Below, in pieces: positions 1 through 64,000 of a DNA stretch of 64,000 nucleotides. The notes below the pieces were generated by a model. That model was given only the letters and a program-made list of their open reading frames with translations, had not been told where the DNA came from and ran no database searches. Positions within the stretch are counted from its first letter, which is position 1. Every line of letters starts with the position of its first letter. The translations under genes and the position numbers were made by a program. The DNA is from Phycisphaeraceae bacterium (lineage in GTDB: Bacteria > Planctomycetota > Phycisphaerae > Phycisphaerales > UBA1924), in NCBI GenBank assembly GCA_019636655.1, contig JAHBXB010000002.1, forward strand, positions 818,537-882,536, given 5' to 3'.

Positions 1-1754
1 ACCGGCTCGAGGGCCCGGCCGGCCATGCCCGCAAAGGAGTTGGCCCGGGCGTGGCGGTGCTCGATGCTGTCGGCCTGCGCCAGGAGTTCGGCGGCCTCGG
101 CCTCGCCGGCTTCCCCGGCGGAGGAATGCTCGACCAGGGCGGCGCGGGCCCGGAGGTCCACGGACTCCTGCGGCGGGGGGACGTGCGGGTAGGCGCTGAG
201 CCACCAGAGCACGATGCAGATGACCAGGATGTTTGTGCCCGCGTTCCTCACGAAGACCATGGCGCGGTCGTAGGTGGTGATCGCCGCGGTCCGCAGGCTG
301 GGCCGCTTGTAGGAGGGAAGTTCCAGGGCCATGGCGCGACTGGCACCCTTGAGGATCGTCCGGCGGGCCAGCAGCGCCGAGCCCACGCCCGCGGCGATGC
401 CCAGCGCGTAGCACCCGACGAACGCGAGCGCCCCCCGCACGGGCTGGTCGCGGAAGAGGATGGAGATGAGCAGCACGTAGACGGGCAGGCGTGCCGAGCA
501 GGTCATGAAGGGGGCGACGAGGATCGTCGCGAGCCGCTCCCGGCGATCGGGGATCGTGCGCGTCGCCATGATCCCGGGCAGGGCGCACGCGTGGCTGGAG
601 AGCAGCGGCACGAAGGAGTGGCCCGGGAGGCCGAAGGGGCGCAGCACGCGGTCCATGACGAACGCCGCGCGGGCGAGGTAGCCAGTGTCCTCCAGCAGTG
701 CGATGAGGAAGAAGAGCAGGCAGATCTGCGGCAGGAAGATCACGGTGGCGCCGACGCCGCGGACGATCCCGTCGGCGAGCAGTTCCCGCAGCACGCCGCC
801 GGGGATCACGCGCTTGAGCCAGTCGCCCAGGCCGGTAAAGAGCCAGTCGATGCCGTCCATCGGGTACTTGGCGAGGGCGAAGAGGGCGTAGAACACCACG
901 CCCATGATCAGCGCGAACGCGATCGACCCGAGCACCGGGTGGGTGAACGCGCGGTCCATCCGGTCCGAGAGGCTCTCGGCGCTCGCAGACCGCTGCTCGC
1001 CCGCGGGGAGCGTCGCCGCGGCGATGAAGGCGCGGTCGGCCCACTCGCGCAGGGCGGCGTCATTGGCCCCGGGGGTGATGTTGGGGATCCGGGCGCGGGC
1101 GAGCGCGGCGCGGAGATCGCCCAGGCCCTCGCCGGTGCGGGCCGAGACGTTGACCACCTCGCATCCCACGGCCTCGCCGAGCCGGGCCGGGTCGATCCGA
1201 AGACCCTGGCGGTGGGCGAGGTCGATCATGTTCACCGCGACGACCGTCGGCAGGCGGCGGCGGAGCACCTCGCCCACGAGCAGCAGGTTGCGGGCCAGGT
1301 TCGTCGCATCGATGACGACGCAGATCGCCTCCGGCGGCGCCGCGCGATCGCCCTTGGCGGCCGCCGCGCCCGCGAGGACATCGCGACAGAGCGTGGATTC
1401 GAGTTGCTCCAACTCCAGCGAGTAGACGCCGGGGAGATCGATCAGCGCGGCGTCGTGCGCGGCGGAGGGAGCCTGCCGCGGCGAAGGGTCGCAGCAGTCC
1501 GGCGACGAGGTGTCGTGCTCGATCGGATCCGACGGCGCGGGCATCGCGCGGCCGCTCCCGATCGACAGCCGCCCGAAGCGGGCCTCGACGGTCGTGCCCG
1601 GGAAGTTCGCCGTGCGGTGCCGGAGCCCGGTCAGGCGGTTGAAGAGCGTGGTCTTGCCGGTGTTGGGATTGCCGACGAGCGCGATGCGCTGCAGGCCCGT
1701 GCGGCCGGTCAGGGGATCGACGCGGGCGGGAGTGGCTGAGCCGGCTTGAGTCAT
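1..1754 (-). CDS. feoB: Ferrous iron transport protein B (FeoB), C-terminus cut by window edge
   Basis: GTP-driven inner-membrane Fe(II) importer. The N-terminal G domain is visible: the P-loop GNPNTGKTTLFN at about residues 28-39, a NFPGTT switch region, DLPGVYSL and NMIDLA. It is followed by hydrophobic membrane segments with the Feo core signatures HACALPGIMATRTI and FMTCSARLPVYVLL. About 584 residues are inside the window; the usual length is about 700-750, so the end lies beyond position 1. The ATG at 1754 is the first start before the G domain, with no strong Shine-Dalgarno. It lies 63 nt after feoA in one operon. Odd: about 25 extra residues, including Cys-Cys, sit between the switch and the DLPG motif. 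Family assignment is firm; the role of the insert is unknown. Confidence 0.95.
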   Translation of the reverse strand, partial: MTQAGSATPARVDPLTGRTGLQRIALVGNPNTGKTTLFNRLTGLRHRTANFPGTTVEARFGRLSIGSGRAMPAPSDPIEHDTSSPDCCDPSPRQAPSAAHDAALIDLPGVYSLELEQLESTLCRDVLAGAAAAKGDRAAPPEAICVVIDATNLARNLLLVGEVLRRRLPTVVAVNMIDLAHRQGLRIDPARLGEAVGCEVVNVSARTGEGLGDLRAALARARIPNITPGANDAALREWADRAFIAAATLPAGEQRSASAESLSDRMDRAFTHPVLGSIAFALIMGVVFYALFALAKYPMDGIDWLFTGLGDWLKRVIPGGVLRELLADGIVRGVGATVIFLPQICLLFFLIALLEDTGYLARAAFVMDRVLRPFGLPGHSFVPLLSSHACALPGIMATRTIPDRRERLATILVAPFMTCSARLPVYVLLISILFRDQPVRGALAFVGCYALGIAAGVGSALLARRTILKGASRAMALELPSYKRPSLRTAAITTYDRAMVFVRNAGTNILVICIVLWWLSAYPHVPPPQESVDLRARAALVEHSSAGEAGEAEAAELLAQADSIEHRHARANSFAGMAGRALEP

Positions 1755-1817
1755 GGTGGGTCAGTGACGGCCGAGCGTCGGGGGCGAGTGCCCCGCGTGG
1801 CCGCGGGCCGGGCCGGT

Positions 1818-2213
1818 TCAGGCATCGAGGAGCACGATGATCCGCTCGGCCAGCGGGCGGGCCAGGCCAATCCGGCCTCCCCCCCACAGGTCGCGGAGGG
1901 TTCCTCCCTCGCCGTCCGCCGCGTGCTCGCGGCAAACGCAGCCGAGGGCGACAATGCACGGCTGCCCGGCGCGGCAGAGCCGGATGCGGGCGGCGATCCC
2001 CAGGCCCATCGCGCGGAGCATCGAGGCGTCGTCATCGCTCAAGGCGCACTCGCAAATCGTGCCCGTCTGCCCCGGCGTGAGCGAGGCCAGCGGGGCCTGC
2101 CGACGAACGGGCCGCGCGTCAGCCTGGCCAGTGCACGCGGCGGGATTCCCGCAGCAGCCGGCGGCGGGGCTGGCTTTGTCCGAGTTTGCGGTCGCCGAGG
2201 GGTCGAGAATCAA
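1818..2213 (-). CDS. feoA: FeoA-family iron transport accessory protein
   Basis: Small cytosolic SH3-like protein that partners FeoB. After a variable, Cys-containing N-terminus the FeoA core is readable from about residue 45: LTPGQTGTI, then MLRAMGLGIAARIRL, then QPCIVAL, ending in LAERIIVLLDA. At 131 residues it is longer than a minimal FeoA (about 75-85), and the extra length lies at the N-terminus. The start is TTG at 2213, supported by GGAGG about 7 nt upstream; a later start would lose that site. It is first in the feoA-feoB operon. Two dyad sites lie just upstream and suggest iron-responsive control. Confidence 0.88.
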   Translation of the reverse strand: MILDPSATANSDKASPAAGCCGNPAACTGQADARPVRRQAPLASLTPGQTGTICECALSDDDASMLRAMGLGIAARIRLCRAGQPCIVALGCVCREHAADGEGGTLRDLWGGGRIGLARPLAERIIVLLDA

Positions 2214-2242
2214 AGGGAACCTCCGGGTGCGATCGTACCCCT

Positions 2243-2255
2243 ATTGAGACTCAAT
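2243..2255. promoter_or_regulatory. Candidate metal-regulator box upstream of feoA
   Basis: ATTGAGACTCAAT is a 6-1-6 inverted repeat with perfect arms, 30 nt upstream of the feoA start. Its TTGAGA/TCTCAA half-sites resemble those of Fur-family boxes. The position between gene and upstream region fits an operator; the regulator is inferred, not shown. Confidence 0.45.
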
Positions 2256-2278
2256 CGCAAAGGAGAGCCGTGCGGGCC

Positions 2279-2304
2279 TATACAGGACTATATTGTCCAG
2301 TATA
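2279..2304. promoter_or_regulatory. 26-bp imperfect palindrome upstream of feoA
   Basis: The core GGACTATATTGTCC is flanked by TATAC on the left and GTATA on the right. 22 of 26 positions are symmetric, and the four mismatches are placed symmetrically. It is AT-rich within very GC-rich DNA and lies about 66-91 nt upstream of feoA, so it is a strong operator candidate. The shape (outer TATAC/GTATA, inner GGAC/GTCC) could suit an Rrf2-type or other metal/Fe-S regulator; this is inference. Confidence 0.55.
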
Positions 2305-2607
2305 TCGCGGAGGTGACGCGGTGCAAGGCGGCAAGCGGGACGGCGAGCCGGTGGATAACTGGACGCAGGTCGGACGCCCGGATCGCCGCGCACCCGGAGG
2401 TTCGGTAATGCCGTGGTTCCCGGCGAGCGGGATCGGCCCAGCCCCGACAACCGGGCGGGTCGGTGGGTTCGGTCGAGTCGGGACGTGGCGGGTGGCGGTC
2501 GCAGTTCGCATCTTCTTCCGTGCTGGTCCGCGGCGGCTTGGCCGTGGGGTGGCGGTTCGGGCGGGTGGGGGCCGGTGTCCACGGAGGGACGCCGAACAGG
2601 AGGCCGA

Positions 2608-3039
2608 ATGGTGGGTGACTTTCTACCGCAAAGCGTGGTCGAGGATGCCCTTGTCTTTGCTGAGGAGGACCAGGGGGTGATGGTGGCGAGCATCGGATGC
2701 CAGACGGTGCGGGAGTGGCAGGCGGCGATGATCCGCGGGCGGCTTGAGCAGGTGGCGGGGGCATGCGCGGGGCGCGTCGCGCTCTCGCTGGCGGGGGTCA
2801 CCGGGGTGGGCTCGGCGTTCGTGCGGGACCTCATCAGGCTGACGGATCACTGCAGCACCCTCGGGGGGAGACTGGTTCTGTACTCGCTCTCGAGCGAGGT
2901 GCAGGCCCTGTTCAAGACCGCGGGGTTTGATCAGAAGTTGCACATGGCCCAGACGCGCGAGGAGGCGATCAGCGCCGTGACGAGCGGCGCCCGCCGGCGC
3001 GGGTTCTTCGGGAGATTGATGGGGCGTCACGCCGCGTGA
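2608..3039 (+). CDS. STAS-domain protein (anti-sigma-factor-antagonist-like)
   Basis: A 143-residue cytosolic protein made almost entirely of a STAS fold: a strand around GVMVASIG, a helix, the strand RVALSLAGVTGVGSAFVRDL carrying the loop where SpoIIAA-type proteins are phosphorylated (here GVGSA), then GGRLVLYSLSSEVQALFKTAGF, typical of the last strand and helix. A basic tail follows (RRRGFFGRLMGR). The ATG at 2608 has AGGAGG four nt upstream; the frame stays open further 5' but that part is not STAS-like. No partner kinase or phosphatase is adjacent. It probably acts in partner-switching signalling. Its 3' end overlaps the converging gene by 13 nt. Confidence 0.78.
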   Translation: MVGDFLPQSVVEDALVFAEEDQGVMVASIGCQTVREWQAAMIRGRLEQVAGACAGRVALSLAGVTGVGSAFVRDLIRLTDHCSTLGGRLVLYSLSSEVQALFKTAGFDQKLHMAQTREEAISAVTSGARRRGFFGRLMGRHAA

Positions 3040-3527
3040 TGATCGCGCCGGCGGCGCGCAGCGCCCAGGAGCATGGCGGCCCCGAGGGCCGCGGCGGCGC
3101 CCGGCGCCGGGACGAGGGTGAACGCTCCGCCCGGCTGCCCGCTGGCGTCCGCGGCGGAGGCGTACTGCCAGACCACCGATGCATGAAGGGGGCGGGCCGT
3201 CAAGCCGGCGCTGGAAGTCACCTGCGTCCACACCGACGTGTCGACTCCGGTGTGCAGCAGCGTGATGGCGCGCCCGGTGCAGATCGCGAAGGCGAACTCC
3301 GCGGGGAGGTCGGAGTCAGGGCGGCTCAGCACGGGGGGCTCGGCGGGTGCTTGTGTTGCCGGCTGCACCGAGGCGCCGTCATCGCCGTTCAGGCCGGCGG
3401 GTTCGAGAAGCTCGGGAGCGAGCCAGCGGCTGGTTGGCGCGGGCGCGGAGGCCGCGACGAGCGGTGGAGTCGTGGCGGACGACTGCGGCGCGGCGAGGAC
3501 CAGCGTTGCGATGACAAGCGTTGCCAT
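3027..3527 (-). CDS. Secreted protein with PEP-CTERM-like C-terminal sorting signal
   Basis: A 166-residue protein of unknown function. It has a hydrophobic N-terminal signal (MATLVIATLVLAAPQSSA) and ends in the tripartite pattern of PEP-CTERM-type sorting tags: VPAPG, then a hydrophobic Ala/Leu segment, then ARRRR. In known systems such tags direct proteins to an exosortase for export and processing. The middle is Ala/Pro-rich and contains one pair of Cys/His candidates but no recognisable domain. The ATG at 3527 has AAGGAGG upstream, whereas the longer open frame upstream lacks a signal peptide. No exosortase gene is in this window. Confidence 0.7.
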   Translation of the reverse strand: MATLVIATLVLAAPQSSATTPPLVAASAPAPTSRWLAPELLEPAGLNGDDGASVQPATQAPAEPPVLSRPDSDLPAEFAFAICTGRAITLLHTGVDTSVWTQVTSSAGLTARPLHASVVWQYASAADASGQPGGAFTLVPAPGAAAALGAAMLLGAARRRRDHHAA

Positions 3528-3731
3528 GAGAGCCTCCTTCGAGGGGTCGGCCGCGTCGGAGCGCGCCGGCCCGCACGAGTTGTCTCTCTGCCCGTCTCTC
3601 TCTGGCGTGGTGAGCGGTCGCGCGATGGTTGCATGGCGCGATGCGGCTCGCTCCATGCTACCCGCGGGCGGAGGGAACACAAGGCCCTGGCTGGGGATTG
3701 AGGAGGCGAACCGGGGTCCGAAAACCTCGAT

Positions 3732-4985
3732 TCAGCCGGCAGAGCCGACGAGGGCGGCATTGGTGGGGAACCGCTGGAGCGCGGCGAGGAGCTGCTCGAC
3801 CTGCATCGGCGGCGGCATGGCCATCAGGCGGCGCCGCAGGGCGGAGACGGTCTTGAGTTCCGTCTCCTCCATCAGCAGGTTCTCCTTGCGGGTGCCGCTG
3901 GCGGCGAGGTTGATCGCCGGGAAGAGGCGCCGCTCGGAGATCTTGCGGTCGAGGATCAGCTCCATGTTGCCCGTGCCCTTGAACTCCTCGAAAATCAACT
4001 GGTCGCCCTGCGAGCCGGTGTCGACCAGGCACGAGGCGATGATCGTCAGGCTGCCGGCCTCCTCGGTATTGCGGGCGGCGCCGAAGATCTGCTTGGGGAC
4101 TTCGAGGGCTCGGGAATCGATGCCGCCCGACATGGTTCGGCCGCTGGAGGCATGACGGCGCGAGCGGTTGAACGCCCGGCCCAGCCGCGTGAGCGAGTCG
4201 AGCATCATCACCACGTGGCGCCCCGCCTCGACCGCCCGCTTGCAGCGGTCGATCGTGGTGGTCGCGATGGCGATGTGCTGCTCGACATCGTTGTCGTTGC
4301 TCGAGGCGACCACCTGGCAGCGCGACGGGGCGACCGTCGCCGTCAGACCCGGCGGATCGTCGCCGCCGGCCGACGCGGCGGAGGTGGACGCCAGCACTTC
4401 GTCGAACGTCCGCCGGAAGTCGGTGACCTCCTCCGGTCGCTCGTCCACCAGCAGCAGCACGACCTCGACGTCGTGGTGGTTCCGCAGGATCGCGGTCGCG
4501 ATGTCCTTGAGCAGCGTCGTCTTGCCCGCCTTGGGGGGCGAGACGATGAGCCCGCGCTGGCCGCGGCCAATGGGGCAGAACAGGTCGATGAGCCGGCAGG
4601 AGGGCGGGCAGCCGGGGTACTCAAGGGTGAGGCGGGGCTGAGGATCGATCGAGGTCAGGTCGCCGAACGCCTTGCAGGAGGAGAACTCGCCGGGGGCCAT
4701 CCCCTCGATCTCGATGAACTGCTCAACGACGGGTCGGGGCGGGCCCTGCTGCCCGCGGTTGCGGCCGCGCCGGCGGCGGCGCGATCGTCGCACCGCGACC
4801 TCGACCTTCACCCGCAGACCGTCGCGGAGCTTGTACCGCTCGCCCCAGACCAGCGGAACGAAGGGGTCGTCGTCGCGCGTGACCACCCGGGACCCGTTGA
4901 GTTGCCGCACTCGGCCCTCGGCGCGCACCGGCCACTCCAGGATGCCCGACAACGTCACCACGCTGTTCGTGTCGTTCAGATGCAT
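3732..4985 (-). CDS. rho: Transcription termination factor Rho
   Basis: Hexameric RNA-dependent ATPase that ends transcription. The cold-shock-like RNA-binding domain is at about residues 10-70 (SGILEW, GERYKLRDG). The ATPase domain has Walker A SPPKAGKTTLL, VVLLLVDERPEEVTDF, Walker B HVVMMLDSLTRLGRAFN, and the GTGNMELILDR and RRLFPAINLAASGTRKE signatures. About 417 residues matches E. coli Rho, but the N-terminal helical Rho_N domain is absent or very short. A Ser/Ala/Gly-rich insert of about 20 residues follows DEVLAST. The start could also be GTG at 4991. It is a single gene, divergent from ptsI. Confidence 0.95.
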   Translation of the reverse strand: MHLNDTNSVVTLSGILEWPVRAEGRVRQLNGSRVVTRDDDPFVPLVWGERYKLRDGLRVKVEVAVRRSRRRRRGRNRGQQGPPRPVVEQFIEIEGMAPGEFSSCKAFGDLTSIDPQPRLTLEYPGCPPSCRLIDLFCPIGRGQRGLIVSPPKAGKTTLLKDIATAILRNHHDVEVVLLLVDERPEEVTDFRRTFDEVLASTSAASAGGDDPPGLTATVAPSRCQVVASSNDNDVEQHIAIATTTIDRCKRAVEAGRHVVMMLDSLTRLGRAFNRSRRHASSGRTMSGGIDSRALEVPKQIFGAARNTEEAGSLTIIASCLVDTGSQGDQLIFEEFKGTGNMELILDRKISERRLFPAINLAASGTRKENLLMEETELKTVSALRRRLMAMPPPMQVEQLLAALQRFPTNAALVGSAG

Positions 4986-5338
4986 GCGCACGACGGCGGC
5001 AAGGCGCAGCCGTCCGATCCGAGATCGATGTCGTCCACCCCGCCTCCCCAGGACCCCGTCCCCCGATTCCTCCTTGAATCCGGTCCAGAAACCCCATGGG
5101 CCCGGGCGCCACTGGCCCGGCCTTCCCCTCCTCCCGTGTCCTCATCATACGCGATGAACGGGCCCGCGGCAGGTGGGGATCAAGGGCCGTTTGGCTATCA
5201 TCGACCCGAGGGGATTGCCGCGTGCATCGCTCGTGCGGGTACCGGCGGTCTGCCCCCGTGCGGGAAACCCCCAGCCCGCCTGGATCTGCGTTGTCGTATG
5301 CGCCCGGTGCAGGCGTGTCTGACCGGGCCGGAGACGGA
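4986..5338. other. Divergent intergenic region rho / PTS enzyme I
   Basis: About 350 nt separating two divergently read genes, so it should hold both promoters. I see no clear sigma-70 hexamers, dyad or terminator, and the open frames crossing it lack coding-like character. Confidence 0.5.
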
Positions 5339-7129
5339 ATGGAGTCGATCAAGGGCATCGCGGTTTCGCCCGGCGTGATTATCGGGCGGGTGTTCATCCT
5401 CGACGACGAGCACGCCCGGATTGCGCGCCGGACCGTCCCGCCGGAGGCGACAGGCCGGGAGATCCAGCGGCTCGACGCCGCGATGGACCGGTCGGTGGTC
5501 GAGCTGGCCCAGCTCAAGGACCAGACGCGGGTCGAACTCGGCGAGGAAGCGGCCAAGATCTTCGCGTTCCACCTCGGGATGCTCTGCGACCCATCGCTGA
5601 CCACGCCGATGAAGGCGATGATCCAGACCCAGCGCGTCACCGCGGAATACGCGGCGTGGCGGACGATGGCGGATCTGGCCCACCGGTTCGAGTCGATGCC
5701 CAACGTGGCGTTCAAGACCAAGGTCGACGACGTGCGGGACCTCTCGTCCCGCGTGCTGCGGCACCTGATCGGCGAGCACTCGAGCCGCCTCAAGGACCTG
5801 GACCACCGGGCGGTGGTGGTGGCCCGCGACCTGACGCCGTCGCAGGCGGCGATGTTCGACCGCAGCCACGTGATCGGGTTCGCGACCGACTTCGGCGGGC
5901 CGACGTCGCACACCGCGATCTTCGCCCGGGCCCTGGGCATCCCCGCCGTGGTGGGGTGCGGCACCATCACGGACCTGGCCTCGGATGGCACCCCGATCGT
6001 CATCGACGGCGACCGGGGCGTGGTGATCCTCGACCCGACCGAGGAGCAGATCGCCGAGTACACCTCGACGATCGAGCAGCAGAAGCTCTTCCGGCTTACG
6101 CTGGCGGACCTGTCGTCGCTCCCTTCCGTCACCCGGGACGGGGTGGACATCGAGCTGCTGGCCAACATCGAGTTCCCCGAGGAGGTCCCGATCGCGGTCG
6201 ATTGCGGCGCGACGGGCGTGGGGCTGTACCGCACGGAATACCTGTACCTGACGTCCACCCGCGAGCCCACGGAGACCGACCACTACGAGGCGTACGCCAA
6301 GGCGGTGTCGCTGCTCGGCGGACGGACGCTGACCATCCGAACCGTGGACCTGGGGGCGGACAAGTACACCCAGCAGCGGGCCCAGACCCCCGAGCGGAAC
6401 CCCTTCCTGGGCCTGCGGTCGATCCGCTACTGCCTCCAGTCACTGCCCATGTTCCGCACGCAGCTGCGGGCGATTCTGCGGGCTTCGGCGCACGGGCCGA
6501 TCAAGATCATGTTCCCGCTGATCACGACGGTGGGCGAGCTGCGGCAGGCCAAGTTCCTGCTCAACGACGTGATGGAGGACCTGGACGAGGAGGGCATCGC
6601 CTACGACCGCAACGTGCCGGTGGGGATGATGGTCGAGGTGCCCGCCGCGGCCCTGATGGCCGACACGTTCGCCCGCGAGTCGGAGTTCTTCTCGATCGGG
6701 ACCAACGACCTGGTGCAGTACACCCTGGCGGTGGACCGGACCAACGAGCGAGTCGCCGCGATGTACAACCCGGCCCACCCGGCGGTGATCCAGTTGATCC
6801 AGATGGTGGTCAAGGCCGCCCGGAGCGCCCGCGGGCACGCCCACCAGGGGTCGGGCCCTGGGATCCCGGTCTCCTGCTGCGGTGAATCGGCCGGGGACCT
6901 GGGCTTTGCAATGTTGCTGATCGGGCTGGGTTTGCGTACGCTGTCGGTGACCAGTTCCAGCATCCCGCCCCTGAAGCGGCTGGTGCGGTCGGTCACGGTG
7001 GCGAACTGCGAGGAGATCGCCGAGAAGGCGTTGTCGCTCGATTCGGATACAGCGGTTGCCGCGTTCCTGCGGAACCAGGCACGAAAGACACTTCCCGAGG
7101 CGTTCGACGGGCGTTCCGCCGAGTACTAG
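5339..7129 (+). CDS. ptsP: Phosphoenolpyruvate-protein phosphotransferase (PTS enzyme I)
   Basis: Transfers phosphate from PEP to HPr. The domain order is complete in 596 residues: N-terminal HPr-binding/phospho-His domain with the active-site His in GGPTSHTAI (about residue 190), swivel region GIPAVVG and VIDGDRGVV, then the PEP-binding TIM barrel with GLYRTEYL, RTVDLGADK, GLRSIRYCL, GMMVEVPAA, FFSIGTNDLVQYTLAVDR and the catalytic Cys near the end (VSCCGESAGD). The ATG at 5339 follows GGAGACGG. No HPr or EII gene lies nearby, so it may serve a regulatory PTS. ptsI is an equally good symbol; there is no GAF domain, so it is not PtsP in the strict enterobacterial sense. Confidence 0.93.
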   Translation: MESIKGIAVSPGVIIGRVFILDDEHARIARRTVPPEATGREIQRLDAAMDRSVVELAQLKDQTRVELGEEAAKIFAFHLGMLCDPSLTTPMKAMIQTQRVTAEYAAWRTMADLAHRFESMPNVAFKTKVDDVRDLSSRVLRHLIGEHSSRLKDLDHRAVVVARDLTPSQAAMFDRSHVIGFATDFGGPTSHTAIFARALGIPAVVGCGTITDLASDGTPIVIDGDRGVVILDPTEEQIAEYTSTIEQQKLFRLTLADLSSLPSVTRDGVDIELLANIEFPEEVPIAVDCGATGVGLYRTEYLYLTSTREPTETDHYEAYAKAVSLLGGRTLTIRTVDLGADKYTQQRAQTPERNPFLGLRSIRYCLQSLPMFRTQLRAILRASAHGPIKIMFPLITTVGELRQAKFLLNDVMEDLDEEGIAYDRNVPVGMMVEVPAAALMADTFARESEFFSIGTNDLVQYTLAVDRTNERVAAMYNPAHPAVIQLIQMVVKAARSARGHAHQGSGPGIPVSCCGESAGDLGFAMLLIGLGLRTLSVTSSSIPPLKRLVRSVTVANCEEIAEKALSLDSDTAVAAFLRNQARKTLPEAFDGRSAEY

Positions 7130-7503
7130 GCCACGGGAAACAAGACGATCGGTCGGCGCCCAGGGCGGCTGGCCGGAACGAACCTCGGGCTCCGCGGATC
7201 CGCGGCGCGCGGATCAGCCGCATGGCTGCTCCCGCCGCGGGCCGGTATTCGGAGCCAGCATCGAGCGCCCCCGGGCCGTGCCGCGCGACTTTCGCGGCGG
7301 GCGGGCGGGAGCGGGACCGCACCCCGAACGGGCGCTGGTCCGGGCGCACGAGGGCGAGGCCTTCCGCCGTCAACCAATCGGGGCGCCGCCCGGGACTTTC
7401 CCCGGACAGCGGTTGACTACCTCCGTCCAGAACGATCCTTCAACAGCCGCCGCGACGCGGGTGCGATCTCATCGCCCGCCGGCGCACCATTGCGGGATCT
7501 CCA
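7130..7503. other. Long leader/intergenic region before the RNase E/G gene
   Basis: About 370 nt without a credible gene. It is very GC-rich, with several possible stems, and ends in the hairpin annotated next. A TTGACT at about 7414 could be a -35 box but has no good -10 partner. A long leader is notable because RNase E genes are autoregulated through their leaders in some bacteria. Confidence 0.4.
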
Positions 7504-7522
7504 GGCGGGCCGCGGGCCCGCC
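7504..7522 (+). promoter_or_regulatory. Hairpin abutting the ribosome-binding site of the RNase E/G gene
   Basis: GGCGGGCCGCGGGCCCGCC folds into a perfect 8-bp all-GC stem with a 3-nt loop. It ends one base before the Shine-Dalgarno-like GAAAGGTG and 11 nt before the ATG. There is no U-run, so it is not a terminator. A translational control element is inferred from position. Confidence 0.5.
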
Positions 7523-7533
7523 GAAAGGTGACC

Positions 7534-10119
7534 ATGGCCAAGTGTGAGATGGTGATTAACTACGTGCCCGGCGACGAGTGCCGGGTCGCGGTTCTTGAAG
7601 ACGGCGTGCTGGAAGAGTTCCACCTGGAGCGCGCCGACGCGGTGAGCCACGTCGGCAACATCTATCTGGGCACGGTGGTGAACGTCGAGCCGGCGATCCA
7701 GGCGGCGTTCGTCGACTTCGGGCTCGACTCGTCGGGGTTCCTGCACGTCTCGGACCTGCACCCCCGCTACTTCCCCGGCGAGGACTCCGAGACGACCGAG
7801 ATGGTCGGCAAGAAGACGCCGCGGCGCGAACGCCCGCCGATCCAGCAGTGCCTCCGGCGCGGGCAGGAGATCGCGGTGCAGGTGCTGAAGGAGGGCGTCG
7901 GCACCAAGGGCCCGACGGTCACCTCGTACCTCTCGATCCCCGGCCGCTTCCTGGTGATGATGCCCCTGATGGACAAGGTGGGGGTGTCGCGGAAGGTCGA
8001 GGACGAGGACACGCGCCGCCAGATGCGGGAGATCCTTGACCAGCTCGACCTTCCCGAGGGCTTCGGCTTCATCCTCCGCACCGCCGGCCTGGAACGGACC
8101 AAGGCGGAACTCAAGCGGGACCTGGCCTACCTGCTGCGCCTGTGGCGGGACATGGAGAAACGCTGGAAGCAGGGCGCCCGGCCCCGCCTGCTCTACAGCG
8201 AGTCGGACCTGCTCGTCCGCGCCCTGCGCGACATGCTCTCCGGGGAGATCGACCGGATCATCATCGACAACGAGGCCGCGCTGAACCGCGCGGCGAGGTT
8301 CCTCAAGATCGTCGCCCCCCGGTCCGCCGCCAACCTGGTGCACTACACCGGCAAGACCCCGGTCTTCCACGCCATGGGCGTCGAGCCGCAGATCCACACG
8401 ATCCACTCGCGCGAGGTGCCCCTCAAATCCGGCGGCCGGCTCGTGATCGACGAGACCGAGGCTCTGGTCGCGATCGACGTGAACTCGGGCAAGTCGCGCG
8501 AGGCCCGCGACGCCGAGACGAACGCCTACGAGACCAACCTCGAGGCGGTCGACGAGATCTGCCGCCAGCTCCGCCTGCGCGACGTCGGCGGCATCATCGT
8601 CAACGACCTCATCGATATGCGATCGGCCAAGCACCGGCGCGACGTCGAGACGCGGATGAAGGACAACCTCAAGAAGGACCGCGCCCGCACCACCCTCGCG
8701 CCCATCTCCCCGTTCGGGATCCTGGAGATGACGCGCCAGCGGATGCGCGGCAGCCAGGAGAGCCAGCACTTTGCCGACTGCCCCGTCTGCCGCGGGCGGG
8801 GCCTGGTGCAGAAGCCCGACTCGGTCGCCGACGATGCGATCCGCGAACTGGCGACCGTGCTGCAGAACAGCCGCGTGCACCGCGTCGAGATGGTCGTCGC
8901 CCCGCGTCTGGCGGGCGAACTGCTCTCCGACAAGCGGCACACGCTCTCGCGCCTGGAACGCACCGCGGGGAAGAACGTGCACGTGCGGGTCTCCGAGGCG
9001 ATCCCGGTCGACCGCATCTCGTTCTACGCCTACGACGACCGCGGCGCGGACATCGATGTCGCCCGCCTGCCGGCGCCCAAGGCCAACACCGAGGATCTCG
9101 TTCCGTTTGTCGACACCACCCAGCCCGGCCAGGACTGGGCCGTGGACACCGAGGAGGAGGCCAAGGCGGTCGCGGCGAGCGAGGCCGCCGAGGAGCCCGC
9201 AGCGCCGGAGGACACCGGCCCGGACTTCCTCTCCTCCGACGACTCCGACAGCACCGACGACATCACCAACCCTGCCGAACTGGCCGGCTCCCCCGCGAGC
9301 AAGCGACGCCGACGACGACGCGGGCGCGGCGGCCGCGACCGCGCTCAGGACTCCGAAGGCCAGGGTCGGGGAGAGGCGCAGGAGCAGGGCAGCGGCCAGC
9401 GACGCTCGGGCCGTTCTTCCAACGGCGACGACCGGCGATCCCGGCCGGATGCCGACGCGCCCTCACGATCCTCCCGCGGCGAAGAGGGCGAGCAGCCTCC
9501 CGCACACGCCGACGCCGCGGGTGAATCCGCTCCCGAAAGCGATGGCGAGGGTGGGCGGCGCCGACGACGCCGGCGCCGACGACGCGGCGGGCGCGGCCGC
9601 GGCGAACAGGGCGGCGCCGAGAACGGCCAGCCGGCCGAGGGCGAGGCCACCGAAGCAGCGCCGGAGGCCTCGCCGGATTCCAGCGTTCACGCGCACGCCC
9701 GCGGCGGAACCTATGAGATCCTGGGCACACCAGAGGGCGGCGCGGAGAGTGAGCCACCAGCAGCCGAGCCCGGCGGCGACGATCCCGAATCCGCCGAGCA
9801 CCCCGACACGGCCGAGGGCGGCGCCCCCGGCGAGCAAGGAGAAGGCGCCGGGCGGCGGCGGCGGCGGCGGCGCCGACGCGGCCGCGGCGGTCGTGGCGGC
9901 GGCGGATCGGGCGAGGGTGAAGGAAACGGCGGCGGCGGGAATGCCGGCGGCCAGGGCGAGGCCCCGAGGCCGCGCCAGCAGCAACAGCAGCGCCGCGAAC
10001 CGGATCGCCCGCCAGCGCCCCCGGCCTCGGCGCCGCCCAAGCCGGCCCTGCCGCGCACGCTCTATGCCTTCCGCCGCAAGCTCTCCCCGAGCGAACGGGC
10101 CAGGATCAAGCCGGAGTGA
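7534..10119 (+). CDS. rne: Ribonuclease E/G family endoribonuclease with long Arg/Gly-rich tail
   Basis: Endonuclease for mRNA decay and rRNA processing. S1 RNA-binding domain at about residues 35-130 (VGNIYLGTVVNVEPAIQAAF), then the RNase-H-like catalytic part with the metal-binding Asp residues in EALVAIDVNSG (about 313) and NDLIDM (about 357). The zinc-link CPVCRGRG is at about 416. The catalytic half ends near residue 520. The rest (about 340 residues) is disordered, with acidic Ala/Glu stretches broken by three Arg runs and Arg/Gly-Gly blocks, likely an RNA-binding or degradosome scaffold. The tail is not homologous in detail to that of E. coli RNase E. The ATG at 7534 is preferred over GTG 7528, which overlaps the Shine-Dalgarno. 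It lies 51 nt before dxr. Confidence 0.92.
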   Translation: MAKCEMVINYVPGDECRVAVLEDGVLEEFHLERADAVSHVGNIYLGTVVNVEPAIQAAFVDFGLDSSGFLHVSDLHPRYFPGEDSETTEMVGKKTPRRERPPIQQCLRRGQEIAVQVLKEGVGTKGPTVTSYLSIPGRFLVMMPLMDKVGVSRKVEDEDTRRQMREILDQLDLPEGFGFILRTAGLERTKAELKRDLAYLLRLWRDMEKRWKQGARPRLLYSESDLLVRALRDMLSGEIDRIIIDNEAALNRAARFLKIVAPRSAANLVHYTGKTPVFHAMGVEPQIHTIHSREVPLKSGGRLVIDETEALVAIDVNSGKSREARDAETNAYETNLEAVDEICRQLRLRDVGGIIVNDLIDMRSAKHRRDVETRMKDNLKKDRARTTLAPISPFGILEMTRQRMRGSQESQHFADCPVCRGRGLVQKPDSVADDAIRELATVLQNSRVHRVEMVVAPRLAGELLSDKRHTLSRLERTAGKNVHVRVSEAIPVDRISFYAYDDRGADIDVARLPAPKANTEDLVPFVDTTQPGQDWAVDTEEEAKAVAASEAAEEPAAPEDTGPDFLSSDDSDSTDDITNPAELAGSPASKRRRRRRGRGGRDRAQDSEGQGRGEAQEQGSGQRRSGRSSNGDDRRSRPDADAPSRSSRGEEGEQPPAHADAAGESAPESDGEGGRRRRRRRRRRGGRGRGEQGGAENGQPAEGEATEAAPEASPDSSVHAHARGGTYEILGTPEGGAESEPPAAEPGGDDPESAEHPDTAEGGAPGEQGEGAGRRRRRRRRRGRGGRGGGGSGEGEGNGGGGNAGGQGEAPRPRQQQQQRREPDRPPAPPASAPPKPALPRTLYAFRRKLSPSERARIKPE

Positions 10120-10170
10120 TTTCCACGCCGCTGCGGCGGCACCGCGTCCAGCGCCAAGGAACAATCGTCC

Positions 10171-11385
10171 ATGCCATCGGGTGACCCCAACGAGTGCCGC
10201 GTGATCCTGCTCGGATCGACGGGGTCGATCGGGACGCAGACGCTCGACGTGATCGAGCACCTCAATCGCCTGCACGAGCAGCGGCTGTATCCCATGCGCT
10301 TCCGCGTCGTCGGCCTCGCCGCCGGCCGCAACGGCGCGGCGCTGGCGGACCAGGCCAGGAGGTTCGATTCCGCCGCGATCGCCCTCGCCGACGAGAACGC
10401 GGACGACTGCCCGCCGCGGGCGATGCGCGGCGGCGACTCGGCCCTGCGCCTCGTGCAGAGCGTGGAGTGCGATGTCGTGCTCGCCGCGATGGTGGGCGCG
10501 GCGGGCCTCCCGGCCACGCTGGAGGCCGCGCGCCTGGGGCGGAACATCGCCCTGGCGAACAAGGAGACGCTGGTCGCCGCCGGGGAGCTCGTCGTGCCGG
10601 CCGCCGTGGAATCCGGCTCGCGGCTGCTGCCGGTGGATTCCGAGCACGCCGCGCTGTGGCAGTGCCTGCAGGGGCTCTCTCCGGACGGCGGGGCGTCGGC
10701 GTGCCCGCCGCTCGCCGAGCCCCCGGCCATCGCACGGGCCGTGATCACCGCCTCGGGCGGTTCATTCCGCACGTGGACTCGCGAGGAGACCTACCACGCG
10801 ACCGTGGAGCAGGCCCTCAAGCACCCGACGTGGTCGATGGGGCCGAAGGTCACGATCGATTCGGCCTCGCTCACCAACAAAGCCCTGGAGGTGATCGAGG
10901 CCCACTGGCTCTTCAACCTCCCTGGGGAGAAGATCGGGGTCCTCGTCCACCCGCAGTCGATCGTCCACGCCATGGTCGAGCACCACGACGGCTCGATCAT
11001 TGCCCAGCTCGCCGCACCGGACATGCGCAACCCGATCCAGTACGCCCTGACGTGGCCGCACCGCCCGCCCGGCGTCGCCCGCCGCATGGATTTCAGGGCG
11101 TTTGCCTCGCTGGAGTTCAGCGAGCCCGACACCGACCGCTTCCCCGCGCTGAAACTCGCCTACCAGGTCATCGAACGCGGCGGCACCACCGGCGCCACCT
11201 TCAACGCCGCCAACGAGGCGGCCGTCGAAGCGTTCCTCGCGCGGCGCATCCCCTTTGGCCGCATCCCCGAACTCTCCGGGCAGGCCCTGCTCGACCTCGG
11301 CTCCTCGCCCGTTCGCGACCTCGCCGACGTCCAGGCCGCGGACCGCGAGGCGCGGCGCTACGTCGCCTCGAAACTCGGGGCCTGA
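10171..11385 (+). CDS. dxr: 1-deoxy-D-xylulose 5-phosphate reductoisomerase
   Basis: NADPH-dependent second step of the MEP isoprenoid pathway, converting DXP to 2-C-methyl-erythritol 4-phosphate. Features: NADPH-binding GSTGSIG near residues 15-21, ANKETLVAAGELV, the metal/substrate motif PVDSEHAALWQCL, the flexible loop ASGGSFR...HPTWSMGPKVTIDSASLTNK, and EVIEAHWLF with HPQSIVHAMVE. Its 404 residues match the family. The ATG follows AAGGA. It is probably transcribed with the upstream RNase gene. The usual partner rseP is not next to it; a glycosyltransferase array follows 116 nt later. Confidence 0.96.
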   Translation: MPSGDPNECRVILLGSTGSIGTQTLDVIEHLNRLHEQRLYPMRFRVVGLAAGRNGAALADQARRFDSAAIALADENADDCPPRAMRGGDSALRLVQSVECDVVLAAMVGAAGLPATLEAARLGRNIALANKETLVAAGELVVPAAVESGSRLLPVDSEHAALWQCLQGLSPDGGASACPPLAEPPAIARAVITASGGSFRTWTREETYHATVEQALKHPTWSMGPKVTIDSASLTNKALEVIEAHWLFNLPGEKIGVLVHPQSIVHAMVEHHDGSIIAQLAAPDMRNPIQYALTWPHRPPGVARRMDFRAFASLEFSEPDTDRFPALKLAYQVIERGGTTGATFNAANEAAVEAFLARRIPFGRIPELSGQALLDLGSSPVRDLADVQAADREARRYVASKLGA

Positions 11386-11501
11386 TGCGAACGGGCCGCA
11401 GGGCGGGGAGCGCCGCTATTCTCCTCTCGTGCACGCCCCGAACCCAGTCATCGCCGACACGGTTCACGCCCGCACGAGCCCGCTCCGCGCCGGGGTGAGG
11501 C

Positions 11502-13307
11502 ATGGCTGACGCCGCGTCCATCGCGACCCAGGCCCGCGGCATGGCCGCGACCGGCCGCGTGGACCAGGCCCGCGCCCTCCTCGCCCGCGCGCTGGCCAAG
11601 CAGGGCGGCAACGCCGAGCTCAACCTTGCGATGAGCGCGGTATGCCTCGCCGCCGGCCAGCGCGACCAGGCCGCGTTCTACTCGGACCGCGCCGCCAAGG
11701 CCCGGCCGGACAACGCCCCGACCCTGCTCGAACACGCCGGGGTGCTGATCGCCGCCTCCCGCCTCGCCGATGCGGAGGCCGCTTATGCCCGCGCCGTCGC
11801 CCTCGCGCCCCGCCACCCGCAGGCCCTGGCAAACTACGCCGCGTGCCTGGTGCTGCGCGAGAAGTACGCCACCGCGATGGCCCAGTGCCGCGCCGCCGCC
11901 CGGGCCGGCCTGGAGCACCCCAACCTCACGGCGACGCACGCCTCGGCCCTCCGCTGCATGGGGCTCGTCGAGGAGGCCGTCGGCGTGATCCGCGACGGCG
12001 CCCGCCGGTGGCCCGACGACCTCACGCTCGCCGAGGCGCACGCCACCGTGCTCAACTACGTGCCCGACGCGGAGCTGCCCGAACTGCTCGCGGCGCACAA
12101 GCGCTGGGCCATGATGGTGGAGCGCGCCGCTCTGGCCCAGGGCGGACGCCTTCCCGAGGTCGTCCTCTCCGCCGCCGACGCCGGGCGCGGGCTGCGCGTC
12201 GGCGCGATGTCGCCGGACTTCCGCGAGCACGCCGTGGTCTCGTTCTGCGAGGCCGTGCTCACGCACCTCCCGCGCGACCGCTTCGAGGTCACCGCCTACT
12301 TCACCACCAACACCCACGACCACGAGAGCGACCGCCTCGCCCGTCTCGTCGACCGTTGGCGCGAGTGCGGCTCTCTCGACAACCGCGCCCTCGCCAAGCA
12401 GATCCGCGCCGACGGCATCGACATCCTCATCGAACTCAGCGGCCTCACCCGCGGCCAGCGACTCGGCGCCGTCGCCCTCCGCCCCGCCCCGGTCCAGGTG
12501 ACCTACATCGGCTACCCCAACACCACCGGCCTCGCCGCGATCGACTGGCGGCTCATCGACGCCCACACCGACCCGCCGGGCGCCGAACGCTGGTGCGTCG
12601 AGCGTCTCGCCCGTCTTGACCCCTGCTTCCTCTGCTACACCGCGCCGCAGAGCACCCCCGCGGAGTTCTCCCGCATCGACGACGGCGACGACACGATCGT
12701 CTTCGGATCGTTCAACAACCTCCAGAAGATCACCAGCCGCGTCATGGCCGTCTGGGCGAGCCTCCTCAAGGAGGTCCCGCGATCCCGGCTCATGCTCAAG
12801 AGCCCCGGGCTGCGCGAGGAGGAGGTCCGCTCCGAGGTGCTCGCCCGCTTCGAGCACCTCGGCGTCGATCGCTCCCGCATCGAGACTATGCCCCCCACCG
12901 ATCGCATCGCCGACCACCTCCAGCAGTATCGCCGCATGGACATCGCCCTCGACACCTTCCCCTACAACGGCACCACGACCACCGGCGAGGCCCTGTACAT
13001 GAGCGTCCCTGTCGTCACGCTCGAGGGCGTCGGCCACCCGGCCCGCGTCGGCGAGAGCATGCTCCGGGCCGCCGGGCTCCCGGAACTCGTCGCCGCCGAC
13101 GAGGCCGGCTACGTCCGCGTCGCCGCGGCCCTCGCGGCGGACCGCCCACGACTCGCCGACCTGCGGGCCAATCTCCGGGACCGCGTCCGCCGCAGCCCCC
13201 TCTGCGATGGCCCCCGATACGGCGCCCAGCTCGGTGCCGCCCTGGAAAAGATGTGGGCCCAGCGCTGCGAGACCCCCCCGCCGCCACCCCACGGGGACAT
13301 CGCGTGA
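11502..13307 (+). CDS. TPR / GT41 SPINDLY-like O-glycosyltransferase, module 1
   Basis: Member of the COG3914 SPY/O-GlcNAc-transferase group. About 200 N-terminal residues are TPR-like helical pairs (for example ADAEAAYARAVALAPRHPQALANYAACL). The GT-B catalytic part follows, with MSPDFREHAV at about residue 236 (the His position matches the conserved catalytic-region His of GT41), GYPNTTG at about 337, FGSFNNLQK with the nucleotide-contacting Lys, and the sugar-nucleotide signature DTFPYNGTTTT at about 484. There is no signal peptide, so it is cytosolic. It is first of four adjacent paralogues and overlaps the next gene by 4 nt (GTGA), implying translational coupling. The donor sugar and the target proteins cannot be read from sequence. 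Confidence 0.88.
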   Translation: MADAASIATQARGMAATGRVDQARALLARALAKQGGNAELNLAMSAVCLAAGQRDQAAFYSDRAAKARPDNAPTLLEHAGVLIAASRLADAEAAYARAVALAPRHPQALANYAACLVLREKYATAMAQCRAAARAGLEHPNLTATHASALRCMGLVEEAVGVIRDGARRWPDDLTLAEAHATVLNYVPDAELPELLAAHKRWAMMVERAALAQGGRLPEVVLSAADAGRGLRVGAMSPDFREHAVVSFCEAVLTHLPRDRFEVTAYFTTNTHDHESDRLARLVDRWRECGSLDNRALAKQIRADGIDILIELSGLTRGQRLGAVALRPAPVQVTYIGYPNTTGLAAIDWRLIDAHTDPPGAERWCVERLARLDPCFLCYTAPQSTPAEFSRIDDGDDTIVFGSFNNLQKITSRVMAVWASLLKEVPRSRLMLKSPGLREEEVRSEVLARFEHLGVDRSRIETMPPTDRIADHLQQYRRMDIALDTFPYNGTTTTGEALYMSVPVVTLEGVGHPARVGESMLRAAGLPELVAADEAGYVRVAAALAADRPRLADLRANLRDRVRRSPLCDGPRYGAQLGAALEKMWAQRCETPPPPPHGDIA

Positions 13308-15085
13308 GCCGCGCCAGCATCAACCCCGCGGCGATCGATGCGATGCTCCGCGCCGGGCAGGCGGAGGCCGCGCGGGCCCAGCTCGCCCGCCACCTCCAGC
13401 GCCACCCGGCTGACGCCGACGCCGCCGCGATGATGAGCGGCGCCCTCGCACGGCTCAAGCAGGAGCAGCAGGCCGCGTTCTACGCCCAGCGCGCCGTCGA
13501 GATCGCGGGCAACGACCCCGCCCGCCTCGTCGGCGTCGGCGCCATCCTCGCCGGCCTGCGACGCACCGCCGATGCCGCGGTCGCCTACCAGCGAGCCGCC
13601 CGCGCACGCCCGCAGGATCTTGATATCCGTCTCGCGCTGCTCAACCACCTCTACCTCACCGGCGCCCTGGCCGATGCCGCCTCGAGCGCCGAGCAGGCCC
13701 AGGGCGAGATCGACCGGCCCCAGATCCCCCTCCTGCGTTCCTTCGCCCTCTCCGCCATGGGCCGCGCCGACGAGGCCGAGCGCGTCCTCGCCGAATCACT
13801 CGCCCGATTCCCGGGCGACCAGCCCCTCACGACCGCTCGCGCGGCGAACGCGAACTACTGCGAGCACCTCGCCGCTCCCGAGGTCTTCCAGCGACACGCG
13901 GACTACGGCCGGCTCCTGCAGACCGCCCACCCCACAACGCCACCCCCGTTCCGCAACAGCCGCGAGCCCGATCGTCGCCTGCGCATCGGCATCGTCTCGG
14001 CCGACCTTAGGACGCACTCGATCACGTTCTACATCGAGGCCTTCATGCGGCACGCCGACCGCGCAGCGGTCGAGATCGTCTGCTACTCCACGCTCAACGT
14101 CGAGGACTCCATCACCGCCCGCCTGAAGACCTATGCCTCTCTCTGGCGCGACGCCTCGTCCATGAACGACCGCGAACTCGCCGAGCAGATGCGCCGCGAC
14201 AACATCGACATCGCCCTCGACCTCATGGGCCACTGCTACCGCCACTCGCTCCGCGCCTTTCACCTCCACGCCGCCCCGGTCCAGGCCTCCTACATGGGCT
14301 ACCCCAACACCACGGGCGTCCCCGCCGTCGACGCCCGCATCGTCGACTCCCTCACCGACCCGCCCGGCGCCGAGGCCCTCGCCACCGAGCGGCTCATCCG
14401 CATCGACCCCTGTTTCCTCTGCTACACGCCGCCCCCCGCGGCCCCGCCCGTCTCCGATCGGCCCGGCGATGCGCCGGTCGTCTTCGGCTCGTTCAACAAC
14501 CTCGCGAAGATCGGCGACCGCGCGATCGCCCTGTGGACCCGCGTGCTCGACGCTGTCCCCGCCTCACGCCTGGTCATCAAAAACCTCTCGCTCCGCGACG
14601 CCGGTGTCCGCGAGATGCTCCGCGAGCGCCTCGCCGGCCACGGCGTGCCAATGGACCGCCTCGAACTCCTCGAACCCCCCGAGATCGTCGAGGACCACCT
14701 CAAGGTCTACTCGCAGGTCGATATTGCCCTCGACACCTTCCCCTACAACGGCACCACCACCACCTGCGAAGCCCTGTGGATGGGCGTCCCCGTCGTCGCG
14801 CTCGAAGGCCCGCCGGCCCCCGATGGGGGCCACGCCGGCCGCGTCGGGCTCACCCTCCTGAGCGCCGTCGGCCGGCGCGAGTGGGTCGGCGCAACCCCCG
14901 ACGACTACGCCGCCATCGCCGCGGCCCTCGCCTCCGACCGCGGCTCGCTCGCCTCGATCCGCCGATCGCTCCGCGCCCAGGTCGCCGCCAGCGTGCTCTG
15001 CGACGGCCCCGCCTTCGCCCAGCGGTTCAGCGGCGCCCTCCGTGCCCTGTGGCGAGACTGGTGCGCCGGCCCGCCCCAATCATGA
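13304..15085 (+). CDS. TPR / GT41 SPINDLY-like O-glycosyltransferase, module 2
   Basis: 593 residues with the same layout as its neighbours: TPR helices to about residue 200, then the GT-B domain. It is the most divergent at the first catalytic motif, reading SADLRTHS at about 232 instead of SPDFRxH, though the His is kept. GYPNTTG (about 332), FGSFNNLAK and DTFPYNGTTTT (about 477) are intact. The GTG start at 13304 overlaps the previous stop (GTGA) and has GGGGAC upstream; the open frame extends 51 nt further 5' but that part only shadows gene 1. The substitution may reflect a different acceptor. Confidence 0.87.
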   Translation: MSRASINPAAIDAMLRAGQAEAARAQLARHLQRHPADADAAAMMSGALARLKQEQQAAFYAQRAVEIAGNDPARLVGVGAILAGLRRTADAAVAYQRAARARPQDLDIRLALLNHLYLTGALADAASSAEQAQGEIDRPQIPLLRSFALSAMGRADEAERVLAESLARFPGDQPLTTARAANANYCEHLAAPEVFQRHADYGRLLQTAHPTTPPPFRNSREPDRRLRIGIVSADLRTHSITFYIEAFMRHADRAAVEIVCYSTLNVEDSITARLKTYASLWRDASSMNDRELAEQMRRDNIDIALDLMGHCYRHSLRAFHLHAAPVQASYMGYPNTTGVPAVDARIVDSLTDPPGAEALATERLIRIDPCFLCYTPPPAAPPVSDRPGDAPVVFGSFNNLAKIGDRAIALWTRVLDAVPASRLVIKNLSLRDAGVREMLRERLAGHGVPMDRLELLEPPEIVEDHLKVYSQVDIALDTFPYNGTTTTCEALWMGVPVVALEGPPAPDGGHAGRVGLTLLSAVGRREWVGATPDDYAAIAAALASDRGSLASIRRSLRAQVAASVLCDGPAFAQRFSGALRALWRDWCAGPPQS

Positions 15086-15105
15086 TGAGGTAGGCTTACC
15101 CGACG

Positions 15106-18100
15106 ATGGACCAGACCCGTGAAAGGCTCCGATCCGCCGAAGACCTCGCGCGCCAGGGCCGGCTCGCCGAGGCGAGGTCCATGGCCGCCGAGATCCTCCG
15201 CGCCCACCCCGCGAACGCCGACGCCCACTGCCTCCTCTGCTTCATCCTCACCAAGCTTGGCGACTACCCCGCCGCCATCTCCCACATCCGCGAGGCCCTC
15301 GCCCACGCCCCCGACGACGCCAACTACCTCTCCAACCTCGGCAAACTCCTGCTGCTCACCAGCGACAAGCCCCAGGCCGAGCAGGTCCTCCGCCGCACCC
15401 TCTCACTCCAGCCCGCCAGCGTCAACGCCAGCATCGACCTCGGTCACCTCCTCGAGGGTCTGCGCCGCTACGCCGACCAGCGCGAGGCCCTCCGCCGCGG
15501 CCTTGTCTACAACCCCAACCACCCGCTGCTCACTTCCAACTACGCCCTGGGCGCCATCGCCATGGGCGATGTCGACCACGCCGTCCGCGTCCTCCGGCGC
15601 TGCGCCACGGAAAACCCCGACCACCTGAACGTCGCCACCTCCCTCGCCAGCGCCCTCAACTACGCCGCCGGCGTCCCGCGCGAAGAACTCTTCGCCGCCC
15701 ACACCCGCATCGGCGCCCTCTCCGACCGCTACGTCCGCGGCACCCTTGGCCCATTCTCCAACGATCGCACCCCGGACCGCCGCATCCGTCTCGGCTTGGT
15801 CTCACCGGACTTCCGCGAGCATTCCGTCGCCCACTTCGTCGAGCCGCTCCTGGCGAACCTCGACCGCTCCGACCCTGGCGGCTTCGAGGTCTTCTGCTAC
15901 GACACCCTCGCCCGACGCGACTCAACTACCGACCGCCTGGAGCGCCTCGCCGACCACTGGCGCGATGCCTCCACCATCGGCGACCTGGACCTGGCCACCT
16001 CCATCCGGCGCGACGGCGTCGACGTCCTTGTCGACCTCGCGGGCCTCACCCTCGGCAACCGCCTCCCCGCGTTCCACGTCCGTGCCGCCCCGGTCCAGGT
16101 CACCTGGTGCGGCTACCCGAACACCACCGGCCTGCGGGAGATGGACTACCGCATCGTCGATGCCACCACCGACCCCGCGGGCAGCGAGCCGTGGTCCGTC
16201 GAGTCGCTCCTGCGCCTCGACCCTTGCTTCCTCTGCTTCCGCCCCCCCACCCAGGCCCCCGAGCCCGCCTCGCCGCCCCCCGACCTCCCGCCGACGTTCG
16301 TCTCCTTCAACGCGCTCCAGAAGATGAACGACCACGTCGTGGACCTCTGGGCACGCCTGCTCGACCGCGTCCCCGGCTCGCGCCTCCTGCTCAAGAACCT
16401 CGCCCTCAAGGACTCCCCCGTCCGCGAAGCCACCCTCGCCCGCTTCGTGCGTGCCGGCGTCTCCCCCGACCGGCTCGAACTCATCGGCTGGACCGACTCG
16501 CTCGCCGACCACCTCGCCCTCTACTCCCGCGCCCACGTCGCCCTCGACACCTTCCCCTACAACGGCACCACCACCACCTGCGAGGCCCTCTGGATGGGCG
16601 TCCCCGTCGTCACGCTCCGCGGCGACCGCCACGCGGGCCGCGTCGGCGAGAGCCTCCTGCTCGCCGCGGGCGCCCCCGCCGGCGATAACCCGCTCGGCTG
16701 GCTCGTCGCCGACACCGAAGAGGCATACCTCCAGATCGCCGCGGACCTCGCGACCGACCGCGCCCGCCTGAAGTCGCTCCGCGCCTCACTCCGCGCCGCG
16801 ATGCAGTCATCACCCCTGCGGGATGAAGCCGGCTTCGCCGCCCGCTTCGGCGCCGCGCTCCGCAGCGCCTGGCACGCCTGGTGCGCCGGCACGCAGCGCG
16901 TCCTTCCCCCCGGCCCACCTGCCCCATCCCCGCGCCCCGCGCCCCCGCCGTCGCGCCCGGAGATCAGCGCCGCTCTCCGCGACGCCCAGGCGAGCATCAA
17001 CTCCGGCCGATTCGATGCCGCGAAGGCAACGCTGCTGCGCGCCGCCCAGCGATTCCCGAAGGAAGGAGCGCTGCTCAACTCCCTCTCGGGCCTCCTGCTG
17101 CACATGGGCGAATCCGGCCCCGCCCTGTACTACGCCGAGCAGGGCGTCGCCCTCTTCCCCGATGACCCCGGCCTGCTCGCGACCCTTGGCCACGCCTTCA
17201 CGCTCACCGGCAAAGGCGAACGGGCCATCGCCACGCTCCGGCGCGCCGTCGCGCTCGACCCCGGACTCCCCGAAGCCGCCGGCGCTCTCGTGGAACTCCT
17301 CCTCCTTTCGTCCTCCCCCGCCAGCGCCGCCCGTGTCTGCCGGCACGCGCTCGACGCCCACAACGGCCCCGGCCACCGCGAACTCACGATCGCATACGCC
17401 ACGGCGCTGCTCGCCACCGGACGCCCCGCCGCCGCGCGGGCCCGCCTCCGCCCCATCGCCGATGCGAGCCACGCCGACCCCAAGACCATGGAGATCTGGG
17501 CCTCGACGCTCAACTACGACCCCACGGCCACCGCCGAAGAAAAAGCCGGCGCCCACTTCCAGTTCGGTGAGTCGCTCACGAACGCCCTCGCGGGCATCCG
17601 CATGCCCCCGCCGCCGGCGCCCAAGCCCGCCGACGCCGCGCGCCGCCTCCGCATCGGCCTCCTCTCCCCCGACTTCCGCGCCCACGCCGTCGCCACCTTC
17701 ATCGAGCCCTGGCTCACCCACCACGACCGCGAGCAGTTCGAGATCACCTGCTACTCCAGCGGCGGCGCCGAGGACGACGTCACCGCGCGATTCAAGAAAC
17801 TCGCCGCGCGGTGGCGCCCCGCGACCGAGCCCGACCACGCCGCCCTCGCCCGCAGGATCCGCGCCGACGGCATCGACATCCTCTTCGAACTCAGCGGCCT
17901 GACCCAGCTCAACCGCCTCGCCTCCATCGCCCTCCGCGCGGCGCCAATGCAGATCTCCGCGATCGGCTACCCCAACACCACCGGCCTGCGCCAGGTCGAC
18001 TACCGCCTCGTCGATTCCCTCACCGACCCCGCCGGCGCCGAACTGCTGCACACCGAGCGGCTGCTCCGCCTCGATCCCTGCTTCACCTGCTTCCGGCCGC

Positions 18101-18753
18101 CGGATTCCCCGCCCGACGTCGCCGACCGCTCCGCCGCCGGAGCGGTGGTCTTCGGCTGCTTCGGCTCCATGCTCAAGATCAACGACCAGATGGTCCGCCT
18201 CTGGTCCCGCGTGCTCGAGGCCACGCCCGGCTCCCGCCTGCTCATCAAGAACCACGCCCTCTCCGAGCCCGCGATGCGCGACGAACTCGCCGAACGGTTC
18301 GAGATGCTCGGCGTGGGCCGCGACCGCCTCTCCCTGGTTCCCCCCGCCCCGGGCTACTCCGGCCACCTCGCGGCGTACTCCGAGGTGGACATCGCCCTCG
18401 ACACCTTCCCCTACAACGGCACCACCACCACCTGCGAGGCCTCCCTCATGGGCGTCCCGACGGTCACCCTCGTGGGCGACGTCCACGCCGCCCGCGTCGG
18501 CCTCACCCTGCTCGCCTCCCTGCGACAGCGCGACCTCGCGGCGGCCAGCGAAGACCAGTACATCGCGCTCGCATCAGCCCTCGCCGCGGACGGTCCGCGC
18601 CGGGCCGATCTGCGCCGCTCGCTCCGCGGCGCGCTCCTCGCCAGCCCCCTGTGCAACGGCGAGGCCTACTCCAAACGCCTCGAATCGGCCCTGCGGAGCG
18701 CCTGGGCCGAGCTGTGCGGATCCACGGTGCAGCCATGCCCTCCCCACGCGTAG
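15106..18753 (+). CDS. Tandem-fused double TPR-GT41 glycosyltransferase, modules 3 and 4
   Basis: 1215 residues holding two complete SPINDLY-like units. Unit A has TPRs at about 1-200, SPDFREHSV near 232, GYPNTTG near 336 and DTFPYNGTTTT near 481. A Pro-rich linker of about 15-20 residues follows around 600-616. Unit B has TPRs at about 625-820, SPDFRAHAV near 855, GYPNTTG near 955 and DTFPYNGTTTT near 1099. Unit B reads FGCFGSMLK where the others read FxSFNxLxK, so one nucleotide-pocket residue differs. No stop or frameshift interrupts the join, so it is a true fusion. It starts 20 nt after module 2 and overlaps the next gene by 19 nt. Confidence 0.88.
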   Translation: MDQTRERLRSAEDLARQGRLAEARSMAAEILRAHPANADAHCLLCFILTKLGDYPAAISHIREALAHAPDDANYLSNLGKLLLLTSDKPQAEQVLRRTLSLQPASVNASIDLGHLLEGLRRYADQREALRRGLVYNPNHPLLTSNYALGAIAMGDVDHAVRVLRRCATENPDHLNVATSLASALNYAAGVPREELFAAHTRIGALSDRYVRGTLGPFSNDRTPDRRIRLGLVSPDFREHSVAHFVEPLLANLDRSDPGGFEVFCYDTLARRDSTTDRLERLADHWRDASTIGDLDLATSIRRDGVDVLVDLAGLTLGNRLPAFHVRAAPVQVTWCGYPNTTGLREMDYRIVDATTDPAGSEPWSVESLLRLDPCFLCFRPPTQAPEPASPPPDLPPTFVSFNALQKMNDHVVDLWARLLDRVPGSRLLLKNLALKDSPVREATLARFVRAGVSPDRLELIGWTDSLADHLALYSRAHVALDTFPYNGTTTTCEALWMGVPVVTLRGDRHAGRVGESLLLAAGAPAGDNPLGWLVADTEEAYLQIAADLATDRARLKSLRASLRAAMQSSPLRDEAGFAARFGAALRSAWHAWCAGTQRVLPPGPPAPSPRPAPPPSRPEISAALRDAQASINSGRFDAAKATLLRAAQRFPKEGALLNSLSGLLLHMGESGPALYYAEQGVALFPDDPGLLATLGHAFTLTGKGERAIATLRRAVALDPGLPEAAGALVELLLLSSSPASAARVCRHALDAHNGPGHRELTIAYATALLATGRPAAARARLRPIADASHADPKTMEIWASTLNYDPTATAEEKAGAHFQFGESLTNALAGIRMPPPPAPKPADAARRLRIGLLSPDFRAHAVATFIEPWLTHHDREQFEITCYSSGGAEDDVTARFKKLAARWRPATEPDHAALARRIRADGIDILFELSGLTQLNRLASIALRAAPMQISAIGYPNTTGLRQVDYRLVDSLTDPAGAELLHTERLLRLDPCFTCFRPPDSPPDVADRSAAGAVVFGCFGSMLKINDQMVRLWSRVLEATPGSRLLIKNHALSEPAMRDELAERFEMLGVGRDRLSLVPPAPGYSGHLAAYSEVDIALDTFPYNGTTTTCEASLMGVPTVTLVGDVHAARVGLTLLASLRQRDLAAASEDQYIALASALAADGPRRADLRRSLRGALLASPLCNGEAYSKRLESALRSAWAELCGSTVQPCPPHA

Positions 18754-20531
18754 AACAGGCTCTGGCGCAGTTCAACGCCGGCAAGCGCGAGCAGGCGCGG
18801 GCCTCGCTCCTCGCCCTGGTCCAGCGATCGCCGACCGACTTCGCCGCCCAGCGTGCCCTCGCGTGGGTGCTCCTCCAACTCGGCCAGCCCGGTCAGGCCG
18901 CGTTCATCGGCGAGCGCGTCCGCGCCCTGGCCAAGCCCACCCGCGACGACCTCGCCGGGCTCATCGAGATCGGCTGGACCTTCCACGACGGCGGCCGCAG
19001 AGCCGACGGCGAAGCGTGCGCCCGGCGCGCCTGCACGCTCGCCCCCTCCGATCCCGCCGCACTCGAGGCGCTCCTGCTGATGCTCCAGGCCCGCTTTGCC
19101 TACCCCGAGATGGAGGCCCACTGCCGCGCCATGATCGCCGCCACCGGCCCCACGCCCCTCCTCCAGACCCACCTCGCCAACGCCCTCCTTGCCATGGGCG
19201 AGTCCGAGGCCGCGGCTGCCCTCGCCCGTGAAGTCCTCGCCGCAGACCCCGCCAGCGTCGCCGCCGCGCACGCCCTCGCCGCCACCCTCAACTACGTCGA
19301 CAGCGCCACCCCCGACCAGATCCTCGAGTCCCACACCCACTTCGGCCGCCTGCTCACGGCGGGCATCAAGCCCCTTGCCCCACGCCCACCGGGCCCCTCC
19401 GACGCCGATCGCCCCCCGCGCCTCGGCCTGGTCTCCCCCGACTTCCGCGCCCATTCCGTCGCCTCGTTCGTCGAGTCATTCCTGCCGCACCTCAAGGGCC
19501 GCCTCGACGTCGTGTGCTACTACACCGGATTCACCGTCGACGACTCCACCCGCCGCATCGCCGCCGCTGCGGGCCTCTGGCATCACGTCAACACCCTCGG
19601 CGACGCCGACCTCGCCTCGCTCATCCGCGAAGACCGCATCGACGTCCTCATCGACCTCTGCGGCCTCTTCGCCCGCGGCCGCCTCCGCGTCTTCCAGATG
19701 CGCCCCGCCCCGGTGCAGGCGACCTACATCGGATACCCCAACACCACCGGGCTCACCGCCATCGACTACCGCCTCGTCGATTCCCACACCGACCCGCCCG
19801 GCTCCGAGCGTCTCGCGACCGAGTCCCTCCGACGCCTCGATCCCTGCTTCCTCTGCTACGCCCCCCCGGCCAATCCGCCCCCCGTGGAACGCCTCACCAC
19901 CGACGACCCCGGCGGCGTCGTCTTCGGCTCGTTCAACAACCTGCAGAAGTTCACCGACTCCACTCTCGCGATGTGGAGCCGCGTGATCGCCGCCGTCCCG
20001 GGCTCCCGGCTCCTTCTGAAAAACAACGCCTTCACTGATGAGAGCGTCCGCGCCCGCATCCGCGCGGCCCTCGACCGGCACGGCCTCCGCCTCGAGAGCA
20101 TCGAGATCCTCGGCCGCATCGACGATCCCATGCAGCACCTGACCGCCTACCGCCGAATCGACATCGCCCTCGACACCTTCCCCTACAACGGCACCACCAC
20201 CACCTGCGAGGCCCTGCTGATGGGCGTCCCCGTCGTCACCCTCGCCGGCGACCGCCACGCCGCCCGCGTCGGCGTCAGCCTCCTCGCGGCCGTCGGTCTC
20301 GACTCCCTCGTCGCCGCCACCCCCGATCAGTTCGTCGCCATCGCGACCGCTCTCGCCGCCGACACCGACCGCCGCCGCGCCTTCCGCAGCTCCCTCCGCC
20401 CCACTCTCCTCGCCTCCCCGCTCTGCGACGCCGCCGGCTTCGCCCGCCGGTTCGAAGAGGCCGTCACGGCGATGTGGCGCCAGGCCGTCGCCGCCCGCGC
20501 CCCGGCGGCGGCCCCGCCCAGCCCCCAATAG
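18735..20531 (+). CDS. TPR / GT41 SPINDLY-like O-glycosyltransferase, module 5
   Basis: 598 residues; last of the array. TPR-like helices (MPSPRVEQALAQFNAGKREQARAS onward) lead into the catalytic domain: SPDFRAHSV about 234, GYPNTTG about 333, FGSFNNLQK, DTFPYNGTTTT about 480. The ATG at 18735 lies inside the 3' end of the preceding gene. The frame is open far upstream only because of GC bias; those residues are Arg/Pro-rich and not homologous. A strong hairpin terminator follows four nt after the stop, closing the transcription unit. Confidence 0.88.
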   Translation: MPSPRVEQALAQFNAGKREQARASLLALVQRSPTDFAAQRALAWVLLQLGQPGQAAFIGERVRALAKPTRDDLAGLIEIGWTFHDGGRRADGEACARRACTLAPSDPAALEALLLMLQARFAYPEMEAHCRAMIAATGPTPLLQTHLANALLAMGESEAAAALAREVLAADPASVAAAHALAATLNYVDSATPDQILESHTHFGRLLTAGIKPLAPRPPGPSDADRPPRLGLVSPDFRAHSVASFVESFLPHLKGRLDVVCYYTGFTVDDSTRRIAAAAGLWHHVNTLGDADLASLIREDRIDVLIDLCGLFARGRLRVFQMRPAPVQATYIGYPNTTGLTAIDYRLVDSHTDPPGSERLATESLRRLDPCFLCYAPPANPPPVERLTTDDPGGVVFGSFNNLQKFTDSTLAMWSRVIAAVPGSRLLLKNNAFTDESVRARIRAALDRHGLRLESIEILGRIDDPMQHLTAYRRIDIALDTFPYNGTTTTCEALLMGVPVVTLAGDRHAARVGVSLLAAVGLDSLVAATPDQFVAIATALAADTDRRRAFRSSLRPTLLASPLCDAAGFARRFEEAVTAMWRQAVAARAPAAAPPSPQ

Positions 20532-20534
20532 AAA

Positions 20535-20564
20535 ACGGGACGCCCCTTCAAGGGAGCGTCCCGT
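20535..20564. terminator. Hairpin terminator between converging genes
   Basis: ACGGGACGC pairs perfectly with GCGTCCCGT (9 bp) around a 12-nt loop that can itself close as CCCTT/AAGGG. It sits 4 nt after the GT41 array and 45 nt before the end of the converging metalloprotease gene, preceded by an AAAA run that would serve as the U-tract on the minus strand. Probably bidirectional. Confidence 0.8.
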
Positions 20565-20608
20565 CGTCATTCACTCATTCAGCACGCGGCCGACCGCGGC
20601 TTGCGTGC

Positions 20609-23572
20609 CTACTTGTTCAGGTAGTCATCCGGCTGCCTCTCGACCGGGCTCTGCCGCCCTCCGTCGGGCTCGCGGAAGTAGAACCCGCCGAACATCCCGC
20701 CGAAACTCGGCGCGTTGTACACGTACGAGGCCTCCAGCGCCTTGTCGATGCGCACCGCCGCCTCGGCCAGGTGGGCGCTCGTGTATGGATCAATCCGTGA
20801 GGCCCCGTCGCCCTCGTTCACGGACTTGATCTTCCCGCGGATCTCCTTGAGTTTCGCCACCGCAAGGTTCGAGATCGGCTTGCTCGAAGCCCCGTACATC
20901 GTGCCGGGGAAGGTCAGGTCGATCAGCCGGTCCAGGTGCTCGCGCTGCAGGTTCCGCCGCAGCGACGACACCATCGGCTGGCGCGAGGTGAACTTGCCCG
21001 ACGGCTTCGTGTACACCTCCGTCCAGATCGCCGACGACACCGCGTCCATCAGCTCCGGCAGCGTCAGCGCGTCCTGGTCCGCCGGGATCCGGAACTCGTT
21101 GTCGTACACCCGCTTGAGCGTCGTCGGGTTCAGCATCATCGTCAGCACCGACGCCTGAATGCCCATCACGCGGTCGTGCACCGGCCACGTCGCGTCCTCC
21201 ATGATCGAGCCCATGCCGCCGTCGTCCCACCACTTGTCCACGGTCATGTACTTCAGCAGGTCCGCGTTCAGCCCGAACGCCTCGTCTGTGAACGTGTTCT
21301 CGATCAGGAACTTCATCGCCGCCCGCTGCTTCGCCGCGGGGACCACGTCGATCGGGGCGCGGCCGTTCGGGTCGCCCTTCTTGTCGCGGTACACGTGCGC
21401 CCCGCCCACCCAGCGCGACATCATCGCCAGCATCTGGGTCTGCGTGCTCAGCGAGATCGCGTACCCGCGCCGGGCCTTCGACCACGACTGCCCTTCCTTC
21501 ACGAACTTGTCCGTGATCTTCGCCCGCAGCGCCTTCACCAGCTTCATCCGCGACGCCGCGAAGTCCAGTGGGTCCGCCGAGAAGTCGTACCGCTGCGCCA
21601 GCGGGTCGGGCCCGAACGTGTCTTCGTCCGTCCCGAACTGGTGCTCCGGGTCCGCCACCGTCTCCAGCACCTTCTTCGGGTCGCCCGACGTGTAGCCGTA
21701 CTCGATCGCCCAGAAGTCGTACGGGCCGATGTTCGACATGTTGTAGTCGCCCTGGATCGGGCCGTCGTCCATGTTGATGTTCACCGGCGTGTAGTCCATC
21801 ACCGACGTCGTGAACGGCTTCTTCCCCTTGAACTCGTCGGAGTTGATCTGCTTGAGCGTGTACGCCGACGACGCCTTGAAGTTGTGACGCAGCCCCAGCG
21901 TGTGGCCCACCTCGTGCGCCACCAGGTCCGCCAGCGCCGGGCCCACGAACCACTCGGGGATCCCGTCGAGCGTCTCTTCCTTCTCCTTCTCTTTGTCCTT
22001 GTCCTTCTTCTCGTCCTTCTTCGCGTCCTTCGCCTCGGCCTCGTCCTCCGGCGGGTCGTTCAGCATGTCCATGATCATCATGTTCATGCCCATCAGCGCC
22101 ATGTCGTTGGCCTTCCCCTGCGCCGCGAGGCACAGGCCGTTCACCTGCGACACGCGCCCCTTGAGCCCGTCGAACTCCTGCTGGCCCAGCATGTCCTGCG
22201 GCGTCTGCGCCGCCGGGTGCCCGCCGTACCGCACCACCCCGCGCGACGCCCGCTGCGCCAGCAGGTAGTCACGCTCCCCGGGGGGCGCCATCCGCACCCG
22301 CGGGTCCCAGTTCGGATGGCTGTCCAGCCACGCGATCGTCTCAGGCGTGAACGCCTCCATCGCCGTCGACGCCGGGATCAGCTCGTTGGTCGTGTACCAG
22401 AAGTACCGGATCCACCCGTCCGTCAGCACCACGTCCGCGTCCAGGATCTCCCCCGTCAGCGGATTCACGCGCGACGGACCGATCGCCGTCCCCACGTCGT
22501 TCGTCAGCCACCGGATGAAGTTGTACCGCACATCCTCCGGGTCCTTGTCCATGTTCGCGCCGCTCGCCTTGTCCTGGTACCGGACCTCGATCGCGTCGCG
22601 GATCCCGACCTTCTCGAACGCCGCGTTCCAGTAGTCGATCCCCTGCTTCACGTACGCCCGGTACCGCACCGGCACCGTGTGCTCCACGTAGAACACGATG
22701 GGCTCTTTCGGCGGGCTCAGCTTCAACTTCGGGTCCCGCTTCTCCAGGGACCACCGGTTCACATACCGCACCCACTTCTCGTCGTCCCGGAACTTTCCAA
22801 GGTCCCGGTACACCGTCGTGAAGTACCCGATCCGCTCATCCGCCGCCCGCGGCTGGTACCCCGGGGTCCCCTCCATCAGGCTCACCGAGTAGTGGAACTG
22901 CTTCAGCCGCCCGCCCGCCGTCGGTAACTCGTACGAGATCTCCACGTTCTTCGGGAACGCCTTCGCCTCCTTCACCACCGCCAGGTTCGCGTTCGCGCCC
23001 GCGGCCGAGTAGCCGAAGAACTTCTGCGCCTGCCCCGCCATCAGCGCCTTGAGATCGATCACCGGCTGCCCGCTCGGGCCCATGCACACGATCGGCACGT
23101 CCAGCACCACCCGGTCCGTGAACAGCCGCTCCACCCCGGACTTGGACTCCTGGTCCCCCGTCGACCGCGTCGCGATCTCAGGCTCGATCAACGCCAGCCG
23201 CTTGTCGAACCGCTTCCAGTAGCAGTACAACTCCCCCGCCTGCAGCCCCGCGTACGACTCCCCCGATGCCACCGTCAGCGCGATGAAGTGCCGCTGGTTC
23301 TCGAAGCCCCGCGGCAGCTCCGCCAGCATCGAGCCGTCCTTCTCCTTCACCCACAGCGTGTAGAACGACTTCTCCCCGTCCGCCGTCGACACCACCTTGG
23401 TGAAGTCCTTCGACACGTCGGCAAACTTGGGAAACTCCGGCTTCTCCTCCGCCGGGGACTTGGAATCCGGTGCCGGCTGGGCCACCGCAACAGTGAGAGG
23501 CATCGAGATGCAAAGACCTGCCGCGGCAATCAACGCGCACAGGGAGGCGGAAGACCGAACCATGCTGCTCAT
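20609..23572 (-). CDS. Secreted zinc-dependent metalloprotease (DUF4953/DUF5117-type)
   Basis: 987 residues with a signal peptide ending near VAVAQP. The catalytic signature HEVGHTLGLRHNF is at about residue 551, the extended HExxHxxGxxH of metzincin-like zinc peptidases. The upstream region (PRGFENQRHFIALTVASGESYAGLQAG, FTTVYRDLGKF) and the downstream DYTPVNI and YGYTSGD segments fit the DUF5117/DUF4953 architecture found in Bacteroidota and Planctomycetota. A highly charged Lys/Glu/Asp linker lies just before the active site (about 500-530). The ATG at 23572 has GAAGGAG nine nt upstream. The substrate is unknown; it is probably periplasmic or extracellular. Confidence 0.85.
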   Translation of the reverse strand: MSSMVRSSASLCALIAAAGLCISMPLTVAVAQPAPDSKSPAEEKPEFPKFADVSKDFTKVVSTADGEKSFYTLWVKEKDGSMLAELPRGFENQRHFIALTVASGESYAGLQAGELYCYWKRFDKRLALIEPEIATRSTGDQESKSGVERLFTDRVVLDVPIVCMGPSGQPVIDLKALMAGQAQKFFGYSAAGANANLAVVKEAKAFPKNVEISYELPTAGGRLKQFHYSVSLMEGTPGYQPRAADERIGYFTTVYRDLGKFRDDEKWVRYVNRWSLEKRDPKLKLSPPKEPIVFYVEHTVPVRYRAYVKQGIDYWNAAFEKVGIRDAIEVRYQDKASGANMDKDPEDVRYNFIRWLTNDVGTAIGPSRVNPLTGEILDADVVLTDGWIRYFWYTTNELIPASTAMEAFTPETIAWLDSHPNWDPRVRMAPPGERDYLLAQRASRGVVRYGGHPAAQTPQDMLGQQEFDGLKGRVSQVNGLCLAAQGKANDMALMGMNMMIMDMLNDPPEDEAEAKDAKKDEKKDKDKEKEKEETLDGIPEWFVGPALADLVAHEVGHTLGLRHNFKASSAYTLKQINSDEFKGKKPFTTSVMDYTPVNINMDDGPIQGDYNMSNIGPYDFWAIEYGYTSGDPKKVLETVADPEHQFGTDEDTFGPDPLAQRYDFSADPLDFAASRMKLVKALRAKITDKFVKEGQSWSKARRGYAISLSTQTQMLAMMSRWVGGAHVYRDKKGDPNGRAPIDVVPAAKQRAAMKFLIENTFTDEAFGLNADLLKYMTVDKWWDDGGMGSIMEDATWPVHDRVMGIQASVLTMMLNPTTLKRVYDNEFRIPADQDALTLPELMDAVSSAIWTEVYTKPSGKFTSRQPMVSSLRRNLQREHLDRLIDLTFPGTMYGASSKPISNLAVAKLKEIRGKIKSVNEGDGASRIDPYTSAHLAEAAVRIDKALEASYVYNAPSFGGMFGGFYFREPDGGRQSPVERQPDDYLNK

Positions 23573-23827
23573 ACGGACTCCTTCGTAGAAGAATCGTGGA
23601 CGCCATCGGGCCGCCCGGGACAGAACCGCCGCGGGCTGGACCCTGGCCTCATTGCGCAAGCCTCGCCCCGGCTTCATCTTACGAATCCGACACCCGGGGG
23701 TTCTCCGGAGATACCGATCCGGCCCGCGGAAGTTTCACGCCCCCGGCGGCCATGACCCGCCCGCGGCGACCCCGTAGATCGGCCCGCCAGCCCGCCAGAG
23801 GCGAAGATCCGCCCCTCCCCGCACTCC

Positions 23828-24781
23828 CTAAACAGGGTATGGGGCCCGCATCGCCAAGATCAGCACCAACGTGATCGTCGCAAACGCCACGAACGAAAGT
23901 TGGAACGGCCGGTCCCGCATCGCCAGTTCGGTCGGATCGTCGTAGTCCCCCCGCTCCAAGATCACGATGCACCGCAGGAGGCAGTACGTCGCCGGCACCA
24001 TGGTGATCCACAGCAGGTTCACCCCCCCGCCCACCCGCACGCCATCCCACGCCAGCACGTAGTCCGATTCGTGAGCGGTTACATACCCCGCATACGTAAT
24101 CAGCGTCGCAACCCCCGTCACCACCACCATCATCCGCAGCAATTCATCGGTGTACGCCGATTGCACCGCCCGCACCGTCGACGCCGCCTCGGCCGATCCC
24201 ATCGTCCTTCGCTCGCCCAACCGCTTCCCAAACGCCAGGAACATCGCCAGGAACAGCGTGCTGTTCAGCAGCCACGACGACGGCACTACCCCGACCGCCG
24301 CGCACCCGCCGAACACCCGGATCACGAACCCCAGCGACAGCCCCATCACATCCGCCAGCACCACGTGCTTGAGCCACATCGAGTACAGGTTTACGTTCAC
24401 CACGTACGCCACCACCCACAGCCCCACGCCCCACATCGCCTCCGCCGTCGGCAGCATCGCCACCGCGGCCACCGCGCCCACGAGCAGAGCCAGCGCAAAC
24501 CCCGCCGCCTGCCCCGGCGACACCTCGCCCGACGCGATCGGCCTGTTCCGCTTCCGCGGGTGCGACCGGTCCGCCGGCGCATCCAGGATGTCGTTCACCA
24601 CGTACGAGGCGCTCGACACCAGCGCGAACGCCACCGCCGCCAGCCCCGCGGCGAACGCCACCGGCTTCCACGCCCCCGGACGGTCCGCCAGCGACGAATA
24701 CCCGTAGAACGGCCCCACGAGCACGAACGCGCTCTTGGCCCACTGCGTCGGCCGCGCCAGTCGGACAAAGCGACCGATCAC
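23828..24781 (-). CDS. UbiA-family prenyltransferase, decaprenyl-phosphate phosphoribosyltransferase-like
   Basis: 317-residue integral membrane protein with about nine hydrophobic helices. The first Asp-rich motif reads NDILDAPADRSHPRKRNRPIASG, the NDxxDxxxDxxHPxKxxRPIA form typical of Rv3806c/DPPR synthase rather than quinone-type UbiA. In mycobacteria that enzyme attaches phosphoribose to a polyprenyl phosphate to make the arabinose donor for wall glycans. The next minus-strand gene upstream is a GT-C-like membrane protein, so a polyprenyl-sugar route is plausible but unproven; the epimerase and reductase partners are not in this window. Confidence 0.78.
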   Translation of the reverse strand: MIGRFVRLARPTQWAKSAFVLVGPFYGYSSLADRPGAWKPVAFAAGLAAVAFALVSSASYVVNDILDAPADRSHPRKRNRPIASGEVSPGQAAGFALALLVGAVAAVAMLPTAEAMWGVGLWVVAYVVNVNLYSMWLKHVVLADVMGLSLGFVIRVFGGCAAVGVVPSSWLLNSTLFLAMFLAFGKRLGERRTMGSAEAASTVRAVQSAYTDELLRMMVVVTGVATLITYAGYVTAHESDYVLAWDGVRVGGGVNLLWITMVPATYCLLRCIVILERGDYDDPTELAMRDRPFQLSFVAFATITLVLILAMRAPYPV

Positions 24782-24893
24782 CGGCTCGCCCTCGCCGGAG
24801 CACCGCAGATGGTTGAATGGCCCCGAATCACCCGCTCCGTGCTCCGATCCCGGCCGACGCCGGATTTGGCCCAGTATACCAACACCCGCTCGA

Positions 24894-26444
24894 TCACCTG
24901 ATCAGCCGGCCCGTCACCGGCGTGAACTCCTTCGTCTTCACGCTCCACACCAGCGTCACGTCGAACCGCGACGAGTCCACGCGGCTCAGGCTCCCCACGA
25001 TCAACTGCGTGGTCCGCAGGTGCGCCTCGGGCCGGTACCAGTCCAATGACGCCGCGTCGTACAGCGGCAGTTCATCGGGCATCTTGTACACCGAGTAGCC
25101 CCGGTCCCGCTGGATCTCGCTCCGCAGGAAGACCAGCCCGATCCGGCGATCCACCGCGTTGGGCGCCAGGTACGACAGGATCTGCCGCGCCTGGTGCTCC
25201 GCCATGCGACCGCACTCGTTCGTCGCCGCGATCTTCATCTGCACCACCACCACCGCCGCCACCACCCACGCCCCGGCCCCGAGCGCCGCGGTGACCCGAG
25301 CGCCCCACGACATCGACCGGTACCCATCCGCCGCGAGCCCGCACAGCAGCGCCAGCACCACCAGCGGCGCCACCACGTACACCTCCGACACCTTCAGCAG
25401 CACGTTGTTGGGGAACGTCGCCGCCACGAACGCCGCCAGCAGGAACACCATCCACCCCGCCGGCGACTGCTCGAACGATCCGTATCGCACCGCCCGATGC
25501 GGCTCCCGGCTCGCCCGCCACTGCGTCCACAACCCCAGCGTCAGCCATGTCGCCGTCGCCACGCCGCCAAGCCCGGCCGCCCCGAGCACGAACAGGTTCG
25601 ACCGGTTGATGAACACCCAGACCGTGTTCACCGGCAGCAGCAGCGCACTCGCGTACAGCGCAAAGTTGTATGGAAGGTACTGCGGCCCGGCCTTGGGCAT
25701 CTCTGGTACATCCACAGGCGAGGTGAACCTCCTCGCCCACAGCAGCGTCAGCATGACCGCGCTCAGCACCAGCCCCGTCACGATCGCGCTCACCCACCGC
25801 CGCTGCTCGCGGAAGTACAGCATGATCCACGGCGCCATCAGCACCAGCGCGAACGCGTACTCCTTGGTCAGCGCCGCCACCACGAACAGCGGAACCGTCA
25901 CCACCAGCATGAGCACCGCCCGGTGCCGCAGGTGGTACACCCCCAGCGCCATCAGCCACATCATCGCCGGCGCCAGCGTCGACGACCATGTGTCCAGCCC
26001 CACCATCACCGCTGCGAACGCCGGGTGCAGCGTCGCCACCAGCCCCGCCGCCCCCACCCCGACCCTCGTCAGCGGCATCGCCCTCGCCCACAGCAGCACC
26101 GCCAGCACGTACACCGCCGCGCTCACGAGGTTGAGCACGTGCTGGTGCAGCGTGCGCTCCTCCGTGGTCCCCCCGATGTTCCCCACCGCCCACACCACCA
26201 GCGACTGCAGCGGCCTGTAGTTCTTCCCCTGCAGCGGCTTGGAGAACAGCGACATCACCCCGAACTCGTTCCCCCGCTGGATCTCCGACAGCGCCGGGTA
26301 ATCATCCCCGGCCGGGGGAATATCAAGTGAGTTCCAATACAGCGCCGTCATCACCAGCATCAGCACCGCGAACGCAATACAACAAAACCGCAGCGACACA
26401 TGCGTCGCCGGCGGTGCTGTCGGGCCGTTGGGCAGTGTCGGCAT
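24894..26444 (-). CDS. Polytopic membrane protein, possible GT-C glycosyltransferase
   Basis: 516 residues with roughly 10-11 membrane helices in the first 400 and a soluble C-terminal part. The first extracytoplasmic loop carries PPAGDDYPALSEI, an acidic pair where GT-C enzymes (ArnT/PMT-type) bind polyprenyl-phosphate sugars, followed by NYRPLQSLVVW. No family-specific signature beyond that is clear. It lies upstream of, and on the same strand as, the DPPR-synthase-like gene (112 nt), which supports a shared polyprenyl-glycan job. It could also be an O-antigen-type membrane protein. Confidence 0.6.
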   Translation of the reverse strand: MPTLPNGPTAPPATHVSLRFCCIAFAVLMLVMTALYWNSLDIPPAGDDYPALSEIQRGNEFGVMSLFSKPLQGKNYRPLQSLVVWAVGNIGGTTEERTLHQHVLNLVSAAVYVLAVLLWARAMPLTRVGVGAAGLVATLHPAFAAVMVGLDTWSSTLAPAMMWLMALGVYHLRHRAVLMLVVTVPLFVVAALTKEYAFALVLMAPWIMLYFREQRRWVSAIVTGLVLSAVMLTLLWARRFTSPVDVPEMPKAGPQYLPYNFALYASALLLPVNTVWVFINRSNLFVLGAAGLGGVATATWLTLGLWTQWRASREPHRAVRYGSFEQSPAGWMVFLLAAFVAATFPNNVLLKVSEVYVVAPLVVLALLCGLAADGYRSMSWGARVTAALGAGAWVVAAVVVVQMKIAATNECGRMAEHQARQILSYLAPNAVDRRIGLVFLRSEIQRDRGYSVYKMPDELPLYDAASLDWYRPEAHLRTTQLIVGSLSRVDSSRFDVTLVWSVKTKEFTPVTGRLIR

Positions 26445-26504
26445 GAGGTCCTCGGCCCCGGGGTCGGAATCGACGGGGGCAAGCGGCGATTCGCGGAGAG
26501 TCTT

Positions 26505-28520
26505 CTATCGGTTTCCCGCCCGCATATCGGCTCCCTCGTGAAGCCGAATCGCCGATTCCAGGTACCGAGCGTCCCCGCCACCCACTTCCTGATCCCCATC
26601 AAGATCGGCCGGAGATCCAAACAAAGTCCAGAGATCTTCGATATCAATCGCGCCGTCACCATTTCGATCGAAGCGGAGCGCCTCCAACGACGCCGGATCG
26701 AACGGCGCCGACAGCACATCCATCTCGCTGCACGTTACATACCCACCGACCGGTAACCCGCTGATCCGCACCCCCATCACCATCACGGGAACCGCCAGCC
26801 GCAGATCAAGAATCTGAAACGGCACGCCCGGGTCCGGCGCTTCGGACAGGGTCCCCGTCGGCGCCGCCCACTGCCCGCCCGCGAGCACCTCGAACAGCAC
26901 CGATTGCATCGCCCCGCCAACCGCCCCGCCATCGGTCCCATCGAAGTGCTCCCCCTCGACCAGCCTGAGCGTGTGCGCCAGGACCGGCCGGTCGTACGTC
27001 ACCGTGAGCGTTACCGGACCCGGCGGCGCACCGGAGCCTTCGCTGGAGTAATACGTCGCATCGATCCGGTCCACACCGGAGAAGTCCGTCTCGCGCCCAT
27101 CGCAGAACAGCGATGCCGCGCCGCCGCCGCGCCCCCACGCCGGGCTCCCCGCCGGCGCACTCGCCGTTACCACGCCGCCCTCGCGCCGAACGCGGTTGTT
27201 CGCACTCCGCGCATCCTCGTGCTCCAGGGGGTTGAAGGCCCGACGCCCGCCAACCGCCGGCACCGACCGGGCCGGCGGCAGCACCCACCGCCCAGTCGGC
27301 CCGTCGATCCCTCCGCCCTCGGCGATCACTACCTGTTCCACCACCGGGATCGCCCGCGCCGCCAGCATCGCCAGCGTGTCGTCCGCCTCCGCATCCCCCG
27401 GCAGGTAGTCGGGCAGGTTGTCGCGGGTCCGCCCGATCCAGAACCGGTCCGAGAGGCTCCGGCCCGGGAACTCGGCGCGGACCCACTCCGCGCCGTGCAT
27501 CAGCCCGAGCAACCCCCCCATCGTCGCGGTGCCGTTGTCCGAATCCCACCCCGACAGCGTCCCAATCTGGATCGTGCGCTGCAGGCTTCCCTCCCCGTAC
27601 AAGAGCGCCATCACTCCCGTCGCCAGATTGATCGGCGACTCGTACCAGTTTCGGTACGTAAACCCGTTCGCCGCCGCGTTCAACTGGTACCGCTGATACA
27701 CCTTGTCCCGCGTCGACTCCCAGTCGCCGACATCCGGGTTCGCCAGGTAGTCCGCCAGCACGAAGTCGATCACATCCGACGCCTTCGATGCGTCCGGCAG
27801 GTACGACCTCGCGCGCGACACCATCCACAGGATCCGCCCCCGCGCCCCGAGCGCCGGATCGGCCTCCGCGGCGAGCGAATACAGCAGCACGTAGAACTGC
27901 GCCGCGTGCGCTGCAAACCCGTGCGCGGTGGTCCGGATCGGCAAGTCGGCCAGCGCCAACGCCCGATCGGGCATCCCCGGCGCCAGCGCGCCGAAGACCT
28001 CCGACGTCAACTGCGCATCGATCTGCAGCGCCGCGGGGTTCGCCGCGGGCAGCGACGTCGCCGGCGGCGACAGCCCCCGCCCGATCAGCGCCCGTGCCTG
28101 CGCGTTCGAGACCCAGATGAACCTGTTGATGTGATCGGTCCACCCCTGCGCCACGTCCGCGGGCGTCAGCAGCGGCCGCCCGAGCGTCGAGATCAGGTGC
28201 ACGTAGACGTACTCGATGTCCGTGTCGTCATCGGCCTGCCACGGATCCTGCTGCGTGACAAAGTCCACCAGCCGCCCATCCACCACCTGGCCCCAGTTTG
28301 AGTCGGTCAGGAACGGCGGCGCCGTCCGGATCCCCTCGGTTCGCAGCCCCGTCCAGTTGGCGATGCACTGCGCGAGCCACATCCCGTGCAGGCGGTCCGT
28401 GTACTCCGCCCGCTCGAGCACGCGCACCGGCTGAGCCGCCACCGGTTCCGCCGCGGCGGCGAGCCACCACCCGGCGGCCACCGCCGCCACCCGCCCCAGG
28501 ATGTCCGGATACCTCTTCAT
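26505..28520 (-). CDS. Secreted ADP-ribosylglycohydrolase-like protein with dockerin-like tail
   Basis: 671 residues. Signal peptide to about residue 30 ([11 protein letters not shown]). The ADP-ribosylglycohydrolase fold is indicated by [15 protein letters not shown], the metal-site DDDTDIEY (97-104) and [15 protein letters not shown] (325-339), which correspond to the two Mg-binding motifs of the family. Then comes a beta-rich region without a named domain, and a C-terminal pair of Ca-loop-like repeats ([13 protein letters not shown], about 618, and [12 protein letters not shown]), as in planctomycete dockerin-type tails. Starting at ATG 28520 places the signal peptide first; 28556 is an alternative. 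An exported ADP-ribosyl hydrolase is unusual, so the substrate may be another N- or O-glycoside. Confidence 0.75.
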
Positions 28521-28725
28521 ACAGCTTCTTGCATCGCGCAATCCCGACCCATTCAACTCTACAGCCGCCGCGGGGATTCACCAGCCTCTACGATCCCCCT
28601 CCACAAGCAGGAAACCGGGCCGTCGACGCTGGGTCGGGGCCGCGATCACGCCGATACGGTCTCCACTTCATGTACTGCATGGGGGGAGGGGGGCCCTCCC
28701 CGGGGATCAAGGACGAGCACGCCGA

Positions 28726-29805
28726 ATGACTGAACACGCACCCGGCACCCGACGAGCACTGGTCACCGGCATCACCGGGCAGGACGGGTCCTACCTCGCC
28801 GAACTGCTGCTCTCCAAGGGCTACGAGGTCCACGGCATCATCCGCCGCTCCTCCTCTTTCAACACCGAGCGTATCGACCACCTTTACCGCGACCCGCACC
28901 TGCAGCAGGCCGGCGGCGGCCGGATGGTCCTGCACTACGGCGACCTCTGCGACGCCAACGTCCTCTCCAAGCTCATGCGCGAGGTCCGCCCGACGGAGGT
29001 CTACAACCTCGGCGCCCAGTCCCACGTCCGCGTCTCCTTCGACATGCCGATCTACACCGCCGACTCGGTCGCCACCGGCGCCCTCAAACTCCTCGAGGCC
29101 GTCCGCGTCCACCAGCAGGAGTCCGGCGGAAAGATCCGCTACTACCAGGCCAGTTCCAGCGAGCAGTACGGCAAGGTCGTCGAGACCCCCCAGACCGAGC
29201 GCACCCCCTTCTACCCGCGCTCCCCTTACGCCTGCTCCAAGGTGATGGCCCACTGGTGCACCGTCAACTACCGCGAGAGCTACGGCATGCACGCCTCCTG
29301 CGGCATCCTCTTCAACCACGAAAGCCCCCGCCGCGGCGAGACCTTCGTCACCCGCAAGATCACCCGCGCCGTCGGCCGCATCAAGATGGGCCTGCAGGAA
29401 AAGCTCTACCTGGGCAACCTCGACGCCAAGCGCGACTGGGGCTTCGCCGGCGACTACGTCCACGCCATGTGGCTCATGCTCCAGCAGGACGAGCCCGACG
29501 ACTACGTCGTCGCCACCGGCCGCACGATCAGCGTCCGCGAGTTCTGCGACCTCGCGTTCACCATGGCGGGCCTGGACTACAACGACTTCGTCGCGGTCGA
29601 CCCGCGCTACTTCCGCCCCGCCGAGGTCGACGTCCTGCTGGGCGATGCGTCCAAGGCGCGGCAGCGCCTGAACTGGCAGCCCAGGGTCACCGTCGAGCGC
29701 CTCGCGCACATGATGGTCGAGGCCGACCTGGAACTGGCCCGCCAGGAGCGAACCCTCCGCGACGCGGGCCACCGGGTGCCGGACTCCAAGGGCCACGATC
29801 AATAG
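28726..29805 (+). CDS. gmd: GDP-mannose 4,6-dehydratase
   Basis: Converts GDP-D-mannose to GDP-4-keto-6-deoxymannose, precursor of GDP-fucose, rhamnose or perosamine. 359 residues, an extended SDR: NAD-binding [13 protein letters not shown] near the N-terminus, [23 protein letters not shown], the catalytic Ser/Glu in ASSSEQYGK, and YxxxK in [12 protein letters not shown], then [19 protein letters not shown]. The ATG at 28726 is where homology begins; the frame is open upstream only by base composition. Next to a flippase, a methyltransferase and two glycosyltransferases it fits surface polysaccharide synthesis. It overlaps the converging flippase by 7 nt. Confidence 0.95.
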
Positions 29806-31394
29806 GTCGCGGCGCCCCTGGCTCCGCCCGGCTCCGGTCGAGGCAGCGCCAACACCCGCCGCAACGGCGCCGAGAGACGGTCCGGCGCCAGCTCGAGCAG
29901 GTCCTTCAACGACCCGACGAACGCCGTTCGCAGGAGCGCCGCGAGCAGGAATCCGCCCGCGCCGGCCACGATGACGCAGCGGACAGCCGGGTGCAGACCG
30001 ACTAGCCAATAGACATCCGCGGCGACGACCGCCGCGGAAACCGCGGTGAGCAAGGTTGCCGCCGGCGCGAGCGACGCGAGCACCTCGCGTGCGGAAATGG
30101 ACTCGAACGCGAGCCCGCGAACGATCATCCAGACCCCCGCGATGACGGAGAAGACGCCGGTCCCCGCGGTGATCCACAGCGCGGTGCCGCCCACCCACGC
30201 GGAGACCCCGGCGCTGATTGTCATTCCGGCGCCCACCGCGAGCATGAACATCGCGGTGTACCTGAACCTCCCGGAGCCCATGAGCACGGCGCGGGGCAGC
30301 ACGTGGAGCACGAACAGCGGGTACGTGCCGGCCATGATCCACACGCAGGGAACCGTGCTCTCCCACCTCCCGCGCCAGATCAGCGCCTCCACCGGTCCGT
30401 AGATGATCCCGACAAAGAGGCTCAGCGGGATGCAGCTGATGGTCATCGCGTGCAGCGCCCGGATCACCGCCCGCCGACGGCGGTCCGGGTCGTGCTGCAG
30501 CCGGGCGATCGACGGCAGCAGGACGCTCTCGAACTGCGCCGCCAGAACCTGACCCGACTGCGTCAGGATCGCGAACGCGAACGAATAGACCCCCACAACC
30601 TCCTTGGAGACAAACAGGCCCATCGAGCCGTACATCCCGTAGTAGATGAGCGACACGGCCAGGAGCTGCGCGATGGCCCACTTGCCCTGTGCGAAGAGCG
30701 AGGACCACATCGGCATGTTGGGGGGGCGGCTCCACGAGCGGTCGCGGGCAAAGGCGTACAGGCCGGCGGTCTCGAAGACCGTCACGACCATCAGGGCGTA
30801 GACCATGCTCAACGGCCCGGCGCCCAGCCACGCTGCGAGGATCGTCACGCTGTAGCGGATCATGGCCGACCAGAACGCCAGCGACGCGATGACCTTGAAC
30901 CGAAGGTCGAGGCGGAGGCGCGTGTCGCACATCATCTGGACGGTCGTAAACGGCGCGGTCGAGGCGATCAGCAGCAGCATGACGGCGAGCCGCCGGTCGT
31001 CGTAGATCGCCGCCACCACGGGGGCCGACGCGGCGAGCAGGAGGGCCGTGGCGACGTTGAACGCCATCGACATCCAGAACACCGGGCCGCTGATGCGCTC
31101 GTACTCCGATGGCCCCCGGTGGATCAGCACGAAGCGGAGCCCTCCGTCGCGGAATATCTGGATCAGGCTCGCGGCAGCCATCGCGATGGCGTAGATGCCA
31201 AAGTCCGACTTGGTCAGGAGGAACGCGAGCACGCCCTGCGCGACCAGGGCCACGCCCCGGCTGGCGAGGACCGACATGACCATGAAGATCATGCCCGCGC
31301 CGACGCGCTTCCCCATGGCCGCCTGACGCGAGTCCTGCCTCGGGGCTGCGGAGGACGCCGGGGGCTCGTGTTCGTTCGAGGTGGCCGTGGTCAT
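29799..31394 (-). CDS. Oligosaccharide flippase (Wzx / MOP superfamily)
   Basis: 531-residue polytopic protein with about 12-14 helices. It starts with a short polar N-terminus, then [41 protein letters not shown], the arrangement of the polysaccharide-synthase/Wzx family in which LxxxDFGxYxxA follows helix 1. It would flip undecaprenyl-linked repeat units across the inner membrane. The ATG at 31394 was chosen because the longer frame upstream has no membrane pattern. It is divergent from the FkbM gene and convergent with gmd. Confidence 0.85.
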
Positions 31395-31569
31395 GGATCC
31401 CCGGTGTCGCGACGCTGCGCCAAGCAACCAGATCGGCTCGGCGCGGCCGGCGCCTTGTGCGGCTTGCCCGCACAAACGAAAGCGGGGGGCGGTGCGGGCC
31501 GATGAATGACGGTACGGCCCACGCCGAAAAGCGGGGATGTCTACGATCGGTCCCCCGAGGAGTTCGGCG

Positions 31570-32421
31570 ATGAACGGCGGCGGTGCGGAACACGAGAACA
31601 ACGGCGGGAAGCCGGGACTGAGGAGGTTTGTTCCTCCGGTTCTGATTTCGTTCTGGGAGCGGGCGTTCATGCCCGCCTCGGGCCGCGTGATCGTGGATTC
31701 GAAGGCACCGTTGAGGGCGTATATCCACCCCCACACGCACCTGGGTCGGAATCTGTTGCAGACAGGCCGGTACGAGGTCGAGACGGAGGAGATCATCCGC
31801 CGCGAGGTGCACGCTGGGGACGTCTTCCTAGATATCGGGGCCAACGAGGGCTTTCTGTCTGCGTTTGCCGGGACGCTGGTGGGGCCGCAGGGACTGGTGA
31901 TCGCGATCGAACCGCAGTCGCGTCTGCAGGCGATCATCGAGATCAACCTGCGGCTCAACGACGTGAGGCGATTCCGGATATTTCACCGGGCGATCGGCGA
32001 GTCGTCGTCGAGCACGGCGTCGATCAACCTGTACCCGGAGATCAACACCGGGCAGTCGAGCCTGCTGAAGAAGCCCCGATTCGGGTGGACGACGGTGCGG
32101 CGCGCGACCGAGGAGATCCGGTTTATCGCGCCCCAGGAGATCCTGGCTCAGTGCGGCGTCGACCGCTTCGACATGATCAAGGTCGACGTGGAGGGGTTCG
32201 AGTACAAGGTCGTGGACGCGCTGCTGCCGATTGTCCGGGAGGGCAAGGTCCGGAAACTGCTGCTGGACTATCACGCGTCGATCCTCGCCAAGTTCGGCAT
32301 CGACGCCGCCGACATCCACCGTAAGTTGCTCGACGCGGGGATGCGCGTGGTAGAGGGCGATACGTCGCGGCTTGAGTCGTATCTGCTGTACTACCACTCG
32401 TCGATCGGCGCCGATCGGTAG
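31570..32421 (+). CDS. FkbM-family methyltransferase
   Basis: 283 residues. The SAM-binding motif VFLDIGANEGFLSAFAG with the following acidic strand IAIEPQSRLQAIIEINLRLN, and the family signature DMIKVDVEGFEYKVVDALLP, identify the FkbM group, which commonly O-methylates sugars in surface glycans. The ATG at 31570 has GAGGAG seven nt upstream, better than ATG 31537. It is first of a three-gene plus-strand run with two glycosyltransferases (40 nt gap), so it probably decorates the same polysaccharide. Confidence 0.85.
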   Translation: MNGGGAEHENNGGKPGLRRFVPPVLISFWERAFMPASGRVIVDSKAPLRAYIHPHTHLGRNLLQTGRYEVETEEIIRREVHAGDVFLDIGANEGFLSAFAGTLVGPQGLVIAIEPQSRLQAIIEINLRLNDVRRFRIFHRAIGESSSSTASINLYPEINTGQSSLLKKPRFGWTTVRRATEEIRFIAPQEILAQCGVDRFDMIKVDVEGFEYKVVDALLPIVREGKVRKLLLDYHASILAKFGIDAADIHRKLLDAGMRVVEGDTSRLESYLLYYHSSIGADR

Positions 32422-32460
32422 TCTTGCCGAGCCGGCGCGACCCCGGCGGCGCGGGCCACG

Positions 32461-33780
32461 ATGCGGATTCTCTCGATCACACACATGCTGGGTCCGGGGG
32501 GGCTGGAGCGTGCGGTGCAGAACTGCGCGCTCGAGTACCGGCGACGCGGGCACGAGTCGGCGGTGCTGTCGTACGAGGCCGGCGGGGTGCGGGCAGAGGC
32601 GATCCGGGCGGGAGGGGTCGAGGTGTTCCTTCCCGATCCGGATCTCGAGAGCGCGCTGGAGCGGGCGCGGGCCTGGCGGCCGGACGTGGTGCACGCGCAC
32701 CGGATCGGGATTGCGCAGCCGGTGTGGGACAGGGTTCTCGGCGCGCTGCGCACGGGGAGCGAGCGGCTGCCCGTGGTCGAAACGAATCACTTCGCACGCG
32801 TGGACTACTCGCCGGGACGCCTCGCGATCGACGTGCACATGCACCTGTCGCGGTGGTGCCTGTGGAAGTGGCGCGGCTGGTCGCGGTGGCAGCGGCCGGC
32901 CCCGGTCGGCGTGGTGGTGCCGCACATAGTGGACGAGGGATCGTTCTACCCGGAGACAGGTGAGGAGCGGCTCGCGTTCCGGCGCGAGCACGGGCTGCCG
33001 GAGGGTGCGATCGTCTTCGGGCGAGTCGGGCAGGCGGATCCGGGGAAGTGGCTGCCCGCGATCTTCGGCGCGTTCGCGGCCGTCGCAGAGCAGAACCCCG
33101 AAGCGTGGCTGCTGCTGGTGGGGCTGCCGGCGGTGCTTCGCCCGGACCTGGAGCGGCTGCCCGCGGGCGCGCGGGCGCGGGTGGTCACGATCGACCCGCT
33201 GCGCGGCGATGACCTGCTGCGGCGGTGCTACAGCGCGATGGATGTGTTTGTTCATGCCTCGATGCTCGGCGAGTCGTTCGGCTTCGTGCTGTGCGAGTCG
33301 ATGCTGTGCGGGACGCCGGTGGTCACGCTCAGCCGACCGCTGAAGGACAACAGCCAGCTTGAGGTGGTCGGGCATCTCCGCGGCGGGCTGGTGGTGTGCG
33401 ACGAGGTGTCGATGGCCGAGGCGATGCGGAGGCTGGCGTCGGATCCGGCCTTGCGGACGCGGCTCGGCGAGGGCGGGCGCCGGTGGGTGATGGAGCAGTA
33501 CAGCCGCGGGCGGGTTGGGGATGAACTTGAGCGGGTGCTGGCAGCGACGGTTGGGGCGGGGGGCGATCGGCGGCGGCTGGGGGAGGCGCTGGCGGACCTT
33601 TCGCCGCGGGTGAGCACGGGGTCGATCCGGGAACTCGCCAGCGAGTGCATCGGGCGGCCGTCGTGGCGGGAGCGGTTGATGCTCCCGATCGTGAGCAACC
33701 CGGTGGTGTACCGTGCGTGGAGCGGGATCAAGTTCCGGGGACGCTCGTCGCGGCGGAGGGATGGGCGGCGGGTCCAGTAG
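32461..33780 (+). CDS. GT4-type glycosyltransferase (first paralogue)
   Basis: 439-residue GT-B enzyme. The N-terminal acceptor domain starts MRILSITHMLGPGGLERAVQNCA, the GxGGxE loop of GT4. The C-terminal donor domain has FGRVGQADPGKWL, AMDVFVHASMLGESFGFVLCESMLCGTPVV (EX7E motif) and a C-terminal tail of about 60 extra residues. It is cytosolic or membrane-peripheral and adds a hexose-type unit from a nucleotide sugar. It is closely similar to the next gene (same opening, same WRGWSRWQRP-like central stretch), so the pair arose by tandem duplication. Confidence 0.88.
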   Translation: MRILSITHMLGPGGLERAVQNCALEYRRRGHESAVLSYEAGGVRAEAIRAGGVEVFLPDPDLESALERARAWRPDVVHAHRIGIAQPVWDRVLGALRTGSERLPVVETNHFARVDYSPGRLAIDVHMHLSRWCLWKWRGWSRWQRPAPVGVVVPHIVDEGSFYPETGEERLAFRREHGLPEGAIVFGRVGQADPGKWLPAIFGAFAAVAEQNPEAWLLLVGLPAVLRPDLERLPAGARARVVTIDPLRGDDLLRRCYSAMDVFVHASMLGESFGFVLCESMLCGTPVVTLSRPLKDNSQLEVVGHLRGGLVVCDEVSMAEAMRRLASDPALRTRLGEGGRRWVMEQYSRGRVGDELERVLAATVGAGGDRRRLGEALADLSPRVSTGSIRELASECIGRPSWRERLMLPIVSNPVVYRAWSGIKFRGRSSRRRDGRRVQ

Positions 33781-33812
33781 AATCCGGGCTCACACGGGGC
33801 GACTCCGCGATC

Positions 33813-35198
33813 ATGCGCATCCTCACCATCATCCATGGGCTCGGGCCGGGCGGCATGGAGCGCGTGGCTCAGAACTGTGCGCTGGCGTACGCGAAGGGCG
33901 GGCACGACTCGGCGGTGTTCTCGCACTCGCATGACGGCCATCGGCGGGCGATCCTCGAGCGGGCGGGAGTGCCTGTGTTTGTCGGCGGCGAAAGCGAGGC
34001 GGAGCGGGTTCGCGGGGCGCGGGAGGCGTGGGCGTGGGGGCCGGACGTGGTGCATATCCACCGGTTCGGTTACCCCGAGCCCGCCGCGGGGCATGTGCTG
34101 CGGGTTCTGCGGGAGAGCGCGGAGGCCCGGGGTGGGAGGGAGGGGCAGGGAGGGCGGCTGCCGGTGGTGGAGACGAATCACTTTGCGCGCGCGGACGCGA
34201 CGGCGGATCGACTGCTGATCGATGCGCACATCCAGATTTCACGCTGGTGCATGTGGCAGTGGCGGAGGTGGTCGAGGGGACTGCGCCCCGAGGCGGTCGG
34301 GGTGCTCGTTCCGCACATGGTCAAGGCGGATGTGTTCCGGCGCGCCGCGGAGGATCGCATCAGGGCGTTCCGGGCCGAGTTCGGGGTGCCGGAGGACGCA
34401 GTGCTGTTCGGGCGGGTCGGCCAGACGACACCGAGCATCTGGCCGCCGACGCTGATCGACGTCTTCGAGGAAGTGGCCCGCGGCGACGGGCGGGCGTGGC
34501 TGATGGTCGTCGGCTCGCCGGACTCGCTGATCCCGCGGATCGAGCGACTGCCGGAGGACGTGCGGCGGCGGGTGGTGCGCGTGCCGTTCATCGTCGGCGA
34601 CGAGCGGCTCGTGGAGTGCTACAGCGCGATGGATGTGTTCCTGCACGTCACGCTGATCGGTGACTCCTTCGGGCTTGTGCTGTGCGAGGCGATGCTCTGC
34701 GGGACTCCCGTGATCACGCTGTCCACCCCTTGCAGGGGCAACTCGCAGGTGGAGGTCGTCGGCCACCGGCGGGGCGGGCTGGTGTGCGCCGATATCGGGT
34801 CGATCCCCGGGGCCATGCGGACCCTGATGGACGACGCTGGGCTGCGGCGGCGCTATGGGCTGCAGGGTGGCGAGTTCGTGCGGCGGGAGTTCGATCCCGA
34901 GCGGATCACGGGGATGCTGCTGCGGGTGCTCGCAGCCGTGCGCCGGCATGAGTCTCGTGAGGAACTGCGGATCGCCCTGGCCGAGGATCCGGCGATGGTC
35001 CGCGGAGTTGGGTGGAAGGAGATCAGGGGGCTGCGGGACGATGCACTCGGGCGGACTCCTCTTTCCCAGCGGCTCCTGATGCACATCGTGGGGCAGCCGT
35101 GGATCTACAGGCTGATCCGATTGGTGCGGCGGCCGCCGAAGGAGGGTTACTCCGATCCCGGGTTGGCACCTCGAGGGGCTGGGGCCGGGGCCCATTGA
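33813..35198 (+). CDS. GT4-type glycosyltransferase (second paralogue)
   Basis: 461 residues and collinear with the preceding gene: MRILTIIHGLGPGGMERVAQNCA at the start, FGRVGQTTPSIWPP, then YSAMDVFLHVTLIGDSFGLVLCEAMLCGTPVIT. It reads GDSFG where the first copy reads GESFG, so the first Glu of EX7E is Asp here; the second Glu is kept. This may alter donor handling. The ATG at 33813 matches the start of its paralogue. Its 3' half is crossed by an antisense open frame running on from the next gene. Confidence 0.87.
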   Translation: MRILTIIHGLGPGGMERVAQNCALAYAKGGHDSAVFSHSHDGHRRAILERAGVPVFVGGESEAERVRGAREAWAWGPDVVHIHRFGYPEPAAGHVLRVLRESAEARGGREGQGGRLPVVETNHFARADATADRLLIDAHIQISRWCMWQWRRWSRGLRPEAVGVLVPHMVKADVFRRAAEDRIRAFRAEFGVPEDAVLFGRVGQTTPSIWPPTLIDVFEEVARGDGRAWLMVVGSPDSLIPRIERLPEDVRRRVVRVPFIVGDERLVECYSAMDVFLHVTLIGDSFGLVLCEAMLCGTPVITLSTPCRGNSQVEVVGHRRGGLVCADIGSIPGAMRTLMDDAGLRRRYGLQGGEFVRREFDPERITGMLLRVLAAVRRHESREELRIALAEDPAMVRGVGWKEIRGLRDDALGRTPLSQRLLMHIVGQPWIYRLIRLVRRPPKEGYSDPGLAPRGAGAGAH

Positions 35199-35636
35199 GG
35201 CATCGCGCGGGGTGCCACGCGGAGTGTCCTTGTAGCGGCGCGGGCCTGGGGTGAAGTTGGCGAGGCGAAGCAGGAGGGCGGCGGCGCGGCGGGCGGTTTC
35301 CCGGGAGCGGCGGCGGAGTTCTAACCCTCGCTGGTCGCCGGGGCGGACTGGGAAGTGGGCTTCGTCGGCGTTGTGCTCGTCGATGGAGCGGCCCAGGGCG
35401 ATGGTGGCCGCGGGGAGGAAGTTGCTGGCGACGATGCGGGTGCGGCGGGCGATGGTGGACTCGATCTGGTCGAGGCGTTCAGCGATCTCGGGCTCGGCGA
35501 ACCAGAGGACGAGGGCTTCGACGGTGGTGTGGTGAAGGTCGGCGACGTCGCGGAGGGTGAGGGTGGGGTCGGTGACGGAATCGAGGATCTTGGCCGCGAG
35601 GTCGGGGGAGGGGTTGAAGGAGGGGAGGTTGAGCAT
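35199..35636 (-). CDS. HTH-like hypothetical protein; stop codon displaced
   Basis: The first 146 codons from ATG 35636 are clearly coding: third positions are almost all G or C, and the product is a helical protein with a putative helix-turn-helix (TLTLRDVADLHHTTVEALVLWF, about residues 27-48) and two more helices ending LLLRLANFTPGPRRYKD. The frame then does not stop at the end of the neighbouring gene but runs antisense through the second GT4 gene to 34239 (465 codons in all). That extension is Pro/Arg/His-rich and looks non-coding, so the true end is probably lost by frameshift or stop loss near 35150-35200. Coordinates give the credible part only. It may be a DNA-binding protein. Confidence 0.5.
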
Positions 35637-35645
35637 GCCCCGAGC

Positions 35646-35673
35646 AGGATACGGGTTTTTGACGGTGTGTCAA
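35646..35673 (-). promoter_or_regulatory. Sigma-70-like promoter of the HTH gene
   Basis: On the minus strand TTGACA (35668-35673) is followed after 16 nt by TATCCT (35646-35651), 9-10 nt before the start codon, implying a very short leader. It lies in an AT-richer 100-nt island. The match is by eye. Confidence 0.45.
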
Positions 35674-35930
35674 TAGGGTTTTGATAGGATTTTCAGAAAT
35701 GCTGTAAGTCTAGTGATTCTCGGATGTTGGAGATTTCCGTAGTCGTCGTGCGTAGGCCGCGATGTTGGCGCGAGGTGCTGGACGAGAGACGGAGCGTGTG
35801 GGGCCGATTGTGAAGGGGTCTGGCGCCAGCGATCCGCCGTGATCGTGTTCCATGCGTTCGTAGGTTGCTGTCGGCTCTCGCAGTCGCAAGCGCCACGGGA
35901 ACGCGCCCAGCACGCCGTTAGACTTCGCTC

Positions 35931-36710
35931 ATGGCCGAGGCGCCCAGCACGCTCACTGTTCAGGGCCTGAGCAAGACCTACGGCACGCTCGTCGCCGTGA
36001 GCGGCGTCTCCTTCGATCTCAATCCTGGCGACATCCTCGCGCTCGTCGGGCCGAACGGCGCGGGCAAGACGACCACGATGCGCGCTGTGTGCGGCATCAT
36101 CTCCCCGACTGCCGGCGCCATCACGATCGCCGGGCACAGCCTCAAGGACGACCCGATCGCCGCGAAGGCCGCCCTGGCGTACGTCCCCGATGATCCCAAG
36201 CTCTTCGACGCGCTGACGGTCTGGGAGCACCTGCAGTTCATCGCCGCGGCGTACAACGTTGCCGACTGGCAACCGGCGGCGGAGGCGCTCCTCGAGGCGT
36301 TCGATCTTGTCCCCAAGCGGACCGCGCTCGCGATGGAGCTTTCCCGCGGCATGCGGCAGAAGGTCGCCATCGCGTGCGCTTACCTGCACAACCCGGCCCT
36401 CATCCTTCTTGACGAGCCGCTGACCGGACTCGACCCCGTCGGCATCCGCACGATGAAGGACTCGATCCGTGCCCGCGCCGAGGCGGGTGCGGCGGTCGTG
36501 CTGTCGTCGCACCTGTTGGGGCTGGTGCAGGACCTGTGCACGCGCGTGCTGATCATGAAGGGCGGCGTCCTGCGTTTCGCCGGGACGATCGCCGAGGCGC
36601 GGGATCGATTCGCCGCGGGCGCGGCCGGCGCTTCGCTCGAGGAGGTCTTCTTCTCTGCCACCTCCGGTGATGTATCGGGCACGGAATCGACTCCCGAGGC
36701 GAAGCCGTGA
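35931..36710 (+). CDS. ABC transporter ATP-binding protein
   Basis: 259 residues. Walker A GPNGAGKTTT (about residues 43-52), Q-loop region replaced by DDPKLFDALTVWEHL, signature LSRGMRQKVAIA (a variant of LSGGQ often seen in ABC-2 exporter ATPases), Walker B LILLDEPLTGLDP and switch His in SSHLLG. It is coupled to the permease by a 4-nt overlap (GTGA). Cytosolic subunit of an exporter or membrane-remodelling pump; the substrate is unknown. Confidence 0.92.
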   Translation: MAEAPSTLTVQGLSKTYGTLVAVSGVSFDLNPGDILALVGPNGAGKTTTMRAVCGIISPTAGAITIAGHSLKDDPIAAKAALAYVPDDPKLFDALTVWEHLQFIAAAYNVADWQPAAEALLEAFDLVPKRTALAMELSRGMRQKVAIACAYLHNPALILLDEPLTGLDPVGIRTMKDSIRARAEAGAAVVLSSHLLGLVQDLCTRVLIMKGGVLRFAGTIAEARDRFAAGAAGASLEEVFFSATSGDVSGTESTPEAKP

Positions 36711-38449
36711 ACCAGGACGGCGCGCTGCCCCCACCACCGCCCCCTCCGCCCACCCCTCCCCGGGGCGTCCGCGCGCACGCGGCCGCGGCGCCGGTCGCGC
36801 GACGGCCGGCACGCGGCCTGCTCCCGCGTGGGCTGGTGGTCCTGATCCTGCTGCGCTACCGGTCCGTCATCCGGCGCATGGTCCGCGGCAGCGGCAAACG
36901 CCGCGGGTTCGCCATCCTCGGCCTGGTCATCATGGCCCTGGGGCTCATGCCGGCGCTGCTCACGCGGGCCCGGGGGCGACCGGCTGCTCCCCCGTTTGAT
37001 CCCGAGGCTCTCAGCCTCTGGCTCCCGCTGGCGCTGCTCGGGATGGTGGGCCTGCAGGTCATGGCCCGCAAGACGAGGAGCCCGTCCATATTCCAGCCCG
37101 CGGACCTCGACATGGTCGTGCCGGGCCCGTTCTCCCGGCGCCAACTGATCCTGTATCAACTGGCGTACCAGTCGGCGCCGCTCGTGCTGATGGGCTTCTG
37201 GTTCGGCCTGTTCATCCGCGGCCAGAGTTACCCATGCACGGTCGCCGGGGTTGCGCTTGCCGGCTACCTCATCATGCTGCTGGCCTGGATCATCGCGGCG
37301 GCGAGCGGGATCCTGCGGGCGCGCCTGCGGTGGCTCCTGCCTGTCGTCGCGATCTCGGCGGTGGCGTTTGTTGTCTTTGCCGCGCGGATCGCCCCCTCTC
37401 CGAGCACCGCCGACTCGGCGCAGTGGATCGCCTGGCTCACCGAGATCCGACGGTGGCCGGTCGTCGAGGGGCTGCTGCTGCCGCTGCGTCCCTACGTGCA
37501 GGTCCTTACCGCGCCGTCGCTGGCGGAGGCATCGATCGACCTGATCAGCGCGGTGCTGATCAGCGCGGCCCTGACCGTGCTCCTGGTCGCCCTGGACCGC
37601 GGCGAGGTCGAGGCCCTGGTGCTGGAGGCCCAGCGCCAACTGGAACACGCCGATCGCGTCAAGCGCGGGGCGCTCCCGGCGGGCGAGGTGGCGGCGAAGC
37701 GGCGCCTGGGCATGTTCCCTCGCCTCGGCGGGGCGGGGCCCATGGCGTGGAGGCAGTTGACGGGTGTCTACCGCGCCGGTCCGTCGTGGGTCTTCGCGCT
37801 GACGCCCGTGGTCATCATCGTCGGCGTCGCGGCGCTCTGGCGGATGATGGACCACGTCGACGCCCTGGTCGCGATGGCGATTGCCGGGTTCGCGTGCCCG
37901 CTGGCGCTGGCCATGATCTTCCGCTGCGACTTCCGCTCCGACCTTGACCACATGCCGCTGCTGAAGACCCTGCCGATGTCGCCCGCCGCGATCGTGGCGG
38001 GCCAACTGGCGGCTCCGATCATTCTCATCGCGGGCATCATGCTCTGCGTCATGGGCGGCTTGGCGCTGGGCGCGGGGCGGCCGTGGCTGCTGCCGGCGGG
38101 CCTGGGTATCGGCGTGGGCTGCCTGCCGGTCACCGTGGCGATGGTGGCGATCGACAACACTGTCTTCCTGATCGCACCGACGCGGGCCTACCGGCAGGCG
38201 GCGCCGGCGGGATTCGATCCGACCCTGGTCGGCCGGCAGGTGGTGCTGTCGCTGGTCCGAGCGGCGTTCCTGATCGGGACGGGGCTGCTGGTGGGCGCTC
38301 CGGTGGCGGTGGTCCTCGTGCTGGGCGGGCCGCTGCCGGTGGCCATCGGCCTTGGCTGGTGCGCGCTGACCTTCGCCGCGGCGGCGATGCTCGTGGCGTG
38401 CACGTGGGCGTACAAAGCGTTCGATGTCACGGAGGACCTCCCCGCCTGA
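36707..38449 (+). CDS. ABC exporter permease
   Basis: 580 residues. A Pro-rich soluble N-terminus (residues 1-30), then about 12 membrane helices in two blocks with a soluble stretch (LVALDRGEVEALVLEAQRQLEHADRVKRG) between them, the plan of putative ABC-exporter permeases. The GTG start at 36707 overlaps the ATPase stop. No substrate-binding protein is nearby, so export is more likely than import. Confidence 0.8.
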   Translation: MNQDGALPPPPPPPPTPPRGVRAHAAAAPVARRPARGLLPRGLVVLILLRYRSVIRRMVRGSGKRRGFAILGLVIMALGLMPALLTRARGRPAAPPFDPEALSLWLPLALLGMVGLQVMARKTRSPSIFQPADLDMVVPGPFSRRQLILYQLAYQSAPLVLMGFWFGLFIRGQSYPCTVAGVALAGYLIMLLAWIIAAASGILRARLRWLLPVVAISAVAFVVFAARIAPSPSTADSAQWIAWLTEIRRWPVVEGLLLPLRPYVQVLTAPSLAEASIDLISAVLISAALTVLLVALDRGEVEALVLEAQRQLEHADRVKRGALPAGEVAAKRRLGMFPRLGGAGPMAWRQLTGVYRAGPSWVFALTPVVIIVGVAALWRMMDHVDALVAMAIAGFACPLALAMIFRCDFRSDLDHMPLLKTLPMSPAAIVAGQLAAPIILIAGIMLCVMGGLALGAGRPWLLPAGLGIGVGCLPVTVAMVAIDNTVFLIAPTRAYRQAAPAGFDPTLVGRQVVLSLVRAAFLIGTGLLVGAPVAVVLVLGGPLPVAIGLGWCALTFAAAAMLVACTWAYKAFDVTEDLPA

Positions 38450-38538
38450 CCGCGGGGCCACCTCACCCACTCAATACTACTTCCCCTTCCCTCGTCGTCT
38501 TTCTCGGCCAACTCCCGGCGGGAGCGTCGCCGCGGCGG

Positions 38539-38799
38539 TTACTTTTTGTAGTAGTCGAGGTTCAACTGGATGTACTTGTTCCACTCCCCCGGCAGGTCCT
38601 CCTGGGGGAAGATCGCCTTGACGGGGCACTCATCGACGCACAAGCCGCAATCGATGCAGGTGTCGGGGTCGATGAAGAGTTGGTCGGCGGTCTCGAACTG
38701 CTGTTCGTTCTTGGTCGGGTGGATGCAGTCGACAGGGCAGACCTCGACGCAGGAGGTGTCCTTGGTGCCGATGCAGGGCTCGGCGATGATGTGGGGCAT
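38539..38799 (-). CDS. Ferredoxin, 7Fe/8Fe dicluster type
   Basis: 86 residues. The Cys pattern C9-x7-C17-x3-C21-P-x2-C25, then C48-x2-C51-x2-C54-x3-C58-P, is that of small bacterial 7Fe ferredoxins, with one 3Fe-4S and one 4Fe-4S cluster. The C-terminal PGEWNKYIQLNLDYY segment is also characteristic. It is a cytosolic electron carrier; the partner is not evident. It converges on the ABC permease gene. There is no long U-run terminator between them. Confidence 0.93.
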   Translation of the reverse strand: MPHIIAEPCIGTKDTSCVEVCPVDCIHPTKNEQQFETADQLFIDPDTCIDCGLCVDECPVKAIFPQEDLPGEWNKYIQLNLDYYKK

Positions 38800-38925
38800 G
38801 GTTCGTCCCTGAAAAAACGTGCGTGAAGGCGATGATAGCCGCCCACCCCGGACGCCTGTCGACCGCCGGGATTCGGGGGCTGGGGACGCCGGCCGGCAGG
38901 GACCTGCCAGCGGCCGCTCCCCGAC

Positions 38926-41496
38926 CTAGCACCCCCCCTGCAGGGCGGCCAGCCACGCCTGCACGAACGCGGCGATGTCCACGGGAGTGACCACGCGATC
39001 GGCGTTGAAATCGGCGTCCAGCGTTCCGGTCGAAAGCGACGCCATGAAGAGTTGGATGAACACGGCGATGTCGGCCGGGTTGACCTCTCCCGAAGCGTCG
39101 ATGTCCGCCGGGCACGCTGGGCAGCCGGTGAGCACTCCGAACGACCGGGCCGGGACCCCGCCCGTCGATATGAACGAGCCGCCGAGCATGAGGCGTGCGG
39201 GTCCGCGGGACGAGGGAGGAGCGGAGACGATGGCGTTCACCACAGGCGCACCCGAGCCGAAGCCGACAAGCGTGGGGGTCGCCCCAGGGAGGGCGGACCA
39301 ACTGGTTCCGTCGAACGCGGCGACACCGGCGAGCGGAAGAGCCCCGACCGAGGGGAACTCGCCTCCGACGATCAACTGCGGCCTCGCTGGGCCTGCCGGA
39401 CCGTCGGCATCGTGTACGCGGAGCGTGAACACCTTGCCCGACGGGAAGTCGGGGAACGGCCACTCCCACTGGGATCCATTCCACCTCGCGATGTTGCGCG
39501 CGTCGGACCCCGGTACCTCGAAATCGCCCGCAGCGTAGAGCCTGGGCGGGTTGGCGCCGGCGGGGCCATCATCATCGAATACCGCCAGCGAGTAGACCAG
39601 CGGCGACGTGATCTCGGCCCCCGGAGGCAGCCCGCCCATGGGCTCCCAGGACGCTCCATTCCAGGCGGCGACGTTCGCGACCTCGACCGCTCCGGAGTGA
39701 TCAAAGCGGCCCGCCGCGATCAAGCGGGCGGGCGAGCCGCTGCCATCATCAAACATGGTTACGGCGCGGACCAATCCGTATGGAAGTGTGCTTGAGAACC
39801 CGGCGCCGAGCGGGAGCCAGTTGGTGCCGTCGAAGACACCGATGCGGGAGAGGGGGACCGATCCCGCGGCGGAGAAGTACCCGCCCGCGACGAGCACGGG
39901 AGCGGAGAAGCCGGGTGGGGTGAGTCGCTCGATGACCCACACGTAGTTGTTGACTCTGCCTGCACCGACCCTCAGCCATTGCGCCCCGTCGAATCGGATC
40001 GCCTTTTCAAAGTCCTGCCCCATCACCAGCTCAATAAACGCTCCTCCAACTACTACCTGCGGCTGTGACTCGCCCGGAAACGTGTACCAGGATTGGGCCA
40101 ACACTGACGCCAAATTGCCGAGCGCCGGCAGGAACTTCCACCCGTGCGGTCCCAGGCGAACGACAAGCGGAACCGTGGCTAGGTCCCGCTCTAGGGCGGC
40201 GTATAGTGATTCATCCTCGGCGAGCGTCAGACACCGAATGCTCTTGGGAATGCCGTGGTCCAACGCCACCCATTGGTCGCCGCGCCGCACGGCAACATTC
40301 CCTGTGATCGAGTCGTCGACATAGTTGAAGCGACCTGCCGCAAGGATGGCAGGGGCCTCAGACTCATCGATCGTCGCGAGTACTGACACGGATGCGGAAG
40401 TGATGCCCCCCGGAGGAACGCCCCAGGGGACTCCAATCGCGGAGGCAGCCCACGCGGATCCCGTCCATTTGGCCAGGCAAACGTTCCCGATTCCTGTGAC
40501 TGAGCTCGTAGAGCACCCAACATAGAGACTGGGGCCATCGCGGTCCTCGATCGTCGCGAGTACCACGGCGGAGCCCGAAGTGTTCGAAAAGCCGGGGCCG
40601 ATGCTTGACCACGCGGCGCCATCCCATCGCGCCACGGTGCCACTGGGCGTGGAAGTTGGCGCGACAAACAGCCGCGGCGGGTTGGGCCCTGCACCATCCT
40701 CATCGAAGACCGCCATCGAGGTGATGCTCCCCGAGAGCGTGCTCCCGCCGATGAGGCGGCTCCATGCGCCGTTCTCCAGCCGATAGACCCCTGCACTCCC
40801 GCCTGCAAAGAGCGCCGGAGACTCTGGGCCCGGGCCGTCAAGATCGAGCACCTTCAGGCACGTAATCGTGCCCGAGAAATTTGCGCCAGACCACGCGACG
40901 CCGTTGAACTTGGCAATTGTGCCGAGCGGCCCATCGGCGGACGTGATCGGGGAGAAGCTACTGCCGGACATGTAGAGCTGCGGCCCCCCGCCCAAGCCGT
41001 CGTCGAAGACAGCCGCGCCCTGACTTCCGCCGCTGATGTCGACACCATTCGGCAGTTCCCAGGTATTCGAGGCAGGGTCAAGGCGACGGACTGAAGAACT
41101 GATACTGATGCCATCTTGCTGAAAGGAGCCCACCGCGTACAGCCGCGGGTATGGCGCCGAGCCGTCGTCGAACAGAACGAGATGCCTCACGGAGATCGGA
41201 TACACCGCCCCCTGGCCCGGGAGCGGACCAACACGTTGCCATGACGAACCCGTCCACTTCGCAGCACCGGGCGAATCCACACCCCCTGCCTGGGTGAACT
41301 GCCCGCCAATATATAGCGCCGGCTGGTTCGGCCCGGGTCCATCATCGTCGTACATGACGGCGGACAAGATCAAGGATGTCCCGGTCCCGGGCGGCGCGAA
41401 GTCGCTGCTCCACGACGGGTCGCAGGGCTGGGCGAGAGCACCCCACGCGCAGGCCGTCGCCAACAACCCTGCCGCGACTGCACGTGCGATACCCAT
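38926..41496 (-). CDS. Large secreted repeat protein with dockerin-like C-terminus
   Basis: 856 residues. Signal peptide (MGIARAVAAGLLATACAWGALAQ), then about a dozen repeats of roughly 50-65 residues with the pattern D-G-x-G-P...P-x-L-Y-x-G-G-x-F, then VAxWDGxxWxxxG, a beta-strand rhythm suggesting a propeller. The C-terminal 60 residues hold two dockerin-like units, PADIDASGEVNPADIAVFIQ and DADFNADRVVTPVDIAAFVQ, between Cys pairs. Function is unknown; an extracellular structural or adhesive protein is likely. GC and third-position bias are slightly lower in its middle than in its neighbours. Confidence 0.75.
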   Translation of the reverse strand: MGIARAVAAGLLATACAWGALAQPCDPSWSSDFAPPGTGTSLILSAVMYDDDGPGPNQPALYIGGQFTQAGGVDSPGAAKWTGSSWQRVGPLPGQGAVYPISVRHLVLFDDGSAPYPRLYAVGSFQQDGISISSSVRRLDPASNTWELPNGVDISGGSQGAAVFDDGLGGGPQLYMSGSSFSPITSADGPLGTIAKFNGVAWSGANFSGTITCLKVLDLDGPGPESPALFAGGSAGVYRLENGAWSRLIGGSTLSGSITSMAVFDEDGAGPNPPRLFVAPTSTPSGTVARWDGAAWSSIGPGFSNTSGSAVVLATIEDRDGPSLYVGCSTSSVTGIGNVCLAKWTGSAWAASAIGVPWGVPPGGITSASVSVLATIDESEAPAILAAGRFNYVDDSITGNVAVRRGDQWVALDHGIPKSIRCLTLAEDESLYAALERDLATVPLVVRLGPHGWKFLPALGNLASVLAQSWYTFPGESQPQVVVGGAFIELVMGQDFEKAIRFDGAQWLRVGAGRVNNYVWVIERLTPPGFSAPVLVAGGYFSAAGSVPLSRIGVFDGTNWLPLGAGFSSTLPYGLVRAVTMFDDGSGSPARLIAAGRFDHSGAVEVANVAAWNGASWEPMGGLPPGAEITSPLVYSLAVFDDDGPAGANPPRLYAAGDFEVPGSDARNIARWNGSQWEWPFPDFPSGKVFTLRVHDADGPAGPARPQLIVGGEFPSVGALPLAGVAAFDGTSWSALPGATPTLVGFGSGAPVVNAIVSAPPSSRGPARLMLGGSFISTGGVPARSFGVLTGCPACPADIDASGEVNPADIAVFIQLFMASLSTGTLDADFNADRVVTPVDIAAFVQAWLAALQGGC

Positions 41497-41527
41497 ACGT
41501 CTTCCTGTTGTGAGATTACCCCGGTGT

Positions 41528-41557
41528 ATTGTCGCACGACCATCGCCCGGCTGTCAA
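41528..41557 (-). promoter_or_regulatory. Promoter of the secreted repeat protein
   Basis: Minus strand: TTGACA (41552-41557), 18-nt spacer, GACAAT (41528-41533), about 30 nt before the ATG at 41496, which itself has AGGAAG upstream. This is one of the better sigma-70-like matches in the window. Confidence 0.55.
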
Positions 41558-41717
41558 GCCCTTTGTGCGATATGCGTACGGGTCCGCTTCGTTACAAGGC
41601 CATCATCTGTCAGGCGCACCCCGCCGGGAGTCCACCCGCCCGACGTGTGACGACCAGGAGCAGAGAGGAAGCGTCCTGAGTTCGCGCCTGACCGCGTCCA
41701 CAGCAGGACCGGCAACG

Positions 41718-42143
41718 TCACGCGATCAGCCGGAGGCACGCGGGGTAGCGGTAGATCTCGCCGCGGTTGGCCGCGAAGGCGGCGAGGATCGGGCCGACGA
41801 TGGTCAGCACGAAGGTGGCGCCGATCACCAGGAAGCCCAGGCCGCAGACGGCGACCAGCAAAAGCCCCACCAGGTAGTAAATGATGATCGAGATATTGAA
41901 GTTGATCGCTTCCTTGCCGTGGTCGCTGATGTAGAGGGATTCGTTGCGCTTGATGAGCCAGAGCACCAGCGGGGCGACGAGGGGGACGCCGATGGCGAAC
42001 ATCAGGAAGGTGGAGAGGTGGACGAACGTGGCGTAGGTCCGCTGGTCCGCCGTGGCGCCTTCATCGATCACGCGGCGGCGGGGCGGGGGGGCGTTGGTGG
42101 TGAAGAATTCGTCCATGGAGATTCCGGCCTGGTGCACGCGCAT
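41718..42143 (-). CDS. DUF4870-type membrane protein
   Basis: 141 residues with three to four hydrophobic helices. The motif ATFVHLSTFLMFAIGVPLVAPLVLWLIKRNESLYISDHGKEAINFNISI is diagnostic of the Tic20-like DUF4870 family; its function is unproven. The ATG at 42143 has GGGAGG upstream; ATG 42170 lacks one. It is last of a minus-strand group of small membrane proteins. Confidence 0.8.
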   Translation of the reverse strand: MRVHQAGISMDEFFTTNAPPPRRRVIDEGATADQRTYATFVHLSTFLMFAIGVPLVAPLVLWLIKRNESLYISDHGKEAINFNISIIIYYLVGLLLVAVCGLGFLVIGATFVLTIVGPILAAFAANRGEIYRYPACLRLIA

Positions 42144-42249
42144 GGTCGCCTCCCAGACGTGATTGGGCAAGCGGGGGGCGGAGTTTCGCGCGAGGGGGGA
42201 GCGAGGGGCGGCGGGTGCTGAATCGGGGCGCCGCGAGCTCCTGTTTCTT

Positions 42250-42573
42250 TCAGTCCAGGGCGCGGGTCGACCGCTCGCCCCCGTTTCGGGCGTCTCGGCG
42301 CGGCCGGGACAGCCACATCACGATCCGGCGTTCCAGCACACAAATGACCGTGGCGCCGGCAAGGAAACTGGCGAAGAACACCAGGATGAGGCGTGCCAAG
42401 TTGAACCCGAAAAACGACTCCCAACTCTGTTCAAGCAGCCGCCCGGACACCGTCAGGGCGATCAATGGAAACGACGCCCCGACCAGGAACACCATGAAGA
42501 GCACCAGCGCCGACAGCCGCAGGATGCACCGCAGCCGGTACCGCTCAAGCGCGATGGCGGCATTGGGGGTCAT
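42250..42573 (-). CDS. Small two-helix membrane protein
   Basis: 107 residues with two membrane segments (SALVLFMVFLVGASFPLIALTV and LARLILVFFASFLAGATVICVL) and a basic tail. Its opening RYRLRCILRLSALVLFMVFLVGAS closely parallels RYRMRRNIRFAALALFMVFLIGTS in the next gene, so the two are paralogues, but it lacks the zinc ribbon. It overlaps that gene by 4 nt (ATGA). Function unknown. Confidence 0.65.
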   Translation of the reverse strand: MTPNAAIALERYRLRCILRLSALVLFMVFLVGASFPLIALTVSGRLLEQSWESFFGFNLARLILVFFASFLAGATVICVLERRIVMWLSRPRRDARNGGERSTRALD

Positions 42574-42977
42574 GCCGCGGCTCCCGAATCACCCACTCCG
42601 CTTTTTTCCGGGCCGCCAAGCAACTCCGCCGCGAGCTCCAAGCCGCACTCTGGACACCGCGTCGTCGTGAGTTCCCGGAGGTGGTAGCCGCACTGCGGGC
42701 ACAGGTTCTCCGGGAGCGGCAGGAGCCAGACGACGAGCCTTCGCTGCATGACGCACAGGAATGCCGCCCCCACCAGGAAGTTGCCCGGCACGCTGGCCAC
42801 CTGGCGGAGAATCTCCAGCAGGCGCATCCCATCGAACACCCTGCCCGTGATGAGGAGATCCATCAACGGCGCCGAAGTGCCGATCAGGAACACCATGAAG
42901 AGCGCAAGCGCCGCGAAGCGGATGTTCCGCCTCATCCTGTAGCGCTTGCGAACGATCGAGCCCGTATCGAGGATCAT
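42570..42977 (-). CDS. Membrane protein with C-terminal zinc ribbon
   Basis: 135 residues: two membrane helices, then CPQCGYHLREL...CPECG, the four-Cys zinc ribbon seen on many small planctomycete membrane proteins. It is the upstream member of the coupled paralogue pair; only this copy keeps the ribbon. There is no known function. It lies 3 nt downstream of the stop of the kinase-like gene's neighbour region and is read in the same direction. Confidence 0.68.
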   Translation of the reverse strand: MILDTGSIVRKRYRMRRNIRFAALALFMVFLIGTSAPLMDLLITGRVFDGMRLLEILRQVASVPGNFLVGAAFLCVMQRRLVVWLLPLPENLCPQCGYHLRELTTTRCPECGLELAAELLGGPEKSGVGDSGAAA

Positions 42978-42980
42978 GGG

Positions 42981-44123
42981 TCAGTGCCCGAACAGGTTCT
43001 TCTGCCCGAACATCCCCTGCGCCTCGAAGTACGCCAGCGCCTCGGGCACCGAGCTGAAGATCTTCGTCGCCGTCTCCGTAATGAAGGGCGACGGGGACTT
43101 CTTCGGCTTCCAGACGATGTAGACCTCTTTGGTGTGCTCGAAGGCGTGCTGCAGTTCCCGCTCCACGCCCGACGACAGCCCGGGCACGCCGCCGGGGAGT
43201 TCCGGGATCAGGCTCACGATCATGTCGGACTGATCGATGAGTTTGAAGTCCCGCATGTAGATCTGGCCGTCGATGTCCCCCGCGATGTCCAGCACCTCGC
43301 GCACCCGCACCCGGATCGCCCCCATCCCCCCACCACCCCCCGCACCCGTCATCGCGCCGCCGAATGAGTGCGGGGCAACCTCCAGGAACTCTTTTCCCTC
43401 GCGCGCCGCCGCGATCGCCCGCTCCAGCAGCAGTTTCTCGTCGACATCGCCGGGATCGAAGGTGATGAAGTGCCCCGCCAGCGCGGCGCGGAACTCGTCG
43501 ATCTCCGCCAGCACATCGGGCATGTCAACCACGTGCGACATGGGGAACGACGGGTACACCTTCTTCATGTCCGGCCGGCACACCAGCCGGAAGAGCGTCT
43601 GGCGCGTGTCCGTATGCCGCCCGCGGCTGAGGATGTAGAACCGCGATCCCGCCACCGCCTGCGACAGCAGCTCCGTCGCGAGGATCTCCTCCTCGCGCCA
43701 CACCATGCAGTCTTTCAGCGTCGCATCGATCTGGTGCTCCAGGTGCAGCCGATGGTGGACCACCTCGATGTTGTCGACCAGGCACACCAGGAGGTCCGGC
43801 TCCAGCGCTCGCACCTGGTCGAAATCGAAGGCCGAGAAGAGCCCGTGCCTCCAGCGGAAGGTCGCGTGCGTGTTCACCACCAGGTTCTTCTGGCCGCGGG
43901 TGCTGGAGATGACGTCCTTGAACGCCGCCCGGCGCAGCGAGGTCAGTCGGGACAGCGGCAGGTCGAGGATCTTCCCGGGCCGGATGTCCCGCGCCTCGGC
44001 GTACATCAGGTCACCGATGTGGTGCACCTCCAGGGACTCCCCCTGGTCGCCCGCAAAGGCCTGGACGCCCTGCAGGTACGGCTTCTTGTCCATCCCGACC
44101 TGGCCTGTGACGATCGCTCGCAT
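42981..44123 (-). CDS. Nucleotide-kinase-like protein with deoxyribosyltransferase-like C-terminus
   Basis: 380 residues. The N-terminus ([15 protein letters not shown]) resembles a P-loop but has KKPY where kinases have GK[T/S], followed by an adenylate-kinase-like core ([30 protein letters not shown]). The last 90 residues ([42 protein letters not shown]) resemble nucleoside 2-deoxyribosyltransferases: acidic strand, Glu in a GxxxE-like helix, then a beta strand. A Gly-rich linker separates the two. It may act in nucleotide salvage; both activities are inferred from fold-level similarity. It is divergent from sucD. Confidence 0.55.
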
Positions 44124-44203
44124 GGGACCACAGGGTAGGAGCCACCACTCCGCCGCCCCAGCCTGCTGTACCCGCCGCCCCGACGTCCGTACCCTTGGGC
44201 CCT

Positions 44204-45193
44204 ATGGCCATCCTCGTCAACGCCGACACCCGCGTCATCTGTCAGGGCATCACCGGTTCCTTCGGCGCCCAACACACCAGGGGCTGCCTGCACTACGGCA
44301 CCCGCCTGGTCGGCGGCGTCACCCCCGGCAAGGGGGGCACCAAGGACCCCAACGGCCTCCCCATCTTCGATACCGTCGAGCAGGCCGTGAAGGCCACCGG
44401 CGCCACCGCCACCATGATCTTCGTCCCCCCGGCCTTCGCGGGCGATGCCATCCTCGAGGCCGCCGCGGCGGACCTCACGCTGGTCTGCTGCATCACCGAG
44501 GGGGTCCCGGTGCAGGACATGATCCGCGTCCGCTCGATCCTCGATGAGATGAACATCACGGCCCCCGCCGGCGAGCAGACCATTCTCATCGGCCCCAACT
44601 GCCCCGGCATCATCACACCGGGCAAGAAGACCGGCTCCGGGGAATCCCCCGCGGATCCGTACACCTCCGCGACCAAGTCCGGCGGTGGCTGCAAGATCGG
44701 CATCATGCCCGGCTACATCCATACCCACATCTCGGAGAGCAAGTCCGGCAAGGCCGTCGGCATCGTCTCTCGCTCGGGCACCCTCACCTACGAGGCCGTC
44801 TGGCAGACCAGCCGCCTGGGCCTGGGGCAGTCCACCTGCGTCGGCATCGGCGGCGATCCGGTCCGCGGCGTCAACCACATCGATTGCCTCAAGCTCTTCG
44901 AGGCGGACCCCGACACGCACGGCATCCTCATGATCGGCGAGATCGGCGGCAGCGACGAGGAGGCCGCGGCGGAGTACATCCGCGCCCACGTCAAGAAGCC
45001 CGTCGCCGCCTTCATCGCGGGCCGCACCGCGCCCCCCGGCCGCCGCATGGGCCACGCCGGCGCCATCATCGAGAGCGGCGGCCAGGGCACCGCGGAGGGG
45101 AAGATCAAGGCCCTCGAGGCCGCGGGCGTCACCGTCGCCATGAGCCCCGCGGAAATGGGCGACGCCATGATGAAGGCCATGAAGCTCGCCTGA
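44204..45193 (+). CDS. sucD: Succinyl-CoA ligase alpha subunit
   Basis: TCA-cycle enzyme subunit that binds CoA and carries the phospho-His. 329 residues: CoA-binding [13 protein letters not shown] near the start, [43 protein letters not shown], and the active-site His in [18 protein letters not shown]. The ATG at 44204 is preferred to TTG 44195. The beta subunit sucC, usually next door, is not in the window, which is unusual. Confidence 0.96.
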
Positions 45194-45227
45194 TCGCGGC
45201 ATGGCCGCGGCGGACGGCGGCGGCGAT

Positions 45228-45677
45228 TCACTGCCGAATCAGCTCCCGCACATCCGCGTACTCGAACACCTCTTCGGGCTTCTTCAAGCCCCGGCTCACC
45301 TGCCAGGTGCACCATTCGCGCCGCACCATCTCGTATTCGTCGTCCAGCGCGCGGGCGCGGATCACGAGGTTCTCCACCGTGATGCTCTGGTTGGTCCTGC
45401 CCGTTTCGTCGAACATGTCCAGCGAGCGACAGAGCGAATCGGCGTGCGCCGCGAGGATCTGCGCCCGGGCCCTGATGTCCGCCTTCTCCGCCTCCGGGAC
45501 CGGGGCGGCGTCCACGTCCACCTGAACCCAGTGCGCCAGGTGGCGAGAGACCCCGATGCTGCCCGCTACGGGCAGCGTCGCCATCAACGCCGCGGTCTCT
45601 TTCGATGACGACGTCTGGCACCCTGCCGAAGCGACCAGCACGCCACACACCAGAACGATCATGCACGCGGGGCGCAT
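45228..45677 (-). CDS. Putative lipoprotein
   Basis: 149 residues. Signal peptide with lipobox ASAGC (Cys about residue 20), then a soluble, mostly helical domain rich in charged residues. No recognisable domain. The ATG at 45677 has GGAGGG six nt upstream. It converges on sucD and lies upstream of no obvious operon partner. Confidence 0.68.
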   Translation of the reverse strand: MRPACMIVLVCGVLVASAGCQTSSSKETAALMATLPVAGSIGVSRHLAHWVQVDVDAAPVPEAEKADIRARAQILAAHADSLCRSLDMFDETGRTNQSITVENLVIRARALDDEYEMVRREWCTWQVSRGLKKPEEVFEYADVRELIRQ

Positions 45678-45731
45678 CGTCGACCCTCCGGGAGGCACCG
45701 CCACAGAATACCCCGCCGCGCCGCCCCTCCG

Positions 45732-46280
45732 TCAAGCCCCCGCCGGCGCAAAGAGCGTCGCCCCCGACCCTTCCAAATCCAGCAGGAACCGCTTGCGGTG
45801 CAGCCCGCCGGCGTACCCATGCAGCCCGCCCTGCGAATCGATCACCCGGTGGCACGGGACGACGACCGCGATCGGGTTGGCGCCGTTCGCCGCCCCCACC
45901 GCTCTCGATGCCCCCGCATCACCCAGCCGCCGCGCGATCGCGCCGTACGTCGTCGTCGCCCCGTGCGGAATCCGCAGCAACTCCCCCCACACCCGCCGCT
46001 GAAACGCCGTCCCCCGCGCCGCCAGCGGCACGGTGAACTCGACGCGTCCGCCGCGGAAGTACTCCTCCAGTTCCCCGGCCAGCGCATCGGTGATCGGCGT
46101 CGCCCGCCGCTCCACGGCAGCAGCCACCCCAGCGCCCGCGGCGATCCCCTCGATCGCCCGCTCCACCGGCCCGTCCACGAACCACGCGTGCGTCACGCCC
46201 GCATCCGTCGCCCCCAGCACCATCTCGCCGATGGGCGACTCGCACACACGCACCGCGATCTCGTTCACGGCTCCATTCAT
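45732..46280 (-). CDS. ogt: Methylated-DNA--protein-cysteine methyltransferase
   Basis: Suicide repair of O6-alkylguanine. 182 residues: N-terminal domain, then FTVPLAARGTAFQRRVWGEL, TTYGAIARRLG, and the active site PCHRVI preceded by NPIAVVV, followed by GGLHGYAGGLHRKRFLL. The ATG at 46280 has a full GGAGGTGATC Shine-Dalgarno five nt upstream, inside the end of the preceding gene. It is last of a three-gene minus-strand cluster. Confidence 0.94.
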   Translation of the reverse strand: MNGAVNEIAVRVCESPIGEMVLGATDAGVTHAWFVDGPVERAIEGIAAGAGVAAAVERRATPITDALAGELEEYFRGGRVEFTVPLAARGTAFQRRVWGELLRIPHGATTTYGAIARRLGDAGASRAVGAANGANPIAVVVPCHRVIDSQGGLHGYAGGLHRKRFLLDLEGSGATLFAPAGA

Positions 46281-46285
46281 CTCGA

Positions 46286-47347
46286 TCACCTCCGCCGCGC
46301 CAGCGTGTACCACGCGAACAGGTCCGCAGCGACCTCCTCGCGCGTCTTGCCCTCGCTGAAGCCGAGCGCCATCCAGTAGTCGATCGCCGCATCCGTATCC
46401 ACGACGTCGTACGCGAGCACCTCGAACCCCGCCTTCTCCATCTCTTCTTTCGCGAACGGGCACTGTCCATCCGCGTGCGGCAGGTAGGGCTGATCCGGGG
46501 GGGCCTGGGCCGGCGACAGGTTGTAGATCAGGAACAGCCCCCCGGGCCGCAGCGCATCGTGCACCGCCTTGAGATACTCCGCATCGCTCACCCCAAGGTG
46601 CACCAGCCGCCTTGGGTCCGCCTCGCGCGCTGGGTGGATGTAGCCGCGCTTCAGCACGTTCTTCGATACGAACAGGTCGTATTCGCCTCCCTCCGCCACC
46701 GCTTCGACAATCCCCTCCTGCGCCGGCCACTGCCCCAGCAGCAACCTCAAGCGCCCCGCCGGAGCCCCGCCGACGCCGGCGACCTCCCCCGTGTCCCCCG
46801 GCCCCGAGTACAACGCCGCGAGCACCGGCTCCACCTCCACCCCGGTCACATCCGCACCCAGCGACGCCAGCATCCGCAGGTGCCCGATCGACCCGTACCC
46901 GAAGTCAAGCACGCGATTCCCCGCCGGAACAAATCCGTGTTCCGCTGCCACATCCAGCGGTCTCGCGTACATCAGGGGCGAGCCGTACGCCGTGTAGTAG
47001 AAGAACCGCGGATCGCACACCCGCGCGGTCAGTCCTTCGCGCTTCCCCTCCGCCATCGCCTCGTACTGCTCCTCCGTCACCGCCACGCCCCGGTCCCGGT
47101 CGCGGTACACCACCCGCATCGGCGTCCGCGGCAGCGACCCCGCCGCGTCCAGGAACGACCGCGCCGCCTCCGTTTTCGCCAGCGGCTTCAGCGCCCGGGC
47201 CTCGCGCACCAGGCTCTCGTGAACCTCCTCCGGCGTCGGGGCCGCCGGCTGGCTCGCTGCGGCCGGTTTGGAGGGCGTGGCGGGCGGCGCCGACGAGGGC
47301 TGCGCCACGCTCATCAGACCCGCCAGCAGTGCCACGACTGTGTTCAT
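46286..47347 (-). CDS. Exported SAM-methyltransferase-like protein
   Basis: 353 residues. The N-terminal hydrophobic signal (MNTVVALLAGLMSVAQPSSA) is followed by a Pro/Ala linker. The later part has a class I methyltransferase signature, RVLDFGYGSIGHLRMLASLGADVTGVEVEP, then EYDLFVSKNVLKRGY and LRPGGLFLIYNLSP. Methyltransferases normally need cytosolic SAM, so export is unexpected; either the signal is a membrane anchor or the fold has another role. It lies between ogt (5 nt gap) and ridA (27 nt gap). Confidence 0.72.
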   Translation of the reverse strand: MNTVVALLAGLMSVAQPSSAPPATPSKPAAASQPAAPTPEEVHESLVREARALKPLAKTEAARSFLDAAGSLPRTPMRVVYRDRDRGVAVTEEQYEAMAEGKREGLTARVCDPRFFYYTAYGSPLMYARPLDVAAEHGFVPAGNRVLDFGYGSIGHLRMLASLGADVTGVEVEPVLAALYSGPGDTGEVAGVGGAPAGRLRLLLGQWPAQEGIVEAVAEGGEYDLFVSKNVLKRGYIHPAREADPRRLVHLGVSDAEYLKAVHDALRPGGLFLIYNLSPAQAPPDQPYLPHADGQCPFAKEEMEKAGFEVLAYDVVDTDAAIDYWMALGFSEGKTREEVAADLFAWYTLARRR

Positions 47348-47374
47348 GAGGTCACTCCGATCACTCCCCGAAGG

Positions 47375-47797
47375 CTACCCCGCCGCCACCGCGTCCGCCT
47401 CGATCTCGATCAGCATCCCCGGATCGATCAAGGCACTCACCTGCACCATCGCTGTTGCCGGCGGGTGCGCGGCGAACGCCTCCCGGTGCGCCCGCGCAAA
47501 CTCCTCTCACCGCGAGATATCCGTGACATACATCCGCGTCCGCACCACCCGCGACTGGTCCGCCCCGAGCCCCTCCAGCGCCACTCGGATGATCTCGATG
47601 CACCGCCGCGCCTGCAGGTATCCATCCCCCGGGCTCGTCGCCGTCCGCGGCGACACCACCCGCCCATCCTCCCCGATCCCGGTCGTCCCCGTCACCGCGA
47701 TCAGCCCGCCGCCCGCCCCAGCGACCTTGATCGCGCGGCAGTACCCCACCTTCTCCTCCCACGGAGCACCCGACGACACACGCTGGAACGTCTCCAT
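47375..47797 (-). pseudogene. ridA: RidA/YjgF-family gene interrupted by an in-frame TGA
   Basis: RidA hydrolyses reactive enamine/imine intermediates. The frame from ATG 47797 (GGAGGT upstream) encodes 96 residues with RidA features (GGLIAVTGTTGIG, ARRCIEIIRVALEGLGAD, VVRTRMYVTDISR), then TGA at 47507-47509. The same frame goes straight on with EEFARAHREAFAAHPPATAM, LIDPGMLIEIEADAVAAG and a TAG at 47375. The TGA stands where RidA proteins typically carry Trp (TGG), so one base change would explain it. No frameshift is involved and both halves keep coding bias. It could be a recent pseudogene, a sequencing error or readthrough. Confidence 0.85.
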
Positions 47798-48013
47798 GGG
47801 ACCTCCATTTCGAGCCGGCTCATGACTTGTGAACCAAAGTCTTCGTGCCGTGCTCTCATCGGACGACGGACAGTACATCAAGAGAAGGCACGGCAGCATG
47901 CCCCGAGTGCGGCGCGGAGCGATAGGGCGCCGTCCTTGCCGCCTGCGCCTGCAATCCCGCATCCGCGACCCGGTATACCGCCATGACCGCCCTTCGGTCA
48001 TCCGAGCCCTCCC

Positions 48014-49423
48014 GTGCCCCACGACCCTCCATGCCCCGCCCGCCGGCCGCCCCCGCGGTGGCCCATCCCGGTCATGCTCTCGCTGGGCATCTCGCTCCTT
48101 ACGATCATGGCCTTCGCAGCACTTCAGGCGCGCGTGGTCGAGCATGCAGCCTTGAACTCCGAGCAACTCGAACAGGGCACAACCCTGCCGAGTCCATCCT
48201 GGATCGGCGCTCGCGTGCAGCGTCTGGCCCCGGTTGTCGGCTCAAGCTACGGCAGGCGCCCGAAGTTCCCTTCCGCCGACCTCCGCGACCACCTCGCCCG
48301 GCATTTCGTCTGCATCGAGCCCGCATGCGGGCGAATGTGGCAGCCGCACGACCCGACCAAGACCGTGTGGATCTATCGCCCTCGCGCAGGCGAGCTGGAC
48401 ACCCTGGGCGTCCCCCTCCTCGCCGGCGCCGCCGGGGCCTGGGTCGGTCTCTGGACATCCCGGCGGCTCCGACCCAGCCGCGCCAGACCTGCAACGCTCG
48501 TCGCCTTCCTTGCCGCTCTCCTCTTCGGAGCCGTCGGCTGGTACCTCTCCTTTGATCGTTCCCTCGCGACCATGCTCGATCCTTCCGCGATTGCCCCGTC
48601 GCCATGGCTTGCATTCATCCTCGGGCTCCTGAGCGTTCTCTCCGGATTGGGAGTGGTCTTGCTGGTCGTCCGCGTATTCCGTCGTGCGCCGCGCGTCCGC
48701 ACGCACTGCCCGGCCTGCCGGCACCCGCTCGCCGCTCCGTCGCACCCCGGCGCGGCGGTCATCTGCTTCGAATGCGGGCTCGATCCGGCCGCGTGGCCGA
48801 GCCTCCCTCGGCGGCTGGTCGCGACCGCTGTCGCCGGTCTGGGCTTGTGGTGGATCCGCATCTGGCTCTGGACCCTGGCTGGCGTCGTAGCCGCGGCGGC
48901 CATCTGGTCCGCGATGCACGACCGAGGCTACTGGCCGAAGACCCTGCCCACACTGACGCGTCACTGGGAGGCATTCAGGGCATGGACGCTGTGGGACGCT
49001 GCAACCTCCAGCCAGGTTCGCCAATGGCCGGGCGTGCCCAGCATGTCCATCCTGATCTGGCCCGAGCAATTGTGCGTGCTCGCCGCCGGGGAATCGCCGC
49101 CATCGGTCGCCACTCCGCGGGAGGTTCGAGTCATCACCGGCGCCTGCCCGCGAACCTCGGACCCGACCGTGCCCGGCAACTGGACGTTTCAGCCGCTGAT
49201 CATCAGCGCCGCGCGCAAGACGATCTCAGTGTCCCCTGGCGCCCCCATCACCATCTGGCTCCAAGACAACCCTACTCATACGTGGAGCCACGAGGGCCCA
49301 CTCGAACTGGTACTCCTGAACGACCTGCCGGGCAGCGGCCCCCTGGCCGCGCACATTGCCCAACTTCTCGATTCCGAGCCCGCCGAGCAGCCGCCTAGTC
49401 CCGCCGCGCCCGCTTCGCCCTGA
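48014..49423 (+). CDS. Membrane protein with degenerate zinc ribbon, unknown function
   Basis: 469 residues. One N-terminal helix, a soluble stretch, then several hydrophobic segments (VPLLAGAAGAWVGLW, LVAFLAALLFGAVGWYLSF, LAFILGLLSVLSGLGVVLLVV). A zinc-ribbon-like CPACRHPLA...CFECG follows, then two more helices and a C-terminal soluble domain. The GTG start at 48014 is uncertain; ATG 48074 would drop the first 20 residues. It converges with and overlaps the next gene by 29 nt. Confidence 0.62.
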   Translation: MPHDPPCPARRPPPRWPIPVMLSLGISLLTIMAFAALQARVVEHAALNSEQLEQGTTLPSPSWIGARVQRLAPVVGSSYGRRPKFPSADLRDHLARHFVCIEPACGRMWQPHDPTKTVWIYRPRAGELDTLGVPLLAGAAGAWVGLWTSRRLRPSRARPATLVAFLAALLFGAVGWYLSFDRSLATMLDPSAIAPSPWLAFILGLLSVLSGLGVVLLVVRVFRRAPRVRTHCPACRHPLAAPSHPGAAVICFECGLDPAAWPSLPRRLVATAVAGLGLWWIRIWLWTLAGVVAAAAIWSAMHDRGYWPKTLPTLTRHWEAFRAWTLWDAATSSQVRQWPGVPSMSILIWPEQLCVLAAGESPPSVATPREVRVITGACPRTSDPTVPGNWTFQPLIISAARKTISVSPGAPITIWLQDNPTHTWSHEGPLELVLLNDLPGSGPLAAHIAQLLDSEPAEQPPSPAAPASP

Positions 49424-50276
49424 ACTTTGCCTGCAGCGTCTCCGCATCGAAGTCCGCCGACACCTGCCCCGTCGCCGCGTAGCGGTAGATCGCCGCGAGG
49501 ATGATCCCTCCCAGCGCCGACAGGATCAGCCCCGTCGCCACCATCAGGACCAGCGACACCGCGGCGCCGATGATGACGGGCACCGCCGAGTTCATCGCCA
49601 CGCTCCCCGCGATTCCCAGCCCCAGCGGGAGCAGTGCGATCAGGTACCCCAGCATCCCCGCCACGCCCAGCCCCACGTTCGCCACCAGCGATTCCCCCCA
49701 CGTCTTGCGGATCACCGCCGTCGACCGCTTCACCGCCTCGATCGGCCCCAATCCCTCCACCACCAGCACCGGCACCACGAAGTACGTCGCCACCGCCCAC
49801 GCCATCCCCACCAGCGAGATCACCAGTTTCCCCAGGAACCCCGCCCGCTCCGAGATCATCTTCAACACCACCCCCACCGTCGCGGCGACCAGCGCCCATC
49901 CAAGGATCTGCGGCAGCCGCGCCACCGCCACCCGCATCCCATCCCCGAACGACGTCTCCTCGCCGTTCATCCGGTGGATGGCGCACGCCACCAGCCCCGC
50001 GTTGAAGAACGAGATCACGAAGAAGTTCGCGAAGTAGAACAGGAACACCCCGAGGTAGTAGACCGGGTTCTGCGCCGCGGCTTCCCGCTGCTGCCGCGTT
50101 GTCTCGCCCGCCGCGGAGAAGTCGATTGTCAGCAGCACCGGGATCGCGAACGATGCCAGCACCAGCAGGCACGCCACCGACGAAACGATCGGGAAGAGCA
50201 GCAACTGCTTGTCCCGCCGAAGCACCCGCGCGCTCTGCTTGGTCAACGCCCACGACCGTGCCATTCGCTCGAACAT
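49395..50276 (-). CDS. DUF6159-type polytopic membrane protein
   Basis: 293 residues with six hydrophobic segments. The opening MFERMARSWALTKQSARVLRRDKQLLLFPIVSSVA is characteristic of DUF6159, and GPIEAVKRSTAVIRKTWGESLVANVG is a conserved cytosolic loop in such proteins. Function unknown. The ATG at 50276 has GGAGG upstream; the 5' extension to 50408 runs into the divergent marR promoter and is not coding. Confidence 0.75.
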   Translation of the reverse strand: MFERMARSWALTKQSARVLRRDKQLLLFPIVSSVACLLVLASFAIPVLLTIDFSAAGETTRQQREAAAQNPVYYLGVFLFYFANFFVISFFNAGLVACAIHRMNGEETSFGDGMRVAVARLPQILGWALVAATVGVVLKMISERAGFLGKLVISLVGMAWAVATYFVVPVLVVEGLGPIEAVKRSTAVIRKTWGESLVANVGLGVAGMLGYLIALLPLGLGIAGSVAMNSAVPVIIGAAVSLVLMVATGLILSALGGIILAAIYRYAATGQVSADFDAETLQAKFRAKRARRD

Positions 50277-50372
50277 TCGCCATCCTCCACGCACGCCCCC
50301 CGGCCACACAGAGTACCCGATCATTGGTACGGCACCCGTCGGGGTTTTATGCACACAAATCGGCCGATCACC

Positions 50373-50400
50373 TTGACCATCTGGAACTGGACGATATAGT
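50373..50400 (+). promoter_or_regulatory. marR promoter overlapping its operator
   Basis: TTGACC (50373-50378), 16-nt spacer, TATAGT (50395-50400), 33 nt before the marR ATG. The -10 hexamer overlaps the start of the palindrome below by five bases, so a bound repressor would block it. Confidence 0.6.
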
Positions 50401-50415
50401 TGTTGCAACGACTAT
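50396..50415. promoter_or_regulatory. MarR-type operator upstream of marR
   Basis: ATAGTTGTTGCAACGACTAT is an inverted repeat with 18 of 20 positions symmetric. The left arm (ATATAGTTGTT including the preceding base) is identical to that of the site at 50997. It probably mediates autoregulation. Confidence 0.7.
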
Positions 50416-50433
50416 TGGTCCGGAGCCGGAACA

Positions 50434-50946
50434 ATGACCCCCTCCACCCCCACCTCCCTCCAGCACGAACTCGGCAAGCGGGCCCCCTTCGACTCGCCCG
50501 CCCACGAGGCCGCCCTCAACATCGTCCGCACCGCCGCGGCTCTCTCGTGCGACTTCGCCCGCCTCTTCAAGCAGTTCGGCCTCTCCGCCGCCTCCTACAA
50601 CGTCCTTCGCATCCTCCGCGGCCACCACCCCGCCGGCATCGCCTCCCAGCAGATCGGCCCCATGATGGTCGCCTCCGTCCCCGATGTCACCCGCCTGGTC
50701 GACCGCCTGGCCGACGCCGGCCTCGCCGAACGCTGCCGCACCGAGCAGGACCGCCGCGTCGTCATCGTCCGGATCACCCGCAAGGGCCTCGACCTCCTGG
50801 CCCGCCTCGACAAGCCCGTCCACGCCATGCACGAATCGCAGCTCGGCCACATGACCCACTCCCAACTCGCCACCCTCAGCGACCTGCTCGTCATGGCCCG
50901 GCAGGCCCCCGGCGCCGGCGAGCCCGACACCACCCGCGAACCCTGA
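50434..50946 (+). CDS. MarR-family transcriptional regulator
   Basis: 170 residues. Winged helix-turn-helix: LRGHHPAGIASQQIGPMMVASVPDVTRLVDRLADAGLAERCRTEQDRRVVIVRITRKGLDLL (about 61-124), with the wing containing DRR as usual. Cys39 and Cys101 could act as redox sensors, as in some MarR proteins, but this is inference. It is preceded by its own promoter/operator, with a second copy of the operator before the downstream pirin gene, so it probably represses both. Confidence 0.92.
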   Translation: MTPSTPTSLQHELGKRAPFDSPAHEAALNIVRTAAALSCDFARLFKQFGLSAASYNVLRILRGHHPAGIASQQIGPMMVASVPDVTRLVDRLADAGLAERCRTEQDRRVVIVRITRKGLDLLARLDKPVHAMHESQLGHMTHSQLATLSDLLVMARQAPGAGEPDTTREP

Positions 50947-50996
50947 ATGACCCCTGATCCCCCCGTCGCCAACGCCCGTATCGCCATCGCAGCATA

Positions 50997-51014
50997 TAGT
51001 TGTTTGAACAACTA
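50997..51014. promoter_or_regulatory. Second MarR-type operator, upstream of the pirin gene
   Basis: TAGTTGTTTGAACAACTA: 16 of 18 positions symmetric, only the central pair differing. It lies 17 nt before the pirin ATG and just upstream of its AAGGAG Shine-Dalgarno. TATAGT at 50995-51000 may be the -10 box, though I see no good -35. Confidence 0.7.
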
Positions 51015-51030
51015 CTGAAGGAGACCCATC

Positions 51031-51729
51031 ATGATCCAGATCCGCAAGAGCGCCGACCGCGGCCACTTCGACCACGGCTGGCTCAACACCTACCACACCT
51101 TCTCGTTCGGCCGCTATGTCGACCGCGACCACATGGGCTTCCGCTCCCTCCGCGTCATCAACGACGACGTCGTCGCCCCGGGCCAGGGATTCGGCGAGCA
51201 CCCGCACGAGGACATGGAGATCCTCACCTACATCATCTCCGGCCAGCTCGCCCACAAGGACAGCACCGGCACCGCCGAGGTCATCCGCCCCGGCGACGTC
51301 CAGTACATGTCCGCCGGCACCGGCATCCGACACAGCGAGTTCAACGCCTCCACCACCGACCCGGTCCACCTCATTCAGATCTGGATCCTCCCCGACCGCG
51401 TCGGCCACACCCCCGCCTACGGCCAGAAGCACTTCCCCGTCGAGCAGCGCCGCAACCGCCTCCGGCTCGTCGCCTCGCCCGACGGCGCCGACGGTTCCAT
51501 CACCATCAACCAGGACGCCCGCGTCTACGCCGGCCTCCTCTCGGCGGGATCGACCATCGAGCACCCGATCGCGGCGGGCCGCGCCGCCTGGGCGCACCTC
51601 ATCAAGGGCTCGGTCGCCGTCAACGGCCTGGTCCTCTCCCCCGGCGACGCCGCCGCGATCGAGGCCGAGCCCGCCGCCAGGATCGTGGCCGAAAACAACG
51701 CCGAACTGCTGGTCTTCGACGTCAAATGA
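51031..51729 (+). CDS. Pirin-family bicupin protein
   Basis: 232 residues. The N-terminal cupin has the metal ligands of the YhhW/pirin group: His57 and His59 (GEHPHEDMEILTY), His101 and Glu103 (AGTGIRHSEFN), in the framework DSTGTAEVIRPGDVQYMSAGTGI. Some relatives are quercetin 2,3-dioxygenases, others redox-linked regulators; the substrate is not predictable here. It is first of a stress-type cluster with SnoaL-like and YceI genes and probably controlled by the adjacent MarR. Confidence 0.92.
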   Translation: MIQIRKSADRGHFDHGWLNTYHTFSFGRYVDRDHMGFRSLRVINDDVVAPGQGFGEHPHEDMEILTYIISGQLAHKDSTGTAEVIRPGDVQYMSAGTGIRHSEFNASTTDPVHLIQIWILPDRVGHTPAYGQKHFPVEQRRNRLRLVASPDGADGSITINQDARVYAGLLSAGSTIEHPIAAGRAAWAHLIKGSVAVNGLVLSPGDAAAIEAEPAARIVAENNAELLVFDVK

Positions 51730-51832
51730 CCGCTGTTTCGCGAACATCGGGCCAGGTTTCCCCCGCCGCGGGCCTCCCCCAACGCATCATAAGAAGAACC
51801 GGGCACCCGCCCCATACACAAGGACAACCGCC

Positions 51833-52201
51833 ATGGCAGCCAACATCCGCAGCCGCGTCGAGAGCCTCCAGGAGTGGATCAAGCAGGGCAAGATCCTCGA
51901 GGCCATGAACGAGTTCTACGACCCCGACGTCTCCATGCAGGAGAACGCCGGAGCCCCCACCGTCGGCCTCACCGCCAACATCGAACGGGAGAAGCAGTTC
52001 CTCGCCCAGGTCAAGAAGTGGAAGGGGTACACCGTCACCGCCCTGGGCGTCGGCGACAACACTACGTTCGTCGAGAACATCATCGAGTTCGTCAACACCG
52101 CCGGCCAGGATGTCCGCCAGATGCAGGTTGCCGTGCAGCGGTGGAACGACGCCGGCAAGATCACCAGCGAGCACTTCTACTACGACGCCTCGAAGAAGTA
52201 A
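51833..52201 (+). CDS. SnoaL-like / NTF2-fold protein
   Basis: 122 residues. The pattern QEWIKQGKILEAMNEFYDPDVSMQENAGAPTVGLTANIEREKQFL, followed by four strands (TVTALGVGDN, TTFVENIIEFV, MQVAVQRWND, ITSEHFYYDA), fits the NTF2/SnoaL cone fold that binds small hydrophobic ligands. The ATG at 51833 follows AAGGA; the longer frame upstream is a shadow of the pirin gene. It lies 103 nt after pirin and is probably co-transcribed. Confidence 0.85.
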   Translation: MAANIRSRVESLQEWIKQGKILEAMNEFYDPDVSMQENAGAPTVGLTANIEREKQFLAQVKKWKGYTVTALGVGDNTTFVENIIEFVNTAGQDVRQMQVAVQRWNDAGKITSEHFYYDASKK

Positions 52202-52311
52202 CGCGTCGTGCATCCAGCGCTGCCCCCGGCAGTACAGTCCACTCCGCGTCCGGCACGGTGTCGGGCCCGTTTCCACGAACATCCCCGCATCCCGCAAGGA
52301 GTCCTCAGACC

Positions 52312-52929
52312 ATGAACAAGGCACTGCTGATCGTTCCCGTCCTCTCGCTCGCCGCTGCCGGCGCCATGCTCGCCGGAGCCGGCTCACCCGCCGCCCCGGC
52401 GGCCCCCGCCACGACCGGATCCGCTGAGGCCTTCAACGTCGACCCCGTCCATTCGACGGCGATCTACCGCGTCAAGCACCTCGGCACCTCCTACTCCTAC
52501 GGCCGCTTCACCGACATCTCCGGCACCTTCCTCCTCGACCCCGAGAACCCCGACAAGAGCGTGATCGACGTCACCATCAACACCGAGAGCATCGACAGCG
52601 GCAACCAGGGCCGCGACAAGCACCTCCGCTCCCCCGACTTCTTCTCCGCCAAGGAGTTCCCCACCATCACCTTCAAGAGCACCGGCGTGAAGAAGACCGG
52701 CGATACTTCCTTCGATGTCTCCGGCGACCTCACCCTCCGCGGCCAGACCAAGCCCGTCACCGTCTCCGTCGACCTCACCGGCACCGGCAAGGGGATGCGC
52801 GGCGGCGAACTCGCCGGTGTTGAATCCAAGTTCACCGTCAAGCGCTCCGACTACGGCATGACCTTCCTCCCCGAGGCCGTCGGCGACGAGGTCTCCCTCA
52901 TCGTCTCCCTCGAGGGCGGCCGCAAGTAG
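52312..52929 (+). CDS. YceI-family periplasmic protein
   Basis: 205 residues. Signal peptide with a Pro/Ala stretch after it (about 1-35). The YceI lipocalin-like domain follows: FNVDPVHSTAIYRVKHLGTSYSYGRFTDISGTF, DVTINTESIDSGNQGRDKHLRSPDFF, FPTITFKST, DLTLRGQTKPVTVSVDL. Such proteins bind isoprenoid-type ligands; in several bacteria they respond to stress. The ATG at 52312 has AAGGAG upstream. Third gene of the pirin cluster. Confidence 0.93.
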   Translation: MNKALLIVPVLSLAAAGAMLAGAGSPAAPAAPATTGSAEAFNVDPVHSTAIYRVKHLGTSYSYGRFTDISGTFLLDPENPDKSVIDVTINTESIDSGNQGRDKHLRSPDFFSAKEFPTITFKSTGVKKTGDTSFDVSGDLTLRGQTKPVTVSVDLTGTGKGMRGGELAGVESKFTVKRSDYGMTFLPEAVGDEVSLIVSLEGGRK

Positions 52930-53008
52930 GTCTCGCCCCCACTCGACCCACCGCGCCGGCCGGGGCAAACCGCCCCCGCCGTCGCTTCTTTGAGCCTCCG
53001 GAGCGCCC

Positions 53009-53887
53009 ATGGACCCACAGATTCTCAAGCAGATCGCCCTCGGCATCGTGCCCCCCGGCCTCGCCGGCGCTGCGCTCTTCCTCGCCCTGTTCCTCCCCAC
53101 AGCCCGGGCCCCCAAGGCCGCCCGCTGGCAATACGCGGCCGCCTCGATCGGGCTTGCCGTGCTCTACATCGCCTTCCATGCCTGGCTCCTGGGCGGTGTG
53201 AACCTCCCGCCGGCCCGGTCCACCGACTGGCTCGCCATCTCCGCCATCGCGGCCGCGGTCGCCGCGCTCCCATCCGCCCTCGGTGCGCCGGGCCTCGCCT
53301 CGTGGCCGACCAGGATCGCCGCCCTCGCGCTGATCGGCTTCGTCAGCGCCCGGGGCGTGACCGACTCCTGGCCCATCGGTCAGCGCATCGCCCTCATCGC
53401 CGCCTTCGCCGCGGCGGCCTGCGTCGTCCTCTGGCTCCTGGAATGGACCGACCGCAGGATCCGCGGCCCCGTTCCGGTCATGCTCGTCTCGCTGCTGGCC
53501 CTCGGCGCCAACCAGGTGCTGGTGCTCGGATTCCACAGCCTGCTGCTCTCGCAGTCCGCCGGGCTCTGCGCGGCGCTGATGGGCGGCGCAGCGCTGGTCG
53601 CGCTGCTGCTCACCTCCATCTCGCTCGCCGGGGGCATCGCGGTGGTGCCCGTCATGATCACTGCCGCGTCCCTGTTCCACGGCCTGCTCTTCACCGAGAC
53701 CGACCACGGCCTCCTGCTGGCGGGCCTTGTCGCCGCGTCCCCGCTGGGTGCTGCTATCGGCTGCCTCGGCAGGCTCGGGCGGATCAAGGGAATCGGCGGC
53801 GGACTGATGCGACTGGCGTTCGCCGCCGCGCCGATCGGCGCCGCGATGATCATCATCCTGCTCACCCAGGAATCGCCGCAGTACTGA
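53009..53887 (+). CDS. Polytopic membrane protein, unknown function
   Basis: 292 residues, nearly all hydrophobic, about nine membrane helices. No family motif recognised; Trp/Arg pairs at loop ends and few charged residues inside. It may be the last gene of the pirin-YceI cluster (79 nt gap, same strand), though its promoter is not evident. The stop lies 4 nt from the end of the converging methyltransferase gene. Confidence 0.65.
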   Translation: MDPQILKQIALGIVPPGLAGAALFLALFLPTARAPKAARWQYAAASIGLAVLYIAFHAWLLGGVNLPPARSTDWLAISAIAAAVAALPSALGAPGLASWPTRIAALALIGFVSARGVTDSWPIGQRIALIAAFAAAACVVLWLLEWTDRRIRGPVPVMLVSLLALGANQVLVLGFHSLLLSQSAGLCAALMGGAALVALLLTSISLAGGIAVVPVMITAASLFHGLLFTETDHGLLLAGLVAASPLGAAIGCLGRLGRIKGIGGGLMRLAFAAAPIGAAMIIILLTQESPQY

Positions 53888-53891
53888 CGGG

Positions 53892-54563
53892 CTAGCGCGT
53901 GCAGCGATACACGAACGCGGGGGGAACGTTGGCCCAGACGACTTCGGAGATATCCACCCTCGCGAACAGCCGGCGCACCTCGCGCCGGAAGTGCCGCCCG
54001 CCGGGGACCAGCGGGGTAAGGTGATACGCGAATGTCACCAACTGCCCGCCGGGCCTGAGCGCGCGGTGCGCGGCCTCGAGGATCGTCGTGCGCAGCGAGT
54101 CGCTGAACACCGTCCACGGAAGCCCGGAGAGGATGTAGTCCACCCCGCCGCGACCGGCGGCGTCCCCCACGCCCAGCGCCTTGCAGATCTTCTCGATGTG
54201 CGCCGCGTCCTCGACGATCACGTTTGCCGCGGGGCACCGCGACCGGACGACCTCAGCGAGTTCCGGCTGCCGTTCCACGGCGAAGAACCGCGTGTGCGGG
54301 CCGATCGAGTCCAGGATCTGCCGGGTGAACACGCCCGTGCCGGGCCCGAACTCGACGACCGCTGAGGCATTCTTCAGATCAAGCCCCGAGACCATGCGTT
54401 TGGCCAACCGGGTGGACGATGGGGCGATCGCGCCGACCACGTTCGGGCGGCGGAGGAACTCGGCCAGGAACCGCCGCTTCCCTCCGCGGGGCTTCGCACC
54501 CGGCTTTGTGGACTTGGGGTGCGCGGCGGCGTGGTGCGATGGCGGCTTGGTCGACGTGGTCAC
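53892..54563 (-). CDS. Phospholipid N-methyltransferase-like SAM enzyme
   Basis: 223 residues. Basic N-terminus, then FLAEFLRRPNVVGAIAPSSTRLAKRM, the opening of PmtA/COG3963-type methyltransferases, and motif I VVEFGPGTGVFTRQIL, with LPWTVF and ALRPGGQLVTFAY further on. These enzymes methylate phosphatidylethanolamine or related lipids; a ribosomal adenine dimethylase role is less likely because the Asn-Leu-Pro-Tyr motif is not seen. It is downstream of the histidine kinase gene (111 nt gap) on the same strand. Confidence 0.8.
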   Translation of the reverse strand: MTTSTKPPSHHAAAHPKSTKPGAKPRGGKRRFLAEFLRRPNVVGAIAPSSTRLAKRMVSGLDLKNASAVVEFGPGTGVFTRQILDSIGPHTRFFAVERQPELAEVVRSRCPAANVIVEDAAHIEKICKALGVGDAAGRGGVDYILSGLPWTVFSDSLRTTILEAAHRALRPGGQLVTFAYHLTPLVPGGRHFRREVRRLFARVDISEVVWANVPPAFVYRCTR

Positions 54564-54674
54564 CTCATGGAACTCCTGGCGGGAAGGGCTAAGCGTAGCG
54601 GATGGCGTTTGCCCGTGTGCGGCCGCGGGCCGGATGGTCTTGGTTTGTTGGGACCATGGGCAACCTGGTTGCGG

Positions 54675-56411
54675 TCAGGCCGGATCATGGGGGTCCCGGC
54701 GGGCCGCGGCGGCCGTGGCCGAGGGATCCATCGAGATCGCCGCATCGGCCGGCAGGATGACGGTGAACGTAGCGCCCCGCCCCTCGCTGGACTCCACGCG
54801 GATGCGGCCGTGGTGCTCGTCGATGATCCGCTTCGTTACCGCCAGCCCCAGCCCGGTGCCGCGGAGCCCCTTGGTGGTAAAGAACGGCTCGAAGATCTTG
54901 CGGTGATTCTCCGCCGGGATTCCCGGCCCGTTGTCGATGACACTGATGTGCACCTCGGGCCGCCCCGCGCCGCCCCCCGCGGCCCCTGCGCCCTCGCCTG
55001 GACGCGGCCCCGCGCTCCCGGCGTGGTGGTAGGTTGCGCGGACCGTGACGGCGCCCCGCTTGGTCTCCACCGCCTCGACCGCGTTGCCCATGAGGTTGAT
55101 CAGCGCCTGGTGGATCAGGTGCGGGTCGAGCGCGATCGGCGGGATCTCCGGGTCGGCGTCGACGATGAGCGCCACACCCTTCGCGACGCACTGGTCCGTG
55201 AGCAGCTGCGCGCACTCGTCGAGCAGCGCGGCGACCTTCGTGAGCTCGAACTCGGGCCGGCGCTGGCGCGAGTAGGTGAGCATGTTGAGCGTGAGCCCCA
55301 TGATCCGCTCGAGGTTGCGCTTCAGGATCCCCCAACCCCCCTTGGCCACCTTGAGGTCGTCCTTCTTGAACCCCAGCTCGACAACGTCCGCTCCGCCGCG
55401 CATCCCCTGCAAGATGTTCTTGATGGAGTGCGACAGACTGGCGACCGTCTCGCCCATGGCCGCGAGCCGCTCGGCCTGAAGGTTGTGCGAGAACAGCTCC
55501 AGGTTGGCGAGCGCCAGCCCGGCGTGCTGTCCGATCGCGTTCATCAGCGCCAGCTGCTCGGGGGTGAACGTGTAGTTGGCGATCGAGGAGTCGATGTAGA
55601 TGACCCCGAAGTTCCGCTCGCGGAAGCGGATCGGCGAGCAGATGGCCGAGCGGATCGCGAACCGCTGCACGCTGTCGCCCGCCGCGAAGCGCCGGTCCTG
55701 CATCGCGTTGCTGGAGAGGACGCCCTCGTTGCGGCGCAGCGCGTGCTGCAGGATCGTCCGCGAGACCTCGATCTTCGCGTCGTCTTTGTGCGCGGGCCGC
55801 GTGGCGTACTTGACCACCGAGGGGCGCGGGCCATTGGGGGCCGAGATCCCGTCCTCGAGAACGATGAACCCTCGCTCCGGCCGGAACTCGTTGAAGACCA
55901 GCTCCATGACGCCGGTCAGCAGCGAGTCGCGGTCCAGCGACTGGCTGGTGAGGGTCGTGAGCTGGTAGATGACGCGCAGGTGGTGCACCGCCGCGGATCG
56001 CGGCTCGGGCTCGGCGAGGATGACCGAGTCCTCGTTGGACGCCATGACCCGCTCGACGTTCGACTCCATCGCGTCGGGGCGGAGGATGCGGATGACGTCG
56101 ATCGGCTCCTCGTCGCCCGGACCCGCCCGGCCGAAGACAAACAGCGTCGAGCCGGTGCGGACCTGGTCGCCCGGCTTGAGCCGCGTCCGCTCGCGGATCC
56201 GCACGCCGTTGACCCACGTGCCGTTCTGCGACTGCAGGTCGCGGATGAACCACTCGCCCGAGTCGGGCGTCAGCTCGGCGTGCCGTCGCGACACGGTCGT
56301 GTCGATGAGCGGGAGCGCCTCCGAGGATCGCCCCACGAGCTGCGGCTCGTTGGGCGGAAGCTCGAACTTCTTGCCCTTGTCGGGGCCCTGGATGACGGTG
56401 AGAACGAGCAC
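54675..56411 (-). CDS. FHA-GAF sensor histidine kinase
   Basis: 578 residues. FHA domain at about 22-95 (VGRSS, SRRHAEL, NGTWVNG), which would bind phosphothreonine. GAF domain at about 150-310 (GFIVLEDGIS, FGVIYIDSS). Then an NtrB-type H-box with His328 (ETVASLSHSIKNIL), and the ATP-binding domain with LINLMGNAVEAV, DNGPGIPAE, FTTKGLRGTGLGLAV. A Gly/Ala-rich insert lies inside the catalytic domain. No membrane helix, so it is cytosolic. No response regulator lies nearby, so the partner is elsewhere. The start is GTG at 56411. Confidence 0.93.
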   Translation of the reverse strand: MLVLTVIQGPDKGKKFELPPNEPQLVGRSSEALPLIDTTVSRRHAELTPDSGEWFIRDLQSQNGTWVNGVRIRERTRLKPGDQVRTGSTLFVFGRAGPGDEEPIDVIRILRPDAMESNVERVMASNEDSVILAEPEPRSAAVHHLRVIYQLTTLTSQSLDRDSLLTGVMELVFNEFRPERGFIVLEDGISAPNGPRPSVVKYATRPAHKDDAKIEVSRTILQHALRRNEGVLSSNAMQDRRFAAGDSVQRFAIRSAICSPIRFRERNFGVIYIDSSIANYTFTPEQLALMNAIGQHAGLALANLELFSHNLQAERLAAMGETVASLSHSIKNILQGMRGGADVVELGFKKDDLKVAKGGWGILKRNLERIMGLTLNMLTYSRQRRPEFELTKVAALLDECAQLLTDQCVAKGVALIVDADPEIPPIALDPHLIHQALINLMGNAVEAVETKRGAVTVRATYHHAGSAGPRPGEGAGAAGGGAGRPEVHISVIDNGPGIPAENHRKIFEPFFTTKGLRGTGLGLAVTKRIIDEHHGRIRVESSEGRGATFTVILPADAAISMDPSATAAAARRDPHDPA

Positions 56412-56444
56412 GCGGAGTACCGTAGCGGGGATGTGGGCGCGGGA

Positions 56445-57467
56445 TCAGCGATGCCGAGGATTGTCGTCCATGCTCGGGGGAAGCAGGCGCAGCCGGCGGA
56501 ACAGGTACAGCGCCACGACGGCGATCACGACCAGCACCGCGCAGAGGACCGCGAACCCCCACGTCGAGTTCACGCCCGGGATACCGCCGACGTTGACCCC
56601 CAGCAGGCCGGTGATGAACCCCAGCGGAAGGAACAGGCCGGCAAACAGCGAAAGCATGTACATGTTGCGGTTGAGCTGCTCCGCGAGGCGGCCGACCAGT
56701 TCCTCGTGGATCACGACCTCGCGGTCGCGGAGTTCGTCCAGGTCCTCGACCAGCCGCGTGACCCGGTCGGCGGACTCTCGGAAGTGGGACCGCTGCAGGT
56801 CCGTCATCCACGCCGACTGCTCGGCCGCAAGCGCGAGCAGGGCGTCACGCTGGGGCGCCAGGTAGCGCCGGATGGCGATGACGCGGCGCTTGAGCCCGGC
56901 GATCCGGGAGCGCAGGCCGTCCACGGGCCTGGTGGAGACCTCTTCCTCCAGGTCGTCCGTTTCCTGGTCGATCCGGTCCAGCACCGGCGCGATGCGGTCG
57001 GTGAGCCCCGCGGCCAGCTCGACCAGGGCCTCGCCGGGGCTCCCGGGGCCGTCGCCGGCCTCGATCTCCGTCCTCATGGCGTGGATGGTCTGGACGTGGG
57101 GCGTGCGCAGCGTGATGAACCGCCGCGAGTCGCACCAGACGCGGACCGAGATCATGTCCTCGGGCTCGGCGCCCGCGTTGAGATTGACCCCGCGGAAGAC
57201 GACGACGATCCCATCCTTGCGGCGGAGCACCCGCGGGCGGGCGTCCTCGACCAGCAAGGCCTGGAGAGCGATCTCATCGATCGCGGCGGAGTCGGCGAGC
57301 CAATCGTGCGTCCGGGGGTGGCGGAGTTCGCGGTGGTGCCAGGTCCATTCGCCGTCGGCTAGAGACGAGGGCGGCCCGGCGTGGTCGGCATCGCGGCACG
57401 ATCCGTCGGGCCCGATGCGCATCTCGAAGATCCGACCGTCGGCGGACGCGGGGGCGGCGTCGTTCAC
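56445..57467 (-). CDS. CorA/ZntB-family divalent cation transporter
   Basis: 340 residues. Large soluble N-terminal funnel (about 1-270) with long helices, then two C-terminal membrane helices; the first ends in GVNVGGIPGV. CorA normally has GMN, so GVN here points to the ZntB-like or divergent branch. The GTG start at 57467 has GGGAGG upstream and overlaps the small upstream gene by 4 nt. It probably moves Mg, Zn or Ni; the ion cannot be told from sequence. Confidence 0.86.
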   Translation of the reverse strand: MNDAAPASADGRIFEMRIGPDGSCRDADHAGPPSSLADGEWTWHHRELRHPRTHDWLADSAAIDEIALQALLVEDARPRVLRRKDGIVVVFRGVNLNAGAEPEDMISVRVWCDSRRFITLRTPHVQTIHAMRTEIEAGDGPGSPGEALVELAAGLTDRIAPVLDRIDQETDDLEEEVSTRPVDGLRSRIAGLKRRVIAIRRYLAPQRDALLALAAEQSAWMTDLQRSHFRESADRVTRLVEDLDELRDREVVIHEELVGRLAEQLNRNMYMLSLFAGLFLPLGFITGLLGVNVGGIPGVNSTWGFAVLCAVLVVIAVVALYLFRRLRLLPPSMDDNPRHR

Positions 57468-57655
57468 GTGGCCTCCCTCGCGTTTCCATGCCGCAGCGTC
57501 CTTCTGATGGCGACCACGGCGACAATGACTACCGGCGAACCGATCGTGTGGGGGCGATTCTCGATCTGGACGAAGGGGAAGTCCCGGATCCGGCGGAGCG
57601 TCTCGACCACCGAGTTCGTCGCGGATTCGACGGAGACCGCGGGGGCTGGGCTCAT
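57464..57655 (-). CDS. Small membrane protein coupled to the CorA-like gene
   Basis: 63 residues with one hydrophobic segment (IGSPVVIVAVVAIRR) and strong G/C third-position bias. The stop overlaps the transporter start (GTGA), which supports real translation and coupling. No Shine-Dalgarno before its ATG. Unknown function; possibly an accessory subunit. Confidence 0.5.
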   Translation of the reverse strand: MSPAPAVSVESATNSVVETLRRIRDFPFVQIENRPHTIGSPVVIVAVVAIRRTLRHGNAREAT

Positions 57656-57733
57656 GGTTGGACTGTATGCGGAAGAGGCGCCGCGGCGTGCCCGGCGGTG
57701 CGCCGGGCGCAGCGCCCGCCGCGCGCGATCGCG

Positions 57734-58294
57734 CTAGACAAGCACCAGGCTGACCTCGTCGCACGCGAGGTACCGGTCCGTCTCCGGAGAGGATCGCGTG
57801 CCCGTGATGACAAAGCCGTTGCCGGTGAGCACGCGGATCGAGGCGGTGTTCGTCGCCGCCGCGGTGGCGTGCAACGGACGCAGTGACACACCCTCGCTCT
57901 CGGCCTCGGCCAGCAGCAGCGCGAGGGCTCGGGTCGCGATCCCGCGGCCCCAGTGCGCGCGGCCCAGGCCGTAGCCCACCTGGCGGTGGCCGTCGCGGAG
58001 GTGGCACCCGATCGATCCGCAGAGGACGCCCCCCCGCCCGTCCCCTTCATCCGCGAGGATCACTTTCCGGAAGAGGTCCGGCCCGGCACCCGCCGCGCGA
58101 TCGTGAAAGATCTTCTCCCAGATCGCGTCGAAGGCCTCCCGGGTGCGGGGTTTGACCATCGCCATCGCGCACCAGGCGGGATCGCTCTCGAACGCAAAGA
58201 GGGTCGCGACGTCCTCCGGCTGGGCATCGCGAAGCGTCACGATGCACCGGGGCGCGGGCTGGCGGACATGTTGCGGGGTGCCGGGAGCGGGCAT
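57734..58294 (-). CDS. GNAT-family N-acetyltransferase (RimJ/RimL-like)
   Basis: 186 residues. LRDAQPEDVATLFAF at the start, then GSIGCHL, VGYGLGRAHWGRGIATRAL (acetyl-CoA-binding helix) and NTASIRVLTGNGFVITGTR, all typical of RimJ/RimL-like acetyltransferases. It modifies a protein N-terminus or small amine; the substrate is unknown. The ATG at 58294 places the start at the beginning of the fold. Confidence 0.87.
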   Translation of the reverse strand: MPAPGTPQHVRQPAPRCIVTLRDAQPEDVATLFAFESDPAWCAMAMVKPRTREAFDAIWEKIFHDRAAGAGPDLFRKVILADEGDGRGGVLCGSIGCHLRDGHRQVGYGLGRAHWGRGIATRALALLLAEAESEGVSLRPLHATAAATNTASIRVLTGNGFVITGTRSSPETDRYLACDEVSLVLV

Positions 58295-58362
58295 GGCGGC
58301 GCGAGTGTACGCGCCCGCGGCGCCGGGCCGGGAGCGGGACCATATAAAGCGGGGAGCGCCCG

Positions 58363-58938
58363 CTACGCCGCATCGCGCGAGCGCGAACGGGGAACCTCGG
58401 GGTGGCCGGGCTTGCTGCGGACGCCGCTGGCGGTGTCGGGCTTCTCGAGCCAGTCCTCGGCGTTGCTGAGGTTGAGTTCGCTGGGCATCGTCTTGCGGTA
58501 GCCCAGCAGGCGGACGACCTCGAGGACGTCGGTCCACGTGGGGAACATGCGCCCGTTGGCCTTCTTGAAGGCGTCGATGGCCATGATGAACAGGAACTGC
58601 TCGCTGGTCATCTCGCCTTCTTCGGCGGACTTGGTGAAATCGGTGCGGCGGCGGCCGGGTCCGCGGCGGCGCTCCAGGCCGGTGTCGGGCTCAGCGCCGG
58701 CGGGGACGCCCGCCATGCCGCCCGCCTGCTCGACTTCGAGCTGTCGGCGGTCAAGGCCCAGCCGGCGGTCGACCACGCTGCCCCAGGGGGCGACGTCCTT
58801 GCCGGACGAGGGCGAAACGGCGGGCGTCGCCGGTGCGGCGCGGCGTTCGCGGCGGACGTCGGCGCAGGCGCCGGAGCACTTGCCGTTGGACTTGTTGGTG
58901 CAGTTCCCGGACCCACCGGAGGACGTTTCGCGACCCAT
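58363..58938 (-). CDS. Conserved planctomycete-type hypothetical protein
   Basis: 191 residues. A Cys-containing N-terminus (GNCTNKSNGKCSG), a basic repeat-like stretch (DRRLGLDRRQ, ERRRGPGRRRTDF), then a compact helical domain EMTSEQFLFIMAIDAFKKANGRMFPTWTDVLEVVRLLGYRK. I do not know its function; the helical part looks like a small DNA- or protein-binding fold. GGGAGC lies upstream of ATG 58938. Confidence 0.65.
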   Translation of the reverse strand: MGRETSSGGSGNCTNKSNGKCSGACADVRRERRAAPATPAVSPSSGKDVAPWGSVVDRRLGLDRRQLEVEQAGGMAGVPAGAEPDTGLERRRGPGRRRTDFTKSAEEGEMTSEQFLFIMAIDAFKKANGRMFPTWTDVLEVVRLLGYRKTMPSELNLSNAEDWLEKPDTASGVRSKPGHPEVPRSRSRDAA

Positions 58939-59069
58939 CAGCGCGGCTCCCTGCTTCCCGCCGCGTCCGGGGCTCCTCCCCCCCACTCACCCGCCCATTC
59001 ACCCGGGCGGGCAACCCCCGGGATCGGGGGCAGCCCACGATGTGGGCTCAGAGATGGCGTGGACGCGGC

Positions 59070-59366
59070 CTAGAAGTCGTCGTCGTCCTCATCATCGTCC
59101 ACGTCCTTGTCGAACGACTCCTCATCGTCGTCGTCTTCGAGGAAATCATCCTCCTCGTCGTCAATGTCGGAGTCTTCGTCAAACTCGGCATCCTCATCGC
59201 CGGCCCCGTCGTCGGCGAATCCCTCGTCCCCATCTTCCTCGTCGTCGTCGCGTCCCATGACGGGGACGGCGACGCCGATCGACCACTCGTTCGGCGCGAC
59301 CTCGGAGCAGGTTTCGCGGAGCAACCCGAGCTCCGACTCCGTTGCCGTCAGCATCGCACTGGCCAT
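59070..59366 (-). CDS. Very acidic small protein with Asp/Glu tail
   Basis: 98 residues. About 38 residues of ordinary sequence (SAMLTATESELGLLRETCSEVAPNEWSIGVAVPVMG), then about 60 residues that are mostly Asp and Glu. It is almost certainly disordered at the C-terminus and strongly negative, possibly a metal- or basic-protein-binding tail. The ATG at 59366 begins the non-repetitive part; ATG 59411 is an alternative. Function unknown. Confidence 0.6.
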   Translation of the reverse strand: MASAMLTATESELGLLRETCSEVAPNEWSIGVAVPVMGRDDDEEDGDEGFADDGAGDEDAEFDEDSDIDDEEDDFLEDDDDEESFDKDVDDDEDDDDF

Positions 59367-59614
59367 GATCACACCCTCGTTTCCTTCGGACTTCGGCTCG
59401 TGAACGGGCATATCCGGGCCCGTCGCACCGAGTGTTCCCAGCGGCCGCCTCACCGACTGTCCCACCAGTCGGCGGCGTCCCGCCCCAGAATGGCGGTACA
59501 CTACTCCCCTGCACGCCGGTGTCAACACGCCACCCGCCCTCCGTTGCGTTTTCCACGAACCGCCCACGAACCCCGCCGCGGGCCCCCGGCTCGCCCGATT
59601 CGATACCTCCTCAG

Positions 59615-60214
59615 ATGATGCAAGGCTCCCCTTCAGCCTCGGCGCCGCCCTTGCCCCCCGAGGAGTTTCAGCCGGTGGCGTGCGTGCTGGCATTCCTGAT
59701 CCCCGGGGCGGGGCACGCGTACCTGGGGATGTACCGCCGGGCGGCTCTGATCTTCGTAGGGGTGCTGGGGCTGTTTTTCGGGGGGATGCTGATCGGGGGG
59801 ATCAACACGGTGGACAGGCGGGAAAACTTCGTGTGGTTCCTGGGGCAGTCGTTCGTGGGGCCGATCGCCTTCGGGGTGGACTACCTGCACGACACCGCTT
59901 TCAAGGTGTACGACCAGCACGCCCCCTTCGGGCGCAGGGCGGCCTACCCGTTTGAGATCCGCGACCCCCGCAGCGGGAACCCGGTGGTCGTGCGCGACCC
60001 GGTCACCCTGGCGCCGCGGGAGTTTGTCGACCCCGCAACCGGGCAGCGGCGAACGACGGCGGACACGGATCGCCCGCCGTACATCAAGTCGCTGGGGCGG
60101 ATCAACGAGATCGGCACGCTCTACGCGACGATCGCGGGGATGATGAACCTCATCTGCATCATCGATGCGGTGTACCACCGCTCTCGACGCGCGGGCGCAG
60201 GGGGTGGGTTCTGA
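59615..60214 (+). CDS. Membrane protein, possibly DUF6677-type
   Basis: 199 residues. Short Pro-rich N-terminus, then PVACVLAFLIPGAGHAYLGMYRRAALIFVGVLGLFFGGMLIGG (two helices with a TM2-like GxGHxYLG turn), a soluble loop, and a C-terminal helix. The YLGMYRRA pattern is shared with TM2-domain proteins. The ATG at 59615 lacks a Shine-Dalgarno. It is probably coupled to the following gene. Confidence 0.7.
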   Translation: MMQGSPSASAPPLPPEEFQPVACVLAFLIPGAGHAYLGMYRRAALIFVGVLGLFFGGMLIGGINTVDRRENFVWFLGQSFVGPIAFGVDYLHDTAFKVYDQHAPFGRRAAYPFEIRDPRSGNPVVVRDPVTLAPREFVDPATGQRRTTADTDRPPYIKSLGRINEIGTLYATIAGMMNLICIIDAVYHRSRRAGAGGGF

Positions 60215-60222
60215 GCCTCGCC

Positions 60223-60537
60223 TTGATCACGCTCGCCCAGGCGGCCGGCGCGGCGGCGGCGCCCGAATGGGGGTGGCGGCCGTTCATCGATCCCATCGGG
60301 GCACACGGGTCGCTGTGGGGCGGATGGGTGTTCCTGCTGATCCCGCTGGCGGTGGGCATCGCGGTCGTCTACCGCGCGGTGCGGCAGCAGGACCTGGAAT
60401 CACCCGGGACGATGCGCGACTACGTCGCCAACGTGCTGGCGCTGACGGCCCAGATCGTGGTGGCCATGTTCGCGCTCGGAGCGGCGACGTTCGTGCTCAT
60501 CGAGGTGTACGTGCGGTTCATGGCGGACCACGCCTAG
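60223..60537 (+). CDS. Small two-helix membrane protein
   Basis: 104 residues: hydrophobic segments at about 34-50 and 70-96 separated by a charged loop. The start is TTG 60223, or CTG 60211 overlapping the previous stop (CTGA); GGGGTGGG lies upstream. Function unknown; co-transcribed with the preceding gene. Confidence 0.6.
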   Translation: MITLAQAAGAAAAPEWGWRPFIDPIGAHGSLWGGWVFLLIPLAVGIAVVYRAVRQQDLESPGTMRDYVANVLALTAQIVVAMFALGAATFVLIEVYVRFMADHA

Positions 60538-60561
60538 GCCATCGCACGCGCGGTCGGTCGT

Positions 60562-60975
60562 TCAGCCCGGACGGGCCGCGGGGTGGTCAGAGATCCCGGC
60601 GCTGGGCGAGGACTTCGTGACCAGCGGGCTTCGGGCGTAGAGCACCTCCCCATGCTCGCCGGTCCGCATGGTCAGGCCAAGCAGCCCGGGGATATCAACG
60701 TGGGTGAGCCGACGCGCCGCATCGAGCACGATGCGCACCTCTCCGGGGCCGACACGGGCGAGCACTTCGCAATCCTCGCCGGGATGCGGCCCCACGACCC
60801 GGCGCAGCAGGGCGTGCGCACCGGCGCCGCCGGGCTCGATCGTCCACTCCAGTCGCGCCGAGCCGGGCTGGCCCGCCTCGCCGATCTCCCAGGACACCCT
60901 CAGGCGCGGCAGGATGCCCGGCGCGAACGTCTGCCGCTCGATCGGGGCGCTGGAGTGGTGCGGCGCGGTGGTCAT
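60562..60975 (-). CDS. Hypothetical beta-rich protein downstream of the GbsR-type gene
   Basis: 137 residues of alternating strands (LRVSWEIGEAG, SARLEWTIEPGG, CEVLARVGPGEVRIVLDAARRLTHVDI). No known domain. It starts 10 nt after the regulator stop, so it is in its operon. The ATG at 60975 has GAGG upstream. Confidence 0.6.
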   Translation of the reverse strand: MTTAPHHSSAPIERQTFAPGILPRLRVSWEIGEAGQPGSARLEWTIEPGGAGAHALLRRVVGPHPGEDCEVLARVGPGEVRIVLDAARRLTHVDIPGLLGLTMRTGEHGEVLYARSPLVTKSSPSAGISDHPAARPG

Positions 60976-60985
60976 CACGGTTCCC

Positions 60986-61591
60986 TCAGGACACCCTCGA
61001 CAGCAAGGTGGCGGCAAGCTGAAGGCCCTTGGCGTCCGCACCCACGAATCGCTCGGCAAGGCGGTCGATCGTCTGGAGCAACTCCAGCAGGGTGTCGAGC
61101 CGCTCGTTGTGCTCCGCGACGTCCGGCACGGGGGCGGGCCCGTCGGTCGCGGCGGCCCCGGTCGAGGCGGACCTGATCTGCATCGCCGCCGCCGCGCCCG
61201 GCGTCGTCAACTCGCGGATCTCGAAGAGCGACGCAAGGACAGGGTGGACCTCGCGGCGGAGCCGCTCGCGGATGATCTGGCGCGCGATGGCCCACACATC
61301 CTGCTCGGCCTGGAAGTACTCCTTGCGGTCGCCACGCTTGTGGAGCCGCGAGACGATCGACCAGTCCAGCAGCGCACGGAGCGACATCGACGCGTTGCCG
61401 CGGGAAATGTTGAGCCGCTCCATCACCTCGTCCGTGTTCATCGGCCGGCCGGTGATGTAGAGCAGCGCGTGGATCTCCGCCATCGTGCGCGAGATCCCCC
61501 ACGTGGACCCCATCTGGCCCCACGCGGCGATCAGTCGGTCCTGCGCCTGGGTGAGGGTCGCGACAGAAACGTCGGAGCCGGCGGGCGTCAT
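60986..61591 (-). CDS. GbsR/MarR-type transcriptional regulator
   Basis: 201 residues. Winged-helix domain with the GbsR (COG1510) opening: WGQMGSTWGISRTMAEIHALLYITGRPMNTDEVMERLNISRGNASMSLRALLDWSIVSRLHKRGDRKEYFQAE. The C-terminal half is helical and may bind a ligand or dimerise. GbsR proteins usually control glycine betaine or osmolyte genes; no such gene is near. A perfect-armed palindrome 38 nt upstream suggests autoregulation. Confidence 0.9.
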   Translation of the reverse strand: MTPAGSDVSVATLTQAQDRLIAAWGQMGSTWGISRTMAEIHALLYITGRPMNTDEVMERLNISRGNASMSLRALLDWSIVSRLHKRGDRKEYFQAEQDVWAIARQIIRERLRREVHPVLASLFEIRELTTPGAAAAMQIRSASTGAAATDGPAPVPDVAEHNERLDTLLELLQTIDRLAERFVGADAKGLQLAATLLSRVS

Positions 61592-61628
61592 GCTCTCATG
61601 GTACTGGTGCGGAGCCGCAAGACAATCG

Positions 61629-61650
61629 ATTTTCAGAAATATCTGAAAAT
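61629..61650. promoter_or_regulatory. Palindromic operator upstream of the GbsR-type gene
   Basis: Perfect 9-bp arms ATTTTCAGA and TCTGAAAAT around AATA. It is a strongly AT-rich island in GC-rich DNA, 38-59 nt before the start codon. It probably binds the regulator encoded next to it. Confidence 0.65.
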
Positions 61651-61696
61651 ATTGACCAATCGCGCAAGCCCTTATTCAAACGGATCTTAGACGACA

Positions 61697-62713
61697 TCAA
61701 AAGATCGTCAGATCGGCGATTCCCGCCGCCCCAAGGACGCACGACACCACGCCGTTGAGCGTGAAGAACGCCATCTCCAGGCCCGCCTTGCCGCGGCGTT
61801 GAAGGACCACGTGCTCCGCCACCAGCAGGGCACCGACGAGCGCCACGCCGACCCCGAAGACAGGCCCGAGCCGCGCATCGCTCCGCCAGGCCCCGATGAG
61901 GCACGCGAGCGCACCGGCGTGGAGTGACCGCGACACCCAGATCGCCCGCGCCGAGCCGAGCCGGGCCGGGATGGAATGCAGGCGGTGCTCGCGGTCAAAG
62001 TCGACATCCTGCAGGGCGTAGATGACGTCGAACCCCGCGACCCACAGCAGCACCATCGCCGCGAGATAGAAGACCGCCGGCGTGTGGGCGAGCGCCGCGG
62101 GGTTCACCGCGAGCGCCGCGGCGATCGGCGACGCGGCGAGAGCGCCGCCAAGAAAGAGATGGCAGAGCGCCGTGAATCGCTTCGTGAAGGAGTAGAAGGC
62201 AATCCACGCCAGAACGGGAACGCAGAGCGCGAGCGGCCATGGGTTGCCGAAGGCCACCCAGAAGAGAGAACAGGCGCCGATGAACGCGGCCGCCGCCGCG
62301 AGAGTGAACAGCATGGCGTCGCGGAGCGGGAGGCGCCCGGAGGCCACGGCCCGCCGGGCAGTGCGCGGGTTTGCAGCGTCGATGCGGCGGTCGGCAATGC
62401 GATTGATCATCATCGCCCAGGTGCGCGCAAAGACCATGCAGACGACGACGAGGCCGAGTTGGAGCGAGAACGACTCCCAATGGATACGGGGGGAGGGGGC
62501 GTAGGCCGGGCCGAGCGCGGCCATGTCGTTGAGAGCGGTGCTGCCTGCCACTTCGTCCTCGCCCAGTTTCACAATGCGGTGTGGCGCGACGAGGAAGGCG
62601 CCGAGCAGGGCGAAGGGAAGGGCGAAGACAGAGTGCGCGAGTTTGATGTCCGCGGCGGCGAGGCGAAGACGGTCGAGGATGCTGGTGGTGGGAACGTGTG
62701 AAAGCGAGGTCAT
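61697..62713 (-). CDS. UbiA-family polyprenyltransferase (4-hydroxybenzoate/MqnP-like)
   Basis: 338-residue membrane enzyme with about eight helices. Asp-rich motif 1: NRIADRRIDAANPRTARR. Motif 2: DVIYALQDVDFDREHRLHSIP. Both match the quinone-type UbiA group; in organisms using the futalosine route, MqnP attaches the prenyl chain for menaquinone. With no other ubi or mqn gene here the exact pathway is unresolved. It differs clearly from the DPPR-like UbiA at 23828, which has the NDxxDxxxDxxHPxK form. The ATG at 62713 is preferred over the open frame upstream. Confidence 0.88.
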   Translation of the reverse strand: MTSLSHVPTTSILDRLRLAAADIKLAHSVFALPFALLGAFLVAPHRIVKLGEDEVAGSTALNDMAALGPAYAPSPRIHWESFSLQLGLVVVCMVFARTWAMMINRIADRRIDAANPRTARRAVASGRLPLRDAMLFTLAAAAAFIGACSLFWVAFGNPWPLALCVPVLAWIAFYSFTKRFTALCHLFLGGALAASPIAAALAVNPAALAHTPAVFYLAAMVLLWVAGFDVIYALQDVDFDREHRLHSIPARLGSARAIWVSRSLHAGALACLIGAWRSDARLGPVFGVGVALVGALLVAEHVVLQRRGKAGLEMAFFTLNGVVSCVLGAAGIADLTIF

Positions 62714-62824
62714 TGCCCAGCAGAATACGGGGTGTGGCCTCTCGACGCGCGCACTCAAAGCGACGTGCAAGTAGAGTGCTTGCGTGAGGCGTGTTTCCCA
62801 AGCGATGGCCGAGGGTGGAGCCTG

Positions 62825-62920
62825 ATGATGCCTCGCCGCGGGATCACGCGGGTTGTGTTGCCGTTGCTGGCGGTGGGCGCGGCGGGCTATTGCGCAGGGC
62901 GACTATTCCTCCGGCCGTGA
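62825..62920 (+). CDS. Possible tiny membrane peptide
   Basis: 31 codons encoding a basic start and one hydrophobic helix (VVLPLLAVGAAGYCAGRLF). GGAGCC lies upstream. Too short to be sure; reported because the amphipathic layout is coherent. Confidence 0.3.
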   Translation: MMPRRGITRVVLPLLAVGAAGYCAGRLFLRP

Positions 62921-62979
62921 GGGGCGGATTTGTTAAACGGGCCTGGATGGCGGTTTTCGAGTTGTGACTCGGTTGCGAC

Positions 62980-62998
62980 GGCAGGCGGGACGCCTGCC
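62980..62998. repeat. REP-like inverted repeat in intergenic region
   Basis: GGCAGGCGGGACGCCTGCC has 8-bp arms GGCAGGCG... / CGCCTGCC with a 3-nt loop. It lies in a non-coding stretch (62921-63138) where I see nothing else. Such sequences recur in some planctomycete and verrucomicrobial genomes, but only one copy is in this window, and there is no T-run to make it a terminator. Confidence 0.45.
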
Positions 62999-63138
62999 CC
63001 ACCTGTGTTGCGGCCGGGGCGGCGGGGGTCCTGCACTGCGGGCAGGGATGGGCTGCGATCGCCACGCGAGGGTCGCGCTTGCCCAGGGAGGCTCATCGAG
63101 GCTGGTCGTTGTTCCGCACTGCGGATGCGCGCGGTGCG

Positions 63139-63507
63139 ATGAGGGGGCTCTATTGGGATACGCGGGATGTGTGGCGGGTGTCGACTTTGAACGTGCGGCT
63201 TGGCATGTTGTACCTTCCTCCCTATCTGATCCTTCTGTTTTATTGGTTGTGTTTTCTCGTTTGGCACCGCCTCTTCAAGCTCGCACTCCTTTGCGGCTAC
63301 TTGGTAGCGATGTCTGTGTTCATTCTGTACAGCACCGCCTCGAGGATGCGGAAATCATCTGGAGATCTCGCCGCGGAGCGGGTTCGGCGCGGCGTGTGTC
63401 CGGCGTGCGGGTATCGGATTGCCGGCCTGGGGCGCGAGGACGATGGGTGTGTGGAGTGCCCGGAGTGTGGGGGTGCGTGGGCGGGTGTGGGGGTCGCGGC
63501 GGGGTGA
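63139..63507 (+). CDS. Two-helix membrane protein with C-terminal zinc ribbon
   Basis: 122 residues: two helices (LYLPPYLILLFYWLCFLVW, LALLCGYLVAMSVFILY), then CPACGYRIAGL...CVECPECG. The ribbon is the same type as in the 42570 gene, and the overall plan of two helices then a ribbon is shared. Base composition is lower in GC over the helices than in flanking DNA. The start is uncertain (63139 or earlier in frame at 63079). Function unknown. Confidence 0.6.
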   Translation: MRGLYWDTRDVWRVSTLNVRLGMLYLPPYLILLFYWLCFLVWHRLFKLALLCGYLVAMSVFILYSTASRMRKSSGDLAAERVRRGVCPACGYRIAGLGREDDGCVECPECGGAWAGVGVAAG

Positions 63508-63522
63508 CCGGGAGGCTCGGGC

Positions 63523-64000
63523 TTACGACGTTGGACCCGCTCTGGGGAGCGGGGGCCAGAGGATCCAGTCGCCGCGGGCGGTGTCGAGTTGTTCGAGTTC
63601 GTCGGGGGAGAGCGGCAGGGCGGCGCGGAACTTCTTGAGCAGGTACAGATCGTGGACGGCGGAGCGGCCGCGTTCGGTAGCGGGGGCGGCGGCGCCGTTG
63701 TCGGCCTGGTCGGCGCCGACGGAGTAGATGAGTGGAAGATCGCGGCCGGGGGTCGGGGGGAGGTAGCGCAGGGGTTGGCCGTCGAAGGGATCAATCGGGA
63801 GCGCGGGGAGGTAGGAGGGGACAACGTCGCTGAGCGCGGCGGGCCACTGGCCGGTGGCGAGGCGGGAGGAGGCGGCGGCGAGGAGGGCGAGCGCGGCGTC
63901 GCGGCGGGCGAGGAAGAGGTCGCGAGAGGCGAAGACGGAGGTGGCGGGGTGTCCGTCGATGCTCACGAGGGACGCGAGGAAGGGGACGGCGGTCGCGATG
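63523..64000 (-). CDS. Partial hypothetical protein (N-terminus beyond window)
   Basis: The frame is open from 64000 to the stop at 63523, at least 158 residues. It contains RLATGQWPAALSDVVPSYLPALPIDPFDGQPLRYLP...YSVGADQADNG. The PxDPFxGxPLxY stretch and the SVGxDxxDNG ending are often seen in planctomycete proteins that also resemble type II secretion pseudopilin C-termini, but that is only a hint. The start must lie outside the window. Confidence 0.6.
   Translation of the reverse strand, partial: IATAVPFLASLVSIDGHPATSVFASRDLFLARRDAALALLAAASSRLATGQWPAALSDVVPSYLPALPIDPFDGQPLRYLPPTPGRDLPLIYSVGADQADNGAAAPATERGRSAVHDLYLLKKFRAALPLSPDELEQLDTARGDWILWPPLPRAGPTS

Follow-up and report, generated by a model that had tools for sequence, protein, structure and literature searches.

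Four neighbouring genes on one strand, at positions 11502-20531 of the window (the whole 64,000-nucleotide stretch of Phycisphaeraceae DNA that was analysed), encode five complete modules, each a TPR arm followed by a GT-B catalytic domain of family GT41 (Table 1). This agrees with a preliminary description of the locus, as do the gene spacings of -4, +20 and -19 nucleotides, the first being a 4-nucleotide overlap of the M2 start with the M1 end, and the fusion of two full units through a Pro-rich linker in one gene, M3. With a PF13844 cut-off of 25 bits, the four proteins score 128 to 283 bits with both N- and C-lobes matched, which places them in CAZy family GT41, and TPR matches and AF2 models give an N-terminal TPR superhelix and, after it, two Rossmann-like lobes. 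The M3 model (residues 1-1199) contains two TPR plus GT-B units, and residues 598-616 between them are disordered (pLDDT < 50). The signatures GYPNTTG and DTFPYNGTTTT are found in all five modules, as had been noted, but the third one ascribed to them, SPDFRxH, reads SADLRTH in M2. Two more GT41 genes lie elsewhere in the genome, giving seven modules in total.

The array is probably transcribed as one unit, perhaps starting at or before dxr. A hairpin does lie at its end, where a single terminator had been proposed, but its T tail is on the minus strand, so the hairpin suits the convergent protease gene, though it may act on the array as well.

Table 1. Features of the array and its surroundings (window coordinates)
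Feature	Coordinates	Strand	Evidence and remarks
PEP-utilising enzyme (PtsI-like), conserved upstream context	5339..7129	+	PF02896, PF05524; synteny
Rne/Rng family ribonuclease, conserved upstream context	7528..10119	+	TIGR00757 461 bits; synteny
dxr (DXP reductoisomerase), conserved gene just upstream of the slot	10171..11385	+	TIGR00243 406 bits; adjacency in relatives; 116 nt before M1
M1, TPR + GT41 catalytic domain	11502..13307	+	catalytic part about 12192-13289; PF13844 158 bits
M2, TPR + GT41	13304..15085	+	GTG start; catalytic part about 13976-15079; PF13844 128 bits
M3, double enzyme (1215 aa), two complete TPR + GT41 modules	15106..18753	+	PF13844 in four stretches, 283 bits
M3a, module 1 of M3, including linker start	15106..16938	+	domain, active-site and model evidence
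Pro-rich linker between M3a and M3b, residues 598-616	16897..16953	+	sequence TQRVLPPGPPAPSPRPAPPP; pLDDT < 50
M3b, module 2 of M3	16939..18753	+	catalytic part about 17644-18750; AF2 model pLDDT 91.4
M4, TPR + GT41	18735..20531	+	catalytic part about 19416-20528; PF13844 140 bits
Terminator-like hairpin between M4 and the convergent protease gene	20534..20565	-	13-pair stem; T tail on minus strand only
Met-zincin protease (DUF5117/DUF4953), convergent gene bordering the slot downstream	20609..23677	-	PF16313 254 bits; synteny
UbiA-family prenyltransferase, conserved downstream context	23828..24781	-	PF01040; synteny
gmd, GDP-mannose 4,6-dehydratase	28726..29805	+	TIGR01472 543 bits (cut-off 415); 496 bits to Arabidopsis GMD 1n7g

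The catalytic domains of the five modules are 47-52% identical to one another, so that their similarity is not due to chance. The TPR arms are only 23-33% identical, and greater divergence in the arms is as expected if the acceptors differ. The array had been attributed to local expansion of GT41, but recent local duplication is not supported by the sequences, because the modules are no nearer each other than they are to copies in other genera. They do not form one clade in two trees, where their nearest relatives are mostly from other genera and M1 and M4 have supported sister modules there, and for only 9 of 98 GT41 modules does the closest relative come from the same locus. Constraining the five to a single clade is nevertheless not rejected (AU p 0.44 and 0.25).

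Judged by sequence, all five modules are much nearer to Arabidopsis SPINDLY (SPY), a protein O-fucosyltransferase (7y4i, 8dtf-8dti), than to OGT. M1 scores 335 bits against SPY and about 160 against both human OGT and XcOGT (OGT 162), and the corresponding scores of M3b are 299, 144 and 128 bits. Catalytic-domain identity to SPY is 41-44%. The best Foldseek match to the M3b model is SPY, with a TM score of 0.89 over 597 columns, and SPY structures take the first eight places among the PDB matches (TM 0.87-0.90), above TtOGT, OGT and XcOGT. Both kinds of protein have TPRs, a connector and a GT-B GT41 domain, but SPY has 11 TPRs, whereas the array modules have about 5 (an arm of about 200 residues), and here five modules stand in one array, two of them fused in one chain.

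Equivalents of SPY residues H495, K665, H728, Y744 and T747-T749, among them the SPINDLY catalytic set H495, K665, T748 and Y744, are retained in all five modules, and so is that of the guanine-reading K689. Mutation of S496 reduces SPY activity; the equivalent residue is Ala in M1 and M3b, and that of N661 is Gly in M3b. SPY requires K665 and Y744 (PMC9715652), and its donor-defining positions are K689, A731 and Y744 (PMC10027727). The middle member of this triad varies, position 731 being Q, V, L, A and A across the five modules, with Ala in two and never Arg, and the 721-723 loop near the base is not conserved. At the OGT/SEC donor-site positions L866, R904 and C917, the modules carry Lys, a residue other than Arg, and Tyr in every case. 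The five enzymes appear to be intact. The earlier label "SPINDLY/OGT-like" may be tightened to SPINDLY-type, the nearest relative being SPY and the OGT donor residues being absent. Their SPINDLY-type identity leads us to predict GDP-fucose rather than UDP-GlcNAc as the donor.

Other characterised GT41 proteins are more distant. Human and animal OGT, which uses UDP-GlcNAc, shares the fold and overall TPR-GT-B layout, but the modules score about half their SPY bits against it. XcOGT (Xanthomonas campestris) and TtOGT (Thermobaculum terrenum) are bacterial TPR-GT41 proteins of similar size with Tyr at the Y744 position, but they score lower (128-158 and 245-252 bits), and TtOGT, like human OGT, lacks the Lys at K689. 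We know of no report of arrays of these two proteins. The HMW1C/NGT N-glucosyltransferases, which modify Asn using UDP-Glc, are very distant: their C-terminal lobe matches weakly, at about 30 bits, and the NCBIfam NGTferase score is 51 against a cut-off of 1000.

What is new here is that the GT41 array occupies a recurrent slot directly 3' of dxr. Gene order in relatives, which the preliminary description had singled out for comparison, shows this slot holding 1 to 6 GT41 modules in 14 genera of the same family, and the array is thus not an accident of one genome. In other genera the slot is cleanly empty, with ~100-170 nucleotides from dxr to the next gene. In a genome added once this rule had been drawn up (G168), dxr and a GT41 gene overlap by 4 nucleotides despite different flanks. 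Two further linked contexts are found in relatives, one with GT41 3' of an HSP100/Clp gene and the other with a sulfotransferase gene 3' of GT41. The recurrence of dxr-linked arrays suggests a real but unstudied protein-tagging system. The occupants of the slot do not behave as one orthologous gene (24 label changes, compared with 27 in shuffles). In one relative (G139), a 24,676-aa open frame with a GT41 match is spurious, produced by 72 kb of sequence read as N.

By gene content, the host makes GDP-L-fucose: gmd, for the first step, is in the window, and GDP-L-fucose synthase, for the second, lies 5.3 kb past its end (G000:C2:887810-888763). In one relative (G019), the synthase gene is 51 nucleotides 3' of a GT41 gene. 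Within the family, gmd is present in 22 of 22 GT41-positive and 9 of 15 GT41-negative genomes, for which a raw Fisher test, ignoring relatedness, gives p 0.002. An independent-pairs test has too few contrasts to retain power after relatedness is considered, and we do not take this co-occurrence as proof of fucose. The GDP-fucose enzymes also serve neighbouring surface-polysaccharide genes, which counts against inferring a fucose donor from their presence.

Plants use enzymes of the SPINDLY kind to put fucose on their own cell proteins. Because the modules have SPY-like scores, retain the catalytic residues together with K689 and Y744, and share their genome with both GDP-L-fucose genes, intracellular O-fucosylation of Ser/Thr is predicted. 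We lean, by a modest degree, towards the view that the array encodes five SPINDLY-clan GT41 enzymes, each placing most likely L-fucose on Ser/Thr of its own acceptors. Each GT-B domain would transfer one sugar, with GDP-L-fucose as the most likely donor. The Ser/Thr sites would lie in flexible stretches of proteins that stay in the cytoplasm or have yet to be exported, and each short TPR arm would select its own acceptors. In the double enzyme, two modules tethered by a flexible linker might allow one protein to modify two sites or two partners. The dedicated glycosylation system with several specificities that had been suggested for this locus would take this form.

The sugar could be another one, although we consider this doubtful: the same fold might act on protein targets with UDP-GlcNAc, UDP-glucose or another GDP-6-deoxyhexose as donor. 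An "intermediate" group of prokaryotic GT41 proteins has mixed donor residues, and its donors were not assayed (PMC10027727). XcOGT, which also carries the Tyr at the Y744 position, was crystallised with UDP-GlcNAc analogues; one relative (G042) possesses GT41 while lacking both gmd and GDP-L-fucose synthase, which counts against a fucose donor; and dTDP-rhamnose-type genes are also present in the array's genome. However, K689 and Y744 are both retained throughout the array, and no other solved structure comes nearly as close as that of SPY.

The acceptors may instead be exported surface proteins, such as flagellin, pilins or other secreted proteins, glycosylated while still in the cytoplasm and only then exported, a role that has been proposed for the GT41 genes of bacterial flagellin islands; by analogy with those islands this is conceivable but unlikely. 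Bacterial GT41 has been discussed together with flagellin modification (PMC4875605), and one relative (G002) has two flagellin genes about 1 kb away from one of its GT41 genes. The COG3914 genes of those islands belong to the same broad family (PMC4875605), but the array has no flagellin nearby: the flagellin genes of this genome lie on a different contig (C1:945275-947569), a long way from every GT41 gene. Nor is there flagellin dependence across relatives, as 56 of 61 genomes have flagellin with or without GT41, and three GT41-positive genomes (G042, G054 and G058) have none. Flagellin is therefore unlikely to be a general acceptor.

We regard it as similarly improbable that the copies lack separate acceptors and are for the most part redundant, genes having been born and lost at a permissive site. 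Copy number in the slot does vary from 0 to 6 between genera, two relatives (G005 and G027) keep the dxr-protease pair intact without an array, and one array member in another relative (G028_C41_5) has lost H495, K665, Y744 and T748, so that not every GT41 copy need be an enzyme. Against redundancy, all five copies in the window, though about 50% diverged, retain the catalytic set, the dxr link holds in G168 where other flanks changed, and GT41 recurs beside the HSP100/Clp gene and with sulfotransferases. Genes for a surface polysaccharide follow downstream, with gmd, a flippase and GT4-type glycosyltransferases encoded at 28.7-35 kb. That the array enzymes assemble or decorate this polysaccharide rather than proteins is very improbable, since a TPR arm joined to GT41 is a protein-acceptor architecture in the characterised members compared here, the linked partner of the slot is dxr rather than polysaccharide genes, and many GT41 copies in relatives sit away from polysaccharide loci.

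SPINDLY-type proteins are known to be widespread in bacteria, and we came across no report of the sugar they use there or of their targets. O-fucosylation by the array may hint at a broader, more speculative picture, to which we give little weight: many-enzyme intracellular O-fucosylation in bacteria, by a fast-changing SPINDLY-type set in which each enzyme has its own acceptors and which is kept at fixed positions (3' of dxr and of an HSP100/Clp gene), the fucose being sulfated in some relatives by the adjoining sulfotransferase. If true, it would give bacteria an equivalent of the O-fucose signalling of plants and protists. To our knowledge, neither a GT41 double enzyme nor a sulfated intracellular O-glycan has been described, and the sulfotransferase pairing points to a modification that nobody has looked for. 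The family offers natural fixed-site arrays of one to six enzymes, and related genera without them, for with/without comparisons. Five divergent modules in one host could allow donor and acceptor choice to be separated experimentally, and M3 raises the question of whether its two active sites, being on a single polypeptide, work in concert.

All five modules share a 32-nucleotide run, GCCCTCGACACCTTCCCCTACAACGGCACCAC, which occurs exactly five times, at the positions previously given for it (12945, 14726, 16540, 18394 and 20166). The run results mainly from a conserved peptide together with a strong bias to C-ending codons (C3 0.69-0.76 in the array). Codon identity among the modules is 0.734, compared with 0.678 expected from the array's own codon usage; as most of the excess disappears under that usage, gene conversion was rejected as the source of the run. 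A small excess is also seen between genomes.

The preliminary description of five SPINDLY-like modules in four consecutive genes was borne out. M1 to M4 lie on one strand at distances of exactly -4, +20 and -19 nucleotides, and each module pairs an N-terminal TPR arm with a GT41 catalytic domain. M3, which had been described as a fusion of two full units, carries both in complete form (M3a and M3b), and an AlphaFold2 model of residues 1-1199 contains two TPR and GT-B units with a disordered stretch (598-616) between them. Other double enzymes are encoded in two relatives, G031 (1112 amino acids, behind dxr) and G025 (at least 1010 amino acids). Pairwise identity among the five modules is 47-52% in the catalytic domains and only 23-33% in the TPR parts.

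Assignment to the SPINDLY-type class and fold of GT41 is well supported. The closest solved protein is Arabidopsis SPINDLY (SPY), a protein O-fucosyltransferase, which scores 335 bits with M1 (human OGT, 162; XcOGT, 158) and 299 bits with M3b (144 and 128, respectively). The eight best PDB matches of the M3b model (pLDDT 91.4) are all SPY structures, with TM scores of 0.87-0.90 over ~600 columns. Among SPY residues found important by mutagenesis or structure (PMC9715652, PMC10027727), H495, K665, H728, Y744, T747-T749 and the guanine-reading K689 are conserved in all five modules. None of the five has OGT's Arg at position 731, where the residue varies; S496 is replaced by Ala in M1 and M3b, and N661 by Gly in M3b. 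Across the family and order, Lys occupies position 689 in 93 of 98 domains and Tyr position 744 in 96 of 98.

The array enzymes are probably O-fucosyltransferases, with fucose as the likely sugar. Genes for making the predicted donor, gmd and GDP-L-fucose synthase, are present in the genome (see table). In G019, a GDP-L-fucose synthase gene follows a co-oriented GT41 gene after 51 nucleotides; in G010, the synthase gene lies ~1.3 kb from a GT41 gene. Within the family, gmd occurs in 22 of 22 GT41-positive versus 9 of 15 GT41-negative genomes (Fisher p 0.002; a relatedness-aware test had no power). G042 is a counterexample, with GT41 but neither gmd nor GDP-L-fucose synthase.

Across the family and order, 26 of 61 genomes carry GT41, and the proposed comparison of synteny revealed a recurrent slot directly behind dxr. 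Neighbour searches gave the conserved order ptsI-like, RNase E/G, dxr, GT41 array, met-zincin protease, UbiA. The slot holds five modules here and in G028, six in G031, three each in G019 and G036, and one each in G010, G006, G012, G032, G023, G016 and G035. In G017, three modules adjoin the protease gene and the contig then ends, leaving the dxr side out of view. In G168, a later sample from a class-wide draw, the first of three GT41 genes overlaps dxr by 4 nucleotides despite different other flanks. GT41-less G005 and G027 have a clean empty site, with ~170 and ~100 nucleotides, respectively, between dxr and the protease gene. The array may be co-transcribed with dxr. The last array gene of G028:C41 lacks equivalents of H495, K665, Y744 and T748, and is likely a pseudoenzyme.

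The slot position is conserved and its occupants turn over. That the occupants form one orthologous group was rejected (24 label changes versus 27 in shuffles). GT41 copies cluster by genome (65 versus 78), and thus some local duplication has occurred. The suggestion that the five modules themselves expanded locally fared less clearly: a 99-row tree does not group them, pairing M1 with a G003 copy (support 100/86) and joining M4 with G028 and G010 copies (99/91), but monophyly is not rejected (AU p 0.44; 0.25 with full-length modules).

The 32-nucleotide run reported in all copies occurs exactly five times, and encodes ALDTFPYNGTT, the best-conserved stretch across the modules. Array codons are strongly C-ending (C3 0.69-0.76, versus 0.28-0.52 in the genome's two other GT41 domains), and codon identity at shared residues is 0.734, versus 0.678 expected from the modules' own codon usage. 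The run therefore reflects mainly conservation plus codon bias and does not itself point to recent copying.

Coordinates of array genes, donor genes and related loci (window positions unless prefixed)
Feature	Location	Remarks
M1	11502-13307	TPR arm, GT41 domain
M2	13304-15085	TPR arm, GT41 domain
M3	15106-18753	1215 aa, two modules
M4	18735-20531	TPR arm, GT41 domain
gmd	28726-29805	TIGR01472, 543 bits
GDP-L-fucose synthase	G000:C2:887810-888763	~5.3 kb beyond window
Further GT41 genes, same genome	C2:1024290; C7:5723	
G019 GT41-synthase pair	L087 7592-10393	
G028:C41 last array gene	L046 13185-14255	
HSP100-GT41	L045 5639-10128; L057; L094; L049; L081	
GT41-sulfotransferase	L090 7713-10276; L098 7855-10439; L059 6579-9883; L055 10841-13443; L085 7478-10068; L091 9582-11462	
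G002 flagellin and GT41 genes	L066 3772-10048	

The best-supported reading is that the array provides a set of SPINDLY-type protein O-glycosyltransferases that reach different acceptors through divergent TPR arms. The earlier interpretation is supported in part; its enzyme class stands, and its separate specificities remain conjectural: each module may have its own acceptor. Flagellin as a general GT41 acceptor was rejected when the two were compared across genomes. The literature consulted on Planctomycetes GT41 and bacterial SPINDLY activity, with incomplete coverage of bacterial Spindly relatives, yielded no sugar or targets for such bacteria.

A second recurrent context is seen in five genera, the window's own genome (G000:C7) among them: a ClpC-type HSP100 gene is immediately followed by a co-oriented GT41 gene, and these GT41 genes, too, do not form one orthologous group. 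In six genera, a PF00685 sulfotransferase gene directly follows GT41 (two in G036), and 7 of 13 homologues among 61 genomes have this position; none is present in the window's genome. This pairing suggests a sulfated protein-bound sugar.

One GT41 gene of G002 has two flagellin genes at a distance of ~1 kb. G143, G158 and G175 (family f11, same class) each gave 55-65 first-look GT41 candidates, and probably have dozens of copies each, far above the window's genome. At the end of a contig that is mostly N (L179, G139:C36), a GT41 catalytic domain is followed in frame by an FkbM-type methyltransferase-like part. On a contig titled Phycisphaerales bacterium palsa_1353 (L118 1-16599), there are about eight GT41 modules, arranged as two groups that oppose each other.
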